In this document: positions 1 to 57,946 of the stretch, one piece after another
How the letters are laid out: every line of letters starts with the position of its first letter
How positions within the stretch are numbered: position 1 is the first letter of the stretch
Origin: Citreicella sp. C3M06
Lineage (GTDB): Bacteria > Pseudomonadota > Alphaproteobacteria > Rhodobacterales > Rhodobacteraceae
NCBI RefSeq assembly: GCF_018860705.1
Contig: NZ_JAHKQA010000097.1
Span: 1-57,946 of the forward strand
Length of the DNA: 57,946 bases
Direction of reading: 5' to 3'
Notes under the pieces: model-generated
Databases searched by the model: none
What the model was told of the DNA's origin: nothing
Seen by the model: the letters and a program-made list of their open reading frames with translations, nothing else
Position numbers and translations under genes: made by a program

Positions 1-182
1 AGCGTCAGCTTGCGCTCTGCCAGGAACTCTTCGAGCTCGGCGTCGACGATCGGACATTTGCCCGCATTCACCATGTCGACCCGCTCTTGCGAGACATCGA
101 CGGCGGTGACCTCGTTGTTCTGCGCAAGCAGCACGGCATTCGACAGGCCCACGTAGCCCAGGCCGGCAACGGCGATCTTCAT
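1..182 (-). CDS. ugd: UDP-glucose 6-dehydrogenase, N-terminal part (cut by window edge)
   Basis: Reading leftward from an ATG at 182 the frame is open to the window edge and gives the first 60 residues. They begin MKIAVAGLGYVGLSNAVLLA, the glycine-rich NAD-binding start of the UDP-glucose/GDP-mannose dehydrogenase family, followed by an EVTAVDVSQERVDMVNAG stretch that matches the second beta-strand of that Rossmann fold. The family oxidises UDP-glucose to UDP-glucuronate, a precursor for acidic exopolysaccharides. A purine-rich AAGGA lies upstream of the start. The catalytic cysteine and C-terminal domain lie outside the window, so a related sugar-nucleotide dehydrogenase cannot be excluded. 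The position beside polysaccharide genes fits. Confidence 0.85.
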   Translation of the reverse strand, partial: MKIAVAGLGYVGLSNAVLLAQNNEVTAVDVSQERVDMVNAGKCPIVDAELEEFLAERKLT

Positions 183-378
183 CTCGGTATTCCTTTTTGC
201 GGCAACGGCCTGACACATTGCGCCCGGTGTAGAATCCTTTGGCCGGGGCCTCAAGACGCCGCTGGCCCGGGTCCCTGCAACGCGCGGTGCTCCAGAGTAT
301 TGTTAAGATTTTCGAAGGATTGTCGGACCGGTAACGCCATACGGACAAGCCTTTCCTGTCCCGACCGCCGGAGGAACG

Positions 379-1422
379 ATGAGCGAGAACACCCCGCAGC
401 TGGGCCTGCCCTGTATTCAGCCCTCGCAGGCACAAAAACACGTCACCCATAACGAGGCGCTGCGCCTGCTCGACACGCTCGTGCAGATGCGCCTTGAAAG
501 CTTCGGCGCCGTGACGCCCCCTGCCAGCCCCGTATCCGGTGAAAACCATGCGCTGGGGACCGGCGCCACCGGCGCCTGGACCGGCCATGACAACGAGATC
601 GCCAGCTGGGACGGCACCGCCTGGACCTTCCTTGAACCGCGCGCTGGATGGTGCGCCTTTGGCCTTGCCGAGGCTGAGATGCGCACATGGTCGGGCAGCG
701 TCTGGATGCCGCTGGCCTCGGGGGCGAGCACGTTTTCCATGCTTGGCATCAACGCCACCGCCGATGCCACCAACCGGCTGAGCGTCAGCGCCGATGCGAC
801 GCTGCTCAACAACGCCGGCGCGGACCACCGGCTGGTGCTGAACAAGGCGGGTGGCACCGACACCGCCAGCCTGCTCTACCAGTCGGGCTGGACCGGCCAC
901 GCCGAGATGGGCCTTACCGGAGACAGCAGCTTTCACCTCAAGGTCTCCGCCGATGGCAGCGTCTGGACCGAGGCGCTGGTGATCGATGCCGCCAGCGGGT
1001 TGGCCTCGGGCGCGGCGGTGCAAGGCACGGCCACCGACATCACGCCGGGGCGGCTGGCGCGGGCCGATTACGCCTATGGGCGCGGCAACCTCGTGGGCAC
1101 GGTGGCGCAATCGGGCGGCACCCCGACCGGCGCCGCGATCGAAAGCGGCGACAGCGCCAGCGGCAGCTATGTGCGCCACGCCGATGGCACGCAGTTCTGC
1201 TCCGCCACGGTGTCGGTCGCGGCCTCGGGCACCAGCACGGTGAGTTTTGCCGCCGCCTTTGCCGCCGCGCCGCGGGTGACGGTCGCGGGCAAGGGCGCCA
1301 CGGCAATCATCGCCACCTCGGATGCGGCCAGCGCCAGCACGGTCGAGGTCTATGCCTTCGACACCTCCGGCACCCGCATCGCCGCCTCGGTCGAGGTCAT
1401 CGCGATGGGCCGCTGGTACTGA
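379..1422 (+). CDS. DUF2793 domain protein, phage tail-fibre-like
   Basis: This 347-residue protein starts at an ATG with GGAGG nine bases upstream. Residues 1-110 match the DUF2793 family pattern: LPCIQPSQAQKHVTHNEALR at the N-terminus, then a GATGAWTGHDNEIASWDGTA block. DUF2793 is common in rhodobacterial prophages and gene-transfer-agent-like loci, usually beside tail genes. The C-terminal half is rich in Ala, Ser, Thr and Gly, contains YVRHADGTQFC as seen in tail-fibre tips, and ends AMGRWY like many tail fibres. No other phage gene is visible here, so it is either a captured tail-fibre gene or a surface-binding protein. No signal peptide is seen. Its role is unknown. Confidence 0.75.
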   Translation: MSENTPQLGLPCIQPSQAQKHVTHNEALRLLDTLVQMRLESFGAVTPPASPVSGENHALGTGATGAWTGHDNEIASWDGTAWTFLEPRAGWCAFGLAEAEMRTWSGSVWMPLASGASTFSMLGINATADATNRLSVSADATLLNNAGADHRLVLNKAGGTDTASLLYQSGWTGHAEMGLTGDSSFHLKVSADGSVWTEALVIDAASGLASGAAVQGTATDITPGRLARADYAYGRGNLVGTVAQSGGTPTGAAIESGDSASGSYVRHADGTQFCSATVSVAASGTSTVSFAAAFAAAPRVTVAGKGATAIIATSDAASASTVEVYAFDTSGTRIAASVEVIAMGRWY

Positions 1423-1449
1423 ACGCGGCGGTGGGCCTTCGGCCTGCCG

Positions 1450-2157
1450 TCAGCCCCCGCCCGGGTTTCGGGCATGATCGAGCGGCGTGCCCAGCACCCG
1501 CTCGATCACATCGGGCTTCATCTCTTCACCCAGAAAATCGAACAGCGCCTTCAGTGTTTCGGGTGCGCTGACATAAGTGTCGTAATGGACACGATGGCAG
1601 ACCCGTGGATGCTTTGTCGCATAGGCGGCGAACAGCTTTTCTGCGGTTTCGAGCTCTTTGCGCACCGCCTCCGGATCCATCTTTGCCCACCAGCCCGACC
1701 GGCCCACCGCCGCATGATCGCGCGTGTTGAACACAAAGCGGCTTTGCGGCAGGAACCTGCGGATAAAGTGTAGCGTCGGGGCGAACAATCCGGGGCGCAG
1801 GTGAAAGCGGATCTCCTTGAAGCCCGAAACCCGCGTGCCCGGGTCAGGGTGCAGCACCTCGCGCACGAAAGTGTCGGCCAGCGCCTGCCCCCAGGTATCT
1901 GGGTCGATCTTTTCCGCGCCATAAAACGGGTCTTCTGGCGGTGTCGGCACGCCCGCCTTGCGCGCGCCGCGCATCGGCTCGGAGCTGTTCACCGCCGCCC
2001 AGCTTTGCGCCAGCGGCTGGATGGCGTGGTTGTTCTCGCCCCGGATCTGATAGCCGGGGATGGCGTTCAGGATGTTCTGCAGCAGCGTCGATCCCGACCG
2101 GCCATAGGTGACGATGAACACGTAGCCGCCGGGGGGGTGCGAGAAATTTCCTGTCAT
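1450..2157 (-). CDS. sulfotransferase family protein
   Basis: The protein has 235 residues. Near the N-terminus it carries FIVTYGRSGSTLLQNIL, the 5'-phosphosulfate loop of PAPS-dependent sulfotransferases, followed by an IRGENN segment typical of bacterial members. A second basic block, FVFNTRDHAAVGRSGWW, sits where the 3'-phosphate-binding motif is expected. The family transfers sulfate from PAPS to hydroxyl groups of sugars or other acceptors in the cytoplasm. The frame is open much further upstream, but I chose the ATG at 2157 because the P-loop follows it directly and the start overlaps the stop of the preceding gene as ATGA, indicating translational coupling. The acceptor is probably the polysaccharide made by this cluster, by inference. 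Confidence 0.82.
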   Translation of the reverse strand: MTGNFSHPPGGYVFIVTYGRSGSTLLQNILNAIPGYQIRGENNHAIQPLAQSWAAVNSSEPMRGARKAGVPTPPEDPFYGAEKIDPDTWGQALADTFVREVLHPDPGTRVSGFKEIRFHLRPGLFAPTLHFIRRFLPQSRFVFNTRDHAAVGRSGWWAKMDPEAVRKELETAEKLFAAYATKHPRVCHRVHYDTYVSAPETLKALFDFLGEEMKPDVIERVLGTPLDHARNPGGG

Positions 2158-2912
2158 GACGAGGGCTTGCAAAGCTGGTCGAGCAGCGCCACCGCCTGCG
2201 GATAGCCCGGCACAAGATCCGCGATATCCTCGGATCCCTGCTTGCCGCCGCGATCGAACCAACGCAGCGCCGCATCGTCCGGGGCCACCTCGCTGCCCAT
2301 TTCGGCGGCCAGTTTGCGCGCCTCTGCGGCGGAATCGACACCTGCGCCGAACAATTCCTCGAAGTGGCGGCAGCTGTGGGCGATGCCCTCCTGCGCGAGT
2401 TGTCCCTTGACCAGCGCCAGCCGCTTGCGATCCTCGGCGAGGCGGCGGCGCACGTTCAGCTCCTTGATCGGCTTGGGCGTGATGCGCCCTGCGCGGATCT
2501 CGGGGTAGATGCGGCGCGCCTCGGCTCCACCCCAGGCCCCGGTCGACAGGGCCAGGAACAGCGAGCGCAGTCGCCGCGCCTCGTCGCCGCGCGTATACAG
2601 CAGGATGGCATAGCCGCGCGCGGCGCAGGCGCGGATCAGTTCGGCGGTCAGCGCGGGCGGCACCACGTCGAAGCAATGCTTGATGTTGGGCCGCTTTGCC
2701 GGGTCATCCCCCAGCGCCTGTGCGATGCCAGCGCGCAGCGCGTCCAGATCCTGGGTGTCGCGAAAAGCGCGGGTGACAGGGCCGAACAGGCGGTCGATGT
2801 TGAACGGCTCGTGCTCGATGCTGGGAAAGGGCGAGATCCCGGCCAGAAACGCGGTCAGCGATGTGCCCCCGGTGCGGCGCAGCGTCAGGATGAGCCAGGG
2901 CTTCTGCGGCAT
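2154..2912 (-). CDS. Stf0-like sulfotransferase
   Basis: The 252-residue product begins MPQKPWLILTLRRTGGTSLT, a sulfate-binding loop variant (RTGGTSL) at the very N-terminus. A later LLYTRGDEARRLRSLFLALS followed by TGAW resembles the basic 3'-phosphate motif of Stf0 (trehalose 2-sulfotransferase) family enzymes, where R-R-D plus a TG-W segment recurs. The start at 2912 has GAAAGGA upstream; longer starts lack this and add low-quality sequence. The gene overlaps the next sulfotransferase by four bases. Two adjacent, diverged sulfotransferases suggest two positions or two sugars are sulfated. The Stf0 assignment is by pattern only. Confidence 0.65.
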   Translation of the reverse strand: MPQKPWLILTLRRTGGTSLTAFLAGISPFPSIEHEPFNIDRLFGPVTRAFRDTQDLDALRAGIAQALGDDPAKRPNIKHCFDVVPPALTAELIRACAARGYAILLYTRGDEARRLRSLFLALSTGAWGGAEARRIYPEIRAGRITPKPIKELNVRRRLAEDRKRLALVKGQLAQEGIAHSCRHFEELFGAGVDSAAEARKLAAEMGSEVAPDDAALRWFDRGGKQGSEDIADLVPGYPQAVALLDQLCKPSS

Positions 2913-3012
2913 GGGATGTCCTTTCGCGGGCACGGGTCGCGGGCACAGGGTCGGCTGACAGAAACCGCCCTTTTCGCGGCAGGTCAAGGCTTCGAAGGGC
3001 GAAGCCGGGCAG

Positions 3013-3050
3013 GAAAAAGGGCCCGCAGAGCATGTCTGCGGACCCTTTTC
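3013..3050. terminator. bidirectional intrinsic terminator
   Basis: An 11-bp stem (gggcccgcaga / tctgcggaccc, one G-T wobble) with a five-base loop is flanked by AAAAA on the left and TTTT on the right. It can therefore terminate in both directions. It lies between the end of the giant RTX gene and the start of the leftward Stf0-like sulfotransferase gene, so it mainly ends the RTX transcript and separates the two leftward units. Confidence 0.8.
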
Positions 3051-3065
3051 TGTCTGGCGGGGCGA

Positions 3066-6000
3066 TCAGCCGAAGATGAAATCGTCGACCGAAAGGTTTG
3101 CCAACGCGGTGTTTTCGATGGTGATCACGTTGATGCCGTCGCCGCCGCGATCATAGATTACGTCGTCGCTGGTCTGGACGGCGTTGTTCACGAACTGCGC
3201 GAAAGTCGCCACCTCGGCGCCCGCGGCAAAGTGGATCACATCGTGCTGGGTGTTGAAGGCCGCGGTGGCGAAGTTCGAGATCGTGTCGCTGCCGAAATTG
3301 CCGTTGCCGAAGACAAAGCTGTCGGCCCCGGTTGCACCGTTCAGCACGTCGTCGCCTTCCATCCCGTTCAGCGTGTCATTGCCCGTGCCGCCAAACAGCA
3401 CGTCGTTGCCGGTCGAGCCGAACAGATTGTCGGCCCCCGCCTCGCCATAAAGCGTGTCGTTGTCCAGGCCGCCCTTGAGCACGTCATTGCCCGCACCGCC
3501 AAACAGGCTGTCGGCGCCGTCGTGGCTTTCCAGCGTGTCATTGCCGGCGCCGCCCAGCATGCGGTCATCGCCCGCGTTGCCGAACATGCGATCGTTGCCG
3601 CCGCCGCCTTCGACGGTGTCGTTCTCGCCGCCCCCGGCAAGGATGTCGTTGTCGTTCCCGCCCATCACCACGTCGGAGCCCGCGCCGCCGAACATGCGGT
3701 CAGAGCCGATGCCGCCGTCGAGCCGGTCATCGTTGTTGCCGCCAAAGATCATGTCGTCGCCCGCATCACCGGATACCCGGTCATTGCCAGTGCCACCCAG
3801 CAGCGTGTCGTCGCCGATGCCGCCGCGCAGGGTGTCATTGTCTTCGAGACCGAGCACGAAATCGTTGCCGGCGTCGCCCATCACCACGTCGCGCCCGCGA
3901 TTGCCCGCCAGCAAATCGTCGCCTTCGCCGCCTGAGATCGTGTCGCGCCCGGCTTGGCCCTTGATGTCGTCATTGCCGCCCCCGCCGGTGACCGAGTCAT
4001 TGTCACGGCCCGCCTCGACAACGTCATTGCCGTCGCCGGCGATGATGGTGTCATCGCCCTCGTCACCGAGCAGCCGGTCGTTGCCGCCCTCGCCGAACAG
4101 CCGGTCATTGCCGATGCCGCCATCCAGCGTATCGTTACCGGTTTCGCCGTTGAGCGTGTCATTGCCCGCATCGCCCATCAGGGTGTCGTTGCCGCCGCCG
4201 CCAAGGATGTTGTCGTTGCCGCCGCCGCCATTCACCGTGTCGGCGTAGATGCCGCCGCCACCGTCCAGCGTGTCATTGCCCCAGCCACCGTCGATCAGGT
4301 CGCGGCCAAGACCGCCGACCGCGCTGTCATGGCCCGCGCCGCCGCTCAGCGTGTCTTCGCCCGACCAGCCGTAAAGCTCGTCGTTGCCGGTGCCGCCGTC
4401 GAGCACGTCATAGCCCTGACCGCCCTTGAGCGTGTCGTTGCCGCCGTCGCCATAGATGGTGTCGTCGCCGTAATCGCCGAACAGCACGTCATCGCCGTCG
4501 GCGTAGGACAGGCTTGCCGGGATGGTGATGAGATATTGCGACGCCGGATCGGAGGGATCGTAGAATTCCGGCCGGATGCGCAGGTTTTCAAGATCGAGAT
4601 AACCCACGCTGTGGATCGCCGGATCGTAGGCTGCCATGGTGACGTCGTAGAACTGTGTGATCACCCATTCGCGGAATTCGTCCAGCGTGGTGGGGCTGTC
4701 GCCGCGGATCAGGTCGTTGCCGTTCGAGCCGTCGATGGCGTCATTGCCGCCCCCGCCAATCAGCGTGTCGTCGCCGAAGTCGCCGGTCATGGCATCGTTG
4801 CCCCAGCCGCCGTCGAGCCAGTCATCGCCAAAGCCGCCCAGCAGGTTGTCGCTGCCCGCCTCGCCCAGCATCATGTCGTTGCCGCGATTGCCCTCGGCCC
4901 GCTCGTCGCCGGTGCCGCCGATCACGAGGTCGGGCTTGTCGTCACCGTGGATCTCGTCGTCGCCGTCGAGCATGATGATGATGTCACGCCCGGCGTTGCC
5001 GCCGATGTTGTTGCCCTGGCCATTGTCGAAATAGATGTCGTCGCCAAACCCGAGGGTCTGGGTTGAATCGCGCAGATCGAGCTGGGTGTCGAGCCTTTGA
5101 GACGAGGTGAACCAGATGTGGTCATGCCCGTCGGTCTGGCCAAGATCGAGCGCGGTGTCGTCCGCGACCACCACCTTGATACTGTCGTCGGCGGGGCTGT
5201 CGTCGATCTCGTCCGGGGTGGGATCGACGATGAAATCATCGAGGAAATGCCCGGTGCCCGACTGATCTGCGCCGTCGAGGTTGAAGATTTCGAGCGTCAG
5301 GTCGGACAGCAGCGTGTCCTTGAGGATCACCGTGCCGCGCGCCGTGATCAGCTTTACGTCGACCCCGTCCTGCATCATCTGGCTGAACAGGTATTCGGCG
5401 CTGCGATCCGCCGCGCTCATGTCGAGCTTGTCATGCGCCGGGTCGAAATCCATGATCACGTCGGTGCCGTCGGCCGGGTTGGTGATGATCTGGGTCGGCG
5501 TCGCCTCGTCGATGAACAGGTAGTCGTGGTTGCGCCCGATGACGAAGATGTCGGTGGCCTGGGGCGCGGCGATCAGGTTGCCGGTGACCATCGAATTCTG
5601 GAAATCGAAGATCCAGGCCAGCGCCGCCTGCCAGCTGGCGGTGTTGTCGGCCGCGCCGGCAAGGCTGTCGAGCAGCGCGATCTGCGGGGCGAATTCCAGC
5701 GCGGAATCGCCGTAGAAGGTGTTGTTGGTGGCGCTGCCCATCAGGATGTCATGGCCTGCGCCGCCCATGATACGGGTGCCGCCGTCGATCTCGAAAGTGT
5801 CGCCGTTGCTGTCGGTGATCCGGGTGCGGGCCGTGGTGCCGTCGACAAGGTCGTTGCCCGCGCCGCCGCCGAGGAAGCCGACAAGATCGGCGCCGCGCAC
5901 CACGTCATCGCCGGTGCCGCCAAAGGCGCCGGCAAAGCCCCACAGCGGGCCGGAATCAACGGTGATGTCGGCAATGGTGAAGTCGGGACCCGCCTGGTAG

Positions 6001-8096
6001 ACAAAGATCAGCGTGTCATCGTCGGCGCCGCCATGCAGAAACCGGTCGGGGCCGTGGTTGGCCTCGAGATAGTCGTTGCCAGTGCCGCCGAAGGCGACGT
6101 CGATGTCGTGATCGCCGAAGACGAAGTCGTCGCCGGCGCTGCCATGCACGAAATCGTCGCCCTTGTTGCCGCCGACATGGTCGTTGCCAAAGCCGCCGAA
6201 GATCACGTCGTTGCCATCGTAACCCGAGACGATGTCGTCGCCATTGCCGCCAAAAACGGTGTCGTCGCCCTCGTTGCCGGTGACGAAATCATTGCCGCTG
6301 CCGCCGAAGATCAGATCGTTTCCAAGCCCGCCACCGATCAGCGGATCGTCGCCCTCGCCGCCGTCGAGATGATCGTTGCCATCGCCGCCGTAAAGCTCGT
6401 CGGCGCCGGTTTCGCCAAAGACGGTATCATTGCCCTTGCCGCCCGACAGGATGTCGTTGCCCTCGTTGCCGCGCAGCAGATCGAAGCCGTCGTTGCCATC
6501 CAGCGTGTCGTTGCCAAGCCCGCCGATCAGCGTGTCGCGCCCACCTTCGTCGCCGCCCGACAGCATGTCATCACCCACGCCGCCCTCTAGCAGGTCGGAG
6601 CCCAGACCGCCGGTCAGCGTGTCGTTGCCCGCGTTGCCGATCAGCGTGTCATTGCCATCCTCGCCGTCGACGGAATCGTTGCCATCGCCGGCGGTGACGC
6701 TGTCGTTGCCCTCGTTTCCGTTGATGATGTCATCGCCGCCGCCCGCCTCGATGGTGTCATTGCCCAGCCCGCCATACAGGGCGTTGGCGGGTTCATTGGC
6801 GGTCAGAAGGTCATTGCCATCGCCGCCATACAGCGTGTCGAGGCCGGGGCCCGCATTCAGCGTGTCGTTGCCCGCGCCGCCCGACAGGATGTCGTCGCCC
6901 TCGCCGCCCTCGAGCAGATCGAAGCCGTCGTTGCCATCCAGCGTGTCATCGCCCAGCCCGCCGATCAGCGTGTCGCGCCCGCCGCCATCGCCGCCCGACA
7001 GGAAATCATTGCCTTCGCCGCCGTCGATGGCATCGGTGCCAAGCCCGCCCGACAGCGTGTCGCTGCCGCCCTCGCCCAGAATGGTGTCATCGCCATCCTC
7101 GCCGTCGACGCTGTCGTTGCCGCCGCCGGCGGTGATGCTGTCGTTGCCCTCGTTGCCGTTGATGGTGTCGTCACCGCCGTTCGAGGTGAGGGTGTCGTTG
7201 CCAAGCCCGCCGTACAGCCCGCTGCCGTCGGAGCCGCCGGTGATGCTGTCGTTGCCCTCGTCGCCCAGCAGCAGATCGCTGCCCAGACCCGCGAACAGCG
7301 TGTCATTGCCGGTGCCGCCGGTCAGCGTGTCATCGCCATCGCCGCCATCCAGCCGGTCGCCGAATTCGTTGCCGTCAAGGCTGTCATTGCCCGCGCCGCC
7401 GATCAGCGTGTCGGATTGATCGCCCCCCGACAGCGTGTCGTTGCCAGCCCCGCCCTCCAGACTGTCGGTGCCGAGACCGCCGGTCAGGCTGTCATCGCCA
7501 TCCTCGCCCTGCAACGTGTCATTGCCCTGCTCGCCGATCAACGTGTCATTGCCAGCCCCGCCTTGCAGCGTGTCAGAGCCGTCGTTGCCGTTCATCATGT
7601 CGGCGCCGTCGCCGCCCTGCAGGACATCGTTTTCGGTGCCGCCATACAGCGCGTCGCTGCCGCTGCCGCCGATCAGCGTGTCGGCCCCGTCCGAACCGAT
7701 CAGCTCATCGTCGCCGTCCTCGCCCGACAGACTGTCGTTGCCCGCCCCGCCGATCAGGCTGTCGTTGTCCGCGCCGCCGTCCATCACGTCGTTGCCAACG
7801 TTGCCCTGCATGTCGTCATTGCCCGCGCCGCCCTGCATCAGGTCGGCGCCGCCTTCGCCTACGAGCGTGTCGTTGCCATCGCCCCCGCTCAGGCTGTCGG
7901 CCTCGTCCGAGGCACCGCCCTGAATCGAATCGTCTCCCGCTCCGCCCTCCAGCACATCCTGCCCGGTGCCGCCCAGAAGGGTGTCATTGCCCCCAAGCCC
8001 AGTGAGCGTGTCATTGCCGGCAAACCCGGTGATGCTGTCCGCACCTTCCGTGCCAGCAAGCGCTTCTGAATTCGGGGTTCCGTTCACTACAGCCAC
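3066..8096 (-). CDS. giant RTX repeat protein (adhesin-like)
   Basis: This 1,676-residue acidic protein is built almost entirely of nine-residue calcium-binding RTX repeats (GGxGNDTLxG). Two non-repeat inserts stand out: about residues 690-1025, including a [20 protein letters not shown] type segment, and about 1130-1195 ([20 protein letters not shown]). The C-terminus, about 80 residues ending in SVDDFIFG, looks like an uncleaved type I secretion signal. There is no N-terminal signal peptide. The start is a GTG preceded by AAGGG; the frame is closed just upstream. Such proteins fold on meeting external calcium and often act as adhesins or matrix proteins. No type I secretion genes lie in the window, so the exporter must be elsewhere. 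An adhesin role is inferred; no recognised enzymatic domain was seen. Confidence 0.88.
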
Positions 8097-8545
8097 TGAT
8101 GTCTACCCTTGTCCTGAGTCTGGGAGTCGCGCGACCATGGCCGCGCCCGTCTTACCTTCTGGTTAAGACAGGCTTGTCGGCAGCGTCTCAATTCAGATGA
8201 TTTTCTGTGCTCTCGCCGTTGTTTCGCCGCTTTTCCGCCCGCCTGCCGTGTCCCGAGTGGCAGGGTAACAACCTCAGGAAAGCTGTACAGACTTATATCG
8301 GATCACCACCGGTTGTCTGGCGCGGGGACAGCATCGCCCCCGCCTGCCCCGTTCCCGCCCCGCGCCTTCAGGCGGCAAAAGGGTGTCGGATGGGCCGCGC
8401 TTTGCCCGGCCCCGCCGCGCATGGCTTGACCCTTGCCCGCATTGTGCTGCACAGACGTTCAAACCTAATGCACCCCGGGGGCCCGCGCTGGCAGAGCCTT
8501 CGGCACGGCCCAGAAGAACCAGAAGAACCAGAAGAACCGGACCAC
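8097..8545. other. intergenic region between divergent RTX and sulfotransferase genes
   Basis: This 449-base stretch must hold the promoters of the leftward RTX gene and the rightward sulfotransferase gene. An imperfect inverted repeat (gtctta at 8149-8154 with taagac at 8164-8169) lies about 55 bases upstream of the RTX start. The right end has three exact copies of cagaagaac (8511-8537) just before the sulfotransferase start. A frame is open across most of the region on the plus strand but lacks protein-like character. I see no convincing sigma-70 boxes and no RNA gene. Confidence 0.5.
8511..8537 (+). repeat. three tandem copies of a 9-bp repeat
   Basis: The unit cagaagaac is repeated three times without a gap and ends nine bases before the ATG at 8546. 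It occupies the ribosome-binding region of the sulfotransferase gene, where the purine-rich AAGAAC of the last copy is the only Shine-Dalgarno-like element. Copy-number change by slippage could alter spacing or leader structure, but no evidence of variation is available. Confidence 0.75.
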
Positions 8546-9625
8546 ATGGCAAAGACGCTCATTCTGCACATCGGTCACTACAAGACCGGAACCACCGCCC
8601 TTCAGGTCTTCTTTTCGCAAAGCGGCCGTTTCCTGAGAAACAAGGGCGTCGATTATCCCGACCTGTGGATGCACAACGCCAAGCATTCGGCCTTTGCCTT
8701 TTCGATCCTCAAAGCGGCCGAGGTCACCGGCCCGCTGATGTTCGATTACACCGATGAAACCTCGCCGCGGCAGATGTGGGGGATGCTGCTCGATCATGTG
8801 CGGCGTAGCCCACAGGACCGGGTGCTGATCAGCTCCGAAGAGCTGATGCGCCTTGGCCAGTTTCCGAAGGCCGTCGAGATCCTCAAGGAGCTGCTGGGCC
8901 AGCGCGGCGACATCCAGATCAAGGTCGTCGCCTATCTGCGCGAACCCGGTGCGCATGTGCAAAGCTGGTACAACCAGCTGATCAAGATGAACATTCCGGT
9001 CTCGGACATGGAAACCGCCCTTGGCGGTGAAATCGAGGATGTGCATTTCGACTATCGCCGCGCGCTGCAGCCGTGGATCGACATCGCCGGCAAGGACAAC
9101 GTCATCCTGCGGCCCTACCGCTTTGATCGCAACGATCCCAACGCGCTGCACCGCGATTTCCTGAAGGCGCTGGACATCGCGCTGCCGGTCGAACTGGAAC
9201 GGGCCCAGAGCGATCCGAACCCGCGGCTTGACGATCGCATCGCCGAATTGCTGCGCCTGATGCAGAACCTCGGCTTCCCGCGCGCCAGCGTAAAGGCGGT
9301 GCGCAATCAGGCACTGTCCTATCTGGGGGCGCAGGACAAGCTGCGCGCCGAGCGCCTGCGCGGCATGGACGAGATCCGCGCCCAATCGAAGGACGGGTTG
9401 GACTGGCTGGCCGAACAGGCTGGCGGCAGCCTGCCGATCGAGCGCTTCGCGCAGAACCTGCCCGAGGGGCGCTCGCAGGAAGAGATCGACCGCAACATCC
9501 TGATCGGCTTCGTTTTCACCGAATTCATCCAGCTGCGCCAGCGGGTACAGAACTTCGGCATCCCCGATCTGGCAAAGCGTATCGAGGCGCTCGAGGCGCA
9601 GCTGCTCAAGAAGGAAGACTCATGA
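8546..9625 (+). CDS. sulfotransferase family protein
   Basis: The 359-residue protein starts MAKTLILHIGHYKTGTTALQ, the HIGxxKTGTTALQ form of the PAPS 5'-phosphosulfate loop that is common in Rhodobacteraceae polysaccharide clusters. A VVAYLREPGAHVQSWYNQL segment about 110 residues later fits the 3'-phosphate-binding motif (R-x-P plus a downstream S-x-Y). The C-terminal third is helical and charged. The frame extends upstream to 8207, but that part is low-complexity, so I start at 8546. Its stop overlaps the start of the following glycosyltransferase gene as ATGA, so the two are translated together, which suggests sulfation of the sugar that enzyme adds. Confidence 0.82.
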   Translation: MAKTLILHIGHYKTGTTALQVFFSQSGRFLRNKGVDYPDLWMHNAKHSAFAFSILKAAEVTGPLMFDYTDETSPRQMWGMLLDHVRRSPQDRVLISSEELMRLGQFPKAVEILKELLGQRGDIQIKVVAYLREPGAHVQSWYNQLIKMNIPVSDMETALGGEIEDVHFDYRRALQPWIDIAGKDNVILRPYRFDRNDPNALHRDFLKALDIALPVELERAQSDPNPRLDDRIAELLRLMQNLGFPRASVKAVRNQALSYLGAQDKLRAERLRGMDEIRAQSKDGLDWLAEQAGGSLPIERFAQNLPEGRSQEEIDRNILIGFVFTEFIQLRQRVQNFGIPDLAKRIEALEAQLLKKEDS

Positions 9626-11292
9626 GGATTCTGTTCTACAACTGGGTCGATTATCTCGACGACGAGCGGCGCGGCGGCGGCGTGTCGATCTACCAGAAGA
9701 ACGTGATCCATGCGTTGAACGGCGAAGGCGCGACCGACTGCCTGTTCCTGTCTTCGGGGATTTCCTATGACATCCTGTCGGATGTGCCACGCTGGGAGGC
9801 GATGAAGCACGGCCCCGCCGAAGATCGCGCCCTGCGCTACGAGATCGTCAATTCCGGCGTGCTCGCCCCCGGCCATCATTCCTATGGCGATCCGCGTCAG
9901 GTCGAAGACCCGGCCACCGAGGCGGCGTTTTTCGATTTCCTGCGCGCCAAGGGCCCGTTCGACGTGGTGCATTTCAACAATCTCGAAGGCATCCCCGCCG
10001 GGGTGCTGAGGCTCAAGGAACATTTCCCCGACACAAGGGTGATCCTGTCGCTGCACAATTATTTCCCGGTCTGCCCGCAGGTGAACCTGTGGTATCAGGA
10101 AGCGGAAAACTGTCTCGATTACGATCAGGGGCGCAAATGCGTGAGCTGCCTGCCCTACCAGCATGACCAGCGGGTGATCCGGCTGGCCAATGGCGTGGCG
10201 TTCAACCTGAAAAAGGCCGGCATCCGCCCCGGCTCGCGCCTGTTCGATCGCGGCTTCGGCCCGGCGATGCGGGTGGCCAACCGCGTGGTGCGGTTCTGGT
10301 CGCGGCGCATCCGCCGCTCGCGCCCGGCCTCGATGGCAGCGCAGGTGAGCGTGCAGCGCAGCCCCGGTCAGGTGCTGGAAAAGCTCGAGGCGCGCAACCT
10401 CAAGTTCGTCAAGCGCCGCCGCGACATGGCGACGCTGATCAACACCCATTGCGACAGCGTGCTGTGCGTGTCGCACCGCGTCGGCGAGGTGGCCGCCCGT
10501 TACGGCATCGCGCCCGAACTGCTGGAGACCAGCTATATCGGCACCCGCCACGCCGAGAAATTCGCTCAGACCAGCCCCGCCCAGACCCTGCTGGGCGAAG
10601 ACGGCACGCTGACCATGGCGTTTCTGGGCTACATGCGCCGCGACAAGGGCTTTTACTTCCTGCTCGAGGCGCTCGAAGAGATGCCGATCGAGCTGGCCGA
10701 GCGGGTGCGCCTTGTCATCGCCTCGCGCCGCGGCGATCACGAGACGATGGAGCGCGTGGTGGCGCTGTCCGAACGCTTTGCCTCGGTGCAATATGCCGAC
10801 GGTTATTCGCACGATCAGCTCGACGCGCTGCTCGAGGGCGTCGGTGTCGGGGTGATCCCGGTCTTGTGGGAAGACAACCTGCCGCAGGTCGCCATCGAGA
10901 TGCACGCCCGCCACATCCCGCTGCTGACCTCGGATCTGGGCGGCGCGCAGGAGTTGGGCAACAGCCCCGAGATGCGCTTTACCTCTGGCGACATCGACGA
11001 TTTCCACGCCCGCGTGCAGGCGATGCTCGACGGCGAGATCGACCTGTCGGACTACTGGTCGCGGGCGCTGGCGCCCTATTCGATGGAAAACCATCTGGCC
11101 GAGCTGCATCAGGTCTATGCCGCGCCGGTGCGTCCCATCGGGCTGATGCCCTCGGCCCCCGACGCCGACCCCGAGATCGGCGCGGAATTGCGCGCAAGCG
11201 TTGCCCCGGCAGACGAGGACGTACCCGTCGGCGCCTACCAGATCGAGCCGGGCGAGATCGAAGATACCGTCGGCGACCCCGAGGAACGATAA
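9622..11292 (+). CDS. GT4 family glycosyltransferase
   Basis: The 556-residue protein has a GT-B fold signature. The N-terminal domain opens MRILFYNWVDYLDDERRGGG, with the RRGGGVSIY loop expected of an acceptor-binding GT4 domain, and includes DVVHFNNLEGIP and VILSLHNYFPVCPQ. The C-terminal domain shows LTMAFLGYMRRDKGFYFLLE and then ADGYSHDQLDALLEGVGVGV with PQVAIEMHARHIPLLTSD in place of the usual E-x7-E donor region. The internal HNYFPVCPQ plus a C-x2-C block (KCVSCLPYQ) is often seen in GT4 enzymes of capsule clusters. The donor sugar cannot be told. It is translationally coupled to the upstream sulfotransferase. The last 60 residues are acidic and unstructured. Confidence 0.85.
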   Translation: MRILFYNWVDYLDDERRGGGVSIYQKNVIHALNGEGATDCLFLSSGISYDILSDVPRWEAMKHGPAEDRALRYEIVNSGVLAPGHHSYGDPRQVEDPATEAAFFDFLRAKGPFDVVHFNNLEGIPAGVLRLKEHFPDTRVILSLHNYFPVCPQVNLWYQEAENCLDYDQGRKCVSCLPYQHDQRVIRLANGVAFNLKKAGIRPGSRLFDRGFGPAMRVANRVVRFWSRRIRRSRPASMAAQVSVQRSPGQVLEKLEARNLKFVKRRRDMATLINTHCDSVLCVSHRVGEVAARYGIAPELLETSYIGTRHAEKFAQTSPAQTLLGEDGTLTMAFLGYMRRDKGFYFLLEALEEMPIELAERVRLVIASRRGDHETMERVVALSERFASVQYADGYSHDQLDALLEGVGVGVIPVLWEDNLPQVAIEMHARHIPLLTSDLGGAQELGNSPEMRFTSGDIDDFHARVQAMLDGEIDLSDYWSRALAPYSMENHLAELHQVYAAPVRPIGLMPSAPDADPEIGAELRASVAPADEDVPVGAYQIEPGEIEDTVGDPEER

Positions 11293-11308
11293 GAGCTGGA
11301 ATTTTTCT

Positions 11309-11330
11309 CGAATGCACGAATGTGCATTCG
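11309..11330. repeat. perfect inverted repeat downstream of the GT4 gene
   Basis: The halves cgaatgcac and gtgcattcg form a perfect 9-bp stem with a four-base loop. No T-run follows on either strand (TTTTT precedes it on the plus strand), so it is not a standard intrinsic terminator. It lies between convergent genes and may slow polymerase or protect mRNA ends. Confidence 0.5.
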
Positions 11331-11446
11331 GGAACTTTGCCCGGCACCCTGTGCTTACCCGATAGCCTGTGCCTTGTGCATATGTTTCGATCAGACAGTC
11401 GTGCCAGCCGCGGAGGCAGTCAGGCGTCGCCGCCAAGGCTAGAGGC

Positions 11447-12025
11447 TCATGTCGCGTAGCCGCCAAGGCTACGACGCGCCGCCCGCAGTCCCGCCTCGGG
11501 CGGCGTCACCAAAAGGCGCAGATCGTGCAGAGTCAGGCTGGTGCGCGGCCGCGGCAGACGCAGAACCAGCGTGTGCCACGCCTCGTCCCCGGCCAGCGGC
11601 TGGCCAGCGTCCACATCGTGCAAAAGGCTGACCACCCGCCGCCCGGCGGGCAGGCGCAGCGGCTCGGCAAGGTCGGTATCCAACGTGACATCGCCGCGCC
11701 CCGAGCGCAGGAACACCGGCACCTCGCGGGCCTCGGCGCTTTCGACATCGGCTACCAGCCCCAACACGCTGCCGGGCGCAAGGCTGCCCGCCCCCAGCAC
11801 TATGTTCAGAACCCACCAACCGGGCTTTCCGCTGATCGCGGCGTCGATCGCAAGCAACATGCCGGGCTGCGAGGTCACCTCGCCTTCGACCGTTCCCTCT
11901 ACTGCATCCCAGCTGAGATAGACATCCTTCGACAGCGGCGCGTCTTGGGTCAGCGGGCCGGAAAACCCGGCCTCGCGCAGCCCAGCAAGGCTTTGCGCCA
12001 ACGTATCGCTCAGGGCGTGTGCCAT
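11447..12025 (-). CDS. hypothetical protein, possible beta-sandwich
   Basis: I do not recognise this 192-residue protein. The ATG at 12025 has an AAGGGAGA Shine-Dalgarno sequence; the frame continues a further 17 codons upstream without one. The product is acidic and rich in Leu, Val and Gly, with alternating beta-type stretches such as WWVLNIVLGAGSLAPG and AWHTLVLRLPRPRTSLTLHD. This resembles a jelly-roll carbohydrate-binding or laminin-G-like domain, but the match is only in general texture. There is no signal peptide or membrane segment. It is read leftward 75 bases after the three-domain glycosyltransferase, probably in the same transcript, so a role in the same glycan pathway is likely. 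Confidence 0.6.
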   Translation of the reverse strand: MAHALSDTLAQSLAGLREAGFSGPLTQDAPLSKDVYLSWDAVEGTVEGEVTSQPGMLLAIDAAISGKPGWWVLNIVLGAGSLAPGSVLGLVADVESAEAREVPVFLRSGRGDVTLDTDLAEPLRLPAGRRVVSLLHDVDAGQPLAGDEAWHTLVLRLPRPRTSLTLHDLRLLVTPPEAGLRAARRSLGGYAT

Positions 12026-12100
12026 GACGGGTCTCCCTTTGGTCTGTGCGTTGCTCCGGACTGCCACGCAGCGCAAGGCTTGTCCAGATCGGCCCCCGCG

Positions 12101-15100
12101 TCAGAGCGCCGACACCTCCCGCAGGATTTCATCGACGATGCGCACCCGCTCGGCCCGGATCGCCTGCGTATCGGCAAAACGCGCCTGCAACCGGCGCGCG
12201 GTGTCCAGCCAGGCCTCGGCCACCGCAAGATCTGGCTCGAAGCTGCGGATCTGCTCGGCTGCGGCATCGGCGCTTAGCCCGAAGCTGTTGAGCATGACCG
12301 CCTCAGGCACCAACTGGTGAATGGCATGGCTGGGCGCGGCGTAATAGGTTGGCATACCGCCGACGACGAACGCGTCGAAGATCTTTTCCGAGATATACTG
12401 CTTTTGATGGGTATTTTCGTAGCTCGACAGCACCCGCACCCGCGCATCCAGCTTGGCCAGCTTGTCGAGATGCCAGTCGGGCAGGTCCTGCCGCCGGGCC
12501 TCGCTGTGCCAGCCCTTGCCCTCGATGTATACGCCGGGCATCTGCGCCATCTTCGCCGCCACGTCCGAGCGATAGCTCGACAGGCCCCAGACCTCCTGCT
12601 CGGGGAAGGCGAGCGCGTATTTATCGCCCTCGCGCTTTTCCGCAACAAAGGCGGCGGGCACCGGGGCGCTGCGCCAGCGGGCCAGCAAATCCTGCGGAGT
12701 CAGCTTGAGATTGCGCGCGATCAGCGTGGTGTAGCGCGTCAGAAGATCGTCCGAGGTCAGCAGGAAATAGGGGATGCGCTCAAAATCGAAGATGGCCGAA
12801 TTAGCATGGTTCAGGAAGGTATAGGGCAGCTGCGTGTCGCCGCAGGAGGCGCTGCGCGCGGTGTCGGTGAACCCGCCCGACCAGAGAGAATCCCACAGCG
12901 GTTCCTCGGAGATCACCATGACTTTGGTGTCGGGGCTGGCCTTGATCGCCTGTTCGAATTCCTCGGCCTTTTCGCGCAGATCGAGGTTGAAACCGGTCAT
13001 GATGACATCGGCCTGCGCCGGGTCGTCGACCACGTGGATGCGGCCACGGGCGGTGGCCTGAAACGACGGATAGCTCAGCGGGGTGCGGTTGGAATGGCGC
13101 CCCAGAAAGGCGATGCGCAGCCCTTGCGAGTCCGTGACCGCAGGCGCCGCCAGTGCCGTGGGCGCCGCGTGCATGACGTAATCCAGAACAGCGCGATAAT
13201 GGGCCAGCGCCGGATGCCCCTCGGGCAGCACATCCTGCGCCAGCGTCAGCATCTGACCCAGCGGCGAGTTGTCGTCGCGGTAAAGCGGCAGCAGCGCGGA
13301 GCCTGTCGTCAGCAGCTCGGCGGCGCACACGCGCAGCAGGCTCAGCGCGTCGGGCTGGCCAAGCTGCGGCAACAGGCGCATGCGCTCGACCAGCAGCTCG
13401 CGCAGCATTGGCGTGCCGGCATTGTCGGGGCGCGGCCCGCCATGGCTCGGGTCCAGTGCCGGCGCGCCCGCTTGCCGGCCCTGCCCCAGTTCCAGCATCA
13501 GCTTTTGCACATCGTAGACAAAGCTTTGCGGCCCATACAGCAGCCAGATCTGCGCGCAGGCGCGCTGCATGGCGCGCAGCCGTTCGGGATCGGCGGCGAT
13601 CTGTTCAAGCCGGGCGGGCAGCGCCGCGATGGCCTCGGCGGTTTCCTCGCAGAAGACCACCGCCGCCTGCCACAGCGCAGGATCCCCCGGCGGCGCGTAG
13701 GTATCGGCCATCACCACCGGGATTGCCCCGGCGCCAAGGCTTTCCCACAGCCGGATCGAATTGGGCCCCGACCCCGACGGGCACAGCGAGAACACGCTTT
13801 GCGCCAGCGAAATGCGGAACTGTTCGGAATTGGACTTGTCGACCAGATCGTCGGCGTTGCCCTTGCGCGCGCCGGGGCGGATCTGATGTTCGTAGACCAC
13901 CTTGTTGTAATGCCAGTCGTCGCGCCCGATGATCAGCCCGCGCGGGTGCTCACGCAGCAGCTCGAGGATATGGCGGCGCGCTTCGGTCAGGTAATACTGG
14001 TTCGATTTCGCCCCGATGAACGAGAACAAATAGGGGCGCACCGCGATCTCGACCTGTTCGGACGCTTCGGGTATCTGCACAGGAAACAGCGGGAAAGGCC
14101 GGATGTCGAGCGATCCTCCCCCCCAAAGGGCCAGATCCTCATGGGTGGCATGGGTCCAGAACACATGGGAAATCCCGGCCTGTTCAAACAGGTCCAGAAA
14201 TTCCTTCATCTTGATGTGCTGGCAGACCGTGACCAGCACGGTATCCTGCGGCAGCCGATCGCAGAAATCGTGGAATTGCGCCAAATGCACGTTGGCATCC
14301 GATGCCTTGGTCTGGATCTTGTCGATCAGGTTGGCCCAGGGGTAGGCGATATAGGTCACGCCCTCGGGTACCGTGCCGGCGGCGCGCACCTGATGGAATG
14401 CCTGCTGTTCGGTGATCGCGGGAAACTGCCAGTCGCGGTCATAGGCCAGAATGCCGTTCTCGAAGCTGATGCAGGTGTCCGGCGATGCCTCTGGCACCGG
14501 CAGGGTGCCGGTATAGACAGTCTTTTCCTGCCCGGCGTTGCCTGTCAGCGCAAAGCGCGACGCATCTCCGAACACCTTGCCCAGATTGTGCTGCAACATG
14601 CCGTTGCGGCCCTCGTCGATCACCGTCAGCTGGCCGTCGCCATAGCCGATCCTGAACATCCGGCGGCACAGGTCGGCGCCGGGGGCGGCCAGCGCCTCGA
14701 GCGCGGCGCGCCGGTCGGCTTCGGGCAGGATGCTGTTGATCTCGGCCATGTACGCGTCGCGCTGGCTGGCCGAAAGCTGGCCTTCGGTGATGCGGAAGGC
14801 GGCCAGCGTCATCTTGGTCTGGACCAGCGATGCCTTGCCCGCCATCAACCGCCACAGGTTCCAGTCGCCCGCAAGGCGCATGGGGGCCACGGTTTGCTCG
14901 GGCTTGACCGACGCCCAGAGCCATTTGCGAAAGAACGTGCCTTCCTGTTGCAGGAAGTTCCAGTGCTTGCCCTCGCACAGCCCAGCCCTGAGCGCATCGC
15001 GCGTGATCGGGTTGTCGAAACCCGACACCGGCATGTTGTTGCGAAAGATCGAGGTCGCCCCGCCCACCCACGACACCTGCTGCTGGCTGAACTGCATGCC

Positions 15101-15463
15101 CACCGCGTCGATGAAGGCAAAGGCGCCCTGCATGAACAAATCGTCGCCGTTGATCCAGCTCATGAAGCCGTCCATCGGGATGCGCATGGCGGCAAAGCCC
15201 TTGCACAGACCGTCGTACATGCCGCGGTCGGGCTGCGAGGCGAAGCTGAATTCGATGCCCCGGCACTGTCGGGGAAAGCTCTTGCCGGCGACATGGCGCT
15301 GCCACCACGCCAGCCGCTCCAGCGTGCCGTCATCCGATCCGGCATCCTGTACATGGTAGCGGATGAAGAAATCCCCGGCCTGAGTCACGACGCTCTGGAT
15401 CGTGCGGTCGATGGTATCCGCGCAATTCAGGCAAGGGGTCGTGATGTAGATCGTCTTTGACAT
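12101..15463 (-). CDS. three-domain glycosyltransferase: GT2, exostosin-like, GT10-like
   Basis: This 1,120-residue protein seems to join three transferase domains. Residues 1-260 are GT2: ITTPCLNCADTIDRTIQSVV, DAGSDDGT at 40-47 and WINGDDLF at 103-110 with the metal-binding DD. Residues about 460-650 resemble exostosin (GT47): PYLFSFIGAKSNQYYLTEAR, then SLCPSGSGPNSIRLWESLGA with GAIPVVMAD. Residues 782-1120 resemble a GT10 alpha-1,3-fucosyltransferase: the diagnostic SSYENTHQKQYISEKIFDAF block lies at about 1012-1031, followed by VGGMPTYY. GDP-L-fucose is made by gmd and fcl in the same window, which supports a fucosyl-transfer step. No membrane segment is present. Domain boundaries are by eye, and the middle domain is the least certain. 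Confidence 0.8.
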   Translation of the reverse strand: MSKTIYITTPCLNCADTIDRTIQSVVTQAGDFFIRYHVQDAGSDDGTLERLAWWQRHVAGKSFPRQCRGIEFSFASQPDRGMYDGLCKGFAAMRIPMDGFMSWINGDDLFMQGAFAFIDAVGMQFSQQQVSWVGGATSIFRNNMPVSGFDNPITRDALRAGLCEGKHWNFLQQEGTFFRKWLWASVKPEQTVAPMRLAGDWNLWRLMAGKASLVQTKMTLAAFRITEGQLSASQRDAYMAEINSILPEADRRAALEALAAPGADLCRRMFRIGYGDGQLTVIDEGRNGMLQHNLGKVFGDASRFALTGNAGQEKTVYTGTLPVPEASPDTCISFENGILAYDRDWQFPAITEQQAFHQVRAAGTVPEGVTYIAYPWANLIDKIQTKASDANVHLAQFHDFCDRLPQDTVLVTVCQHIKMKEFLDLFEQAGISHVFWTHATHEDLALWGGGSLDIRPFPLFPVQIPEASEQVEIAVRPYLFSFIGAKSNQYYLTEARRHILELLREHPRGLIIGRDDWHYNKVVYEHQIRPGARKGNADDLVDKSNSEQFRISLAQSVFSLCPSGSGPNSIRLWESLGAGAIPVVMADTYAPPGDPALWQAAVVFCEETAEAIAALPARLEQIAADPERLRAMQRACAQIWLLYGPQSFVYDVQKLMLELGQGRQAGAPALDPSHGGPRPDNAGTPMLRELLVERMRLLPQLGQPDALSLLRVCAAELLTTGSALLPLYRDDNSPLGQMLTLAQDVLPEGHPALAHYRAVLDYVMHAAPTALAAPAVTDSQGLRIAFLGRHSNRTPLSYPSFQATARGRIHVVDDPAQADVIMTGFNLDLREKAEEFEQAIKASPDTKVMVISEEPLWDSLWSGGFTDTARSASCGDTQLPYTFLNHANSAIFDFERIPYFLLTSDDLLTRYTTLIARNLKLTPQDLLARWRSAPVPAAFVAEKREGDKYALAFPEQEVWGLSSYRSDVAAKMAQMPGVYIEGKGWHSEARRQDLPDWHLDKLAKLDARVRVLSSYENTHQKQYISEKIFDAFVVGGMPTYYAAPSHAIHQLVPEAVMLNSFGLSADAAAEQIRSFEPDLAVAEAWLDTARRLQARFADTQAIRAERVRIVDEILREVSAL

Positions 15464-15593
15464 GGGGTCGTTCCTGAAATGTCAGTCGGCGGGGCGTGAC
15501 GGACCTATCCATGCCGCGCACTCGCAGCAATGGCCCTGAACCGTGGGCTGTGCTGATCATAGGGTGCGCCGCGGGTCATGCGCGAGTTTCCTT

Positions 15594-15615
15594 CCGGCCC
15601 GCGCCTGCGGGCCGG
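15594..15615. terminator. strong stem-loop after manC (no U-run)
   Basis: A perfect 9-bp GC stem (ccggcccgc / gcgggccgg) with loop gcct starts 12 bases after the manC stop codon in the leftward direction. No T-run follows in either direction, so it is either a factor-assisted terminator or an mRNA-stabilising hairpin separating manC from the three-domain glycosyltransferase gene. Confidence 0.5.
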
Positions 15616-15626
15616 AGAACGGTGCC

Positions 15627-17060
15627 TCAGCTGCGGGCGTAGATGTCTTCGTAGCGGATGATGTCGTCTTCGCCCAGATAGCTGCCAGTCTGCACTTCGA
15701 TCAGCACCATTGGCACCTTGCCCGGGTTTTCCATCCGGTGCACCGCGCCCAGCGGGATGTAGACCGACTGGTTTTCCGTCACCAGCTTCACCTCGTCATC
15801 GATGGTCACCTTGGCGGTGCCCTCGACCACGATCCAGTGTTCCGAGCGGTGGTGGTGCGATTGCAGCGACAGCGCCGCGCCGGGGGTCACGTGGATGCAT
15901 TTCACCTGAAAGCGCCCGCCGATCACAAGGCTTTCGTACCAGCCCCAGGGCCGGTAATCGCGCGGCAGCTGTACCGCCTGGCTTGCGCCCTTGGCCTTGA
16001 GCGCGGTGACCGCATCCTTGACCTTTTGCGCCTGAGACTTGTGGGCCACCAGCACCGCGTCGGGCATGGCGATGGCGACGATATCGTCAAGACCGATGCC
16101 CACCAGTTCCAGCGAGGGCACTTCGGAGCGCAGCAGCGTATCGGTGCAATCGATGGCGGTGGCGTGCTCGGAACACACGTTGCCCGCATCGTCGGGGCCG
16201 CTTTCCATCCACACCGCGTCCCAGCCACCCAGATCCGACCAGTCGCCCGCATAGGGCATCACCGCCAGATTGGTGGATTTCTCCATGATGGCGTAGTCGA
16301 TCGAGATGTCGTCGGCCTCGGCCCAGGGGCCCGGCGCAAGGCGGGTAAAGCCCAGATCCTCCTGCGCCTCGTCCAGCGCCTTTTCGACGGCGGTGACCAA
16401 TGCGGGCGCATGGGCGCGGTAGGCATCGACGGCGGTTTGCGCGGTAAACAGGAAGATCCCGGCGTTCCACAGGAAATTGCCCGCCGCCAGCATGTCGGCG
16501 GCGCGCGCCGCATCGGGCTTTTCGACAAAGCGCGCAAGGGTTTGCGGCGCGCTCGCCTTGGGGTCGGCCCCGGCGGCCATTTCAAGGTAGCCATAGCCGG
16601 TTTCGGGGCGGTTGGGCGCGATGCCGAAGGTCACCAGATCGCCCGCCTGTGCGCGCGGCACGGCGGCCTGAACGGCGCTGCGAAAACCGCTCGCGTCGGG
16701 AATGACGTGATCCGAGGGCGCCACCAGCATCAGCGCCTTGGGGTCCTTGCGCGACAGCCACAGCGCCGCAGCAAGGATGGCGGGGGCGGTGTTGCGCCCT
16801 TCGGGTTCGATCAGAATGCCCGAGGGGGCCTGTTCGATCTGCGCCAGCTGCTCGGTGACGATAAAGCGGAAAGGCTCTCCGGTCAGCACCATGGGCGCGG
16901 CAAAGCCATCCGCCGACAGGCGCCGGGCCGAGGCCTGGAACAGGCTGTCATCGCCCATCAGCTTAGCGAACTGCTTGGGATAGGATTTGCGCGAAAGCGG
17001 CCAGAGCCGTGTGCCGGATCCGCCGCAAAGGAGGATGGGGTGGATCGTCATTGTGGTCAT
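15627..17060 (-). CDS. manC: mannose-1-phosphate guanylyltransferase / mannose-6-phosphate isomerase
   Basis: This 477-residue protein has the size and layout of bifunctional ManC/AlgA/CpsB. The N-terminal nucleotidyltransferase starts with LLCGGSGTRLWPLSRKSYPK, the pyrophosphorylase signature, and contains FVEKPD and GNFLWNAGIF. The C-terminal cupin isomerase contains RFQVKCIHVTPGAALSLQSH followed by HHRSEHWIVV with metal-binding His and Glu. It would convert fructose-6-phosphate to mannose-6-phosphate and mannose-1-phosphate plus GTP to GDP-mannose, feeding gmd and fcl. The ATG at 17060 has GAAGAGG upstream and overlaps the stop of the SGNH hydrolase gene as ATGA; upstream extension is only open frame. 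It belongs to a leftward fcl, SGNH hydrolase, manC operon. Confidence 0.95.
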   Translation of the reverse strand: MTTMTIHPILLCGGSGTRLWPLSRKSYPKQFAKLMGDDSLFQASARRLSADGFAAPMVLTGEPFRFIVTEQLAQIEQAPSGILIEPEGRNTAPAILAAALWLSRKDPKALMLVAPSDHVIPDASGFRSAVQAAVPRAQAGDLVTFGIAPNRPETGYGYLEMAAGADPKASAPQTLARFVEKPDAARAADMLAAGNFLWNAGIFLFTAQTAVDAYRAHAPALVTAVEKALDEAQEDLGFTRLAPGPWAEADDISIDYAIMEKSTNLAVMPYAGDWSDLGGWDAVWMESGPDDAGNVCSEHATAIDCTDTLLRSEVPSLELVGIGLDDIVAIAMPDAVLVAHKSQAQKVKDAVTALKAKGASQAVQLPRDYRPWGWYESLVIGGRFQVKCIHVTPGAALSLQSHHHRSEHWIVVEGTAKVTIDDEVKLVTENQSVYIPLGAVHRMENPGKVPMVLIEVQTGSYLGEDDIIRYEDIYARS

Positions 17061-18049
17061 CTTGTACGCCTCTTCATACCAATGGGATCGTTCCAGTTGG
17101 TCTCGTAGAAAATATGACTGATGGTGCCGCGTCTCGGCTCGAAACTCTTCACGCCCTTGGCCAAGGGCGTCTCGGGAATCGCCTTGCCCTGCACCACCGT
17201 GACTTCGTCGGTGATCTTCGCCGAAATCAACCGGCCGCCCATGCGCTGATAGTAGCAATGCTGGTCGAAACAGTTGATGATCTGCCCGTCACCGTTCATC
17301 CGCAGATCCATGTAGCCGGTCCGTGGCCCCATGCCGATAAGGGCCCCGACCACCTTCACCGGCGCGGGAAGCTTCAGGCGAACGCTCTCGCGAGCCTCGA
17401 GCTGCAGCACCTGGGTTTCGAAGCCATTGCGTTCAAAATCGGCAATGACGCCGCCATCGTAATCGAGATCGGAAAAATGAAACGCATCGTAATAGAGCGT
17501 CCGCGCCGCCAACCCGTAGCCGGACGTGCCTGACCGCAGCATCCGGCCGATCAGGTCTTCGAGCGCATCGGCATAGATCTTGCGGCCCGTGTCATTGGGA
17601 TGCACGTTATCGCGCAGCGTGTCCGGCACCAAGTCGATGCCGACATTGGGAATGCCGCAACGGCCGAGGATCTCCGCATGGATTCCCGGCATCCAGTCAA
17701 TCGCCGGATCGATGTTCTCCTGCGGCAGGTCGAGAAATCCGCACCGGATGTTGCGCTCCGCGCAGATCCCGACGATGAAGTTCACCGTCTGCGTGTGGTC
17801 GTTGCGGATCCAGTCGGTCGGGGGACGCAGCCGATAGACTGGGGTCACCAGCTCGAAGACCGCCATGTCCGGCGCGTAGCGTTCAAGCATCAGCGGGATC
17901 AGGTAGCGCCCCATCCCCGGCTGAAGACCACCGATGGCGATCTTCTGAAGGGTCATGTCCGGATGCGACGCGGCGTGGTCTCTGTGCCAGAACTCTACGT
18001 ATCCGGGGGTATCCCCGGTGACGCTGAAACCGAAGACGAGGGTCTTCAT
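17057..18049 (-). CDS. SGNH/GDSL-like hydrolase family protein
   Basis: The 330-residue product opens MKTLVFGFSVTGDTPGYVEF, where GFSVTGD resembles the block I nucleophile region of SGNH hydrolases (G-x-S). Near residue 150, DNVHPNDTGRKIYADALEDL supplies the block V pattern D-x-x-H-x-N-D expected for the catalytic Asp and His. The C-terminal 130 residues form a separate domain that I do not recognise. SGNH proteins in polysaccharide clusters usually add or remove O-acetyl groups. The gene is six bases after fcl and overlaps manC, so it sits firmly within the GDP-fucose operon. There is no signal peptide, so it probably acts in the cytoplasm on a precursor or on the growing chain. Confidence 0.65.
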   Translation of the reverse strand: MKTLVFGFSVTGDTPGYVEFWHRDHAASHPDMTLQKIAIGGLQPGMGRYLIPLMLERYAPDMAVFELVTPVYRLRPPTDWIRNDHTQTVNFIVGICAERNIRCGFLDLPQENIDPAIDWMPGIHAEILGRCGIPNVGIDLVPDTLRDNVHPNDTGRKIYADALEDLIGRMLRSGTSGYGLAARTLYYDAFHFSDLDYDGGVIADFERNGFETQVLQLEARESVRLKLPAPVKVVGALIGMGPRTGYMDLRMNGDGQIINCFDQHCYYQRMGGRLISAKITDEVTVVQGKAIPETPLAKGVKSFEPRRGTISHIFYETNWNDPIGMKRRTR

Positions 18050-18055
18050 GCGCGA

Positions 18056-19021
18056 TCAGCCCCTCACGTCTTTCGCGGCTAGGAACCATTCGTAGGTCTC
18101 GGCCACGCCGCGCTCCAGCGGCACACCGGCCTTCCAGCCCATATCCGCAAGGCGGCTGACATCCATCAGCTTCTTCATGGTGCCGTCGGGCTTGCTAGGG
18201 TCGTTGGAGATCTTGCCGGTATAGCCGGTCACCTTCGCCACCAGCTTTGCCAGATCGAGGATGGAGATGTCGCTGCCAGTGCCGACGTTGATATGGCTCA
18301 GCATCGGCTCGGTGTTGGCCTCGTAGGTCGCCTTGTCGAGATCGAGCACAAAGAGCGAGGCCTCGGCCATGTCATCGACATGCAGGAATTCGCGCATCGG
18401 CTTGCCCGAGCCCCAGATCACCACCTCGGGGGTGCCCGCCTGCGCCGCCTCGTGGAAACGGCGGATCAGGGCGGGCAGCACGTGGCTGTTCTCCGGGTGG
18501 AAATTGTCGCCGGGACCATAGAGGTTGGTCGGCATCACCGAGCGGTAATCGACGCCGTACTGGCGGTTGTAGCTTTCGCACAGCTTGATGCCCGCGATCT
18601 TGGCAACGGCATAGGGTTCGTTGGTGGGCTCGAGCGTGCCGGTCAGCAGCGCATCTTCGCTCATCGGCTGGGGCACCGCCTTGGGATAGATGCACGAGCT
18701 GCCCAGTTGCAGCAGGCGCTTGACGCCCGCATCGAACGCCTGATGGATGACGTTGCATTCGATCATCAGATTTTCATAGATGAATTCCGCCGGATAGGTG
18801 TTGTTGGCATGAATGCCCCCCACCTTGGCCGCGGCAAGGATCACCACGTCGGGCTTTTCGGCCTGCATGAAATCACGCACCGCCGCCTGGCTGGTCAGGT
18901 CAAGCTCGGCATGAGTGCGGGTGATCATCGCCAGATCTTCGCCCGCAGCCTTGCGTGCTTCGAGACGGCGAAGAATGGCCCCGCCCACCATGCCGCGATG
19001 GCCTGCAATGTAGATTTTCAC
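18056..19021 (-). CDS. fcl: GDP-L-fucose synthase
   Basis: This 321-residue short-chain dehydrogenase starts [20 protein letters not shown], the NADPH-binding GxxGxxG of Fcl/WcaG. It contains [20 protein letters not shown] and [20 protein letters not shown], both signatures of GDP-4-keto-6-deoxymannose 3,5-epimerase/4-reductase, and the catalytic Y-x3-K as [10 protein letters not shown]. It would complete GDP-L-fucose synthesis after Gmd. I chose the GTG at 19021 because GGAGA lies six bases upstream; an ATG six codons earlier has no Shine-Dalgarno sequence. It is the first gene of a leftward operon with the SGNH hydrolase and manC; gmd is 8.7 kb away on the same strand. Confidence 0.95.
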
Positions 19022-19436
19022 AACCGGTCTCCATGACATTCAGGGGCTTGTGGGGTCGTTTCGTCACTAGGCCACGGGGGCGAGATTGGCAAGCGGGGGG
19101 TGGATTACGGTCTTGACCCTATTCGCTTGGGGCAGCGATGTTCCACGGCGTGAGTGTGGAGTTCTCCGGATTGACTCCACAGGGGATTGGATCCTAAAAA
19201 TGCATCGTACGGGTCCAGATGCACTTAAGTACAGCAGAAGGATGTGGTAGAAGCTTATGATCTATCCATGCGAAAACCTCTGGCGACGCTGTACCAGAGC
19301 CGACATCGATGTTGTGGATCGTCGTCTAATCTGATGGAAAGATTTTGCGCCTGAATGAGCTACTCATCACCGCATATATTTCTATTTTTGGGCATCCACA
19401 AAAAATGACGATCTTTTAAAAGCGCGCGGAGAAAAA
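19022..19436. other. AT-richer divergent intergenic region
   Basis: The 415 bases between the divergent fcl and sulfotransferase genes are clearly AT-richer than their surroundings from about 19,130 onward. They contain two inverted repeats with 11-base spacers (19155-19181 and 19201-19223). I see no protein-like frame, no tRNA, and no promoter box strong enough to call. The base composition change continues into the sulfotransferase gene on the right, suggesting that this DNA arrived together with it. Confidence 0.5.
19155..19181. promoter_or_regulatory. perfect inverted repeat with T-N11-A spacing (possible LysR-type operator)
   Basis: The 8-bp arms tgtggagt and actccaca are perfect inverted repeats separated by 11 bases, giving T-N11-A at the inner edge, the typical half-site spacing for LysR-type regulators. 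It lies in the divergent region between fcl and the sulfotransferase gene. A second, weaker pair with the same 11-base spacer (tgcatc/gatgca) follows at 19201-19223. No LysR gene is in the window; function is inferred. Confidence 0.35.
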
Positions 19437-20147
19437 ATGAATTACAGGCCAGCTTTCGATAGTGGTGAGTTCGTAAGGAACGATCTACACTACTTCCTTC
19501 CTAATGAAGATGGAAAGGCTATTCTGTATACTTACATTAGAAAGAACGCGTGCTCTGCATTTAAGAGGCTCATGGCCGAAAAGTCTCCGGATAAAACGCC
19601 GGGGCTTAAAAAATTCAAACAGTTTAGGGTGCCGCTCGACAACGTATCCTTTGATGAAGCAATATTCGTTTATCGTGACCCTTTTGATCGAGCCATTTCA
19701 GCCTTCTTGAACAAGTTTGTCGACAAGTCGGGAAATGCAGATATTTTCGAAAGCTTCAAGTCGCAGACCGGCAAGGATCCGTACACTGCAACCTTCCGTG
19801 ATTTCACGCAGTATCTCGATGCGCCATTCAAGAACCTGGATCCTCACGTCTGGCCCCAAAAGTCACATCTTCTGGAAGTGGACTACACCCTTCCTTTGGA
19901 AATGAAGGAACTTCCGGCCACCATGGCCAAGAAATTCCCATCCATATCAGAAGCTTTTCAGAAGCCGGTGAACAAGTCCTACAAGCACGAGACTCATACC
20001 GGCGACCTGTGCGACATTCCGGTGGATCAGATCACCTCCGCAGGGAAGGAGAACTTCGAGGGTCTTCGCGATGTTTTGGAAAGTATATATGAGACTGATA
20101 TGAAAATGATAAAGGAACTGAAGGCTCTTCGACACAAAGCAGCCTAG
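19437..20147 (+). CDS. sulfotransferase family 2-like protein (carbohydrate sulfotransferase-like)
   Basis: The 236-residue protein has TYIRKNACSAFKRL at residues 32-45, the 5'-phosphosulfate motif of the HNK-1/chondroitin-type Sulfotransfer_2 family, and IFVYRDPFDRAISAFLNKF at about 76-94, its 3'-phosphate-binding motif. GGAG lies seven bases before the ATG. Its codon use and base composition are much more AT-rich than any neighbour, so recent transfer from another genome is likely. It stands alone on the plus strand between leftward operons. PAPS-dependent O-sulfation of a sugar in the local polysaccharide is the likely job, by inference. Confidence 0.82.
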   Translation: MNYRPAFDSGEFVRNDLHYFLPNEDGKAILYTYIRKNACSAFKRLMAEKSPDKTPGLKKFKQFRVPLDNVSFDEAIFVYRDPFDRAISAFLNKFVDKSGNADIFESFKSQTGKDPYTATFRDFTQYLDAPFKNLDPHVWPQKSHLLEVDYTLPLEMKELPATMAKKFPSISEAFQKPVNKSYKHETHTGDLCDIPVDQITSAGKENFEGLRDVLESIYETDMKMIKELKALRHKAA

Positions 20148-20163
20148 CAGATTCTGGAAACAT

Positions 20164-20178
20164 CTCCCTCGGAGGGAG
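20164..20178. terminator. possible short stem-loop between convergent genes
   Basis: A 6-bp stem ctccct/agggag with loop cgg lies 17 bases after the sulfotransferase stop codon, with TTTTTT 14 bases further on. The T-run is too far away for a textbook terminator, so this is tentative. Confidence 0.3.
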
Positions 20179-20187
20179 CCACCCCGC

Positions 20188-23100
20188 CTATTTTTTCGCC
20201 GCCAGCACCCGCTCGGCGGCAATCTTGCCCAGGCCCATCCCCGGCGCGTCGAAGCTGTTGAACACCTTCGGCGCGTGGCTGCTGCCCCGATCCGCCTTGC
20301 GCGCCAGAAGGTCGGCGAAGAGCGCCTCATAGCGGACCGCCTGTTTCATGAAGGTCAGCTCGGCTTCGGCGTGCTTGCGGCTGTCGCGGCGCATGTTGTT
20401 GATCCCCGTCAGGGTCTTGATCAGCCCTTCGGCCAGAGCGGCGGAATTGCCGACCTCGCAATTATAGCCCGACACCCCGTCCACCGCGAGATCGGGGATC
20501 GCCCCGGTGCGGAACCCCACCACCGGCACCCCGCAGGCGATGGCCTCGGCTGTGGTGTTGGAAAAGGTTTCCTCAAGCGAGGGCACCACGATCACATCGG
20601 CGGCCGAATAGGCCCAGGCCAGTTTCCGGTTGTCCGAAATGTAGCCAAGCGCCTTTTTATCAAACGAAATCTCTTCGGTGGCGGGGGTCTTGTTGCCTAC
20701 CAGCATTACGAAGGGATCAAGGTCGGGGGCGTCGCGTTGCATGATCCCGAACGCTTCGAGCAGTTGCTTGTAGCCTTTGACCTCGCTTGAAAATGACGGC
20801 ACATAGCCGATGATCTTGCGATCCAGCGGCAGGCCCAGTTCGCGGCGCCGCGCATTGCGATCATAGGGGCGGAACACATCGGTTTCGATGGAATTGGGGA
20901 TGTGTTCGATCCGACACTGGTTGAAGCCCGGTGCCTGACGCAGGATTTCGCGGGTGTGCCGCGACAGCGCCACCAGCGTGAGGTTGTCGAAGTTGTAATT
21001 GGCGCGCTTGGCCTCCAGCAGATCGCCGGGAAAGCGCGTGACGGCGCTGTCGATCTGCGGGCAGCCATAGCAGGTGTCCCGCCACTTGTTGCAGCCGTGA
21101 AAAAAATGACAGCCCCCGGTTATGGGTTGCATGTCGCGGACGGTCATAACCACCGGCTTGTCACCCCAGGTCAGGCTGGCGATGTTTTCCGCCGACAGAA
21201 ACCGTGCGTGCCAGTGCAGATTCACGATGTCATAGGGTTCGACAAGGCGCATCAGATCCTCGGACGGGATATGCGTCTGGTTGATGGAGAAGATCGTCAG
21301 CCCCGGCTTGGGCGGCCCTTGCAGTGCCGACCAGTTGCGGTTGTCCCCCGACGGGTGTTTCAGGACGGTGACGCCCTCTTCGTTCTCGTGGTTACGCACG
21401 GTGGTAAAGATATGCGGGCGCACGCCCCGGCTTTTGCGCAGTCCCATGTGCAGCCTGTAGGCGGCGTATCCCGCACCCTGAATGGTCGAGGTCGAAAACA
21501 TCGCCACCTTGCAGGGTTTTGCGTCGACCTCTGCCAGTGCCGCCGCAACGCGCTGTGTCTGCAGCCTGTCACCAAAGGCATCCAGGCGCGCGCGTGCATA
21601 GGCCTGGTTGTCGGCAAAGCACGCCCCATCCGACCACATCGCCGCCAGTGCATCCGCGATGGTATCGGCGCTGCCATGGCCGACGACGCGGGCAAAGGGG
21701 GTTGCTTGTGTGCCGATCACCTCGGGCAGTCCGCCGGCATCCGAGCTGATCACCGGCAGGCCAGCCGCGATCGCCTCGAGCACGGCAACACCGAAGGTTT
21801 CGGATTTACGCAGCGCGTCGGATGTATAGGTCGACGGGTGAACGAACAGGTCGAAACGCGCGAAATAGGTCGGCTCGGCGCTGAAATCTACAAAGGGTTC
21901 AAAGGTGACGTTGTCGATCAGCCCCAGTTCACCCGCCAGCGCCTTCAACGGCTCCAGTCGTTCGTCTCCGTTGCCGTAGACGATGGTCAGATGCACATTG
22001 GGGGTGCATTTTTCGCGAAAACTACCCAGCGCGCGCAGCAGGTGGTCGTGGCCCTTCCAGTCGATCAGCCGGCCCACCGACAGCAGTTGCAAAGGGCGCG
22101 ATCGGTCATAGAAACCGCCCGTCTTACGGTGAGCGAAATAGCGCGGGTTCACCGTATTGGGCACCACGCGCACCTTTTTGGGGTCGACCCCGGCGGCGGT
22201 CAATTCGCCCAGCAGGTAATTGGACACGGTGGTGAACACCACATCGGGCCGCCGGCTGAGATCGTCCAGCACATAGCTGGCATATTCATCGGATTTCTTA
22301 AGGTTGAACACGTCGATGCCGTGGGTCATCACCACCGTCGGAATCCTTAACCCCAGCGGCGCAGTACGCTGATGAAAGCGGTGTTCGTTGATGGCGAAAT
22401 GCGCGATCACCGCGTCGGGGGCCAGCGTGTCGATGAAATAGCGATAGATCTCGCGGGCGATGGTTTCGGGGTAATCGTTCCACGGCACCCGCAGCTTTTT
22501 CGCCCAGGGGCGTTCCTCGGCCAGCTTTTCGTGTTCGTAAAGCACGAAATTATCCAGATCGTCCTCGGCGTCGAGCCGGGTCAGCAGATCGTAGATGAAG
22601 GTTTCCGACGGCGTCGAGAACACCGACACGAAATGCAGCACCGTGCGGCGTGCCCCCGCCTTGCGGCGCGCCACCACATCGTCGATCTGTGCCAGCAGGT
22701 CGGCAAAGCTGCCGTTCTTGGTGTTGATGGAAATCGACTTGCGGTCGATGCCCAGCAGATCGCACAGCGCGATGTATTCGGGAAACAGCGTGCCCGCTTC
22801 CTTGTGGCCCAGCCCGAAATTGGGCCGGTGGGCAAAGCAGTACTGCGCGTAGTCGCGCAGCGCCTCGCAGAACAGCCGGTTGCCGTAATGCTTGCGCGCG
22901 ATGGCCGACACCGCCTTGATCCGCGCCTTGTTGAAGCGGAACAGGTACAGTTCCTCGGCGTCCTCATAGGTCAGGTCGGGGAACACACGCTGATAGCTTT
23001 GTGCCACCTCGCGGATGAACATCAGCCGGCGCGCTTCGGTGTTGCCCGACGACAGCCCGCCCTCGGTCAGGGTGAACAGCGGCTCGGGCAGATGGGCAAA

Positions 23101-24003
23101 GCGGATGCCGCCATTATAGGCCGCCCGAATCCAGATCGCATCGCTGACGATCTTCTGGGTCTCGTCATAGGGACCGATGCAATCATAGGCCCTAGCGCTG
23201 CCCAAAAAGGTGTTGTGGCAGATGTTCAGGTGCCCCAGCAGCACGCCAGGACCGATCGGCTGGGCCGCCATATACTTGTCGCCCTGCGAATAATCCGTGT
23301 AGACTACATCGGGCCGGGCTGGCTCGGACAGGGCCAGCATGACTGCCTTTTCGATGTAATCCTTTTCGTAAACGTCATCCGAATTGAGCAGGCAGATGTA
23401 ATCCCCCTGCGCCAGCTCGATTCCCTTGTTCATCGCCGAGTAGATGCCCTTGTCGGGTTCAGAGATGAAATAGTCGATCACATCCTCGTTGCGTCGGATC
23501 AGATCCACCGTGCCGTCGCGGCTGCCACCGTCAATGACGATGTATTCCACATTGGGGTAGGTCTGGCCCACCACGCTGTCAATGCAGCGCTGAAAGCTGT
23601 CTTCATTCTGGAATACTGCGGTGACGATAGAGACCAGCGGCCGGCCTTCTTGGCTGGCCTTGAAGATGCCGTCCATGCGCATGCCGCCTTCGGCCTGCCG
23701 GTGGCCGGTCAGATCCGGGTAAAGCCCGTAGCGACCCGCAAAGCGCCCCGGCGCGGGCCGGCGCTCGTAGTCAAAATCAGCAGGGACGATCGGGCCGGGT
23801 TTGGTGGCAGCGGGGGGCTCACCCGCCTCCAGCGCCAGCGCTCGGTCCAGCATCGCGCGATAAAGCGTGAAATCGGGGTCGGTCTCGACCAGCCTGCGAA
23901 GCAGAGGCACGGCAGTAGCGGCGTCACCCTCCTGCAGAAGGGTTCTGGCCCTGCTGTAAATCTCTGCGGCAGTAGGGGTATCGGTTGTCACGATCATATT
24001 CAT
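20188..24003 (-). CDS. three-domain glycosyltransferase: GT2, GT4, GT4
   Basis: The 1,271-residue protein begins with a short TPR-like helical segment (about residues 10-60). Residues about 120-340 are GT2: PLVSIVTAVFQNEDSFQRCI, YIVIDGGSRDGT, GDYICLLNSDDVYEKDY. Residues about 470-850 are a first GT4 domain with LLSVGRLIDWKGHDHLL and ETFGVAVLEAIAAGLPVISS. Residues about 858-1240 are a second GT4 domain with SLEETFSNTTAEAIACGVPV. The second GT4 domain also has the HFFHGCNKWRDTCYGCPQ cysteine block typical of capsule enzymes. One polypeptide may therefore add two or three consecutive sugars. ATG codons at 24003 and 23997 are both possible; a GAAGAA is better spaced for the second. The protein is soluble by sequence. 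Confidence 0.88.
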   Translation of the reverse strand: MNMIVTTDTPTAAEIYSRARTLLQEGDAATAVPLLRRLVETDPDFTLYRAMLDRALALEAGEPPAATKPGPIVPADFDYERRPAPGRFAGRYGLYPDLTGHRQAEGGMRMDGIFKASQEGRPLVSIVTAVFQNEDSFQRCIDSVVGQTYPNVEYIVIDGGSRDGTVDLIRRNEDVIDYFISEPDKGIYSAMNKGIELAQGDYICLLNSDDVYEKDYIEKAVMLALSEPARPDVVYTDYSQGDKYMAAQPIGPGVLLGHLNICHNTFLGSARAYDCIGPYDETQKIVSDAIWIRAAYNGGIRFAHLPEPLFTLTEGGLSSGNTEARRLMFIREVAQSYQRVFPDLTYEDAEELYLFRFNKARIKAVSAIARKHYGNRLFCEALRDYAQYCFAHRPNFGLGHKEAGTLFPEYIALCDLLGIDRKSISINTKNGSFADLLAQIDDVVARRKAGARRTVLHFVSVFSTPSETFIYDLLTRLDAEDDLDNFVLYEHEKLAEERPWAKKLRVPWNDYPETIAREIYRYFIDTLAPDAVIAHFAINEHRFHQRTAPLGLRIPTVVMTHGIDVFNLKKSDEYASYVLDDLSRRPDVVFTTVSNYLLGELTAAGVDPKKVRVVPNTVNPRYFAHRKTGGFYDRSRPLQLLSVGRLIDWKGHDHLLRALGSFREKCTPNVHLTIVYGNGDERLEPLKALAGELGLIDNVTFEPFVDFSAEPTYFARFDLFVHPSTYTSDALRKSETFGVAVLEAIAAGLPVISSDAGGLPEVIGTQATPFARVVGHGSADTIADALAAMWSDGACFADNQAYARARLDAFGDRLQTQRVAAALAEVDAKPCKVAMFSTSTIQGAGYAAYRLHMGLRKSRGVRPHIFTTVRNHENEEGVTVLKHPSGDNRNWSALQGPPKPGLTIFSINQTHIPSEDLMRLVEPYDIVNLHWHARFLSAENIASLTWGDKPVVMTVRDMQPITGGCHFFHGCNKWRDTCYGCPQIDSAVTRFPGDLLEAKRANYNFDNLTLVALSRHTREILRQAPGFNQCRIEHIPNSIETDVFRPYDRNARRRELGLPLDRKIIGYVPSFSSEVKGYKQLLEAFGIMQRDAPDLDPFVMLVGNKTPATEEISFDKKALGYISDNRKLAWAYSAADVIVVPSLEETFSNTTAEAIACGVPVVGFRTGAIPDLAVDGVSGYNCEVGNSAALAEGLIKTLTGINNMRRDSRKHAEAELTFMKQAVRYEALFADLLARKADRGSSHAPKVFNSFDAPGMGLGKIAAERVLAAKK

Positions 24004-24072
24004 TTCTTCGAAAATATCGGCCAGCGCGAAACAAGAGCTGTACCCGCGGGCACCCCCACAGGCAGCACTGCG

Positions 24073-24690
24073 TTACAGCGATTTCAGGCAGAAAAAACAA
24101 TAGCGCGACAGTTCGGCAGTAAGGCCGGTTGCCGCATCGTCAAGATCGTCTTCGTAAAACAGGGAGAAAGATCCATACTGGTCGGACCCGCTGCGCCAGC
24201 CGGTTTGGGATCTCATGAAATCGGCGCGGGTCTTGAGAAAGGTCCTGCCAGTGGTGCGGTAAGCCTCAATGGCCAGCGGTCCGGTGCCCGACAGATCGAA
24301 GCTGAAGATCAGAATGTTTTCCGACAGGGTCTTGCGCTTGCGCAGATCGACCCCAGCGGGAAGCTTGGGCTCCGCGCCAGCCACTGACATGGCTGCGGCC
24401 GGGGGTTCAGATGCGGGTGCAGGTACAGATGCGGGACGCAACGTCGGGAGTCGGCCAGCGCGCTGCGCCGTCAACTCGACCGACAGAGCTGCAACCCGGG
24501 CGTTCAGGCGCTCAATCTCGCCGGTATCGCGGCGGATCTGCGCTGCGCAATCGTCGAGGCTGGAAATCAGGTCAGGTAGCAGGTCCGAGATCTGCAAAAG
24601 GCTTTGCACGTTAACCTCCCGAGCCGTTCCCTCCAGTGACTTAAGCGCTTGGGTCAGTCGTGCCGCGCGCTCCGCGTTTTGTGGAATCAT
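24073..24690 (-). CDS. hypothetical coiled-coil protein
   Basis: I do not recognise this 205-residue protein. Residues about 35-80 form a probable coiled coil (ISDLLPDLISSLDDCAAQIR and IERLNARVAALSVELTAQR). A Pro/Ala-rich linker follows (about 83-105), then a C-terminal domain with ENILIFSFDLSGTGPLAIEA and a closing SRYCFFCLKSL. The start at 24690 has no strong Shine-Dalgarno sequence. It lies 69 bases upstream of the GT2-GT4-GT4 gene in the same direction and probably shares its transcript. A coiled coil followed by a beta domain could help to organise the glycosyltransferase, but that is a guess. Confidence 0.6.
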   Translation of the reverse strand: MIPQNAERAARLTQALKSLEGTAREVNVQSLLQISDLLPDLISSLDDCAAQIRRDTGEIERLNARVAALSVELTAQRAGRLPTLRPASVPAPASEPPAAAMSVAGAEPKLPAGVDLRKRKTLSENILIFSFDLSGTGPLAIEAYRTTGRTFLKTRADFMRSQTGWRSGSDQYGSFSLFYEDDLDDAATGLTAELSRYCFFCLKSL

Positions 24691-24993
24691 TTCTGGTCAA
24701 CTTCAACTTGCTGGCCACGGCAAAGCGCCGGGCATTGGAGAGTCTGATGGAACAACCCTCGTTGCCACCCGCGCGGGCACAGGGAGACCACATTTGCAGC
24801 CCCAGTCCTAGACTCTCGGGTCCGCAAGCGCAAGTTTGGGTGACCGCGCTAGCCACCGCGCCCGAGCAAACGCCTATGCTCGTGGCGCTCCTTGTCACCA
24901 AAGGAGAGCCAGTCCGATAGACCTCGCCATACACATGAAATACGGTTCACGCGCAACCTGCGCAAGCGCACTAGGAACAGCACGAGGGCCACA
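24691..24993. other. divergent intergenic region
   Basis: This 303-base stretch separates the leftward coiled-coil gene from the rightward acetyltransferase frame. It must contain their promoters, but I see no clear -35/-10 pair, no strong hairpin and no protein-like frame. Confidence 0.4.
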
Positions 24994-25754
24994 ATGACAT
25001 TTCAGGAAAAGATCGACCAACTTTTGAGGCGATCCAGCGGCGGCCCCGAGGCTCTTTTGGCCGAGACCCGCGCCATTCTGCCTGCGGATCTGGCAGCGGT
25101 CGGGCATGAGTGCCCACATCCCAAGACTGCACGCTACCTGCTCGAGCGCGAATCCCGCGTCAACTCTCCATGGCTCTCCTATGGGCGCGGCCCGGTTCTA
25201 TCGAGTTTCATCGGGGCTTTTCCTACATCAACAATGGCGGTTACCTGCGCGACAATGTGATCATCGGACGCTATTGCTCGATCGGGCGGCGGGTCACCAT
25301 CGGGGCGGGCACCCACCCGATGGCCGGGCTCAGCACCTCGATGCACGTGGCGGGCGGCGGTACACCCTATGACCAGACGCAACTGACCGGCATCACCCAG
25401 AGTACACCCGCCAAGAAGCGTCCGACGCTGATCCACTGCGATGTCTGGCTGGGCGACGGGGTTGTGGTGATGCCGGGGGTACATATCGCGCCGGGCAGCG
25501 TCATCGGTGCCAACGCTGTGGTGACAAAAGACACCGAGCCCTACGGCATTTACGTCGGGATGCCGGCCAGAAAGATCTCGAGCCGATTCAGCCCAGAACT
25601 GGCCGAACGGATGGTTGCCTCGCAGTGGTGGGACATCGATCACGACAAGCTCAACAGCCTGCCAACGCGCAATGTTTTTGAATTTCTCGACAACCTCGAC
25701 AACCTCGCATCCGAGCGCAGCGCGCTGGAGACCTTGCGCATCGCCAACGGCTAG
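24994..25754 (+). pseudogene. CatB-like hexapeptide O-acetyltransferase with apparent frameshift
   Basis: A frame starting at ATG 24994 encodes MTFQEKIDQLLRR and runs through LLERESRVNSPWLSYGRG, then loses protein character near 25190. A second frame, open from 25110, becomes acetyltransferase-like at the same point: IEFHRGFSYINNGGYLRDN, then VIIGRYCSIGRRVTIGAG with left-handed beta-helix hexapeptides, a catalytic-type THPM, DVWLGDGVVVMPGVHIAPG and YVGMPARKI. The two halves would join with a one-base insertion around 25185-25205, near ggcccgg. This is either a real mutation or a sequencing error. If the downstream frame is translated alone from ATG 25110, the catalytic domain (214 residues) would still be made. 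Intact, it would O-acetylate a sugar using acetyl-CoA. Confidence 0.7.
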
Positions 25755-25797
25755 CCCGGCGCTGAATGCGACCACTCGCCTGCCGCCCAAATGCAAG

Positions 25798-25822
25798 CGC
25801 GCCGCCCTTAGGGGACGGCGCG
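25798..25822. terminator. GC-rich stem-loop after the acetyltransferase
   Basis: The arms cgcgccg and cggcgcg plus inner C-G pairs form a hairpin about 45 bases after the acetyltransferase stop and between convergent genes. No T-run follows, so intrinsic termination is uncertain. The remaining 180 bases to the convergent sulfotransferase gene show nothing recognisable. Confidence 0.35.
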
Positions 25823-26004
25823 TACCCACGCTTGCTCAGCGCATCGACGTTCTGGTGACGAATGGCCAGTCATCCCTCACCCCCGACAACCTGTGAAACG
25901 CTTATATCTCGTGCAATCTGAACGGAGGTCGCTCAGCGTTCATATCTTGCTCCGCAGAATCCGCGGCTGCCACGACGTTCGCCAGTATGTCAGACGAGAA
26001 ACCA

Positions 26005-26616
26005 TCACTCGAAGGCGTATCCAAAACGCTCGATTTCTGCAGAAAATTTTTGGGCGACATGGTCGATCATACGCGGGTCCGTGTAGTAGGTCCGGTAGTC
26101 GCCGTGATCTCCTGCGTTGGCCTTTGGAAGATGCGGCGTGGCGATCCCGATCCTGCGGCACAGCTGTGCAAAATCGTCTTCGAGCTGCTCGAAACGCAGC
26201 ACGGCATCGACATTCGCAAAGGCATCCGTCTCATCAGAGGCCAGACTTACATAAGAACTGGCCGTCCGGATATCCTTGTCCACGAACGCCGCGAAGGCTT
26301 TAGGCGACCAGTCGACAACGCCCCGATGCGGCGAAAAGAAATAAGAAACGCACCTGTCCCACGGATTGCGAACCCCGCAAAACTTGAACAGTGCGCCGAA
26401 TTGCTCCGCTGGCAGGCGCTTTCGGTACTCCGACAGTTCGAGATGTTTGTGCATCTCGAGTGTCGGAGACCGGATTTCAAACCGATCAACCCCATCCTGA
26501 TGAGGGGCGAGCAAAGCCATCGTGTCTTCGCTGAACGGCAAGAGCGCGCGCTGAATCGAGTTTCCCGCAGTCTTCGGAACATGAAGAAACAGGAACTGAT
26601 GCGCGAGCGAGAGCAT
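26005..26616 (-). CDS. sulfotransferase family 2-like protein
   Basis: The 203-residue protein starts MLSLAHQFLFLHVPKTAGNS; HVPKTAGNSI is the 5'-phosphosulfate-binding motif of Sulfotransfer_2-type enzymes. FKFCGVRNPWDRCVSYFF about 70 residues later is the 3'-phosphate-binding motif (R-N-P-W-D-R-x-x-S). AAGGAG lies before the ATG at 26616; longer frames lack a ribosome site. The gene starts 13 bases after gmd in the same direction, so it is co-transcribed with GDP-mannose 4,6-dehydratase. This pairing suggests that fucose is the sulfated residue, by inference. Confidence 0.85.
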   Translation of the reverse strand: MLSLAHQFLFLHVPKTAGNSIQRALLPFSEDTMALLAPHQDGVDRFEIRSPTLEMHKHLELSEYRKRLPAEQFGALFKFCGVRNPWDRCVSYFFSPHRGVVDWSPKAFAAFVDKDIRTASSYVSLASDETDAFANVDAVLRFEQLEDDFAQLCRRIGIATPHLPKANAGDHGDYRTYYTDPRMIDHVAQKFSAEIERFGYAFE

Positions 26617-26629
26617 CCGCCGCTCTCCT

Positions 26630-27751
26630 TCAGCCTTCCAGAGACATCGGCATCTCGTAGCCATGCTCCTTGAGCAGGGCGTGGCGCTTGGCGGTCCGAA
26701 GGTCCTCGGCAACCATCTCGGCGCACATTTCCTGCGCGGTGATTTCCGGTACCCAGCCCAGTTTCTCCTTGGCCTTGGTCGGATCGCCCAGCAGGGTCTC
26801 GACCTCGGCGGGACGGAAATAGCGCGGATCGATCTTCATCAGCACATCGCCGGTCTTCACCGCCGGAGAGATCGCGTTGTCGACCGATTTGACGGTCGCG
26901 ATCTCGTCGACGCCGGTGCCGGTGAATTCCAGCTCGATGCCCAACTCCTTTGCCGACCACGAAATGAATTCACGCACGGAATACTGCACGCCGGTGCCAA
27001 TGACGAAATCCACCGCCTCGTCCTGCTGCAGCATCATCCACTGCATGCGCACGTAGTCCTTGGCATGGCCCCAGTCGCGCAGGGAGTCGATGTTGCCCAT
27101 GTAAAGGCAGCTTTCCAGCCCCTGAGAGATGTTCGACAGCCCGCGGGTGATCTTGCGGGTCACGAAAGTCTCGCCGCGGCGCGGGGACTCGTGGTTGAAC
27201 AGGATGCCGTTGCAGGCATACATGCCATAGCTCTCGCGGTAGTTCACCGTGATCCAGTAGGCGTACATCTTGGCCACGGCATAGGGCGAGCGCGGGTAGA
27301 AGGGGGTGGTTTCCTTCTGCGGCGTCTCCTGCACAAGGCCGAAGAGCTCGGATGTCGAGGCCTGATAGAAGCGGGTCTTCTTTTCAAGGCCAAGGAAACG
27401 GATCGCCTCGAGCAGGCGCAGCGTGCCGATGCCGTCGACGTCGGCGGTATATTCGGGGGCTTCGAACGACACGGCAACATGGGACTGGGCGCCGAGGTTG
27501 TAGACCTCGTCGGGCTGCACTTCCTGAATGATGCGCGTGAGGTTCGAGGTGTCGGTCAGATCACCGTAATGCAGCTTGAAATTCTGGTTGGTGACGTGGG
27601 GATCCTGATAGATGTGATCGACCCGGCCAGTGTTGAACAGCGATGCGCGGCGCTTGATGCCATGGACCTCGTACCCCTTCGCAAGCAGGAATTCCGCGAG
27701 GTACGAGCCATCTTGGCCAGTAACGCCTGTGATGAGTGCTTTTTTTGTCAT
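26630..27751 (-). CDS. gmd: GDP-mannose 4,6-dehydratase
   Basis: This 373-residue protein is full length. It begins [20 protein letters not shown] with the family-specific [12 protein letters not shown]-binding loop, continues with [20 protein letters not shown], and has the catalytic Y-x3-K in [33 protein letters not shown] is the conserved GDP-mannose-binding segment. It converts GDP-mannose to GDP-4-keto-6-deoxymannose in the cytoplasm, which Fcl turns into GDP-L-fucose. It is followed in the same direction by a sulfotransferase gene. The 178 bases upstream probably hold its promoter; I cannot define boxes there. Confidence 0.97.
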
Positions 27752-27929
27752 TTATCGCAATCCGTCGCTGCAATCGGTTATTGGCTTGCGCCATCCCTAC
27801 CCCGACCGCAGACGGGGCAGAGCGAACATTAGCCTATTTCGTGGGCCGGCCTACCAAAAGCCTGTTGAGGTCACAAGACTGGAAACCTTTTGACCGGGCT
27901 GTGCACGGTGCTGTGCTGCATCTAACTGC

Positions 27930-28883
27930 CTAAAAGCGCGGCATTACCGGTGATTCGGGGTCTGGATCATAGCCAAGCCGTGCACAGAGCGCATCATAGA
28001 CGGGCGCACCCTCGGCAAGCTGCTGCTTGACCGTATCGGGTAGCGGACGGCGCGGGCGAAGGCCGATGCGCTCGCTCTTTCGTCCGCTGTCGCCGGACAT
28101 GGTGACCAGAGGCAGAAAATCCCGCCAGCGCGGATCGAAAGGCAGATCAAGGCTGTCCGCAAGTCGGCGGCAACCGGTTTCGGGATCCTGCGCAAAATCT
28201 TCGTAGTAGTGCAAGTCTATGCTAGGACAGGCATCGAGGAACATCTCGTAACGCGCGGCGTAAAGCTCTAGCGTGCGCACCGGCGGGCGCGCCCAGTTCT
28301 CTCTGAGCATCGACACAAAGCTGTCGAGCGGGTGGCGCACGGTGATCGCTTGGCGCAGATCGAACTGCGGCGCAAGAAGCGCGGGCAGCGACGGGCGCGA
28401 CGAAGGATCCTCGGTAGCGCAGTAATGCGAATAGGTGTGATCACGGATCACCAGCCGCCGCCCCTCGGCTCCAAGATCCTCATGCAGCACCTTGAGCGCA
28501 GCGGTGAACATTCGCCCCACAGTGTCCATCTGTGGCGGGATGCGGGCTTTGAGCGCCTGATAGATTACGTCGCTCGGCGCAAAGTGATGCTGCGGCCCCA
28601 GCATGATATTACTGAAGGGATCGAGCTCGCTCAGCACCACGGTGTTTGGCTGGCTGGCCAGCGCGCGCGAGACCAGCGTGCCGCCGGTGCACGCGAAATG
28701 ATGCAGCAACCGCACGGGCTCAGGCCGCGCGGCGGCAAGTTTCGTGGTCTGGGCGCGACACTGGTCGAGCAGGCTTTCCAATGGCTCGTCACCCTGCCCA
28801 GCACGTACGCTGCGCGGCTGGTAGCCTTGCAGCAGCTCCAGCGCATCACCCACCAGAAGCTGCAGTTCCGAGCGTCTGGTCAT
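27930..28883 (-). CDS. sulfotransferase-like protein
   Basis: The 317-residue product has RLLHHFACTGGTLVSRALAS at about residues 58-77, a P-loop-like CTGGTLVSR in the position of the 5'-phosphosulfate loop, preceded by a helical N-terminus. AITVRHPLDSFVSMLRENW further on resembles the 3'-phosphate-binding motif (R-H-P-x-D-S). An LHYYEDFAQDPE segment near the end matches the conserved Y-E-D of bacterial sulfotransferases. Its start overlaps the stop of the methyltransferase-like coiled-coil gene as ATGA, so the two are made together. It may act on the same chain end as that protein, by inference. Confidence 0.72.
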   Translation of the reverse strand: MTRRSELQLLVGDALELLQGYQPRSVRAGQGDEPLESLLDQCRAQTTKLAAARPEPVRLLHHFACTGGTLVSRALASQPNTVVLSELDPFSNIMLGPQHHFAPSDVIYQALKARIPPQMDTVGRMFTAALKVLHEDLGAEGRRLVIRDHTYSHYCATEDPSSRPSLPALLAPQFDLRQAITVRHPLDSFVSMLRENWARPPVRTLELYAARYEMFLDACPSIDLHYYEDFAQDPETGCRRLADSLDLPFDPRWRDFLPLVTMSGDSGRKSERIGLRPRRPLPDTVKQQLAEGAPVYDALCARLGYDPDPESPVMPRF

Positions 28884-30994
28884 GCACCTCTCCTAGGCTT
28901 TCTGCGCTTCTTCGGAGCTTTGGGCACAGCGGGTTTCGCAGGGGTGTCCTGATCCGCAAGCCTTCGCGGGGTGTTCTGTGGTCCATTCAGCATATGAAGG
29001 TAATCCGAAGCGGCGCTCAGCCGCGTGGTCACCTGAATCAACAGCCCGTCGAGCGCGTCCTTTTCCTGGCGCAGCGTTTCAAACCGGCCACGCAGTTCCA
29101 GCAGGTCGGCCTGTGCCGCCGCTTGGCTGCGCAGGGCCACGCCCAAGTCGGTTTCCTTGCGCTCGAGACGAGCCTTGATATCCTTGAGCCAAGTGTCGCG
29201 ACGTGTGATGTTGTCTTCCGCGTTCGTGAGCTTGTCGGCAGCGGCCTCACTCTGCGCTCTGGCATCGGCGCGGGCCTGCTCGAGCGCCGCAGTTTCTCCG
29301 GCCAACCGTGCCTTGAGCGTGTCGCAGGTTTCTTCGCTCTGGCGCAGAGCCTCTTCGCGGTCCGTCAGCTGCGCCGAGGCGACCTTCTGGCTCGCCTCGT
29401 GGTCGCGCAGCCAGTTGTCACGACGGGTGATCCCTTCCTGCAGGGTCTCGCTGCGGGATTTTTGCACTGCCAGCTGGTCTTCCAGATCGGCCAGCGCCGC
29501 ATCAGCATCCGCCTTGGCGCTCGCAAGCGCAACCCGAGCCGCTTCGCGCTCCGCCGATCGCGCCTCGGAGGCTGCCAGCCGGTCTTCCAGATCGGCCAGC
29601 GCTGCATCAGCGTCCGCCTTGGCGCTCGCAAGCGCAACCCGAGCCGCTTCGCGCTCCGCCGATCGCGTTTCGGAGGCTGCCAGCCGGTCTTCCAGATCGG
29701 CCAGCGCAGCATCAGCCTCCGCCTTGGCGCTCGCAAGCGCAACCCGAGCCACTTCGCGCTCCGCCGATCGCGCCTCGGAGGCTGCCAGCCGGTCTTCCAG
29801 ATCGGTTGAAACCATCTCCAGCGCCGATTGCAGCGCGCTGATGCTCTCGTCTTGATCCCGCAAGGTCTCGGCTTGCTTCGCAAGCTCCATCTCCCGCTCT
29901 TCGGCCAGTCCACGGACATGAACGAAGTCGGTTTCCAGCGCCTCATGTGCGGCCCTAGCCTCCACTAGACTCGTGTCGTGGGCGGCCTTTGCTTCGGCCA
30001 GCGCCGTATTGCACTGTTTCAGTTTCGTCTCGACGGCTTGGACCCGGTTTTCAGTTCTGTCGAGCGCAAGACGTTGGCTGGTGGCCTCTTTTTCGGCGGC
30101 GCCAAGCGCCTTGCGCAGATAGCCATTCTCCGTCTTCAAGCTGTTCTCGCGCTTGGTGCAATCGACCAGTTGGGCCTCTAGCGATTGCGCGCGCTCGAAT
30201 TGCGCCTCAAGCGCCTGCGTGCATGTGTCTACATCTGTCTTCGCGGCATCCAGTGCGCTGCGAGTTTTGGAAAGGGCTGTATCGAGACCGGCGATGCGAT
30301 CCGCCTGATGCGCGGCCTCGGCCTGCGCCTCTGACAGCGCTACCCCAAGCCGGGACACCGCATCCACGCGCAGCACACAGGCGGGAAAATCCGGATCGCC
30401 GTTATCGCGCGACACAAGCCGATAGCCCGCATCCTGCACCAATGCCAACGCCTCGGACAGCGGCAACTCGCTCTCGTACAGCGGCTCGGCACCCGCGTGC
30501 AGCAGCACTTGGTCGAACTGTAGCATCCGCCCTGACTGCACCAGCTCTGCCAGCAACGCCGCGCTTTCGCCGGGCGCATCCAGCAGCACCAGAACCGACA
30601 CGTCCTCAGGCAGCGCCAACCTATCGAGCAGCGCACTTAGGCTAAGAACGTCAACCATCGGCGCATCGATTTCGCGCAGAGCCGGAAACAGCGTGGCAAG
30701 CGCGGGGCTGGGCGCGCGCAGGCTGGAATGCGCCTGCATATTGAACACGTGCAGCGGCGCGCGGGCTGGCGGAGTTTCGGCTGCCGAAACCGCTGCTGAG
30801 ATCAGCTCGACGCGAGTGTCACCGCGCGCCATCATCTCGAGCTCTGCAAGGCAATCGGGATTAGGCTCGACCAGTACAATCCGAGTAGCCGACAGATCCA
30901 GAAGCGCTGGCAGATCTTCGCCATAGCCTGCGCCGATGTGCAGGATCACCTCCGGACAGTTCTCCTGATCGATTCCGGCCAATTGCATCGTCAT
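28880..30994 (-). CDS. methyltransferase-like (FkbM-type) protein with long coiled coil
   Basis: The 704-residue protein has an N-terminal domain (about 1-215) resembling a class I SAM methyltransferase: VILHIGAGYGEDLPALLDL as the glycine-rich loop and IVLVEPNPDCLAELEMM with the acidic ribose-binding residue, as in FkbM-type enzymes. Residues about 215-660 form a continuous charged coiled coil. Residues 398-502 are three near-identical 35-residue repeats (DLEDRLAASEARSAERE...), each exactly five heptads. The last 18 residues are strongly basic (KAPKKRRKPRRGA), suited to membrane or nucleic-acid contact. The layout recalls WbdD, where a chain-terminating methyltransferase carries a coiled-coil ruler. 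No kinase domain is visible, and activity is unproven. It overlaps the downstream sulfotransferase gene. Confidence 0.7.
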   Translation of the reverse strand: MTMQLAGIDQENCPEVILHIGAGYGEDLPALLDLSATRIVLVEPNPDCLAELEMMARGDTRVELISAAVSAAETPPARAPLHVFNMQAHSSLRAPSPALATLFPALREIDAPMVDVLSLSALLDRLALPEDVSVLVLLDAPGESAALLAELVQSGRMLQFDQVLLHAGAEPLYESELPLSEALALVQDAGYRLVSRDNGDPDFPACVLRVDAVSRLGVALSEAQAEAAHQADRIAGLDTALSKTRSALDAAKTDVDTCTQALEAQFERAQSLEAQLVDCTKRENSLKTENGYLRKALGAAEKEATSQRLALDRTENRVQAVETKLKQCNTALAEAKAAHDTSLVEARAAHEALETDFVHVRGLAEEREMELAKQAETLRDQDESISALQSALEMVSTDLEDRLAASEARSAEREVARVALASAKAEADAALADLEDRLAASETRSAEREAARVALASAKADADAALADLEDRLAASEARSAEREAARVALASAKADADAALADLEDQLAVQKSRSETLQEGITRRDNWLRDHEASQKVASAQLTDREEALRQSEETCDTLKARLAGETAALEQARADARAQSEAAADKLTNAEDNITRRDTWLKDIKARLERKETDLGVALRSQAAAQADLLELRGRFETLRQEKDALDGLLIQVTTRLSAASDYLHMLNGPQNTPRRLADQDTPAKPAVPKAPKKRRKPRRGA
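29489..29803 (-). repeat. three tandem 105-bp repeats inside the coiled-coil gene
   Basis: Three in-frame 105-bp units follow each other exactly (29803-29699, 29698-29594, 29593-29489) and differ at only a few bases; a degenerate fourth start follows. Each encodes 35 residues, a whole number of coiled-coil heptads, so gain or loss of a unit would keep both reading frame and coil register. The high identity suggests recent duplication. Confidence 0.9.
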
Positions 30995-31035
30995 CTCGTC
31001 TTCCCCTCATGGGTCTTTCGGTGCCGCGATCCGGC

Positions 31036-31935
31036 CTAGAATTCCAGCCCGCTGCGTTCAATCGCACGGCGAGCCCGCATCAGCCGCTGCGCCATGTCCG
31101 AAAACGAGCTCCAAGTGCTGGCAAGAAGGCGCTGCGTCGCAGTCAGCAACAGCAGGTCTGCCAGCGCGTATTGCAGCTGTTCTTCGGACCGATCGAACCG
31201 CGCGCGGCTCAGCATCCGCAGCCGCGGCCCATAGCGGTCGGCGAACAGAGCGTAGGTGTCGGGCAGATCGGCGGCAAGGAAGATCGTATCGGCCTTGCCC
31301 GCGGCAAGCAGCACGTCAATGCGGGCAACGAACCGGCTGGAATGGCTTTTCTCGCGCCATTCTGCGATTTCGCGGTGGCGGTGTTCGGGCCAGTTATCGG
31401 GGCCTTCCTCGGGGCGGTGGTCGTGGCCGGTGCCACTAGCCATGCGGATATGGGCGCTGACCGCGCTGGGGGTCGGCACCTGGGCCACCAGATCGGCCAC
31501 CGCCGCCGATGGGCGCAGCCCATGCAGAAATGCCTGCTCATCCTCGAGCCGCCGCAGCGGCGAGCGCAACGTGTAGGCCGACCGGATATACAGATCGCCC
31601 CCGCACCGCGCCGGGTACACCTGCGCGCCATGGCGCGAACCGGGCTCGACTTCCATGTCATTGAACACCTGCGCCGCGGATGCGCGGCACAGGTCGGCAA
31701 CGCCGTCCTCAATCACCGGACCGGGATAATCGAACAGATCGCGCATCCGGGCACCGCAATGGATGTCGGTGCGCCAGACCACGAAGAGATCATGTTCGGC
31801 CTGCCGCGCGATTGAGGCGGCCGAGGCAATGGTGCGCATCCGGTTTGCAAGCCCGTGCTGGGCGTCGATGAACAGCCGCGGCCGGGCAATGCGATGGGGC
31901 GGGGCGGGCAGATGAGGCAGGGCGGGCCGGCTCAC
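31036..31935 (-). CDS. fucosyltransferase-like protein (O-FucT/NodZ superfamily)
   Basis: The 299-residue protein contains RLFIDAQHGLANRMRTIASA near the N-terminus and FVVWRTDIHCGARMRDLFD soon after, the layout of GDP-fucose-dependent transferases with an early G-x-x-N-R loop. SAVSAHIRMAS resembles the basic HxR GDP-fucose-binding segment, and IFLAADLPDTYALFADRYG followed by LLTATQRLLASTWSSFSDMA matches the C-terminal donor region of the O-FucT/GT23 superfamily. GDP-fucose is made in this window, so fucosyl transfer is plausible, but a different donor is possible. The start overlaps the stop of the upstream coiled-coil gene as ATGA; the methyltransferase-like gene begins 41 bases downstream in the same direction. 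Confidence 0.62.
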   Translation of the reverse strand: MSRPALPHLPAPPHRIARPRLFIDAQHGLANRMRTIASAASIARQAEHDLFVVWRTDIHCGARMRDLFDYPGPVIEDGVADLCRASAAQVFNDMEVEPGSRHGAQVYPARCGGDLYIRSAYTLRSPLRRLEDEQAFLHGLRPSAAVADLVAQVPTPSAVSAHIRMASGTGHDHRPEEGPDNWPEHRHREIAEWREKSHSSRFVARIDVLLAAGKADTIFLAADLPDTYALFADRYGPRLRMLSRARFDRSEEQLQYALADLLLLTATQRLLASTWSSFSDMAQRLMRARRAIERSGLEF

Positions 31936-33077
31936 TTGCGAAAGCCATAGCGAATCGACCGGATCGCCCCGGCGATTTTCCAGGATTTCGAGTCATGGAT
32001 ATGGTTGAGCTCGGAGCGCGCCTGATCCAGCTCGCCCCTCAGCGCCGTAAGCTTGCGATCCTGTTCGTCGATGTCCTTTTGCTGCAGGTCGGCCATCTCG
32101 GCTTGGCTGCGGCAGGTTTCGTCGGCCTTGGCCAGTTCCAGTTCAAGTGCTCGCATCCGGGCACTGCGGTCGTCGATTTTGGCGCGCAGGACGTCCATCT
32201 GCCCGCGCAACGCCTCGGCCTCGGACCACAGCGTTTTGGCCTCGCGACTGCGGGCATCCGCATCGCGACCAATCTCAAGCAACTCTGACCCGATCGCCGC
32301 CTCGCGCAGCGCGGCGTCTTCGGCCTCGACCGCAATCCGGGCCTCAAGGCCGTCACGCTCAGCCTGAAGCAGCGCGCGGGCTGCCGTTTCGTCGGCAAGC
32401 TGGTGTTGCAGCTCAATCAGTCCGGCGCGCAGCAAGCGACAGCTTTCTTCAAGCGCGGCTTGCTGCAGCGCAAGCCTAGGGTCGGCCGCTGCCGAAAGAT
32501 CAGCAAAGGCACGGTCGAGCTTGGCCAGTTCCAATGGCGGATGCAGATCTCCGACGATGCTGGCGCTCATTTCTTCGGCCAGCCCGCGTAGGCGGGGAGT
32601 GGATTTGAGCAGGTGCCGGGCAAGGATTTCGTGCAGCGCAGCGCCCGGGTTTTCGGGCACGGTCGCAGGCGAGGGCAGATCACCAAAGCCGCAGCCGAGC
32701 CGATCGGCTAGCGGCTTGATCAACGTGCCGGGGGTGGCCAGCAACGTGTCCTCGCCCAGCAGCAGCACCCGTGCGCGGGCCCGACGCAGCAAGGCCAGCT
32801 GCGCCTCAGCCCAAACCTGCCAGTCGGCCACGGCTTTTGATGGTGGCACCCCGCTCGCCAACGCCCGCGCCAACATGCGTTCGGGCATTGCCGCCACCGC
32901 CAGCACCGGACCATCGCCGTGCAGGGCCGCCTCAAGCGTTGCCGCTACCACACTATCGGGCCGGGGGTCAGCCGCGCCTAGAAGCGCCGTCAGCATGTCG
33001 GTTGCCGCGGGGAACTCGGTGAGGGATACGAGGGTCAGCACCGGGGTGCCATCGCTCTGAAAATCGGTCTGTGCCAT
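31932..33077 (-). CDS. coiled-coil protein with C-terminal SKSW motif
   Basis: The N-terminal 180 residues of this 381-residue protein are globular and unrecognised (VLTLVSLTEFPAATDMLTAL; RARVLLLGEDTLLATPGTL). Residues about 200-360 are a charged coiled coil. The C-terminus HDSKSWKIAGAIRSIRYGF is a variant of the S-x-SW-R-x-T-x-P-L-R tail that follows coiled coils in many polysaccharide-cluster glycosyltransferases and methyltransferases. I start at the ATG at 33077, which has GGAAG five bases upstream; the frame is open to a TTG at 33134. It is the second long coiled-coil protein in the same operon and overlaps the fucosyltransferase-like gene. A scaffold or chain-length role is possible but not shown. 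Confidence 0.65.
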   Translation of the reverse strand: MAQTDFQSDGTPVLTLVSLTEFPAATDMLTALLGAADPRPDSVVAATLEAALHGDGPVLAVAAMPERMLARALASGVPPSKAVADWQVWAEAQLALLRRARARVLLLGEDTLLATPGTLIKPLADRLGCGFGDLPSPATVPENPGAALHEILARHLLKSTPRLRGLAEEMSASIVGDLHPPLELAKLDRAFADLSAAADPRLALQQAALEESCRLLRAGLIELQHQLADETAARALLQAERDGLEARIAVEAEDAALREAAIGSELLEIGRDADARSREAKTLWSEAEALRGQMDVLRAKIDDRSARMRALELELAKADETCRSQAEMADLQQKDIDEQDRKLTALRGELDQARSELNHIHDSKSWKIAGAIRSIRYGFRK

Positions 33078-33130
33078 CTTATCTTCCATATCGCAGAGCA
33101 TATTCAGCAGGTTCCCCTGCCGGTGCAAGA

Positions 33131-34528
33131 TCAACCCTTCAGCACGCTGCCCAGTTTTTCGAGGTGGATCGCCAGCAACTCGTCGGCGCGCGAGGGGCTG
33201 GCCGCTTCGGTGTAGCAGCGAAATTCCGGCGCGTTGCCCGAGGGGCGCAGATGCACCACATCGCCGCCGTCAAAGCTGACGCGCAGCCCGTCGGTCAGGT
33301 CGATGCCGGCTTCCGGACCGACGCCCTCGAAGAACACCGCCCGCGCGCCCGCATCGGTGCCCAGCTCGTTGAGCAGCCGCCCCGAGGCTTCGGGGGCAAT
33401 GCCGGTCAGCCGGTCGGCGGCGGTGAAGCGCGGCGGCAGCGCGGCGGCCAGATCCGCCAGCGGCACGCCCCCTGCCCTGGCCGCGGCCAGCGGCGCGAGG
33501 ATCGGCAACAGGCAATCGCGGGTCATCAGCGGCGCCAGCGGCCCGGCGGGCGCATCGGCGGTAAAGCCCAGCAGAAAGCCGCCGTTGGCTTCGTAGCCGA
33601 CCACCTTGGCCGACGGATCGGCGGCCAGCGCCTCTTCCATGGCGGCGATGACGAAGGGCGAGCCGATGCGGGTGCTGTCGACGCGCGCGAACTCCTCCAT
33701 CTGCGCCACCAGCGTATTCGAGGACACCGGCGTGCAGATCACCTTGGCCCCCAGCGCGCGGGCGGTGAGCGGGCCCAGAACATCGCCGGGCACGATGGCG
33801 CCCTGCGCATCGGCCACCATTGGGCGGTCGGCATCGCCATCGGTCGAGATCAGCGCATCAAGGTGATTGTCCGCGCACCAGCCCGCCAGCCCGGCGCGGG
33901 TTTGCGGATCGACCGCCTCGGTGTCGACGGGGATGAAGATGTCGGAGCGGGCCAGCGACACGGGCGTGGCGCCAAGCGCCGCGACCACGCGCACCATGAT
34001 GTCGCGCGCCACCGAGCTGTGCTGGTAAACGCCAATGCGCATCCCCGCCAACGCCGCCGGGCCGAAGGCATCAGCGTAGCGCGCAACATAGGCATCCGAA
34101 GCGGCGCTGCCCGCGTCGATGCGCGCGCCTGCGCCGCTGCCTGTCGGGGCCGACAGGCCCGCCTTGATGCCCTCTTCGTCGGCCTTCGAGATCTCGCCCA
34201 TGGGGGTGTAGAATTTCAGCCCGTTGCGATCGGCGGGGATATGGCTGCCGGTGATCATCACCGCCCCCTGCCCTGCCTGCAACGAGGCCAGCGCCAGCGC
34301 CGGGGTCGGAAGCGCGCCATGCACCACCGCATCCAGCCCGGCCGCCTGCACCGCTGCGATGACGCTATCGGCAATCTCGGGCGAGGAGGGTCGCAGATCC
34401 CAGCCCACATGCACCGCCCCGCCCGAGGGGCAGGCGGCCAGAAAGGCGCTTGTGTAGTCACGCACGAGGTCGGGTGTCAGCTCGGTGACGAGGCCGCGCA
34501 GACCGCTGGTGCCGAATTTGGGAGCCAT
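33131..34528 (-). CDS. manB: phosphomannomutase / phosphohexomutase
   Basis: The 465-residue enzyme has all four motifs of the alpha-D-phosphohexomutase family: AVMITGSHIPADRNGLKFY with the phosphoserine, STDGDADRPMVAD for magnesium binding, VGYEANGGFLLG for sugar binding, and VHLRPSGNAPEFRCYTEA for phosphate binding. It begins MAPKFGTSGLRGLVTELTPD. With manC it would supply mannose-1-phosphate for GDP-mannose and GDP-fucose. Phosphoglucomutase activity cannot be excluded. AAGGAT precedes the ATG. It is read leftward into the coiled-coil, fucosyltransferase-like and methyltransferase-like genes. Confidence 0.92.
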   Translation of the reverse strand: MAPKFGTSGLRGLVTELTPDLVRDYTSAFLAACPSGGAVHVGWDLRPSSPEIADSVIAAVQAAGLDAVVHGALPTPALALASLQAGQGAVMITGSHIPADRNGLKFYTPMGEISKADEEGIKAGLSAPTGSGAGARIDAGSAASDAYVARYADAFGPAALAGMRIGVYQHSSVARDIMVRVVAALGATPVSLARSDIFIPVDTEAVDPQTRAGLAGWCADNHLDALISTDGDADRPMVADAQGAIVPGDVLGPLTARALGAKVICTPVSSNTLVAQMEEFARVDSTRIGSPFVIAAMEEALAADPSAKVVGYEANGGFLLGFTADAPAGPLAPLMTRDCLLPILAPLAAARAGGVPLADLAAALPPRFTAADRLTGIAPEASGRLLNELGTDAGARAVFFEGVGPEAGIDLTDGLRVSFDGGDVVHLRPSGNAPEFRCYTEAASPSRADELLAIHLEKLGSVLKG

Positions 34529-34550
34529 GTGAGATATCCTTGCAGCGAAA

Positions 34551-37500
34551 TTACTTGAGAATGGCGCGCACGGCGGGGCTATCGAGCCACGGCACCGAGA
34601 TTGCCGGATCGAAGATTATCTCGCGCCCTTCGGAGACAAGCGCAAGATAACGGCGATATTCCTCGGCATTGTTGAAATGCTGGCCGCGGGCGACCTCGTC
34701 CAATGCCTTTTGCCGGAAATGCGCACTGTATTTGAAATGCGCCAGCAGCATCTTTTGCGGCGCGGGGCGAATGCCGGCGGCGTAATGCAGCCCGTCCGAC
34801 AGCCGCATCCACGGGCGATATTTCAAAACCGCGTATTTCTGCGCCACGAACAGATCGGGGCGGCTGCCCGCCAGCAGGCGGTGGCGCAGCGCCGAGGTCA
34901 CGGTGGACGCATCGGAATAGGGCCCGCGGCTGAGCGTGCCCGACAGGAAGGGCTCGCGGTCGACATATCCCGCCTCGGCGAACAGATCGCCCGAGGCGAA
35001 ACTTGCCGCCTCCAGCGGGCCCTTGGGGTACATGTCGAGCATGCCGGTCCAGATGGCGTCGGCCTCGGCGTATTCGGGGCGGTTCAGCACCTTGGCGATG
35101 CCGCCGCGCTGCCATTTGGGGAACACCAGCATCTCGTCGATGTCGGCCACCACCGACCAGCGCCCGACCCGCAGCTGCGACAGGATCGCCAGCTGCCAGG
35201 CCACGCCGTAATGGGAATTGCGGTAATCGGTGTCGGCCGAGAACACCGCCACGTCGGGCTGCTCCAGCAGATATTCCAGCGAGCCGTCATCCGAGCAATT
35301 GTCGACGAGCAAGAACCCCTCGACCCCCAGCTTGCGATAATGGGCGAGGAAATGCGGCAGCATGACCATCTCGTTGCGCAGGCAGGCGACCACCGCCACC
35401 GGGGCGGCATTGGCCTTGGCCAGCTGCGCCTCGGTAGATATCAGTTCCAGCGCGCCCGACTGATAGCCCAGCCTGACCGGCGCAAAGCTCGGCCAGAGCT
35501 TTTTCGGGAACAGACCCGGCGCGGCCAGACGGGCCTTGGCATCTGCCATCTGCTCATGGGTATCGAGATGCACCTGAACCACACCGCTCGAGGGGCCCGG
35601 GTGAAAACTGTTGAGCCATTTCGCGACGGGAACGCCGCCTGATTGGCTGCGGCGGCGGATCGACACGAGGTAATCCTCGTCCTGCACGGTGAGCCCCTGC
35701 AGAGCGAGCAGGTCACCGACGATCTTGTCCTCCATGAAGGAGACATTGATCAGCCGCCGCCCTTCGGGCGTTCCGGCAGCATAGAGCAAGGTCTTCATCG
35801 CGTGGCGCGACAGACAGTAGCCGCTGCCGCCATCGGCGTATTCCGACGGCTCGGGCGAGCGGTCGAGCTCAAAGCGGCCACGCTCTGAGCGTGCCTTGGT
35901 GCAATGCCAGGAGCGGTCGGTCTGGCCGAGCTCGCGGCGCAGCTTGCGACCGTAGTAATGGTGCCTGCGGTAGGACTGGTTGTAAAAGAAGGACTCGACG
36001 TCGAGGAAACAGTCGTCGTCGATCTTCAGCATGTGGCTGAACTCGGTGTGATCATGCACCCAGCGCACTGCGGCGAGGGTCTTTTGCGGCAGGCTTTCGT
36101 AATCATCCGGGGCGGTCAGGTGGATGGTGTCGCCCCGATGCGCGCCATCACCATCGCCCACGGCGATCAGATAGGGGATGCCCATGGTGCCCAGCGTGTT
36201 CAGCCAGGCCTCGCGCATCGCCGGGATGCGGGTGTCGAGGTTGGGCTTGCAGGACATCACCACCACGACCGTGTCGAACAGCGGGCTGACCCAGCTCCAG
36301 TCCGCGATCTGGGCAGGCGGCGGCATCTCGACGCCGGGTCGGTAATTCGGGAACAGCGCCAGCGCCGCAGCGGCAAACCCGCTAGGATTGCCGCGCGCCG
36401 CCGGGCTCAGCGCCATCAGCGCGGCATGGATCGCCGGGCGGGTGTACAGATCGCTGCGCTGCTCTTCGGGTAGCTCGCCGCGCACCGCGTTCAGCCGCGC
36501 CAGAACCCGCGTGCAAAGCGCCTCATGCCCGCCGCGCTGCAGACCGTTCAGCAACATCAGCATCATGCCGATGCCAAGGAATCCCGAGCGCCCCGCCGCC
36601 AGCGCCGTCATGCCGTCAAGCAAGGCCCCCAGCTGCGGGTCGACATCCCGGCCCGCGCCAAGATCGGTCAGAAGTTGCACGGTGTCACGGCTGATCTGCC
36701 GCTGCAGATCAAGCTGTGCGCCCTTCGCCATGTCGCCGTAACGCGCGCGGATGGCGCGGCGCGTCAGCGGGACCAGCGCAGCGGTATCCTCTGCACTCAG
36801 CTTGCCGCCGGGAAAGGCCTGCAACCGGATCGCAGCGGCTTCGCCGCGTGCACCCTCTGCGCTGAGCTGCGCCGCCAAGGCGCTCCCGGTCACGGGGCTG
36901 GCCTGACCTGCGGGGCCGCAAAGCTCGATCTTCCAGCGCGGCAGATCGGGGGTGTCGAAACGTTCGAAAAACGCGAGATCCTCGGGCGCAGGATTTTTTC
37001 CCGCAATGGCCGCCTCGCGCAGCCGGGAAAAGGCCGCGGCAGCCGCCTCTAGCAGCGGGCTGTCGGGCGAGCCCAGAACCTGCCAGAACATTGGCGACAG
37101 ACCATAGGCGCGCAGGGCGAACGTCTCGATTTCGGGCCCCATCGCGTCGGGCAGTCGCGCGCGCGCCCGTACCAGCCGCGCGGCGGCATCGGTCAGCGCG
37201 GCGCAGGGGGTGCGATCCCAGTAATGCCCTGCCCGCGCCAGGACCAGCTGCATGAATCCCTGCAGCACCTCTTCGGCCGCCCTGTCACGGTCGGGACGGT
37301 GCGGGCGGCGCAGCAGCTCACGCACCACGAAGGCGATGGCCGGGGTGGCCAGCCAGCCGCCCCGCGGCGTGGCCAGCCGGTCCAGCAGGCGGCGCAGCTC
37401 ACCCAGCCGGCCCTCGAGGCACAGGAACGGCAGGATCACCGAGTTGTACCAGGGCCCGTCTCCTGGCTGAAACCGATGGAGGTCTTCCGAGGCCGCATGG

Positions 37501-38606
37501 GCATAAAGCGCGCCGAAGGCATCGGCGGCGCAAAAGGCATCGCTCACCGACAGGTACAGCTCGCGCCGTTGCGGCGGGGTCAGCCCGTAGCGGTCGAGCA
37601 CCTTGGACAGATGGGCCATCAGGTCGGGCGCGGCATCGCCCGCCACGGCTGCGGCGAATTCCGCCTGAGCCCGGCGCAGCGGCAGTTTCTCGGGATCTTC
37701 GGCAAGCGCCACGGCAGGCGCGGGCGCCGGTTGCGCCCCCCCGAGCCAATCGGTCAGCCCATGGCGCGCCGCCTTCTCGAAGAGCTGTCCGCGCGCCTCG
37801 TCGGACAGCGCTTCGACAAGCCCGGCAAAGCGCACGTGTTCGATGGCCAGCAGGGTCTGTTCCAGAGGGGCCTTGTCGTTCCCGAGAATTGTCGTGACAT
37901 GTTCCAGCACGCCCTCGCGGGTCAGGTCCAGCTCGTTGCCGCAAGGCGCCCCGTTGTTCCAGATCCGGATGCGCAGCGGCGCGCCGGGTTCCACCCCTTG
38001 CCAGACCCGGCCCGGCAAGGCCGCCGCAACGCCGATCATCGGGCGCCGCACGTTGTGACGCTTTGCCAGTTCCGGACGCGCCTGACGTTCCGAGCGCAGC
38101 GGATGGCCGGTGCCCTCGACCCGAATTTCCGGGCGCTGCACCAGCAGCACCGGATCGGCCCCCCAGCCCCTGAGTTGCAGCGGCGCGATGAATTGCAAAC
38201 TTCCCGACGTCTGCCGCCTGGCGTTGCCCTCTCCCTCGATCCAGAAGCTTTCCTCGATCAATCCGCCGGTGAACTGCATCACGGAAATCAGCTCGGTGCC
38301 GGGATAGCGCTCGCCATCCGTGATGATCGCGGTGCCGTTCAGATCGACCTGCACGCCCGCGTCGCTGAAGCGGATGATGACACGGTCACCGTGTTTTGCC
38401 AGCGACACCTCGGTCGCGGCCTCACCTTGCCATTTGCCACCCCGGCGCGCGTTGGTCACCGCAAGCTGCTTGTTCTCCCGTAGGGAAAGATGAAACAGAA
38501 TATCGCCGCCCGGTGCTTCGAGAAACGAGATATTGGCGAAATCATCGGTTTCGAAGTTCACCGTGTAGTGAAAGGCTCCGTTCCCGTCTGCCCGGAATTT
38601 CTGCAT
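34551..38606 (-). CDS. multidomain glycosyltransferase: galectin-like N-terminus, GT31-like, GT2-like
   Basis: The 1,351-residue protein begins with a 110-residue beta domain resembling galectin: FHYTVNFETDDFANISF, then DILFHLSLRENKQLAV, TNARRGGKWQGEA and VIIRFSDAGVQVDLNG follow the galectin order H-x-x-R, V-x-N, W-x-x-E. A long helical middle (about 200-770) is unrecognised. Residues about 777-980 resemble GT31 beta-1,3-glycosyltransferases: DTRIPAMREAWLNTLG, HMLKIDDDCFLDVESFF with the DDD metal motif, and SFMEDKIVGDLLALQGL as the ED motif. Residues about 1070-1351 resemble GT2-type Glyco_tranf_2_4: VAVVACLRNEMVMLPHFLAH and VVADIDEMLVFP. I start at ATG 38606 (AGGA upstream); the frame extends to a TTG without ribosome site. 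The galectin call is by motif order only. Confidence 0.75.
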   Translation of the reverse strand: MQKFRADGNGAFHYTVNFETDDFANISFLEAPGGDILFHLSLRENKQLAVTNARRGGKWQGEAATEVSLAKHGDRVIIRFSDAGVQVDLNGTAIITDGERYPGTELISVMQFTGGLIEESFWIEGEGNARRQTSGSLQFIAPLQLRGWGADPVLLVQRPEIRVEGTGHPLRSERQARPELAKRHNVRRPMIGVAAALPGRVWQGVEPGAPLRIRIWNNGAPCGNELDLTREGVLEHVTTILGNDKAPLEQTLLAIEHVRFAGLVEALSDEARGQLFEKAARHGLTDWLGGAQPAPAPAVALAEDPEKLPLRRAQAEFAAAVAGDAAPDLMAHLSKVLDRYGLTPPQRRELYLSVSDAFCAADAFGALYAHAASEDLHRFQPGDGPWYNSVILPFLCLEGRLGELRRLLDRLATPRGGWLATPAIAFVVRELLRRPHRPDRDRAAEEVLQGFMQLVLARAGHYWDRTPCAALTDAAARLVRARARLPDAMGPEIETFALRAYGLSPMFWQVLGSPDSPLLEAAAAAFSRLREAAIAGKNPAPEDLAFFERFDTPDLPRWKIELCGPAGQASPVTGSALAAQLSAEGARGEAAAIRLQAFPGGKLSAEDTAALVPLTRRAIRARYGDMAKGAQLDLQRQISRDTVQLLTDLGAGRDVDPQLGALLDGMTALAAGRSGFLGIGMMLMLLNGLQRGGHEALCTRVLARLNAVRGELPEEQRSDLYTRPAIHAALMALSPAARGNPSGFAAAALALFPNYRPGVEMPPPAQIADWSWVSPLFDTVVVVMSCKPNLDTRIPAMREAWLNTLGTMGIPYLIAVGDGDGAHRGDTIHLTAPDDYESLPQKTLAAVRWVHDHTEFSHMLKIDDDCFLDVESFFYNQSYRRHHYYGRKLRRELGQTDRSWHCTKARSERGRFELDRSPEPSEYADGGSGYCLSRHAMKTLLYAAGTPEGRRLINVSFMEDKIVGDLLALQGLTVQDEDYLVSIRRRSQSGGVPVAKWLNSFHPGPSSGVVQVHLDTHEQMADAKARLAAPGLFPKKLWPSFAPVRLGYQSGALELISTEAQLAKANAAPVAVVACLRNEMVMLPHFLAHYRKLGVEGFLLVDNCSDDGSLEYLLEQPDVAVFSADTDYRNSHYGVAWQLAILSQLRVGRWSVVADIDEMLVFPKWQRGGIAKVLNRPEYAEADAIWTGMLDMYPKGPLEAASFASGDLFAEAGYVDREPFLSGTLSRGPYSDASTVTSALRHRLLAGSRPDLFVAQKYAVLKYRPWMRLSDGLHYAAGIRPAPQKMLLAHFKYSAHFRQKALDEVARGQHFNNAEEYRRYLALVSEGREIIFDPAISVPWLDSPAVRAILK

Positions 38607-38712
38607 CTCTTTCGTCCTGACGTCTGTTCTTGCCGGGGGCGCCCCCCTCTTGCGAGGTTGTTTGAAGAGTTTTCCCGCAGAGCGCAATCACACCCGGCCG
38701 GGTTGCCCCCCT

Positions 38713-40557
38713 TTAAGGCTGGATCCCCAGCAACGCGCGCAGTCTTTGCCCGACATAGGGATCGACATCGACAGCGCTTTCGGGATGGGCGGCGCCGAAG
38801 GCGGCGGCGGCCTCGGCTTCCCAGGTGGCGGCGCCCTCGCCCAGATCGGCAAAGTTCAGCTTTTCCCAGATCGCCCGCACCAGCAGCCGCCCCGCCACGG
38901 GCCCGGGCAGGCCCTGCGCCATATCCGCCACCGCGCGCGCCAGCGCCGTGGGCGGCGTCGGCTCAAGCCAGAACGCCCGGGACGCAGGTCGCGACGCCAG
39001 CTTGGGTGGCGGCCCCGGCAGGTAGAGGATGCGCCCCGCCTGCCCGCCCGCGCGCAGCAGGAAATCCCAGGACGACAGCGGCGCGGGGGCGAAGCGCAGG
39101 CCGCGCGCTTGCACAAAGGCCCGGTCCCAGATCTTGGCCGAGGGGTGGGCATGGATATAGACCGTGTCGCCGGGCTGCGGCGCAAACCCCTCGGGATCGG
39201 CCAGCCGCCCCTCGAGCGGGCGGCGGTCGTGCAGCCCGCTGTGGGGCGCATCGGGGGCCATGACAAAGCGCGCAAAGCCCATGTCGGCCCCGGCCTTGCG
39301 CAGCCGCGCCTGCCAGATCGCCAGCGCCCGCAGCGGCAACGCATCCCCGGCATCGAGAAACACCAGCGCGCCGCCGGTCGCAGCCTTTAGCCCGGCGTTG
39401 CGCGCCCCCGCCGTGCGGGCGTGCATGTCGGCGCCCCCGGGGCCGACGATCAGCCGCGTCCCCGGACAAAGTGCCGCCAGATCCAGCCCGCCAAGCGCCT
39501 GCCCCGCGGCGGGGCTGTCGGCGACCACGAGGATCTCGGCCTCGATCAGGCTGCGGGCGGCAAGCGCATCGAGGCTCTGGCGCAGGGCGTCCGCATCGCC
39601 GTTGGATGGGATCACCACGCTGACCGGCACCCGCCCTTCCAGCAGATCCAGCCACCAGCCGGGCACGCCCAACCGGTCGTCGGGCGGCAGGCCGGTGGCG
39701 GCCTGCGCGGCGCGGGCGGCGTTTACGAACCGCGCCCGGCGGGGGTGGTCGGTGATCGCCTCGGCCCGCTCGAAGGTCAGGCGGGTGGTCAGCTGCGCCA
39801 TGGCCTCGGGGCCGCCCGTCTTTTGTGGCCCCGAGGTGATGGTGCGCAGGATGTCCAGCACGGCGAATTGTTCGAACACCCGCTCCGACCCGTCGCGGGT
39901 GATCTGGCCGGGGCGGCCCTGACGGCAGCGATAGAGCGGCGCGTGCAGATGCACGAGGCGGTCGGTGCGCGCGGCGCAGCGCTGAAAGAACGCGTGGTCC
40001 TCGTAGTTCAGCCCCTCGTCAAAGCGGAGGCCCTCGATCAGCGACCGCCGGTAGAGCTTGTTCCAGGCCGAGGGGAAATGGCAGACCACATCGCGCCAGT
40101 CGTCCAGCCGGTAGGTCTGCGGCAGCGGTAGGTCCGGCTGCTGCTCCAGCAGGCGCGGCGCGTCGTGGCGGGCGGAATGGCGCATCTCGTGATCGGGGCC
40201 ATGAAAGAGAATGCCGCAGGCGACCCAGTCGGCGCCGGTGTCGCGCAGCGCCTGTTCCAGCCGTTCGAGATACTCGGGCGCCAGCGTGTCATCGCTGTCG
40301 ACAAAGGCGATCAGCTCGCCGCGCGCCGCATCCAGCCCGGTGTTGCGCGCCGCCGACAGCCCGCCATTGGCGCGCGAGATCAGGCGAAAGCGCGGATCTC
40401 CCGCCGCCGCAGCCGCGGCCAGATCGCCACTGCCGTCGGTACTGCCATCATCGACGGCGATCAGCTCGAAATCGGCGAAGCTCTGATCGAGGATCGAGCG
40501 GACACACGCACCGACATAGTCCGCGACATTATAGATGGGCAGGATGACGGAGATCAT
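38713..40557 (-). CDS. tandem GT2 glycosyltransferase
   Basis: The 614-residue protein has a canonical GT2 domain at residues 1-230: MISVILPIYNVADYVGACVR, IAVDDGSTDGSGDLA, NGGLSAARNTGLDAARGELI and FVDSDDTLAPEYLERLEQAL. A second, weaker GT2 domain begins near residue 310: PVSVVIPSNGDADALRQSLD, ARTAGARNAGLKAATGGALV and FLDAGDALPLRALAIWQ; its DxD is replaced by DAGD, so it may be inactive. The start ATG overlaps the stop of repA (ATGA), so translation is coupled to the replication initiator, an unusual link. The frame runs on upstream inside repA, which I reject as coding. The acceptor is unknown. Confidence 0.85.
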   Translation of the reverse strand: MISVILPIYNVADYVGACVRSILDQSFADFELIAVDDGSTDGSGDLAAAAAAGDPRFRLISRANGGLSAARNTGLDAARGELIAFVDSDDTLAPEYLERLEQALRDTGADWVACGILFHGPDHEMRHSARHDAPRLLEQQPDLPLPQTYRLDDWRDVVCHFPSAWNKLYRRSLIEGLRFDEGLNYEDHAFFQRCAARTDRLVHLHAPLYRCRQGRPGQITRDGSERVFEQFAVLDILRTITSGPQKTGGPEAMAQLTTRLTFERAEAITDHPRRARFVNAARAAQAATGLPPDDRLGVPGWWLDLLEGRVPVSVVIPSNGDADALRQSLDALAARSLIEAEILVVADSPAAGQALGGLDLAALCPGTRLIVGPGGADMHARTAGARNAGLKAATGGALVFLDAGDALPLRALAIWQARLRKAGADMGFARFVMAPDAPHSGLHDRRPLEGRLADPEGFAPQPGDTVYIHAHPSAKIWDRAFVQARGLRFAPAPLSSWDFLLRAGGQAGRILYLPGPPPKLASRPASRAFWLEPTPPTALARAVADMAQGLPGPVAGRLLVRAIWEKLNFADLGEGAATWEAEAAAAFGAAHPESAVDVDPYVGQRLRALLGIQP

Positions 40558-41573
40558 TCGCGCGCCCTTGTGTCGAGCCAGGCCAGGAAGGCGCGATCCG
40601 GCGAGGACAGCCGCGGCTGTCCGGTCGATTGCCACCACGCCTGCCATTGCGCCACCAGCGCATAGACATCGGCCCCCGGCAGGCGGGCGCGGGCGGCGTC
40701 GAGCGCATCGGGGCTCAGCAGCGGGCCAGTGCCCGGCTCGATCACCGCGGCGGCGCGGCTGAACAGCACCAGATCGCCGCCCAGTTCGGACAGGGTGTAA
40801 TCGGGCAGGGTCGCGCCCGCGATCATCCGGCGCACGGCAGCGCGGAACACCCGCAGCGGCGCGGTGCTGCCCGACTTCTTGTGCAGCACCGCCATGCTGA
40901 CCTGCCACTCGGGCTGGCGGCCGCAATGCTTGCGGGCGATTTCATAGACCCGCCGTTCCAGCGGTTTGCGCAGGTGGAAATAATCGCGCGACAGGGTCAG
41001 CACCGATTTGGCCAGCACCGAGCGGAACAGCCACTCCGACAGCGTCACCACCACGCTGATCATCCGCCCCGAGCCCGACCGGCGCACGATGCGCCAACTT
41101 TCGATCAGGCCGAACCCCTCGGTGGTCTCGATGCCGCCTGAGGCAAGGTTGGTGGTGATGCGCGTGCCGGCCAGACGCTCGAAGGCGTCGCGCAGCCGGG
41201 CGTAGCTGTCGCCCCCGGTGTCGCGGTTGGTCGCCACCAGAAAATCATGCGCGCGCAGGCGCACCGTGCGCGTCACCTCGCGCCCGGCATTGATCGCCGC
41301 CATCAGCTGCGAGACGCAATAGATCAGGATGTCCTTGTCGTGGATCGTCGCCCGCCCCAGCACCGAGGGCGTCACCTTGATCGACACGCCGTTGTGCTCG
41401 TAATCGAGAATGCGCCGGTCGGGCTTGGTCGACAGCGAAAACACCGGGTGTTCCATGGTGCCAAGATCGTCCTTGGGGCTGGCATCGAAGATGTCGCACA
41501 AGAAGAAGTCGGCCACCGGATGCCGATCGGGCGCGTCCCTCGGGAGCGCCCCGCCGTCTGAAGATATTGCCAT
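40554..41573 (-). CDS. repA: plasmid replication initiator RepA (RPA family)
   Basis: The 339-residue protein resembles replication initiator protein A (RPA) found on alphaproteobacterial plasmids: HPVFSLSTKPDRRILDYEHN and GVSIKVTPSVLGRATIHDKD near the N-terminus, ILIYCVSQLMAAINAG, then winged-helix-like stretches with RDYFHLRKPLERRVYEIARK and HCGRQPEWQVSMAVLHKKSG. It should bind the iterons just upstream of its own gene and recruit the host helicase. RepA-type plasmids are one of the standard compatibility classes of roseobacters. It is divergent from parAB, with the origin region between them. The stop overlaps the tandem GT2 gene start. The RepA subgroup cannot be told by eye. Confidence 0.88.
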   Translation of the reverse strand: MAISSDGGALPRDAPDRHPVADFFLCDIFDASPKDDLGTMEHPVFSLSTKPDRRILDYEHNGVSIKVTPSVLGRATIHDKDILIYCVSQLMAAINAGREVTRTVRLRAHDFLVATNRDTGGDSYARLRDAFERLAGTRITTNLASGGIETTEGFGLIESWRIVRRSGSGRMISVVVTLSEWLFRSVLAKSVLTLSRDYFHLRKPLERRVYEIARKHCGRQPEWQVSMAVLHKKSGSTAPLRVFRAAVRRMIAGATLPDYTLSELGGDLVLFSRAAAVIEPGTGPLLSPDALDAARARLPGADVYALVAQWQAWWQSTGQPRLSSPDRAFLAWLDTRARE

Positions 41574-41651
41574 GACCGGACCTGCTCGATTGCCGGGGAA
41601 TTTGCCTGCACTGCCCCCGTTTTTCGTATCGGGGTTTCAGTGACACTCACC

Positions 41652-41660
41652 TTATCCACA
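41652..41660 (+). promoter_or_regulatory. DnaA box
   Basis: TTATCCACA is a perfect match to the consensus DnaA box. It lies 79 bases upstream of the repA start and 30 bases from the first iteron, as expected for an origin that needs host DnaA. Confidence 0.8.
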
Positions 41661-41689
41661 GGGGGCCGTGGCGTCCAGCAACCATCGGG

Positions 41690-41755
41690 GGGTCAGAGTC
41701 GCCTGTTCGGCGGATCAGAGTCGCCCTATCGTCGGATCAGAATCGCAAGCTGGTT
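41690..41755 (+). repeat. three 22-bp iterons
   Basis: Three direct repeats begin at 41690, 41712 and 41734 with an exact 22-base period and the shared core GGRTCAGARTCGC; the second halves are less conserved. The period of two helical turns places all sites on one face of the DNA, as in iteron plasmids. RepA is the likely ligand. Confidence 0.75.
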
Positions 41756-42034
41756 GAGAGCATCGATCAAGCTCATGAAAGATTATGAAAAATCCGGGTA
41801 GGTCAGTTTCGGTAACAGACTATATAACAGAAAATAACAGGATCTCTGGCAACCAGGGCGACAAGCAGAGCGCAATATGCATTGAAAATACTCTGACATC
41901 CGAAAAATTCTGTCATGTACGCAAAATAGTGGTATCGTCATGAAAAATGCGCACATCCTTGGGTAACCCTGCGTTGAAGCGCTTTCTGAAACCGGGCGCG
42001 AACTCCGCGCCCAAGGCAGCACAGGCAAGGCGAC

Positions 42035-43456
42035 ATGGCAGTGAAATCCAGCCCGAAATCTGGCCCCAGAGGCGAGGCGAGCAAACCCGTCCCCCCCTAT
42101 TTCAACATCGATCCGACCCGTTCCATGGAGCAGCTGGGCGCGCCCACGCGCACCTCGGATTTCGAACGCATCGCCGAGGCCTGCGCCACCGGGCGGCGCG
42201 ATCTGGTCGGCCGCGGCCTTGAAGAGGGCGGCGCGCGGCGGCTGCGGCTGTTCTCGACATGGGAGATCACCCAATACCTGATCCCGGTCGCCACCGCGCA
42301 TTTCCGCCGAGTGCTCAAGGCCAACCCCGACCTGCCGCAGGGCAGCAGTGAAACCGCCAACGGCACCCGCTGGTTCAGCCTTGACGAGGTGCTCAAGCTG
42401 CGCGCCTTTTTCGGCACCGAAGGGGCGCGCAACAAGCAATACCTGCCCTACCGCCCCAAGGGCCTGCCCGCCAAGATCGTCGCCGTGGCCAATTTCAAGG
42501 GCGGCGTCGGCAAGACCTCGACCGCCGCGCATCTGGCGATGAGCGCGGCGCTGGATGGCTACAAGGTGCTGGTGGTCGATCTGGATTCCCAAGGCTCGAT
42601 GACTTCGATCTTCAACGGCAAGGTCGAAGACGAATGGCAGACGGTGTTCCCGCTGATGGCCCGCCATTACGCGCAATACCTGCGCGAGGAAAACCAGCGC
42701 CGGATGGACCGGGGCGAGGCACCCGTGCCGCTGGACGATACGTTGACCGATGCGCTTGAGGTCAAGGCCGCCGATCTGGTGCAAAAGACCCACTGGCCCA
42801 ATATCGATCTGATCGGCGCCCAGCTGAACCTCTACTGGGCGGAATTTCAGGTGCCGGTGTGGCGCATGCAGGGGCGCGGCTGGAAGCTGTGGGATGCGCT
42901 GACCGATGTCTTCGCCGCCGACGGGCTGCTGGATGAATACGACGTGATCTTCGTCGATACCCCCCCCGCGCTGGGGTACCTGACGATCAACGGGCTGGCC
43001 GCCGCCGACATTCTGCTGGTGCCTCTGGGGGCGTCGTTTCTGGAATTCGACAGCACGGGGCGGTTTTTCGACATGCTGCATTCCACCTTCGGCTCGATCG
43101 AGAGCGCCGAGAACATGGCCGCTCGGGCGCTGGGGCGCGATGGGATCTCGTTCCAGTGGGATGCGGTGCGCGCCGTGGTCACCCGCTATGACGACAGCCA
43201 GCAGGCGGAACTGGCGGCGCTGATGCAGGCCTATCTGGGCCAGACCCTGTCGCCGCACCGCCAGCATTTCACCGCCCTGATCGGGCAGGCGGGCGAGCAG
43301 GTGCAGGGCATCTACGAGGCCGATTACCGCGATTTCAACCGCGAGACCTATGTGCGCGGGCGCGAGGCCTTCGATGCCACCTATGCCGCCTTCAAGGCGC
43401 TGCTGCTGGGCAGCTGGCGCCGCGACGAGCTGGCCGCCGAAACCTCTGCCGCCTGA
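42035..43456 (+). CDS. parA: ParA-type partition ATPase
   Basis: The 473-residue protein has a 150-residue N-terminal extension containing a probable DNA-binding region (LFSTWEITQYLIPVATAHFR; RWFSLDEVLKLRAFFG), then the ATPase core. KIVAVANFKGGVGKTSTAAH is the deviant Walker A motif, VLVVDLDSQGSMTSIF is motif A', and YDVIFVDTPPALGYL is Walker B. Large ParA proteins with an N-terminal helix-turn-helix are type Ia and usually repress their own promoter. It would move plasmid copies apart together with ParB bound to the parS sites downstream. The ATG follows caggcaaggcgac. parB starts 11 bases after its stop. Confidence 0.95.
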   Translation: MAVKSSPKSGPRGEASKPVPPYFNIDPTRSMEQLGAPTRTSDFERIAEACATGRRDLVGRGLEEGGARRLRLFSTWEITQYLIPVATAHFRRVLKANPDLPQGSSETANGTRWFSLDEVLKLRAFFGTEGARNKQYLPYRPKGLPAKIVAVANFKGGVGKTSTAAHLAMSAALDGYKVLVVDLDSQGSMTSIFNGKVEDEWQTVFPLMARHYAQYLREENQRRMDRGEAPVPLDDTLTDALEVKAADLVQKTHWPNIDLIGAQLNLYWAEFQVPVWRMQGRGWKLWDALTDVFAADGLLDEYDVIFVDTPPALGYLTINGLAAADILLVPLGASFLEFDSTGRFFDMLHSTFGSIESAENMAARALGRDGISFQWDAVRAVVTRYDDSQQAELAALMQAYLGQTLSPHRQHFTALIGQAGEQVQGIYEADYRDFNRETYVRGREAFDATYAAFKALLLGSWRRDELAAETSAA

Positions 43457-43467
43457 GGAGCCCTGCC

Positions 43468-44475
43468 ATGAGCAAACGCAAGCGGCTGTCGCCGCCCTCC
43501 TTCCTGTCTGCCCCCGAAACCCCGGTGCCCGGCCCCGCCGAAGCCTTGCCCGGTCTTGCCCCGCGTCGGCGCGCCGCGCCGATCGCGGATGTCGCGGCCG
43601 ACAGTTCTGCCGTGGCGGCGCTGGACGAGCTGAGCCGCACCATGAGCGATGCCCGCGAGGGTGGGCGCATGGTGCTGGAACTGCCGCTCGAGGCGGTGGA
43701 TCTCGACCATCTCGTGCGCGACCGCCTGCCGATCGAGGACGAGGACATGGCGGCGCTGCGCGAGAGCCTGCGCGCCCGTGGCCAGCAAATGCCGATCGAG
43801 GTCACCCGGCTGGAAAGCGGGCGCTATGGGCTGATCAGCGGCTGGCGGCGCTGCCACGCGCTGCGCCAGCTGGCGTCCGAGACAGGCGAGGCGCGGTTTG
43901 GCACGGTGCTGGCGCTTCTGCGCCGCCCGGACCTGACCACGGATGCCTATCTTGCCATGGTCGAGGAGAACGAGATCCGCGCCGCGCTCAGCCATTACGA
44001 GCGGGCGCGCATCGTGGTGAAGGCGGTTGAGCAAGGGGTGTTCGCCTCCGATCGCGATGGGCTGCAAGGGCTGTTCGGCGCTGCCAGCCGCGCCAAGCGC
44101 TCGAAGATCGGCAGCTTCATCACCATCGTGCGGGCGCTGGATGGCGATCTGGCCTTTCCACGCGCTCTGGGAGAACGGCTGGGGCTGGCGCTGGCAAAGG
44201 CGCTCGACGAGCGTCCGGCACTGGCGCAGGAGCTTGGCGCGCTGCTGGCGGGCAGCCGGAGCCCCGAAGAGGAACAGGACCGCCTGCGCGCGGCGATCGA
44301 GCCCCGGCCCACGCCAGCCCCGGCCAAGGAACCCGCCCCGGCACCGCAGGTCGACACCCCCTGCCCCGGCATCAAGGTCTCGCGCGGTGCGTCGGGGGCG
44401 ATCACCCTCAGCGGGGCTGCGGTGGACGATGCGCTGCACGCCCGGCTGCTGGAATGGCTTGCGGCGGGGCGCTGA
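43468..44475 (+). CDS. parB: ParB-type centromere-binding protein
   Basis: The 335-residue protein has a basic N-terminus (MSKRKRLSPPSFLSAPE, likely ParA contact), a ParB/Srx nuclease-like domain with LPIEDEDMAALRESLRARGQ, QMPIEVTRLESGRYGLISGW and RRCHALRQL, and MVEENEIRAALSHYERARIV resembling the E-N-x-R segment of ParB. A helix-turn-helix follows (LQGLFGAASRAKRSKIGSFI). The C-terminal 100 residues include a Pro/Ala-rich linker and a short domain with GIKVSRGASGAITLSG. It should bind the three palindromes directly downstream. It forms an operon with parA. Confidence 0.92.
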   Translation: MSKRKRLSPPSFLSAPETPVPGPAEALPGLAPRRRAAPIADVAADSSAVAALDELSRTMSDAREGGRMVLELPLEAVDLDHLVRDRLPIEDEDMAALRESLRARGQQMPIEVTRLESGRYGLISGWRRCHALRQLASETGEARFGTVLALLRRPDLTTDAYLAMVEENEIRAALSHYERARIVVKAVEQGVFASDRDGLQGLFGAASRAKRSKIGSFITIVRALDGDLAFPRALGERLGLALAKALDERPALAQELGALLAGSRSPEEEQDRLRAAIEPRPTPAPAKEPAPAPQVDTPCPGIKVSRGASGAITLSGAAVDDALHARLLEWLAAGR

Positions 44476-44476
44476 T

Positions 44477-44492
44477 GTTTCGCGCGCGAAAC
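44477..44492. promoter_or_regulatory. parS: parS-like palindrome 1
   Basis: The perfect 16-bp palindrome GTTTCGCGCGCGAAAC begins immediately after the parB stop codon. It is identical to the two copies that follow, with centre-to-centre spacing of 46 and 45 bases. Identical palindromes beside parB are the expected ParB-binding centromere. Confidence 0.85.
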
Positions 44493-44522
44493 GCGTGATC
44501 TTTCGGAACGCGACCGGGCAGT

Positions 44523-44538
44523 GTTTCGCGCGCGAAAC
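44523..44538. promoter_or_regulatory. parS: parS-like palindrome 2
   Basis: Second exact copy of the 16-bp palindrome, extended to TGTTTCGCGCGCGAAACA by flanking T and A. Confidence 0.85.
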
Positions 44539-44567
44539 ATTTTCCAGACCGCGCTGCTGCCCCCGGT

Positions 44568-44583
44568 GTTTCGCGCGCGAAAC
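44568..44583. promoter_or_regulatory. parS: parS-like palindrome 3
   Basis: Third exact copy, again extended to 18 bp by flanking T and A. It ends 65 bases before the chosen start of the next gene, so ParB spreading could affect that gene's promoter. Confidence 0.85.
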
Positions 44584-44648
44584 ATCCCCGCTCTGGCCAG
44601 CCCCCCTGCCCTGCGCTAGAGCGGGTGCCACCCAAGTCCGAGGCCGAC

Positions 44649-45614
44649 GTGACCGCATCTTCCAGAACCCTCGCCGCCGTGGTGGTGACCTTCAATCGGC
44701 TCGACAAGCTGAAGGACACGCTTGCCGCGCTGCTGGCGGTCGGCCCGCACCAGCTGCACCACTTGCTGGTGGTCGACAATGCCTGCACCGATGACACCGC
44801 AGACTGGCTTGCCACGCAGGGCGATCCCCGGCTCGAGGTGCTGCGGCTGACCACCAACACCGGCGGTGCGGGCGGGTTCGAAGCGGGGATGCGGCGGGTG
44901 GTGCGCGATCACGACCCGGACTGGATCGTTGTCATGGACGATGATGGCCGCCCTGCCCCCGGCGCGCTTGCGAGCTTTCACCAAAGCGCCTCCGAGGATT
45001 GGGAGGCGGTGGTCTCGGCGGTCACCTACCCAGATGGGCGCATCTGCCCGTTCAACCGCCCCGGCATGAACCCCTTTGCTGGGGGCGGGCCGCTGCATCT
45101 GGGCCCGCAGGCCTATGACGGCCCGACGCGCGCCGTCGAGATCGCCTCGTTTGTCGGGCTGTTCATCTCGCGCCGGGCCATTCAGACGGTGGGCTACCCG
45201 GATGGCAGCCTGTTCGTTTATGGCGATGACGGCATGTACACGCTGCGCATCACGCAGGCGGGGCTGCGCATGGGGTTCCTGCCCCATATCCGCTTCGAGC
45301 ATGATTGCGGCACTTTCGCCGGGCTCGAAGGCCGCCTGCAACCGGCCTGGAAGATCTATTACTACCATCGCAACCTGATGCTGTTTTATCGTCAGGCGGC
45401 GGGGGCGCGGTTCTGGTTTCTGCTGCCGCCGCTGCTGGCGAAATGGGCGCTCAAGGTCCGGCTCTATCCCGGCCAGCGCCGACTGTTTGCGCGGCTGGTG
45501 GCGCGGGCGGTGCGCCATGCGCTGGTGCGGCGCACCGGCACCGATCACGCCGCACTTTTGGCCGAAACCGACAGGGCGACAGAGCGGGCGGTCGAATTGA
45601 AAAAGGGGCGCTGA
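44649..45614 (+). CDS. GT2 family glycosyltransferase (rhamnosyl/galactofuranosyl type)
   Basis: The protein has 321 residues from GTG 44649 (GAGG five bases upstream); the frame is open to a weaker GTG at 44625. It shows LAAVVVTFNRLDKLKDTLAA, LLVVDNACTDDTADWL, and NTGGAGGFEAGMRRVVRDHD followed by VVMDDDGRPAPGALASF. The GGxGGF block and the MDDDG metal motif are typical of GlfT-like and rhamnosyl GT2 enzymes, so dTDP-rhamnose or UDP-galactofuranose, both made in this window, are likely donors. VYGDDGMYTLRITQAGLRMG is the acceptor-side aspartate region. A helical C-terminus follows. The stop codon lies in the loop of the terminator. Confidence 0.85.
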   Translation: MTASSRTLAAVVVTFNRLDKLKDTLAALLAVGPHQLHHLLVVDNACTDDTADWLATQGDPRLEVLRLTTNTGGAGGFEAGMRRVVRDHDPDWIVVMDDDGRPAPGALASFHQSASEDWEAVVSAVTYPDGRICPFNRPGMNPFAGGGPLHLGPQAYDGPTRAVEIASFVGLFISRRAIQTVGYPDGSLFVYGDDGMYTLRITQAGLRMGFLPHIRFEHDCGTFAGLEGRLQPAWKIYYYHRNLMLFYRQAAGARFWFLLPPLLAKWALKVRLYPGQRRLFARLVARAVRHALVRRTGTDHAALLAETDRATERAVELKKGR

Positions 45615-45626
45615 GCGCCCCTTTTT
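45600..45626 (+). terminator. intrinsic terminator overlapping the GT2 stop codon
   Basis: A perfect 7-bp stem ggggcgc/gcgcccc with the TGA stop codon as its loop is followed by TTTTT and preceded by AAAAA. It ends the GT2 transcript and, with the A-run, can also end the leftward ABC permease transcript. Confidence 0.88.
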
Positions 45627-45651
45627 CATGTCCTGTCCCGAAACCGGGCTG

Positions 45652-46470
45652 TCAGGCATTCAGGATGTCGCGGTGGAAGCGGCCCAGCAGCAGCACCCCC
45701 AGTGCCGTCAGTCCGAGCCCCAGCCCCACCACATAAGTGTGGCTGATGTATTGTGGATCGTAGCTCGGATAAAAGCCGCTGCGGAAGATCCCGCTTATGT
45801 GCATCAAGGGGTTCCACCACAGGATGTCCTGCGCCATCGTCGGCAGCGTCTCATAGGTAAAGATGACACCCGACATGAGAAAAAGCGGCCGGGTTGCGAT
45901 TGACCAGATCTGGGACCAGACTGGGTAGAGTCCGGAGATCACGCAGTTGATCAGCCCGACGCCAATACCGATGAGTATTGTCTCAAGCACCGCCGCAAGT
46001 ACCGGGCCAAATTCCAGCGTGCTGCGGGTCTCGCTTAGCAGGATGATTCCGGTCAGGATCAAAAAACCCACCATCACCTGTGTCAGGCTGTTCAGAATCA
46101 CCCGCGCAAACAGCGCATCGACCCAGGTCACCGTCGGGTAGAGCAGCAGCGGCCGGGAAAAGTTGATGATGCTGCTCGAGGTCATCGACAGCGACTGGTA
46201 GGCGCCAAATGGCAGGAAGCCGGTGGCGTAAAACAGCGGAAAGCTGTTTCCCAGCGGCGGGGTCTTTACGACCATAGAGAACACCAGCGTCAGCACGAAG
46301 ATCGCCCCGAGAGGCTCAAGGACAGCCCAGACATATCCCCCCGGAGAGGCGCCGTAGCGGGTCGACATTTCGCGCAGCATCAGCGCAATGATGGTGCGCA
46401 GGGTGGCAAAGCGCCGCCGCTTGGCGTTGACAGGTCTCAGGGCTTCTGGAACAAGGTGCTCCGCCGACAT
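45652..46470 (-). CDS. kpsM: ABC-2 type polysaccharide exporter, membrane subunit (KpsM-like)
   Basis: The 272-residue protein has about six hydrophobic segments, including AIFVLTLVFSMVV, VMVGFLILTGIILL and VVGLGLGLTALGVLLLG. The N-terminal LRTIIALMLREMSTRYGASP followed by GGYVWAVLEPLG is the family signature of KpsM/Wzm/BexB permeases. It would form the channel for a lipid-linked polysaccharide across the inner membrane with the KpsT-like ATPase. The ATG at 46470 has AAAGGAA upstream; the longer open frame lacks a ribosome site. It is divergent from kpsE and kpsT, across 86 bases that must hold both promoters. Confidence 0.92.
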   Translation of the reverse strand: MSAEHLVPEALRPVNAKRRRFATLRTIIALMLREMSTRYGASPGGYVWAVLEPLGAIFVLTLVFSMVVKTPPLGNSFPLFYATGFLPFGAYQSLSMTSSSIINFSRPLLLYPTVTWVDALFARVILNSLTQVMVGFLILTGIILLSETRSTLEFGPVLAAVLETILIGIGVGLINCVISGLYPVWSQIWSIATRPLFLMSGVIFTYETLPTMAQDILWWNPLMHISGIFRSGFYPSYDPQYISHTYVVGLGLGLTALGVLLLGRFHRDILNA

Positions 46471-46556
46471 GGCTCGATTTCCTTTCATCTCGGCTCGGGC
46501 GCCAGTTATGTCGAAACGCGGCACGAGATCAAACGGCTTGTTCAAAGGACGGCGGC

Positions 46557-47957
46557 TTGCCTGACCAGAAAGACCCCAACGAGCGCACCGGCGGGCAGGC
46601 ATCTGCCGCCGATACCGGTCGCGCACCCCAGCAACAGACCGGCCCGGCACGGCCCGGTGGCACAGGCGCAAAACCCGGACCCGGGCCTCGTGCTGGCCAA
46701 GGCAATCAGGGGGGGCAGGCCGGCCTGAACAGGCAGGCTGGCAATGGCGGCCAGAGCGGCCCCAAGGGTGGCCGTGGCCCGGCCCAGGGCAAGCCTGCGG
46801 CCGTGGTCGAAGTTGCGCCCATCGCCGCCCCGGCCCGCATGAAGCGCCGCCACTGGGGGCTGATCCTCAGCTTCGTGCTGATGGTGCTGCTGCCGTTTGC
46901 GGTGACGGTGGTCTACCTCACCGAGGTGGCGGCCGACCAGTATTCCTCGACCACCGGCTTTACCGTCCGGCAGGAGGACAGCAGCAGCGCCACTGATCTG
47001 CTCGGCGGTCTGGCCAGCATCACCGGCTCGTCGACCTCGTCAGAGGCAGACATCCTGTATGAATTCATCCAGAGTCAGGAAATCGTCGAACGCATCGACG
47101 CCGAGCTCGACCTGCGCAGCTATTACGCGCAGCACTGGTCCACGGACCCGGTGTTCTCGTTGTGGCCGGATGCCACCATCGAAGACCTGCTGTGGTTCTG
47201 GCCGCGCGTGGTGCGCATCAGCTACGATCAGGGCACCGGTCTGATCGACCTCGAGGTGCTGGCCTTCGATGCGCCGATGGCGCAGAAGATTTCGCAGCTG
47301 ATCGTGCGCGAGAGCCAGGAGATGATCAACCAGCTCAACGAGGCGGCGCGCGAGGATGCGATGCGCTATGCCCGCTCGGATCTCGAGGATTCGCTGGCCC
47401 GGCTCAAGACCGCGCGCGAGGCGCTGACCCAGTTCCGCACCCGCACCCAGATCGTTGATCCCGCGACCGATCTTCAGGGCCGCATGGGGGTGCTGAGCAA
47501 CCTTCAGCAGCAGCTGGCCGAGGCGCTGGTGCAATATGATCTGGTGCGCGGCGACGCCCGCGACGGCGATCCGCGTCTGGTGCAGGAACGCCGCCGCATC
47601 GAGGTGATCCGCGCCCGCATCGCCGAAGAGCGGCAGAATTTCGCCTCGGCGGACGGCAGCGCCGAAACCGGCGGGTTGTCGGAAAGCTATCCCAGTCTGA
47701 TCGGCGAATTCGAAAGCCTGACGGTCGACCAGTCCTTTGCCGAGGAAACCTATCGCGCCGCGCTGACCGCGCTGGATGTGGCCCGGGCCAATGCCTCGCG
47801 CCAGAGCCTGTATCTGGCCGCCTATGTGCGCCCGACGCTGGCGCAAAGTTCGGAATACCCACAGCGCGGCATGATTTCGCTGCTGGTGGGGCTGTTCGCC
47901 TTTCTGGCATGGGGGACGCTGGCGCTGATCTATTACAGCATCCGCGACCGGCGCTGA
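46557..47957 (+). CDS. kpsE: capsule export inner-membrane protein (KpsE-like, PCP family)
   Basis: The 466-residue protein starts at TTG 46557, with AAAGGAC seven bases upstream. A long cytoplasmic Gly/Pro/Gln-rich N-terminus (residues 1-90) precedes membrane segment one (LILSFVLMVLLPFAVTVVYL), a periplasmic coiled-coil region (about 240-400), and membrane segment two (ISLLVGLFAFLAWGTLALIY) near the C-terminus. DQYSSTTGFTVRQEDSSSA after the first segment is typical of KpsE/CtrB/BexC proteins, which link the ABC exporter to the outer-membrane pore. No partner KpsD-like protein is present in this window. The disordered N-terminal extension is longer than in E. coli KpsE. Confidence 0.9.
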   Translation: MPDQKDPNERTGGQASAADTGRAPQQQTGPARPGGTGAKPGPGPRAGQGNQGGQAGLNRQAGNGGQSGPKGGRGPAQGKPAAVVEVAPIAAPARMKRRHWGLILSFVLMVLLPFAVTVVYLTEVAADQYSSTTGFTVRQEDSSSATDLLGGLASITGSSTSSEADILYEFIQSQEIVERIDAELDLRSYYAQHWSTDPVFSLWPDATIEDLLWFWPRVVRISYDQGTGLIDLEVLAFDAPMAQKISQLIVRESQEMINQLNEAAREDAMRYARSDLEDSLARLKTAREALTQFRTRTQIVDPATDLQGRMGVLSNLQQQLAEALVQYDLVRGDARDGDPRLVQERRRIEVIRARIAEERQNFASADGSAETGGLSESYPSLIGEFESLTVDQSFAEETYRAALTALDVARANASRQSLYLAAYVRPTLAQSSEYPQRGMISLLVGLFAFLAWGTLALIYYSIRDRR

Positions 47958-47964
47958 GGCGCGC

Positions 47965-48618
47965 ATGATCCGGTTCGAGAATCTGACAAAGAGCTTTCGG
48001 GTCAACGGGCAGCGGCAGGTGGTCATCGACAACCTGACCGCCGAGCTGCCCTCGGGCAAGTCGCTGGCGCTGCTCGGGCGCAACGGGGCGGGCAAGTCGA
48101 CGTTGCTGCAACTGATCGCGGGCACCTTGCAGCCCGACAGCGGGCGCATTCTCAGCGACGGCACGATCTCATGGCCGGTGGGCTTTGGTGCCTCGTTCCA
48201 CCGCGAACTGACCGGCGCGCAGAACGTGCGCTTCGTGGCGCGCATCTATGGGGTGGATACGGATTCCCTGCTGGCCTTTGTCGAGAACTTTGCCGAGCTG
48301 GGGGCGCATTACCACATGCCGGTGCGCAGCTATTCGGCGGGGATGCGCGGGCGGCTGGTGTTCGGCACCTCGATGGGCATCCATTTCGACACCTACCTTG
48401 TGGACGAGGTCACCGCCGTTGGCGACCAGCAGTTCCGGCGCAAGAGCAAAGCGGTGTTTCTTGAGCGCATGAAGACCTCCAGCGCCATCATGGTCAGCCA
48501 CGAGATGGCGCAGGTCAAGGCGTTCTGCAACGCCGGCCTGGTGCTGGACCGCGGCCGGGTGACCTATTTTGACGATCTTGACGAAGCCATCGACATGCAC
48601 GAACGGCTTCTCGCGTGA
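47965..48618 (+). CDS. kpsT: ABC polysaccharide exporter, ATP-binding subunit (KpsT-like)
   Basis: The 217-residue ATPase has Walker A GRNGAGKST, a YSAGMRGRL signature loop, Walker B YLVDEVTAVGD and switch histidine VSHEM. Its size matches KpsT of group 2 capsules. It has no C-terminal carbohydrate-binding extension of the Wzt type, so export is unlikely to depend on recognition of a terminal modification by this subunit. It begins seven bases after kpsE and should be made with it. Confidence 0.95.
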   Translation: MIRFENLTKSFRVNGQRQVVIDNLTAELPSGKSLALLGRNGAGKSTLLQLIAGTLQPDSGRILSDGTISWPVGFGASFHRELTGAQNVRFVARIYGVDTDSLLAFVENFAELGAHYHMPVRSYSAGMRGRLVFGTSMGIHFDTYLVDEVTAVGDQQFRRKSKAVFLERMKTSSAIMVSHEMAQVKAFCNAGLVLDRGRVTYFDDLDEAIDMHERLLA

Positions 48619-48787
48619 TTGGTTCGAGTTTTCGCTTTTTTCCATGACGCGGCCCGAATTGCCGCCCGCTAGCCGCCCTTGTCTGTCGCGATGACTAGGG
48701 GGGCCGCTGCTGCGCAAGATGTTTCGCAGCAAGCGCGGGGGCGCGGGCAGCCACGGGGACACCCCGGGCACGGACGGGATATGAGAG

Positions 48788-50083
48788 ATGAGGACCACGG
48801 GCAGCAGTGGCACGGCTTCGGCCGAGAGTTTGGATGAGCTGATCGAAGGGACGCCCGGCAACGACACGCTGGACAGCGGCGCGGGCAACGACACGGTACG
48901 GGCGGGCGCGGGCAACGACCGGGTGTCGCTGGGCTCGGGCGATGATGTCTACTCCGACAGTTCGGGCGCGGGCAATGACAGCGCCTGGGGCGGGGCGGGC
49001 GATGACACGCTGAATGGCGGTAACGGCAACGACCTGCTCTACGGCGAGGATGGTGACGATGACTTCTGGGGCGGCTGGGGCGATGACACGCTTTGGGGCG
49101 GGGCGGGCAATGATCTGCTGCGCGGCAGCCTTGGGGCCGACCGGCTGTATGGCGAGGATGGCAACGACACGGTCTGGGGCGGCAACGGCACCGACCTGAC
49201 CTGGCTGGGGGCGGGCAATGACCTGTACGGCGACAGCACCCAAGGCGGCAACTGGGGGCGCGATACGGTCTGGGGCGGGGCGGGCAATGACACCATCCGC
49301 ACCGGCGGTGGCAATGATGTGCTGCATGGCGAAGCGGGCCGCGACCGGCTTGAAGGCGGTGGGGGCAACGACCGGCTGACTGGCGGGGCGGACAACGACG
49401 TGCTTCTGGGTGGCGACGGGGCCGATACGCTGGACGGCGGCATCGGCAATGACACGTTGCGCGGCGGGCGCGGCACCGACAGCGCCACGCTGGGCGATGG
49501 TGATGATCTTTACACCGACACCGGGCAGGGCGGGGCATATGGCGCCGACAGCGTCTGGGGCGGGGCGGGCAATGACACGATCAACACCGGCGGCGGCGAT
49601 GATTACGTGCGCGGCGAGGCTGGCGACGACCGGCTGGTCGGGGCCTATGGCAACGATACCCTGCGCGGCGGCGACGGCGCCGACAGCCTCTATGGCGGCG
49701 TGGGCAGCGACCGGCTGGTGGGGCAGAACGGCAATGATCTGCTGCTGGGCGAGGGCGGCGACGACCGCCTGCTGGGCGGGGCGGGCAACGACACGCTGAA
49801 CGGCGGGGCGGGCGATGATCTGCTGATCGGCGACGGTGACAGCGATGCCTTTGTCTTTGCGCCGGGCGGCGGATCTGACCGGATCGACGATTTCGAACTG
49901 GGCATCGACAAGCTGCACCTCGACGATGGGCTCTGGTCCGGCTCGTTGAGCGCCGCCGAGATCATCGACCGTTTCGCCACTGTGGTCAGCGATGGCGTGG
50001 TGCTGGATTTCGGCGCCGACCAGATCCGCCTTGATGGCATCGCCAACCCGGAGGATCTGGCGCCCGATATCATCCTGTACTGA
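48788..50083 (+). CDS. RTX repeat protein
   Basis: The 431-residue protein begins MRTTGSSGTASAESLDELIE and consists of GGxGNDxLxG calcium-binding repeats up to about residue 345. A longer variant unit with GDDLYTDTGQGGAYGADSVW pattern recurs three times (about residues 50, 145 and 240). The C-terminus (DAFVFAPGGGSDRIDDFELG to PDIILY) is a typical RTX secretion module, closely similar to that of the convergent metalloprotease. There is no signal peptide, so type I secretion is expected. The start has GGATATGAGAG upstream. A structural or calcium-scavenging extracellular role is likely; no catalytic domain is present. Confidence 0.85.
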   Translation: MRTTGSSGTASAESLDELIEGTPGNDTLDSGAGNDTVRAGAGNDRVSLGSGDDVYSDSSGAGNDSAWGGAGDDTLNGGNGNDLLYGEDGDDDFWGGWGDDTLWGGAGNDLLRGSLGADRLYGEDGNDTVWGGNGTDLTWLGAGNDLYGDSTQGGNWGRDTVWGGAGNDTIRTGGGNDVLHGEAGRDRLEGGGGNDRLTGGADNDVLLGGDGADTLDGGIGNDTLRGGRGTDSATLGDGDDLYTDTGQGGAYGADSVWGGAGNDTINTGGGDDYVRGEAGDDRLVGAYGNDTLRGGDGADSLYGGVGSDRLVGQNGNDLLLGEGGDDRLLGGAGNDTLNGGAGDDLLIGDGDSDAFVFAPGGGSDRIDDFELGIDKLHLDDGLWSGSLSAAEIIDRFATVVSDGVVLDFGADQIRLDGIANPEDLAPDIILY

Positions 50084-50109
50084 CAGGGCAGGGGGGCCGG
50101 GCGCCTCGA

Positions 50110-52059
50110 TCAGACCAGCGTGATGTCATCGGCGATGGAACCGATGTCGGTGATGCCCGCAAGCGTCACCGAATAGCCCGGCTCGAAGCTGAACACGAGC
50201 GCGCCGCCCGTCACCTCGGCAAAGCTGTCGAGCATTTCGGCCACCGTCAGCCCGCCGTTCCAGATCTGTTCGGTAAAGGTCAGATCGTCGATGCCCGGCT
50301 GGTAATCGGTCACCAGATCATCGCCCTCGACCGAGGCGATGACAAAACTGTCGGCCCCGGCGCCGCCGGTGGCGGTGTCATCGCCGCCGCCCATCAGGAT
50401 GGTGTCATTGCCATTGCCGCCCCAGATGCGGTCGTCGCCATAGGCCACCTGATCGTCATCTTCGTAATAATCATTGCCGTTTCCCAGCCAGGCCTGATCG
50501 GCGCCGTTGCTGCCGACCACGGTGTCATTGCCGTCGCCGCCATAGAGCAGGTCGTTCTGCCGCCCGCCGTTCAGCAGGTCGTCCCCGATCCCGCCCGCGA
50601 TCACATCGGCCCCGTCGCCGCCATAAAAGCGGTCAGCCCCACCGCCGCCGTTGAGGGTATCCGCGCCGCTGCCGCCATATACCGTGTCCGAGGCGAAGTC
50701 GCCGGTCTGGGCGTTGTCGTTGAACAGATCGTCGCCGGCGTGGAGCCAGGCACGGTCGCGCCCATTGCCTCCCCAGACCGTGTCATTGCCCGCGCCGCCA
50801 TGCAGCGCGTCGTCTTCGTTGCCGCCCTGCAGCAGGTCGTTGCCGCCATCGCCCCACAGCGTGTCGGCGCCGCTGCCGCCGCTGAGCGTGTCATTGCCCG
50901 CGCCGCCATGGGCCGCGTCGCCGCCCCAGAAGCCGGTTTGCGAGGTGTCGGTGTAAAGATCGGCGCCATCTGCAAGCCAGACGACATCGCGCCCGTTGCC
51001 GCCAAAGACCCGGTCGTTGCCATCCGCGCCCCACAGCGTGTCGGCCCCAGAGCCGCCATTCAGCGTGTCGTTGCCCGCGCCGCCGCCCAGCCTGTCGGCC
51101 CCGTTCAGTCCCGACAAAACGTCATTGCCCGCACCGGCAAGGATCAGGTTGCCTGCGGCATTGCCGGTCAGCGTGTCATCCCCCGCGCCGGTATAAAGAT
51201 CCTCGATCACCGTGCCGAGCGCTACGCCGATGTTGCCGGTGCCGCCCGCCACGTCGGAAAACCGCCCGGCGCGCAAATCGATGCGCATCGGGTTCACCCC
51301 GAAGCCAAGGTCGATCAGGTCATGCCCGCCCATGTCATAGAGGGTGAAGGCCATCGGGCTGCCAAGATACAGATCCGCATCGGTGCTGTTGGTCACGATC
51401 AGCGCGAAATAGTCATCCAAGTAGGTGCCAAGGCTCGATCCGCGCCCCCAGACGGTATCGCCGGCGCTGACGCTGTCGGCGCCGGGCGTGCCGTAGATCT
51501 GCTGGATCGCCAGAATGTCGACCATCATCGGGCTCAGCAGTTCGGCATAGCTGGCATCGGTGGCGGTGTTGTCGGTCTGATCGAAGTAGGACATGATCGA
51601 GATCTGCCAGCTGTCGTTGGCAAAGGTCGCATCATCCGGATAGACCGCGTTGCCATCGTACTCGCCCAGATGCCCCAGCCCCAGCGCATGGCCAAGCTCG
51701 TGCATGTAGGTGGAAAAGGCGTAGCTGTCGAGCGTGGTGCCGTAGCGGTCGACCCAGCTGCCCGCGACATTCATATAGGCGCTGCTGATTGCCCCGCGGC
51801 TGTAGGTGCTGCCCGAATAGGCCCCTTGGTAGCGATCTGAAAACGTGATCTGCGCGTCGCGCGAAGTTTCGACGAAATCGATGTCGGCCACCGCCTCCCA
51901 TGCCTGCATCGCCCAGCGGGCCAGCTGCTGCCCGTCGGCGGACAGATCGGCAATGTTCACCGTGATCCGGTTGCTCGAGGAGGTGTCGAAGGAATGCGGG
52001 GTCCAGTACCCCGACACAAGGTAATCCGCGAGCTCCTGAAAGGTTCCTGTGCTGGGCAT
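50110..52059 (-). CDS. serralysin-like secreted metalloprotease with RTX repeats
   Basis: The 649-residue protein starts MPSTGTFQELADYLVSGYWT (ATG 52059, AAGG upstream). The catalytic domain has HELGHALGLGH at residues 120-130, the zinc-binding HExxHxxGxxH of M10 peptidases, and the Met-turn SIMSYF with Met at 156. RTX repeats follow from about residue 285, including longer units with DLYTDTSQTGFWGGD. The C-terminus (DSFVIASVEGDDLVTDYQPG to ADDITLV) is a type I secretion module. No propeptide longer than about 25 residues is seen. It could cleave matrix or surface proteins and help cells leave a biofilm. It is convergent with a small RTX gene carrying the same long repeat variant. Confidence 0.9.
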   Translation of the reverse strand: MPSTGTFQELADYLVSGYWTPHSFDTSSSNRITVNIADLSADGQQLARWAMQAWEAVADIDFVETSRDAQITFSDRYQGAYSGSTYSRGAISSAYMNVAGSWVDRYGTTLDSYAFSTYMHELGHALGLGHLGEYDGNAVYPDDATFANDSWQISIMSYFDQTDNTATDASYAELLSPMMVDILAIQQIYGTPGADSVSAGDTVWGRGSSLGTYLDDYFALIVTNSTDADLYLGSPMAFTLYDMGGHDLIDLGFGVNPMRIDLRAGRFSDVAGGTGNIGVALGTVIEDLYTGAGDDTLTGNAAGNLILAGAGNDVLSGLNGADRLGGGAGNDTLNGGSGADTLWGADGNDRVFGGNGRDVVWLADGADLYTDTSQTGFWGGDAAHGGAGNDTLSGGSGADTLWGDGGNDLLQGGNEDDALHGGAGNDTVWGGNGRDRAWLHAGDDLFNDNAQTGDFASDTVYGGSGADTLNGGGGADRFYGGDGADVIAGGIGDDLLNGGRQNDLLYGGDGNDTVVGSNGADQAWLGNGNDYYEDDDQVAYGDDRIWGGNGNDTILMGGGDDTATGGAGADSFVIASVEGDDLVTDYQPGIDDLTFTEQIWNGGLTVAEMLDSFAEVTGGALVFSFEPGYSVTLAGITDIGSIADDITLV

Positions 52060-52252
52060 GATCTGGCCTTCTGTCCCTTGGTCTGTCCCGGCGCTGCGCC
52101 CGGGTCTGTCGATGGTGGCTCCGAAGGACAGCCGCGGCGGGGGGCGTGGCCGATCCGCACCGGGCTGGTCCATGGCGCATGGGCCTGTCCACCGGCGTGG
52201 CGGGACAGTAGTGCGTCAAAATCGGCATTAGAATGGCAAGATGCTACCATGA

Positions 52253-53494
<1,242 letters not shown>

Positions 53495-53499
53495 ACGCC

Positions 53500-54273
53500 A
53501 TGTCCGGGGAGCTTCTTCTCGGACCCGAGGGCAGCGATCCGCTGGTGTCGGTCATCGTTCCGGTGTTCAACGCCGCCGCCGTGCTGGAGCGCGCGGCGGC
53601 GTCGGTGCTTGCGCAGGACATGCCCGATTGGGAATTGCTGCTCATCGACGACGGCTCGGTAGATGCCAGCGCAGAGGTGATCGAGCGGCTCGCCGCGCGC
53701 GATCCGCGTATTCGCGGGCTGACGCAGGGGCGCAACTCCGGGGCGGCGGCGGCGCGCAACGCCGGGCTGGACGCGGCGCGCGGGCGCTACATCGCCTTTC
53801 TGGATGCCGACGATGCCTGGCTGCCACAGAAGCTGCGGCTGCAACTGGCGTATATGCAAGGGCAGGGCGCGGCGCTGAGCTATACCGGCTTCTGGCGGAT
53901 GACCGGGGCAGGGCAGTTCCGGGTGCGGGTGCCCACCCGGGTGGACCGGGCCGAGCTGCTGCGCCACAACGTCATCGGCTGCCTGACGGCGATCTACGAC
54001 CGCTCGGCTCTGGGCTCGGTGCCGATGCCCGATTTTACTCGCAGCCATGATTACGCGCTGTGGCTCGACATCCTGTCGCGCTGCGATTTCGCCGCCGGAC
54101 TCGACGAGCCGCTGGCGCTGTATTTCCGCTCCAAGGGCTCGCTGACCTCAAGCCGGCTGAAATCGCTCGCCGGCACCTGGGAGGTCTATCGCGTGCATCA
54201 GAAACTGTCGCGCAGGGCCTCGGCGGGGAACTTGGCAGGGCATGTCTTCGGGCGCTACCGCAAGCGGCCGTGA
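53500..54273 (+). CDS. GT2 family glycosyltransferase
   Basis: The 257-residue protein is a compact GT2 enzyme: LVSVIVPVFNAAAVLERAAA, LLLIDDGSVDASAEVIERL, NSGAAAARNAGLDAARGRYI and FLDADDAWLPQKLRLQLAYM with the DxD. The C-terminal part has SHDYALWLDILSRCDFAAGL, the acceptor-site region. It is five bases after glf, so the two are co-translated, and galactofuranose is the likely but unproven donor sugar. It is convergent with the rml operon, with 24 bases between the stops. Confidence 0.88.
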   Translation: MSGELLLGPEGSDPLVSVIVPVFNAAAVLERAAASVLAQDMPDWELLLIDDGSVDASAEVIERLAARDPRIRGLTQGRNSGAAAARNAGLDAARGRYIAFLDADDAWLPQKLRLQLAYMQGQGAALSYTGFWRMTGAGQFRVRVPTRVDRAELLRHNVIGCLTAIYDRSALGSVPMPDFTRSHDYALWLDILSRCDFAAGLDEPLALYFRSKGSLTSSRLKSLAGTWEVYRVHQKLSRRASAGNLAGHVFGRYRKRP

Positions 54274-54297
54274 TCCTCTTTGGGCGTCAGGCGTACC

Positions 54298-55173
54298 CTA
54301 GCGATTCAGCAGGGCGGCGAGGTAGCGGCCGTAATCGTTCTTGCGGAACATCTCGGCACGTTCCGCCAACTCGTCCCGGCTGATCCAGCCCTTGTCATAG
54401 GCGATTTCCTCGGGACAGCCGGTTTGCAGCCCTTGGCGTTCTTCAAGCGTGCGCACGAAATTGCCCGCGTCCAGCAGGGACCCGTGCGTGCCGGTGTCCA
54501 GCCACGCATAGCCACGCCCCATGCGCTGCACGTCCAGCTTTCCCTCATGGAGGTACATTTCCAGAAGAGTGGTGATTTCCAGCTCCCCGCGTGGGGACGG
54601 CGCGACCTGTTTCGCCCGGTGAGTAGCCGACCCATCCAAAAAATACAGCCCCGTCACCGCGTAGTTCGACGGCGGCTCCTGTGGTTTTTCAATGATCGCC
54701 GTAGCTTGGCCGTCGGCGTCGAAATCCACCACGCCGTAACGTTCCGGGTCTGCCACTCGGTAACCGAACACGGTGCCGCCTTCGGAGCGGGTATCGGCCT
54801 GCGCCATCAGTTCGGGCAGACCGTGGCCGTAAAAGATGTTGTCGCCCAGAACCAGCGCGGAGGGCGCACCATCGAGGAAATCTTCGGCCAGGATAAACGC
54901 TTGCGCCAGCCCGTCGGGGCTGGGCTGCACCACATAGCTGAGCGTCACGCCCCATTGCGCCCCGTCCCCGAGGGTGCGGACAAACTGGTCCTGATCCTGC
55001 GGCGTGGTGATGATGCAGATCTCGCGGATCCCGGCCAGCATCAGCACCGACAGCGGATAGTAGATCATCGGCTTGTCATAGATCGGCAGCAGCTGTTTCG
55101 ACACACCGATGGTGATCGGATACAGTCGCGTGCCAGAGCCGCCTGCAAGGATGATGCCTTTGCGTTTCGTCAT
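54298..55173 (-). CDS. rmlA: glucose-1-phosphate thymidylyltransferase
   Basis: The 291-residue enzyme begins [20 protein letters not shown] and continues [20 protein letters not shown], the nucleotidyltransferase signature and substrate-binding segment of Rml[17 protein letters not shown] and [20 protein letters not shown] are further fingerprints, and [20 protein letters not shown] ends the core. It makes dTDP-glucose, the first step to dTDP-L-rhamnose. I start at ATG 55173; the longer frame has no family similarity. It is the last gene of a leftward rmlC-B-D-A operon, 34 bases after rmlD. Confidence 0.97.
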
Positions 55174-55207
55174 GCTAGGAATGCCTTTTGATCGAATGCG
55201 CGCCGGG

Positions 55208-56050
55208 TCACTCCGGCAGGTCTGAAAGGATGTGGCCAAGGCCCATGCGCCAATCCGGGCGGGGGATGCCAAAGACGAATTCGGTCAGCGTGCAATCCAT
55301 GCGCGAATTGCCCGGTCGTTCGGCGGGCGTAGGGTAATCGCTGCCCGGAATGTCGGCGATGTCGCAGGTCAGCCCGGCCTGCGACATGATCGCGCGGGCG
55401 AAATCGGCCCAGCTTACATCAGGCGCGCCCGAGAAATGATAGGTGCCGCTCTTGTCCGGTGCGTCTTGCAGCGCGGTGGCGATGGTCAGGCAGGCGGCCC
55501 CGATGTCACCCGCCGGGGTCGGTCCGCCGATCTGGTCCGCAACAACGGTCAATCGGTCTCGGCTTTTGCCAAGCGCCAGCATGGTTTTCACAAAGTTCTT
55601 GCCATGGGCCGACACGACCCAGGATGTGCGCAGAATGGCATGGGGGCCACCAGCGGCGCGCACGGCGGTCTCTCCGGCGAGCTTGCTGCGCCCATAGGCG
55701 CCCAGCGGCGCGGTGGGCGCATCGGGGGTGAAGGGCGCGTCTCCGGCCCCGTCGAACACGTAATCGGTCGAGATCTGCACCAAGGGGATGCCTCGGTCGG
55801 CACAGACCCTCGCTATGGCTCCGGGGGTGTCGGCGTTGATCACGGTGGCGAGGGCCTCTTCGTCTTCGGCCTTGTCGACCGCCGTATAGGCGACGGCGTT
55901 GATCACCGCGGTGACATCATCGGTGATGCAGGCCGCACAGGCAGCCGGGTCGGTGAAATCCGCCGCGTCCCGGCCCAGAAACCGCGCGTCGGGGGCGCGG
56001 CGTGCCAGTTCCTGCGCGACCTGCCCGGTCTTGCCAAAGACCAGGATCAT
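55208..56050 (-). CDS. rmlD: dTDP-4-dehydrorhamnose reductase
   Basis: The 280-residue enzyme starts [20 protein letters not shown] with the GxxGxxG NADPH loop. [20 protein letters not shown] and [20 protein letters not shown] are RmlD signatures, and [16 protein letters not shown] contains the catalytic Y-x3-K. It reduces dTDP-4-keto-L-rhamnose to dTDP-L-rhamnose. Its ATG overlaps the rmlB stop as ATGA, showing coupling. Confidence 0.97.
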
Positions 56051-57087
56051 GCGGTGACCCCCAGCCGTTCGCCCACGCCGTGGCGTTCCTGCAACGCGCG
56101 CCACCAGGATTCGTTCTCAAGATACCAATCGACGGTCAGCTCCAGCCCCTGTTCAACCGTGACCGACGGGCGCCAGCCAAGCTCGTCGCGGATGCGCGCC
56201 GGGTCGATGGCATAGCGCGCATCATGGCCGGGGCGGTCGGTCACAAAGGTGATCTGATCCGCGTATGAGCCCTCTTTGGGGCGTTTGCGGTCCAGAATGG
56301 CGCAAAGCGTGCGCACCAGATCCAGATTGCTGCGCTCGTTCTCGCCGCCGATGTTGTAGCTGCGGCCCAACTCGCCCTTGGCGACCACCAGCAGCAGCGC
56401 CTCGGCGTGATCCTCGACGTACAACCAGTCGCGTATGTTCGACCCGTCGCCGTAAATCGGCAAAGGCTTTCCCGCCAGTGCGTTCAGGATGATTACCGGG
56501 ATCAGCTTTTCGGGGAAATGGAACGGGCCGTAATTGTTGGAACAATTGGTCAGAACCACCGGCAGGCCGTAGGTCTCGGCCCAAGCGCGCACCAGATGAT
56601 CCGACCCCGCCTTGGACGCGGAATAGGGCGAGCGGGGATCATAAGGCGTGTCTTCGGTAAACTGCCCTGTCGCCCCGAGCGAGCCGAACACTTCGTCGGT
56701 CGAGATATGGTGAAACCGAAACCCCTCGGGCCGCCCTTGCGCGACCCAATAGGCGCGGGCGGCTTCCAGCATGTGAAAGGTGCCCATGATATTGGTGTCG
56801 ATGAAGGTGCCCGGCCCGTCGATGCTGCGGTCCACATGGGACTCGGCAGCCAGATGCATCACCGCGTCGGGTCGATGCTGCGCAAGGATGCGATCCAACG
56901 CGGCGCGGTCGCGGATATCGGCCTTTTCAAAGGCATAAAGTGGGCTGTCGGCGACGCTCGCCACATTGTCCAGACAGGCGGCATAGGTCAGCGCATCAAG
57001 GTTCACGACCGAATGGCCCTGCGCCACGGCGCGGCGCACCACGGCCGAGCCGATGAAGCCGGCACCGCCGGTGACAAGCAGTTTCAT
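56047..57087 (-). CDS. rmlB: dTDP-glucose 4,6-dehydratase
   Basis: The 346-residue enzyme starts [20 protein letters not shown], contains [31 protein letters not shown] and catalytic [13 protein letters not shown], and [20 protein letters not shown], all diagnostic of RmlB. It converts dTDP-glucose to dTDP-4-keto-6-deoxyglucose. GGGAGGG precedes the ATG at 57087. Its start overlaps the rmlC stop and its stop overlaps rmlD, so three genes are translationally chained. Confidence 0.98.
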
Positions 57088-57653
57088 GCCGTGCCCTCCC
57101 ACACAAAGGGGCTGTCGAAATTCGCAAGAAAGGGCGCAGCGGCGTCCTTGTCCGACAGCACCGCCTCGCCCGTCAGGCCCCAGTCGATGCCGATGTCCGG
57201 ATCATCAAACCGCACCGCGCCGTCGCAATCGGGGGCGTAATAATCGGTGCATTTGTAGCAAATCTCGGTATCCGGTTCACGCGTGGAAAACCCATGCAGA
57301 AACCCCGCCGGGATCAACAGTTGCTTGCCGTTTTCGAACGACAACTCTTCGCCGACCCACTGCCCGTAAGTCGGAGAGCCTTTGCGGATATCCACCGCCA
57401 CATCGAACAGACGCCCGCGCCCGCAACGCACCAGCTTGGCTTGGGCATGGGGGGGCGATTGGAAATGCAGCCCCCGCACCGTGCCGATCTGCGCCGACAT
57501 CGAATGGTTGTCCTGCACGAAATCGAAATGCAGACCATTTTCGGCCATCCGTCCGGCATTCCAGCTTTCGCAGAAAAAGCCGCGCGCATCCCCGAACCGG
57601 CGTGGCGTCAGAATAAGAACGCCGGGCAAAGCGGTCGGCTGGATGTCTAACAT
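57084..57653 (-). CDS. rmlC: dTDP-4-dehydrorhamnose 3,5-epimerase
   Basis: The 189-residue cupin enzyme starts [20 protein letters not shown] and has [37 protein letters not shown] with the catalytic His, and [20 protein letters not shown]. It epimerises the keto sugar at C3 and C5. AAAGG precedes the ATG at 57653. It is the first gene of the rmlCBDA operon; the promoter must lie in the 290 bases to the right, in which I see no certain boxes. Confidence 0.97.
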
Positions 57654-57946
57654 GGAACGGCCTTTCGTAGATATGTCTGCAGCAGTCCGCACACTGAGCT
57701 AATGCTAATGCAATGTCATGTCCACGCGACATTTTTTGCCACGGTCGCAAGATGAACCCCATCTCGATCAGCTACTTATGCCTTGTCATGGAGGTTCAGG
57801 GAGGCTCGTTCGCCGGGATCTGGCCGAGGGCGCGTCGGGTAGCACATCAGGCCGACCATGCACTCATATCCAAACCGGACCACTCGGTGGGGGCAGATCA
57901 GTCGGCGCTCTTACTCATCTCTCGGGTCCCTAGGGTCAGGATGCAT
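57654..57946. other. rml upstream region and possible insertion-sequence edge
   Basis: The left half must hold the rml promoter; a cattag/cattagc direct repeat lies near 57,700-57,715. From about 57,775 the character changes. Read leftward, the last 49 bases (57946-57898) give an open frame ending ILTLGTREMSKSAD and a stop, followed at once by tgatctgcccccaccgag, which looks like the terminal region of an IS element (possibly IS3-type). This could be the 3' edge of a transposase gene lying outside the window, but too little is present to be sure. Confidence 0.3.

What the first reader, a model, noticed from the sequence alone, without database searches (positions are those of the whole stretch)
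29489..30994. Methyltransferase-like protein with a coiled coil built from five-heptad repeats: a possible tunable polysaccharide chain-length ruler
Seen: an N-terminal SAM-methyltransferase-like domain, about 450 residues of coiled coil, and three near-identical 105-bp units each encoding exactly 35 residues, i.e. five complete heptads. Gaining or losing a unit keeps frame and coil register and changes coil length by about 5 nm. Known: in E. coli O9a the chain-terminating WbdD uses a coiled coil as a length ruler in an ABC-exported polysaccharide. Inference: this gene, in an operon with fucosyltransferase-like and sulfotransferase genes on a replicon with an ABC exporter, may set chain length, and unequal recombination could change length between strains.
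Basis: partly seen in the sequence, partly recalled or inferred. Interest (0 to 1): 0.82.

Follow-up and report, generated by a model that had tools for sequence, protein, structure and literature searches.

The report
Stretchable adaptor beside sugar-sulfating enzyme
A marine bacterium carries a protein with a methyltransferase-shaped head, a long helical arm that relatives lengthen or shorten by whole repeat units, and a tail matched to the enzyme encoded next to it, so it looks more like an adjustable holder for a sulfate-adding enzyme than a proven ruler for sugar-chain length.

Summary
The gene is longer than reported (28880-30994, minus, 704 aa): an FkbM-like head with a class I methyltransferase fold, about 450 residues of predicted helix, 3.2 copies of a 105-bp unit (95% alike), and a conserved C-terminal module with a basic end. 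One prediction was borne out in relatives: two Leisingera plasmids differ by one clean 105-bp unit, and what follows the head runs from 26 to 591 residues. Against the O9a/WbdD ruler: the full GxGxG SAM loop is kept in 17 of 47 heads; no Wzt_C domain was found in the host assembly, and the replicon's ABC ATPase has 217 aa; a relative's plasmid lists flippase and O-antigen-ligase genes but no KpsM/KpsT in the 50 kb read. New: the C-terminal class predicts the next gene. All 24 class-A loci precede one sulfotransferase family; 7 of 8 class-B loci precede a protein with a shared TPR-like half and differing catalytic halves; one relative fuses head to sulfotransferase with no arm or tail. Best reading: an adaptor or tether pairing a (pseudo)methyltransferase head with a sulfotransferase on surface-polysaccharide replicons. 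A length-setting role is untested and less likely.

The parts
28880..30994 (-). focal protein, 704 aa: FkbM-like head, helical arm, class-A C-terminal module, basic tail
30350..30994 (-). head domain, residues 1-215; class I methyltransferase fold, GAGYG loop and E43 present
28997..30349 (-). helical arm, residues 216-666
   Evidence: full-length model; 3.5-residue periodicity outside the repeat block
29467..29805 (-). 3.2 tandem copies of a 105-bp / 35-residue unit
28982..29149 (-). class-A C-terminal module, residues 616-671 (LGVALRSQ..DLLELRGRFE..LL..VTTRL..AS.YL); overlaps the end of the predicted helix
   Evidence: motif present in 24 of 37 related loci
28883..28981 (-). basic tail, residues 672-704 (KKRRKPRR), low model confidence
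   Evidence: sequence; pLDDT mostly under 50
27930..28883 (-). partner sulfotransferase (ST3), PF13469; overlaps the focal gene by 4 bases
   Evidence: pairing
31036..31935 (-). upstream gene read as fucosyltransferase-like (no Pfam match at E 0.01; label is recalled motif similarity)
   Evidence: homologs near some relatives
31932..33134 (-). upstream protein with a helical stretch, ending in SKSWKIAGAIRS; overlaps the previous gene by 4 bases
26630..27751 (-). GDP-mannose 4,6-dehydratase
   Evidence: TIGR01472 573.8 bits, cut-off 415
46557..47957 (+). KpsE/BexC/CtrB-family export protein (below curated cut-off)
   Evidence: TIGR01010 E 8.8e-66, 222.4 bits, cut-off 437.5
47965..48618 (+). ABC ATPase, 217 aa, no Wzt_C match
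   Evidence: Wzt_C not found in the host assembly
45652..46671 (-). KpsM-like ABC permease (start uncertain; below the NCBIfam cut-off)

Best explanation
The protein is an adaptor for a polysaccharide-modifying enzyme. Its FkbM-like head, a methyltransferase fold whose full SAM loop is kept in this protein but not in most relatives, is joined by a helical arm to a conserved C-terminal module that docks the sulfotransferase encoded by the next, overlapping gene; the basic tail may lie on the membrane. The pair is held together so that sulfation happens on, or near, what the head binds. The arm is a spacer of loosely constrained length that grows and shrinks by unequal recombination between in-frame units. 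Shown here: the anatomy by prediction, the near-obligate gene pairing, the match between C-terminal class and partner class, a one-unit difference between two close relatives. Inferred: physical docking, membrane contact of the tail, what the head binds, the recombination mechanism, and any effect on the glycan.
For: All 24 class-A loci have an ST3 homolog as the next gene, although their other neighbours differ; Ensifer keeps the pair. From the enzyme's side, of 24 ST3 hits at E up to 1e-25 in 394 genomes, 21 lie beside or inside a coil-family gene by coordinates and one more (G279) follows an arm end with a class-A module on a contig where the head is on another contig. Class-B C-termini are followed in 7 of 8 loci by proteins sharing one half with differing catalytic halves. 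On a tree of the 31 heads whose partner was seen, class changes 6 times, at least 3 of them forced by well-supported branches. Leisingera caerulea has a head 78% identical to that of M527, but tail class and partner both differ. L048 is one frame (539 aa from the head start) of head plus ST3 with neither arm nor module. L077 has a head, no arm, no module and no ST3 in the 15.5 kb read. What follows the head runs from 26 to 591 residues while heads stay near 210. The focal gene and ST3 overlap by 4 bases.
Against: Tail and partner are adjacent on DNA, so one recombination in the arm moves both; their match could be linkage rather than docking. Two of 24 ST3 hits (G225, G024) have no coil gene beside them, L076 has a second ST3-like ORF (35% identical, 79% covered) about 6 kb away from its coil gene, and only the 5 best candidates per genome were scored, so free ST3 genes may be undercounted. 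L068 has a class-B tail but no such partner. The focal head keeps GAGYG and E43 and may be an active methyltransferase. The fusion is a single case. No interaction was modelled or measured.
Confidence: 0.45

Rival explanations
1. Chain-length ruler of the WbdD type: the head (or the head with the sulfotransferase) caps the growing chain, the arm sets the distance to the polymerase at the membrane, and unit number sets polymer length.
For: Same order of parts: methyltransferase-fold head, long helical arm, conserved C-terminal module. A coiled-coil protein carrying the terminator is described as characteristic of this assembly strategy (PMC11231755, abstract and passages); insertions or truncations in the WbdD coil shift chain length (PMC5082667, passages). 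Arm length differs by one whole unit between close relatives.
Against: Wzt_C found in 0 of 1 host assembly, while the same search rings in 2 of 14 control genomes; the ATPase here has 217 aa and no Wzt_C match. Full SAM loop in 17 of 47 heads. The constant neighbour of class A is a sulfotransferase. The M527 plasmid lists flippase, ligase and export genes and no KpsM/KpsT between 62 and 112 kb, from an incomplete gene table. The fusion L048 has no arm.
Confidence: 0.2
2. An ordinary FkbM-type O-methyltransferase of a surface polysaccharide whose arm only oligomerises it; arm length drifts because any in-frame unit is tolerated.
For: Fold and intact loop in the focal head; fkbM_fam E 1.5e-6; the first glycine of the loop is kept in 44 of 47 heads, the second in 36, the acidic residue E43 in 38; lengths after the head from 26 to 591 look unconstrained.
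Against: Score below the family cut-off (28.7 against 37.7 bits). In 30 of 47 heads the full loop is not kept, while L99 and P104 are the same in all 47. The sulfotransferase pairing is not explained. In the M527/NJS204 pair dN/dS is about 0.19 in the arm, against neutral drift of its sequence (and about 0.46 in the head, on 12 differences, one pair, rough).
Confidence: 0.22
3. A structural scaffold of the cell surface or export complex unrelated to sulfation; pairing with ST3 reflects co-transfer of a gene cassette.
For: Genes sit on polysaccharide replicons with varied neighbours; linkage can create co-inheritance.
Against: Most ST3 hits are in this pairing (22 of 24) and one is fused to the head.
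Confidence: 0.13

Closest known systems
WbdD of E. coli O9a/O8 and related coiled-coil terminators (K. pneumoniae O4 ORF7, O7 ORF6, O12 WbbB)
   Same: Methyltransferase-fold head in several of them, helical arm after the head, functional C-terminal region (passages of PMC3482155, PMC5082667, PMC11231755).
   Different: No kinase domain found (O8 WbdD has none either); no Wzt_C found; the neighbour is a separate sulfotransferase; full SAM loop in a minority of relatives; the arm would be about 67 nm if one straight helix (455 residues, my arithmetic), against about 20 nm for WbdD.
FkbM family methyltransferases (TIGR01444, PF05050)
   Same: Residues 16-135 match positions 1-112 of the 143-position TIGR01444 model; predicted class I fold.
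   Different: Below the curated cut-off; no Pfam match at E 0.01; D-x-P-G where FkbM proteins usually have K-x-D-x-E-G (the latter recalled); adds a helical arm and C-terminal module.
PF13469 sulfotransferases
   Same: The partner gene matches over the cut-off (E 6.1e-9) and keeps a CTGGT loop.
   Different: A subfamily found mostly beside the coil protein (22 of 24 hits).
Roseobacter rhamnose-operon ('biofilm') plasmids
   Same: RepA-type initiator, ParA/ParB-like genes, nucleotidyltransferase/RmlD-like/dehydratase genes and polysaccharide genes on one contig; plasmid type known from recall and the listing.
   Different: Not a claim about the focal protein; I read no paper on these plasmids.

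Membership tests
WbdD-type coiled-coil chain terminator | catalytic head with methyltransferase (and kinase, in O9a) fold | tested here: met
WbdD-type coiled-coil chain terminator | long parallel coiled coil after the head | tested here: inconclusive
   helical at moderate confidence; heptad period outside but not inside the repeat block; oligomer state unknown
WbdD-type coiled-coil chain terminator | export through Wzm/Wzt with a carbohydrate-binding Wzt domain that reads the cap | tested here: not met
   PF14524: 0 of 1 host assembly, 96% complete; 2 of 14 control genomes ring
WbdD-type coiled-coil chain terminator | C-terminal region recruits the polymerase | not testable with these tools
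   C-terminal class goes with a sulfotransferase gene instead
WbdD-type coiled-coil chain terminator | arm length sets chain length | not testable with these tools
   needs glycan sizing
WbdD-type coiled-coil chain terminator | sequence or fold match to WbdD itself | tested here: inconclusive
   not among the rows shown, which are capped or weak lists
FkbM family (TIGR01444) | score over the curated cut-off | tested here: not met
   28.7 against 37.7 bits; relative P0003 34.7
FkbM family (TIGR01444) | class I fold with a glycine-rich SAM loop | tested here: met
   fold and GAGYG in the focal head; only 17 of 47 heads keep the full loop
Sulfotransferase PF13469 (partner gene) | match over the gathering score | tested here: met
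   36.9 against 27 bits; partner homologs L012 24.8 (below) and L014 30.6 (above)

The most novel reading that the evidence does not exclude
A modular carrier family for glycan-modifying enzymes: one (pseudo)methyltransferase head plus an extensible arm plus a class-specific docking tail, with tail and enzyme swapped together as a cassette (ST3 sulfotransferase; or a TPR-like protein whose catalytic half is a sulfotransferase type, an unidentified second type, or FkbM-like), and with arm length tuned by tandem-unit gain and loss, so that the modification or length pattern of a surface polysaccharide can change in one recombination step.
Probability: 0.3. Interest if true: 0.75.

Novelty: new variant of a known kind. 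Interest (0 to 1): 0.55.

Why it matters
It offers a natural series of arm lengths and two closely related plasmids one unit apart, so the question whether a helical arm measures or merely tethers can be tested by comparing existing strains. It also ties an uncharacterised head and tail to a specific sulfotransferase family, giving a handle on how marine bacteria place sulfate on surface polysaccharides.

Tried and rejected
Literature: FkbM + coiled-coil + polysaccharide + sulfotransferase, FkbM + coiled-coil + polysaccharide and roseobacter + sulfated polysaccharide + sulfotransferase returned no paper; coiled-coil + tandem repeat + chain length + polysaccharide + methyltransferase returned two that I judged off topic from the listing; molecular ruler + coiled-coil + O-antigen + length variation returned only PMC5082667. 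These bound only the held open-licence library.

One origin for the 35-residue units of different lineages was tested by circular alignment: outside the Leisingera trio, window against L054 gives p 0.01 and L009 against L054 p 0.03, the other pairs p over 0.05, so I do not claim homology. Exporters near relatives: one KpsM match (L050) and no KpsE or KpsT match at E 1e-10 among 41 non-window loci of about 8 to 18 kb, inconclusive because the stretches are short. Plain Kyte-Doolittle periodicity over the whole arm was weak (20 of 500 shuffles reach it); a core-residue measure by segment was clearer. WbdD is not among the rows shown; that is no proof of difference. No close relative of the focal gene itself was found for a copy-number comparison: 6 of 72,556 plasmid records match, none over 80% of its length; the nearest head is 52% identical and its gene is cut by a contig end.

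Rows dropped: L045 (same record as L011), L073-L075 (other architecture), the second L072 row and weaker hits were left out of the 37 loci; P0014 (other architecture) and duplicates P0002, P0005 and P0007 out of the 47 heads. P0004 and P0009 were labelled class A by hand and the class-B motif was loosened. The Fisher table was a provisional guess; the counted one is.

Full report
What is there. The gene runs from 30994 to 28880 on the minus strand and encodes 704 aa. The tandem array lies at 29467-29805: period 105 bp, 3.2 copies, 95% matches, no indels; the second and third copies are 96% and 97% identical to the first. The focal gene overlaps the start of the next gene, a PF13469 sulfotransferase (E 6.1e-9; called ST3 here), by 4 bases. 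Upstream lie a gene read as fucosyltransferase-like (no Pfam match at E 0.01) and another protein with a helical stretch; further downstream lies gmd.

The replicon. A RepA-type initiator (PF10134), ParA-like and ParB-like genes, a KpsE-type protein, a KpsM-like permease, a 217-aa ABC ATPase and nucleotidyltransferase, RmlD-like and dehydratase genes share the 57.9-kb contig. Contig G016:C7 of the same genus has the same length as Salipiger profundus pTPRO6 and carries a homolog, so I infer Salipiger; the host name was not given.

Relatives. A search of 394 genomes of the family with a head alignment gave 48 genomes at E up to 1e-8, with at most 7 candidates scored per genome. After dropping duplicates, other architectures and weak hits I kept 37 loci: the window, six plasmid records, and thirty, three of which (L076-L078) came from the genus search. 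Protein searches gave 4 sequences (the window's own included, with only the 7996 best candidates scored) and 11; ten of these join the 37 to make 47 heads. Heads are near 210 residues throughout; what follows the head, module included, ranges from 26 (L077) to 591 (L070) residues. L064 and L078 are cut by contig ends, and L048 carries a sulfotransferase in place of an arm.

Length change by units. The coil genes of Leisingera M527 (486 aa) and NJS204 (451 aa) align with one gap of exactly 105 bp. Outside it, head DNA differs at 12 of 645 sites, arm at 57 of 462 and tail at 16 of 246; dN/dS by region is about 0.46, 0.19 and 0.10 (one pair). Leisingera sp. MMG026 has 451 aa and McT4-56 546 aa. 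Tandem Repeats Finder, taking for each lineage an array of period at least 63 bp and score at least 250 and counting the three Leisingera once, gives 17 lineages with an array out of 35. Basic unit lengths in residues are 35 (five lineages), 56 (two), 70, 49, 28 and 21 (L057, whose best array is 63 = 3 x 21); and 39, 74, 151, 32, 66 and 64 (L053, whose best array is 128 = 2 x 64). Eleven of 17 are multiples of seven; a binomial with chance 1/7 gives 2.7e-6. The arrays were chosen after seeing them, lineages are not fully independent, and heptad background similarity could favour such periods, so I treat this as support and not proof. Four of the other six leave a remainder of 4, as one 11-residue stutter would. 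The 35-residue units of different lineages are mostly no more alike than shuffles. For the focal gene itself no close relative was found, so its own unit number was not compared.

C-terminal class and partner. Two C-terminal motifs were seen. By motif, 24 of the 37 loci are class A, 8 class B and 5 neither: two cut by contig ends, the fusion L048, the armless L077, and L066, which has an ST3 homolog beside it. The next gene is an ST3 homolog in 24 of 24 class-A loci; in Gemmobacter (L011) it is divergent, 30% identical, with an altered loop and a C-terminal extension. In 7 of 8 class-B loci the next gene shares a common half (BLAST joins every pair of the seven at E 1e-4; TPR matches in L009 are weak and below cut-off) with one of three catalytic halves: a sulfotransferase type (L009, L047; weak PF13469 match, E 0.0018, in L009), a second type I did not identify (L058, L063, L069), and a type that I read as FkbM from motifs I recall (L046, L072). 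L068 has no such partner. The 24/0 against 0/8 table has Fisher p 9.5e-8, ignoring relatedness. On a tree of all 47 heads class B needs 8 changes, 7 forced by well-supported branches, but four of its 12 class-B rows are database proteins whose next gene I did not see. On the 31 loci with the partner seen, class changes 6 times, 3 of them forced. So the association has been renewed several times. The head of L. caerulea (class B) is 78% identical to that of M527 (class A), yet tail and partner both differ.

From the enzyme's side. ST3 searched in 394 genomes of the family gave 24 hits at E up to 1e-25, with at most 5 candidates scored per genome. By coordinates 21 are beside, or fused to, a coil-family head. 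G279 has an arm end with a class-A module directly upstream of ST3 on one contig, and its head at the end of another. G225 and G024 have none. L076, in the genus search, has a second ST3-like ORF about 6 kb from its coil gene on the other strand. L048 is a single frame of head plus ST3 with a linker and no arm or module.

Is the head an enzyme? Searching for GxGxG with A, S or T in second place finds 17 of 47 heads, the focal one among them. Taken singly, the three glycines are kept in 44, 36 and 19 of 47, and the acidic residue E43 in 38, so a partial loop is common. L99 and P104 of the 'LFPGL' segment are the same in 47 of 47; D200 and D202 of 'DPDxP' in 44 of 47. The strictest conservation thus lies outside the SAM loop, which suggests, without showing, that methyl transfer is not the shared function.

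Ruler or tether. WbdD caps O9a chains, and its coil holds the cap activity away from the polymerase; coil insertions or truncations shift length (PMC5082667 passages; PMC3482155 passages). Coiled-coil terminators are described as characteristic of this assembly strategy (PMC11231755 abstract and passages). Here the cap-reading Wzt_C domain was not found in the host assembly. The M527 plasmid between 62 and 112 kb lists an exopolysaccharide transport protein, an export protein, a flippase and an O-antigen ligase, and no KpsM or KpsT; that gene table is incomplete, and which polymer the coil protein serves is unknown. I therefore favour an adaptor or tether (0.45), with the ruler at 0.2.

Limits. 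Tail and partner are linked on DNA, so their match is not by itself proof of contact. The copy number in the window comes from an assembly of 106 contigs. The homologous genes of G003 and G279 break at contig ends inside the arm, as repeats can cause, so counts may be underestimates. All functions are inferred.

Noticed in passing
L048:4090-5985: Head fused directly to the ST3 sulfotransferase in one frame, without arm or C-terminal module.
   Followed up: partly
L011:7574-9802: Gemmobacter ST3-like protein with an altered nucleotide loop and a C-terminal extension (weak methyltransferase match, E 0.0016, below cut-off).
   Followed up: no
L004:2318-3778 (minus strand): The upstream neighbour gene, read by eye, is also a helical protein with a near-identical repeat of about 67 residues, ending in a SWKITEPLR motif; arm repeats are not confined to the focal gene.
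   Followed up: no
window 24073-24690 (minus strand): Short 205-aa ORF with no Pfam or NCBIfam match, possibly a decayed gene of the same locus.
   Followed up: no
window 3066-8096 (minus) and 48788-50083 (plus): ORFs with many 27-bp units; the second matches RTX calcium-binding repeats strongly, the first was not scanned.
   Followed up: no
G003:C71 and C64 ends; G279:C17 and C4 ends: In two relatives the assembly breaks inside the arm of the homologous gene, as a collapsed repeat would cause.
   Followed up: partly
M527 versus NJS204 coil gene (L012, L013): Synonymous divergence is about ten times higher in the arm than in the head, suggesting recombination or unit turnover in the arm.
   Followed up: partly
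L076, about 6 kb upstream of the coil gene, other strand: A second ST3-like ORF (35% identical) without a coil-family gene directly beside it in the BLAST table.
   Followed up: no
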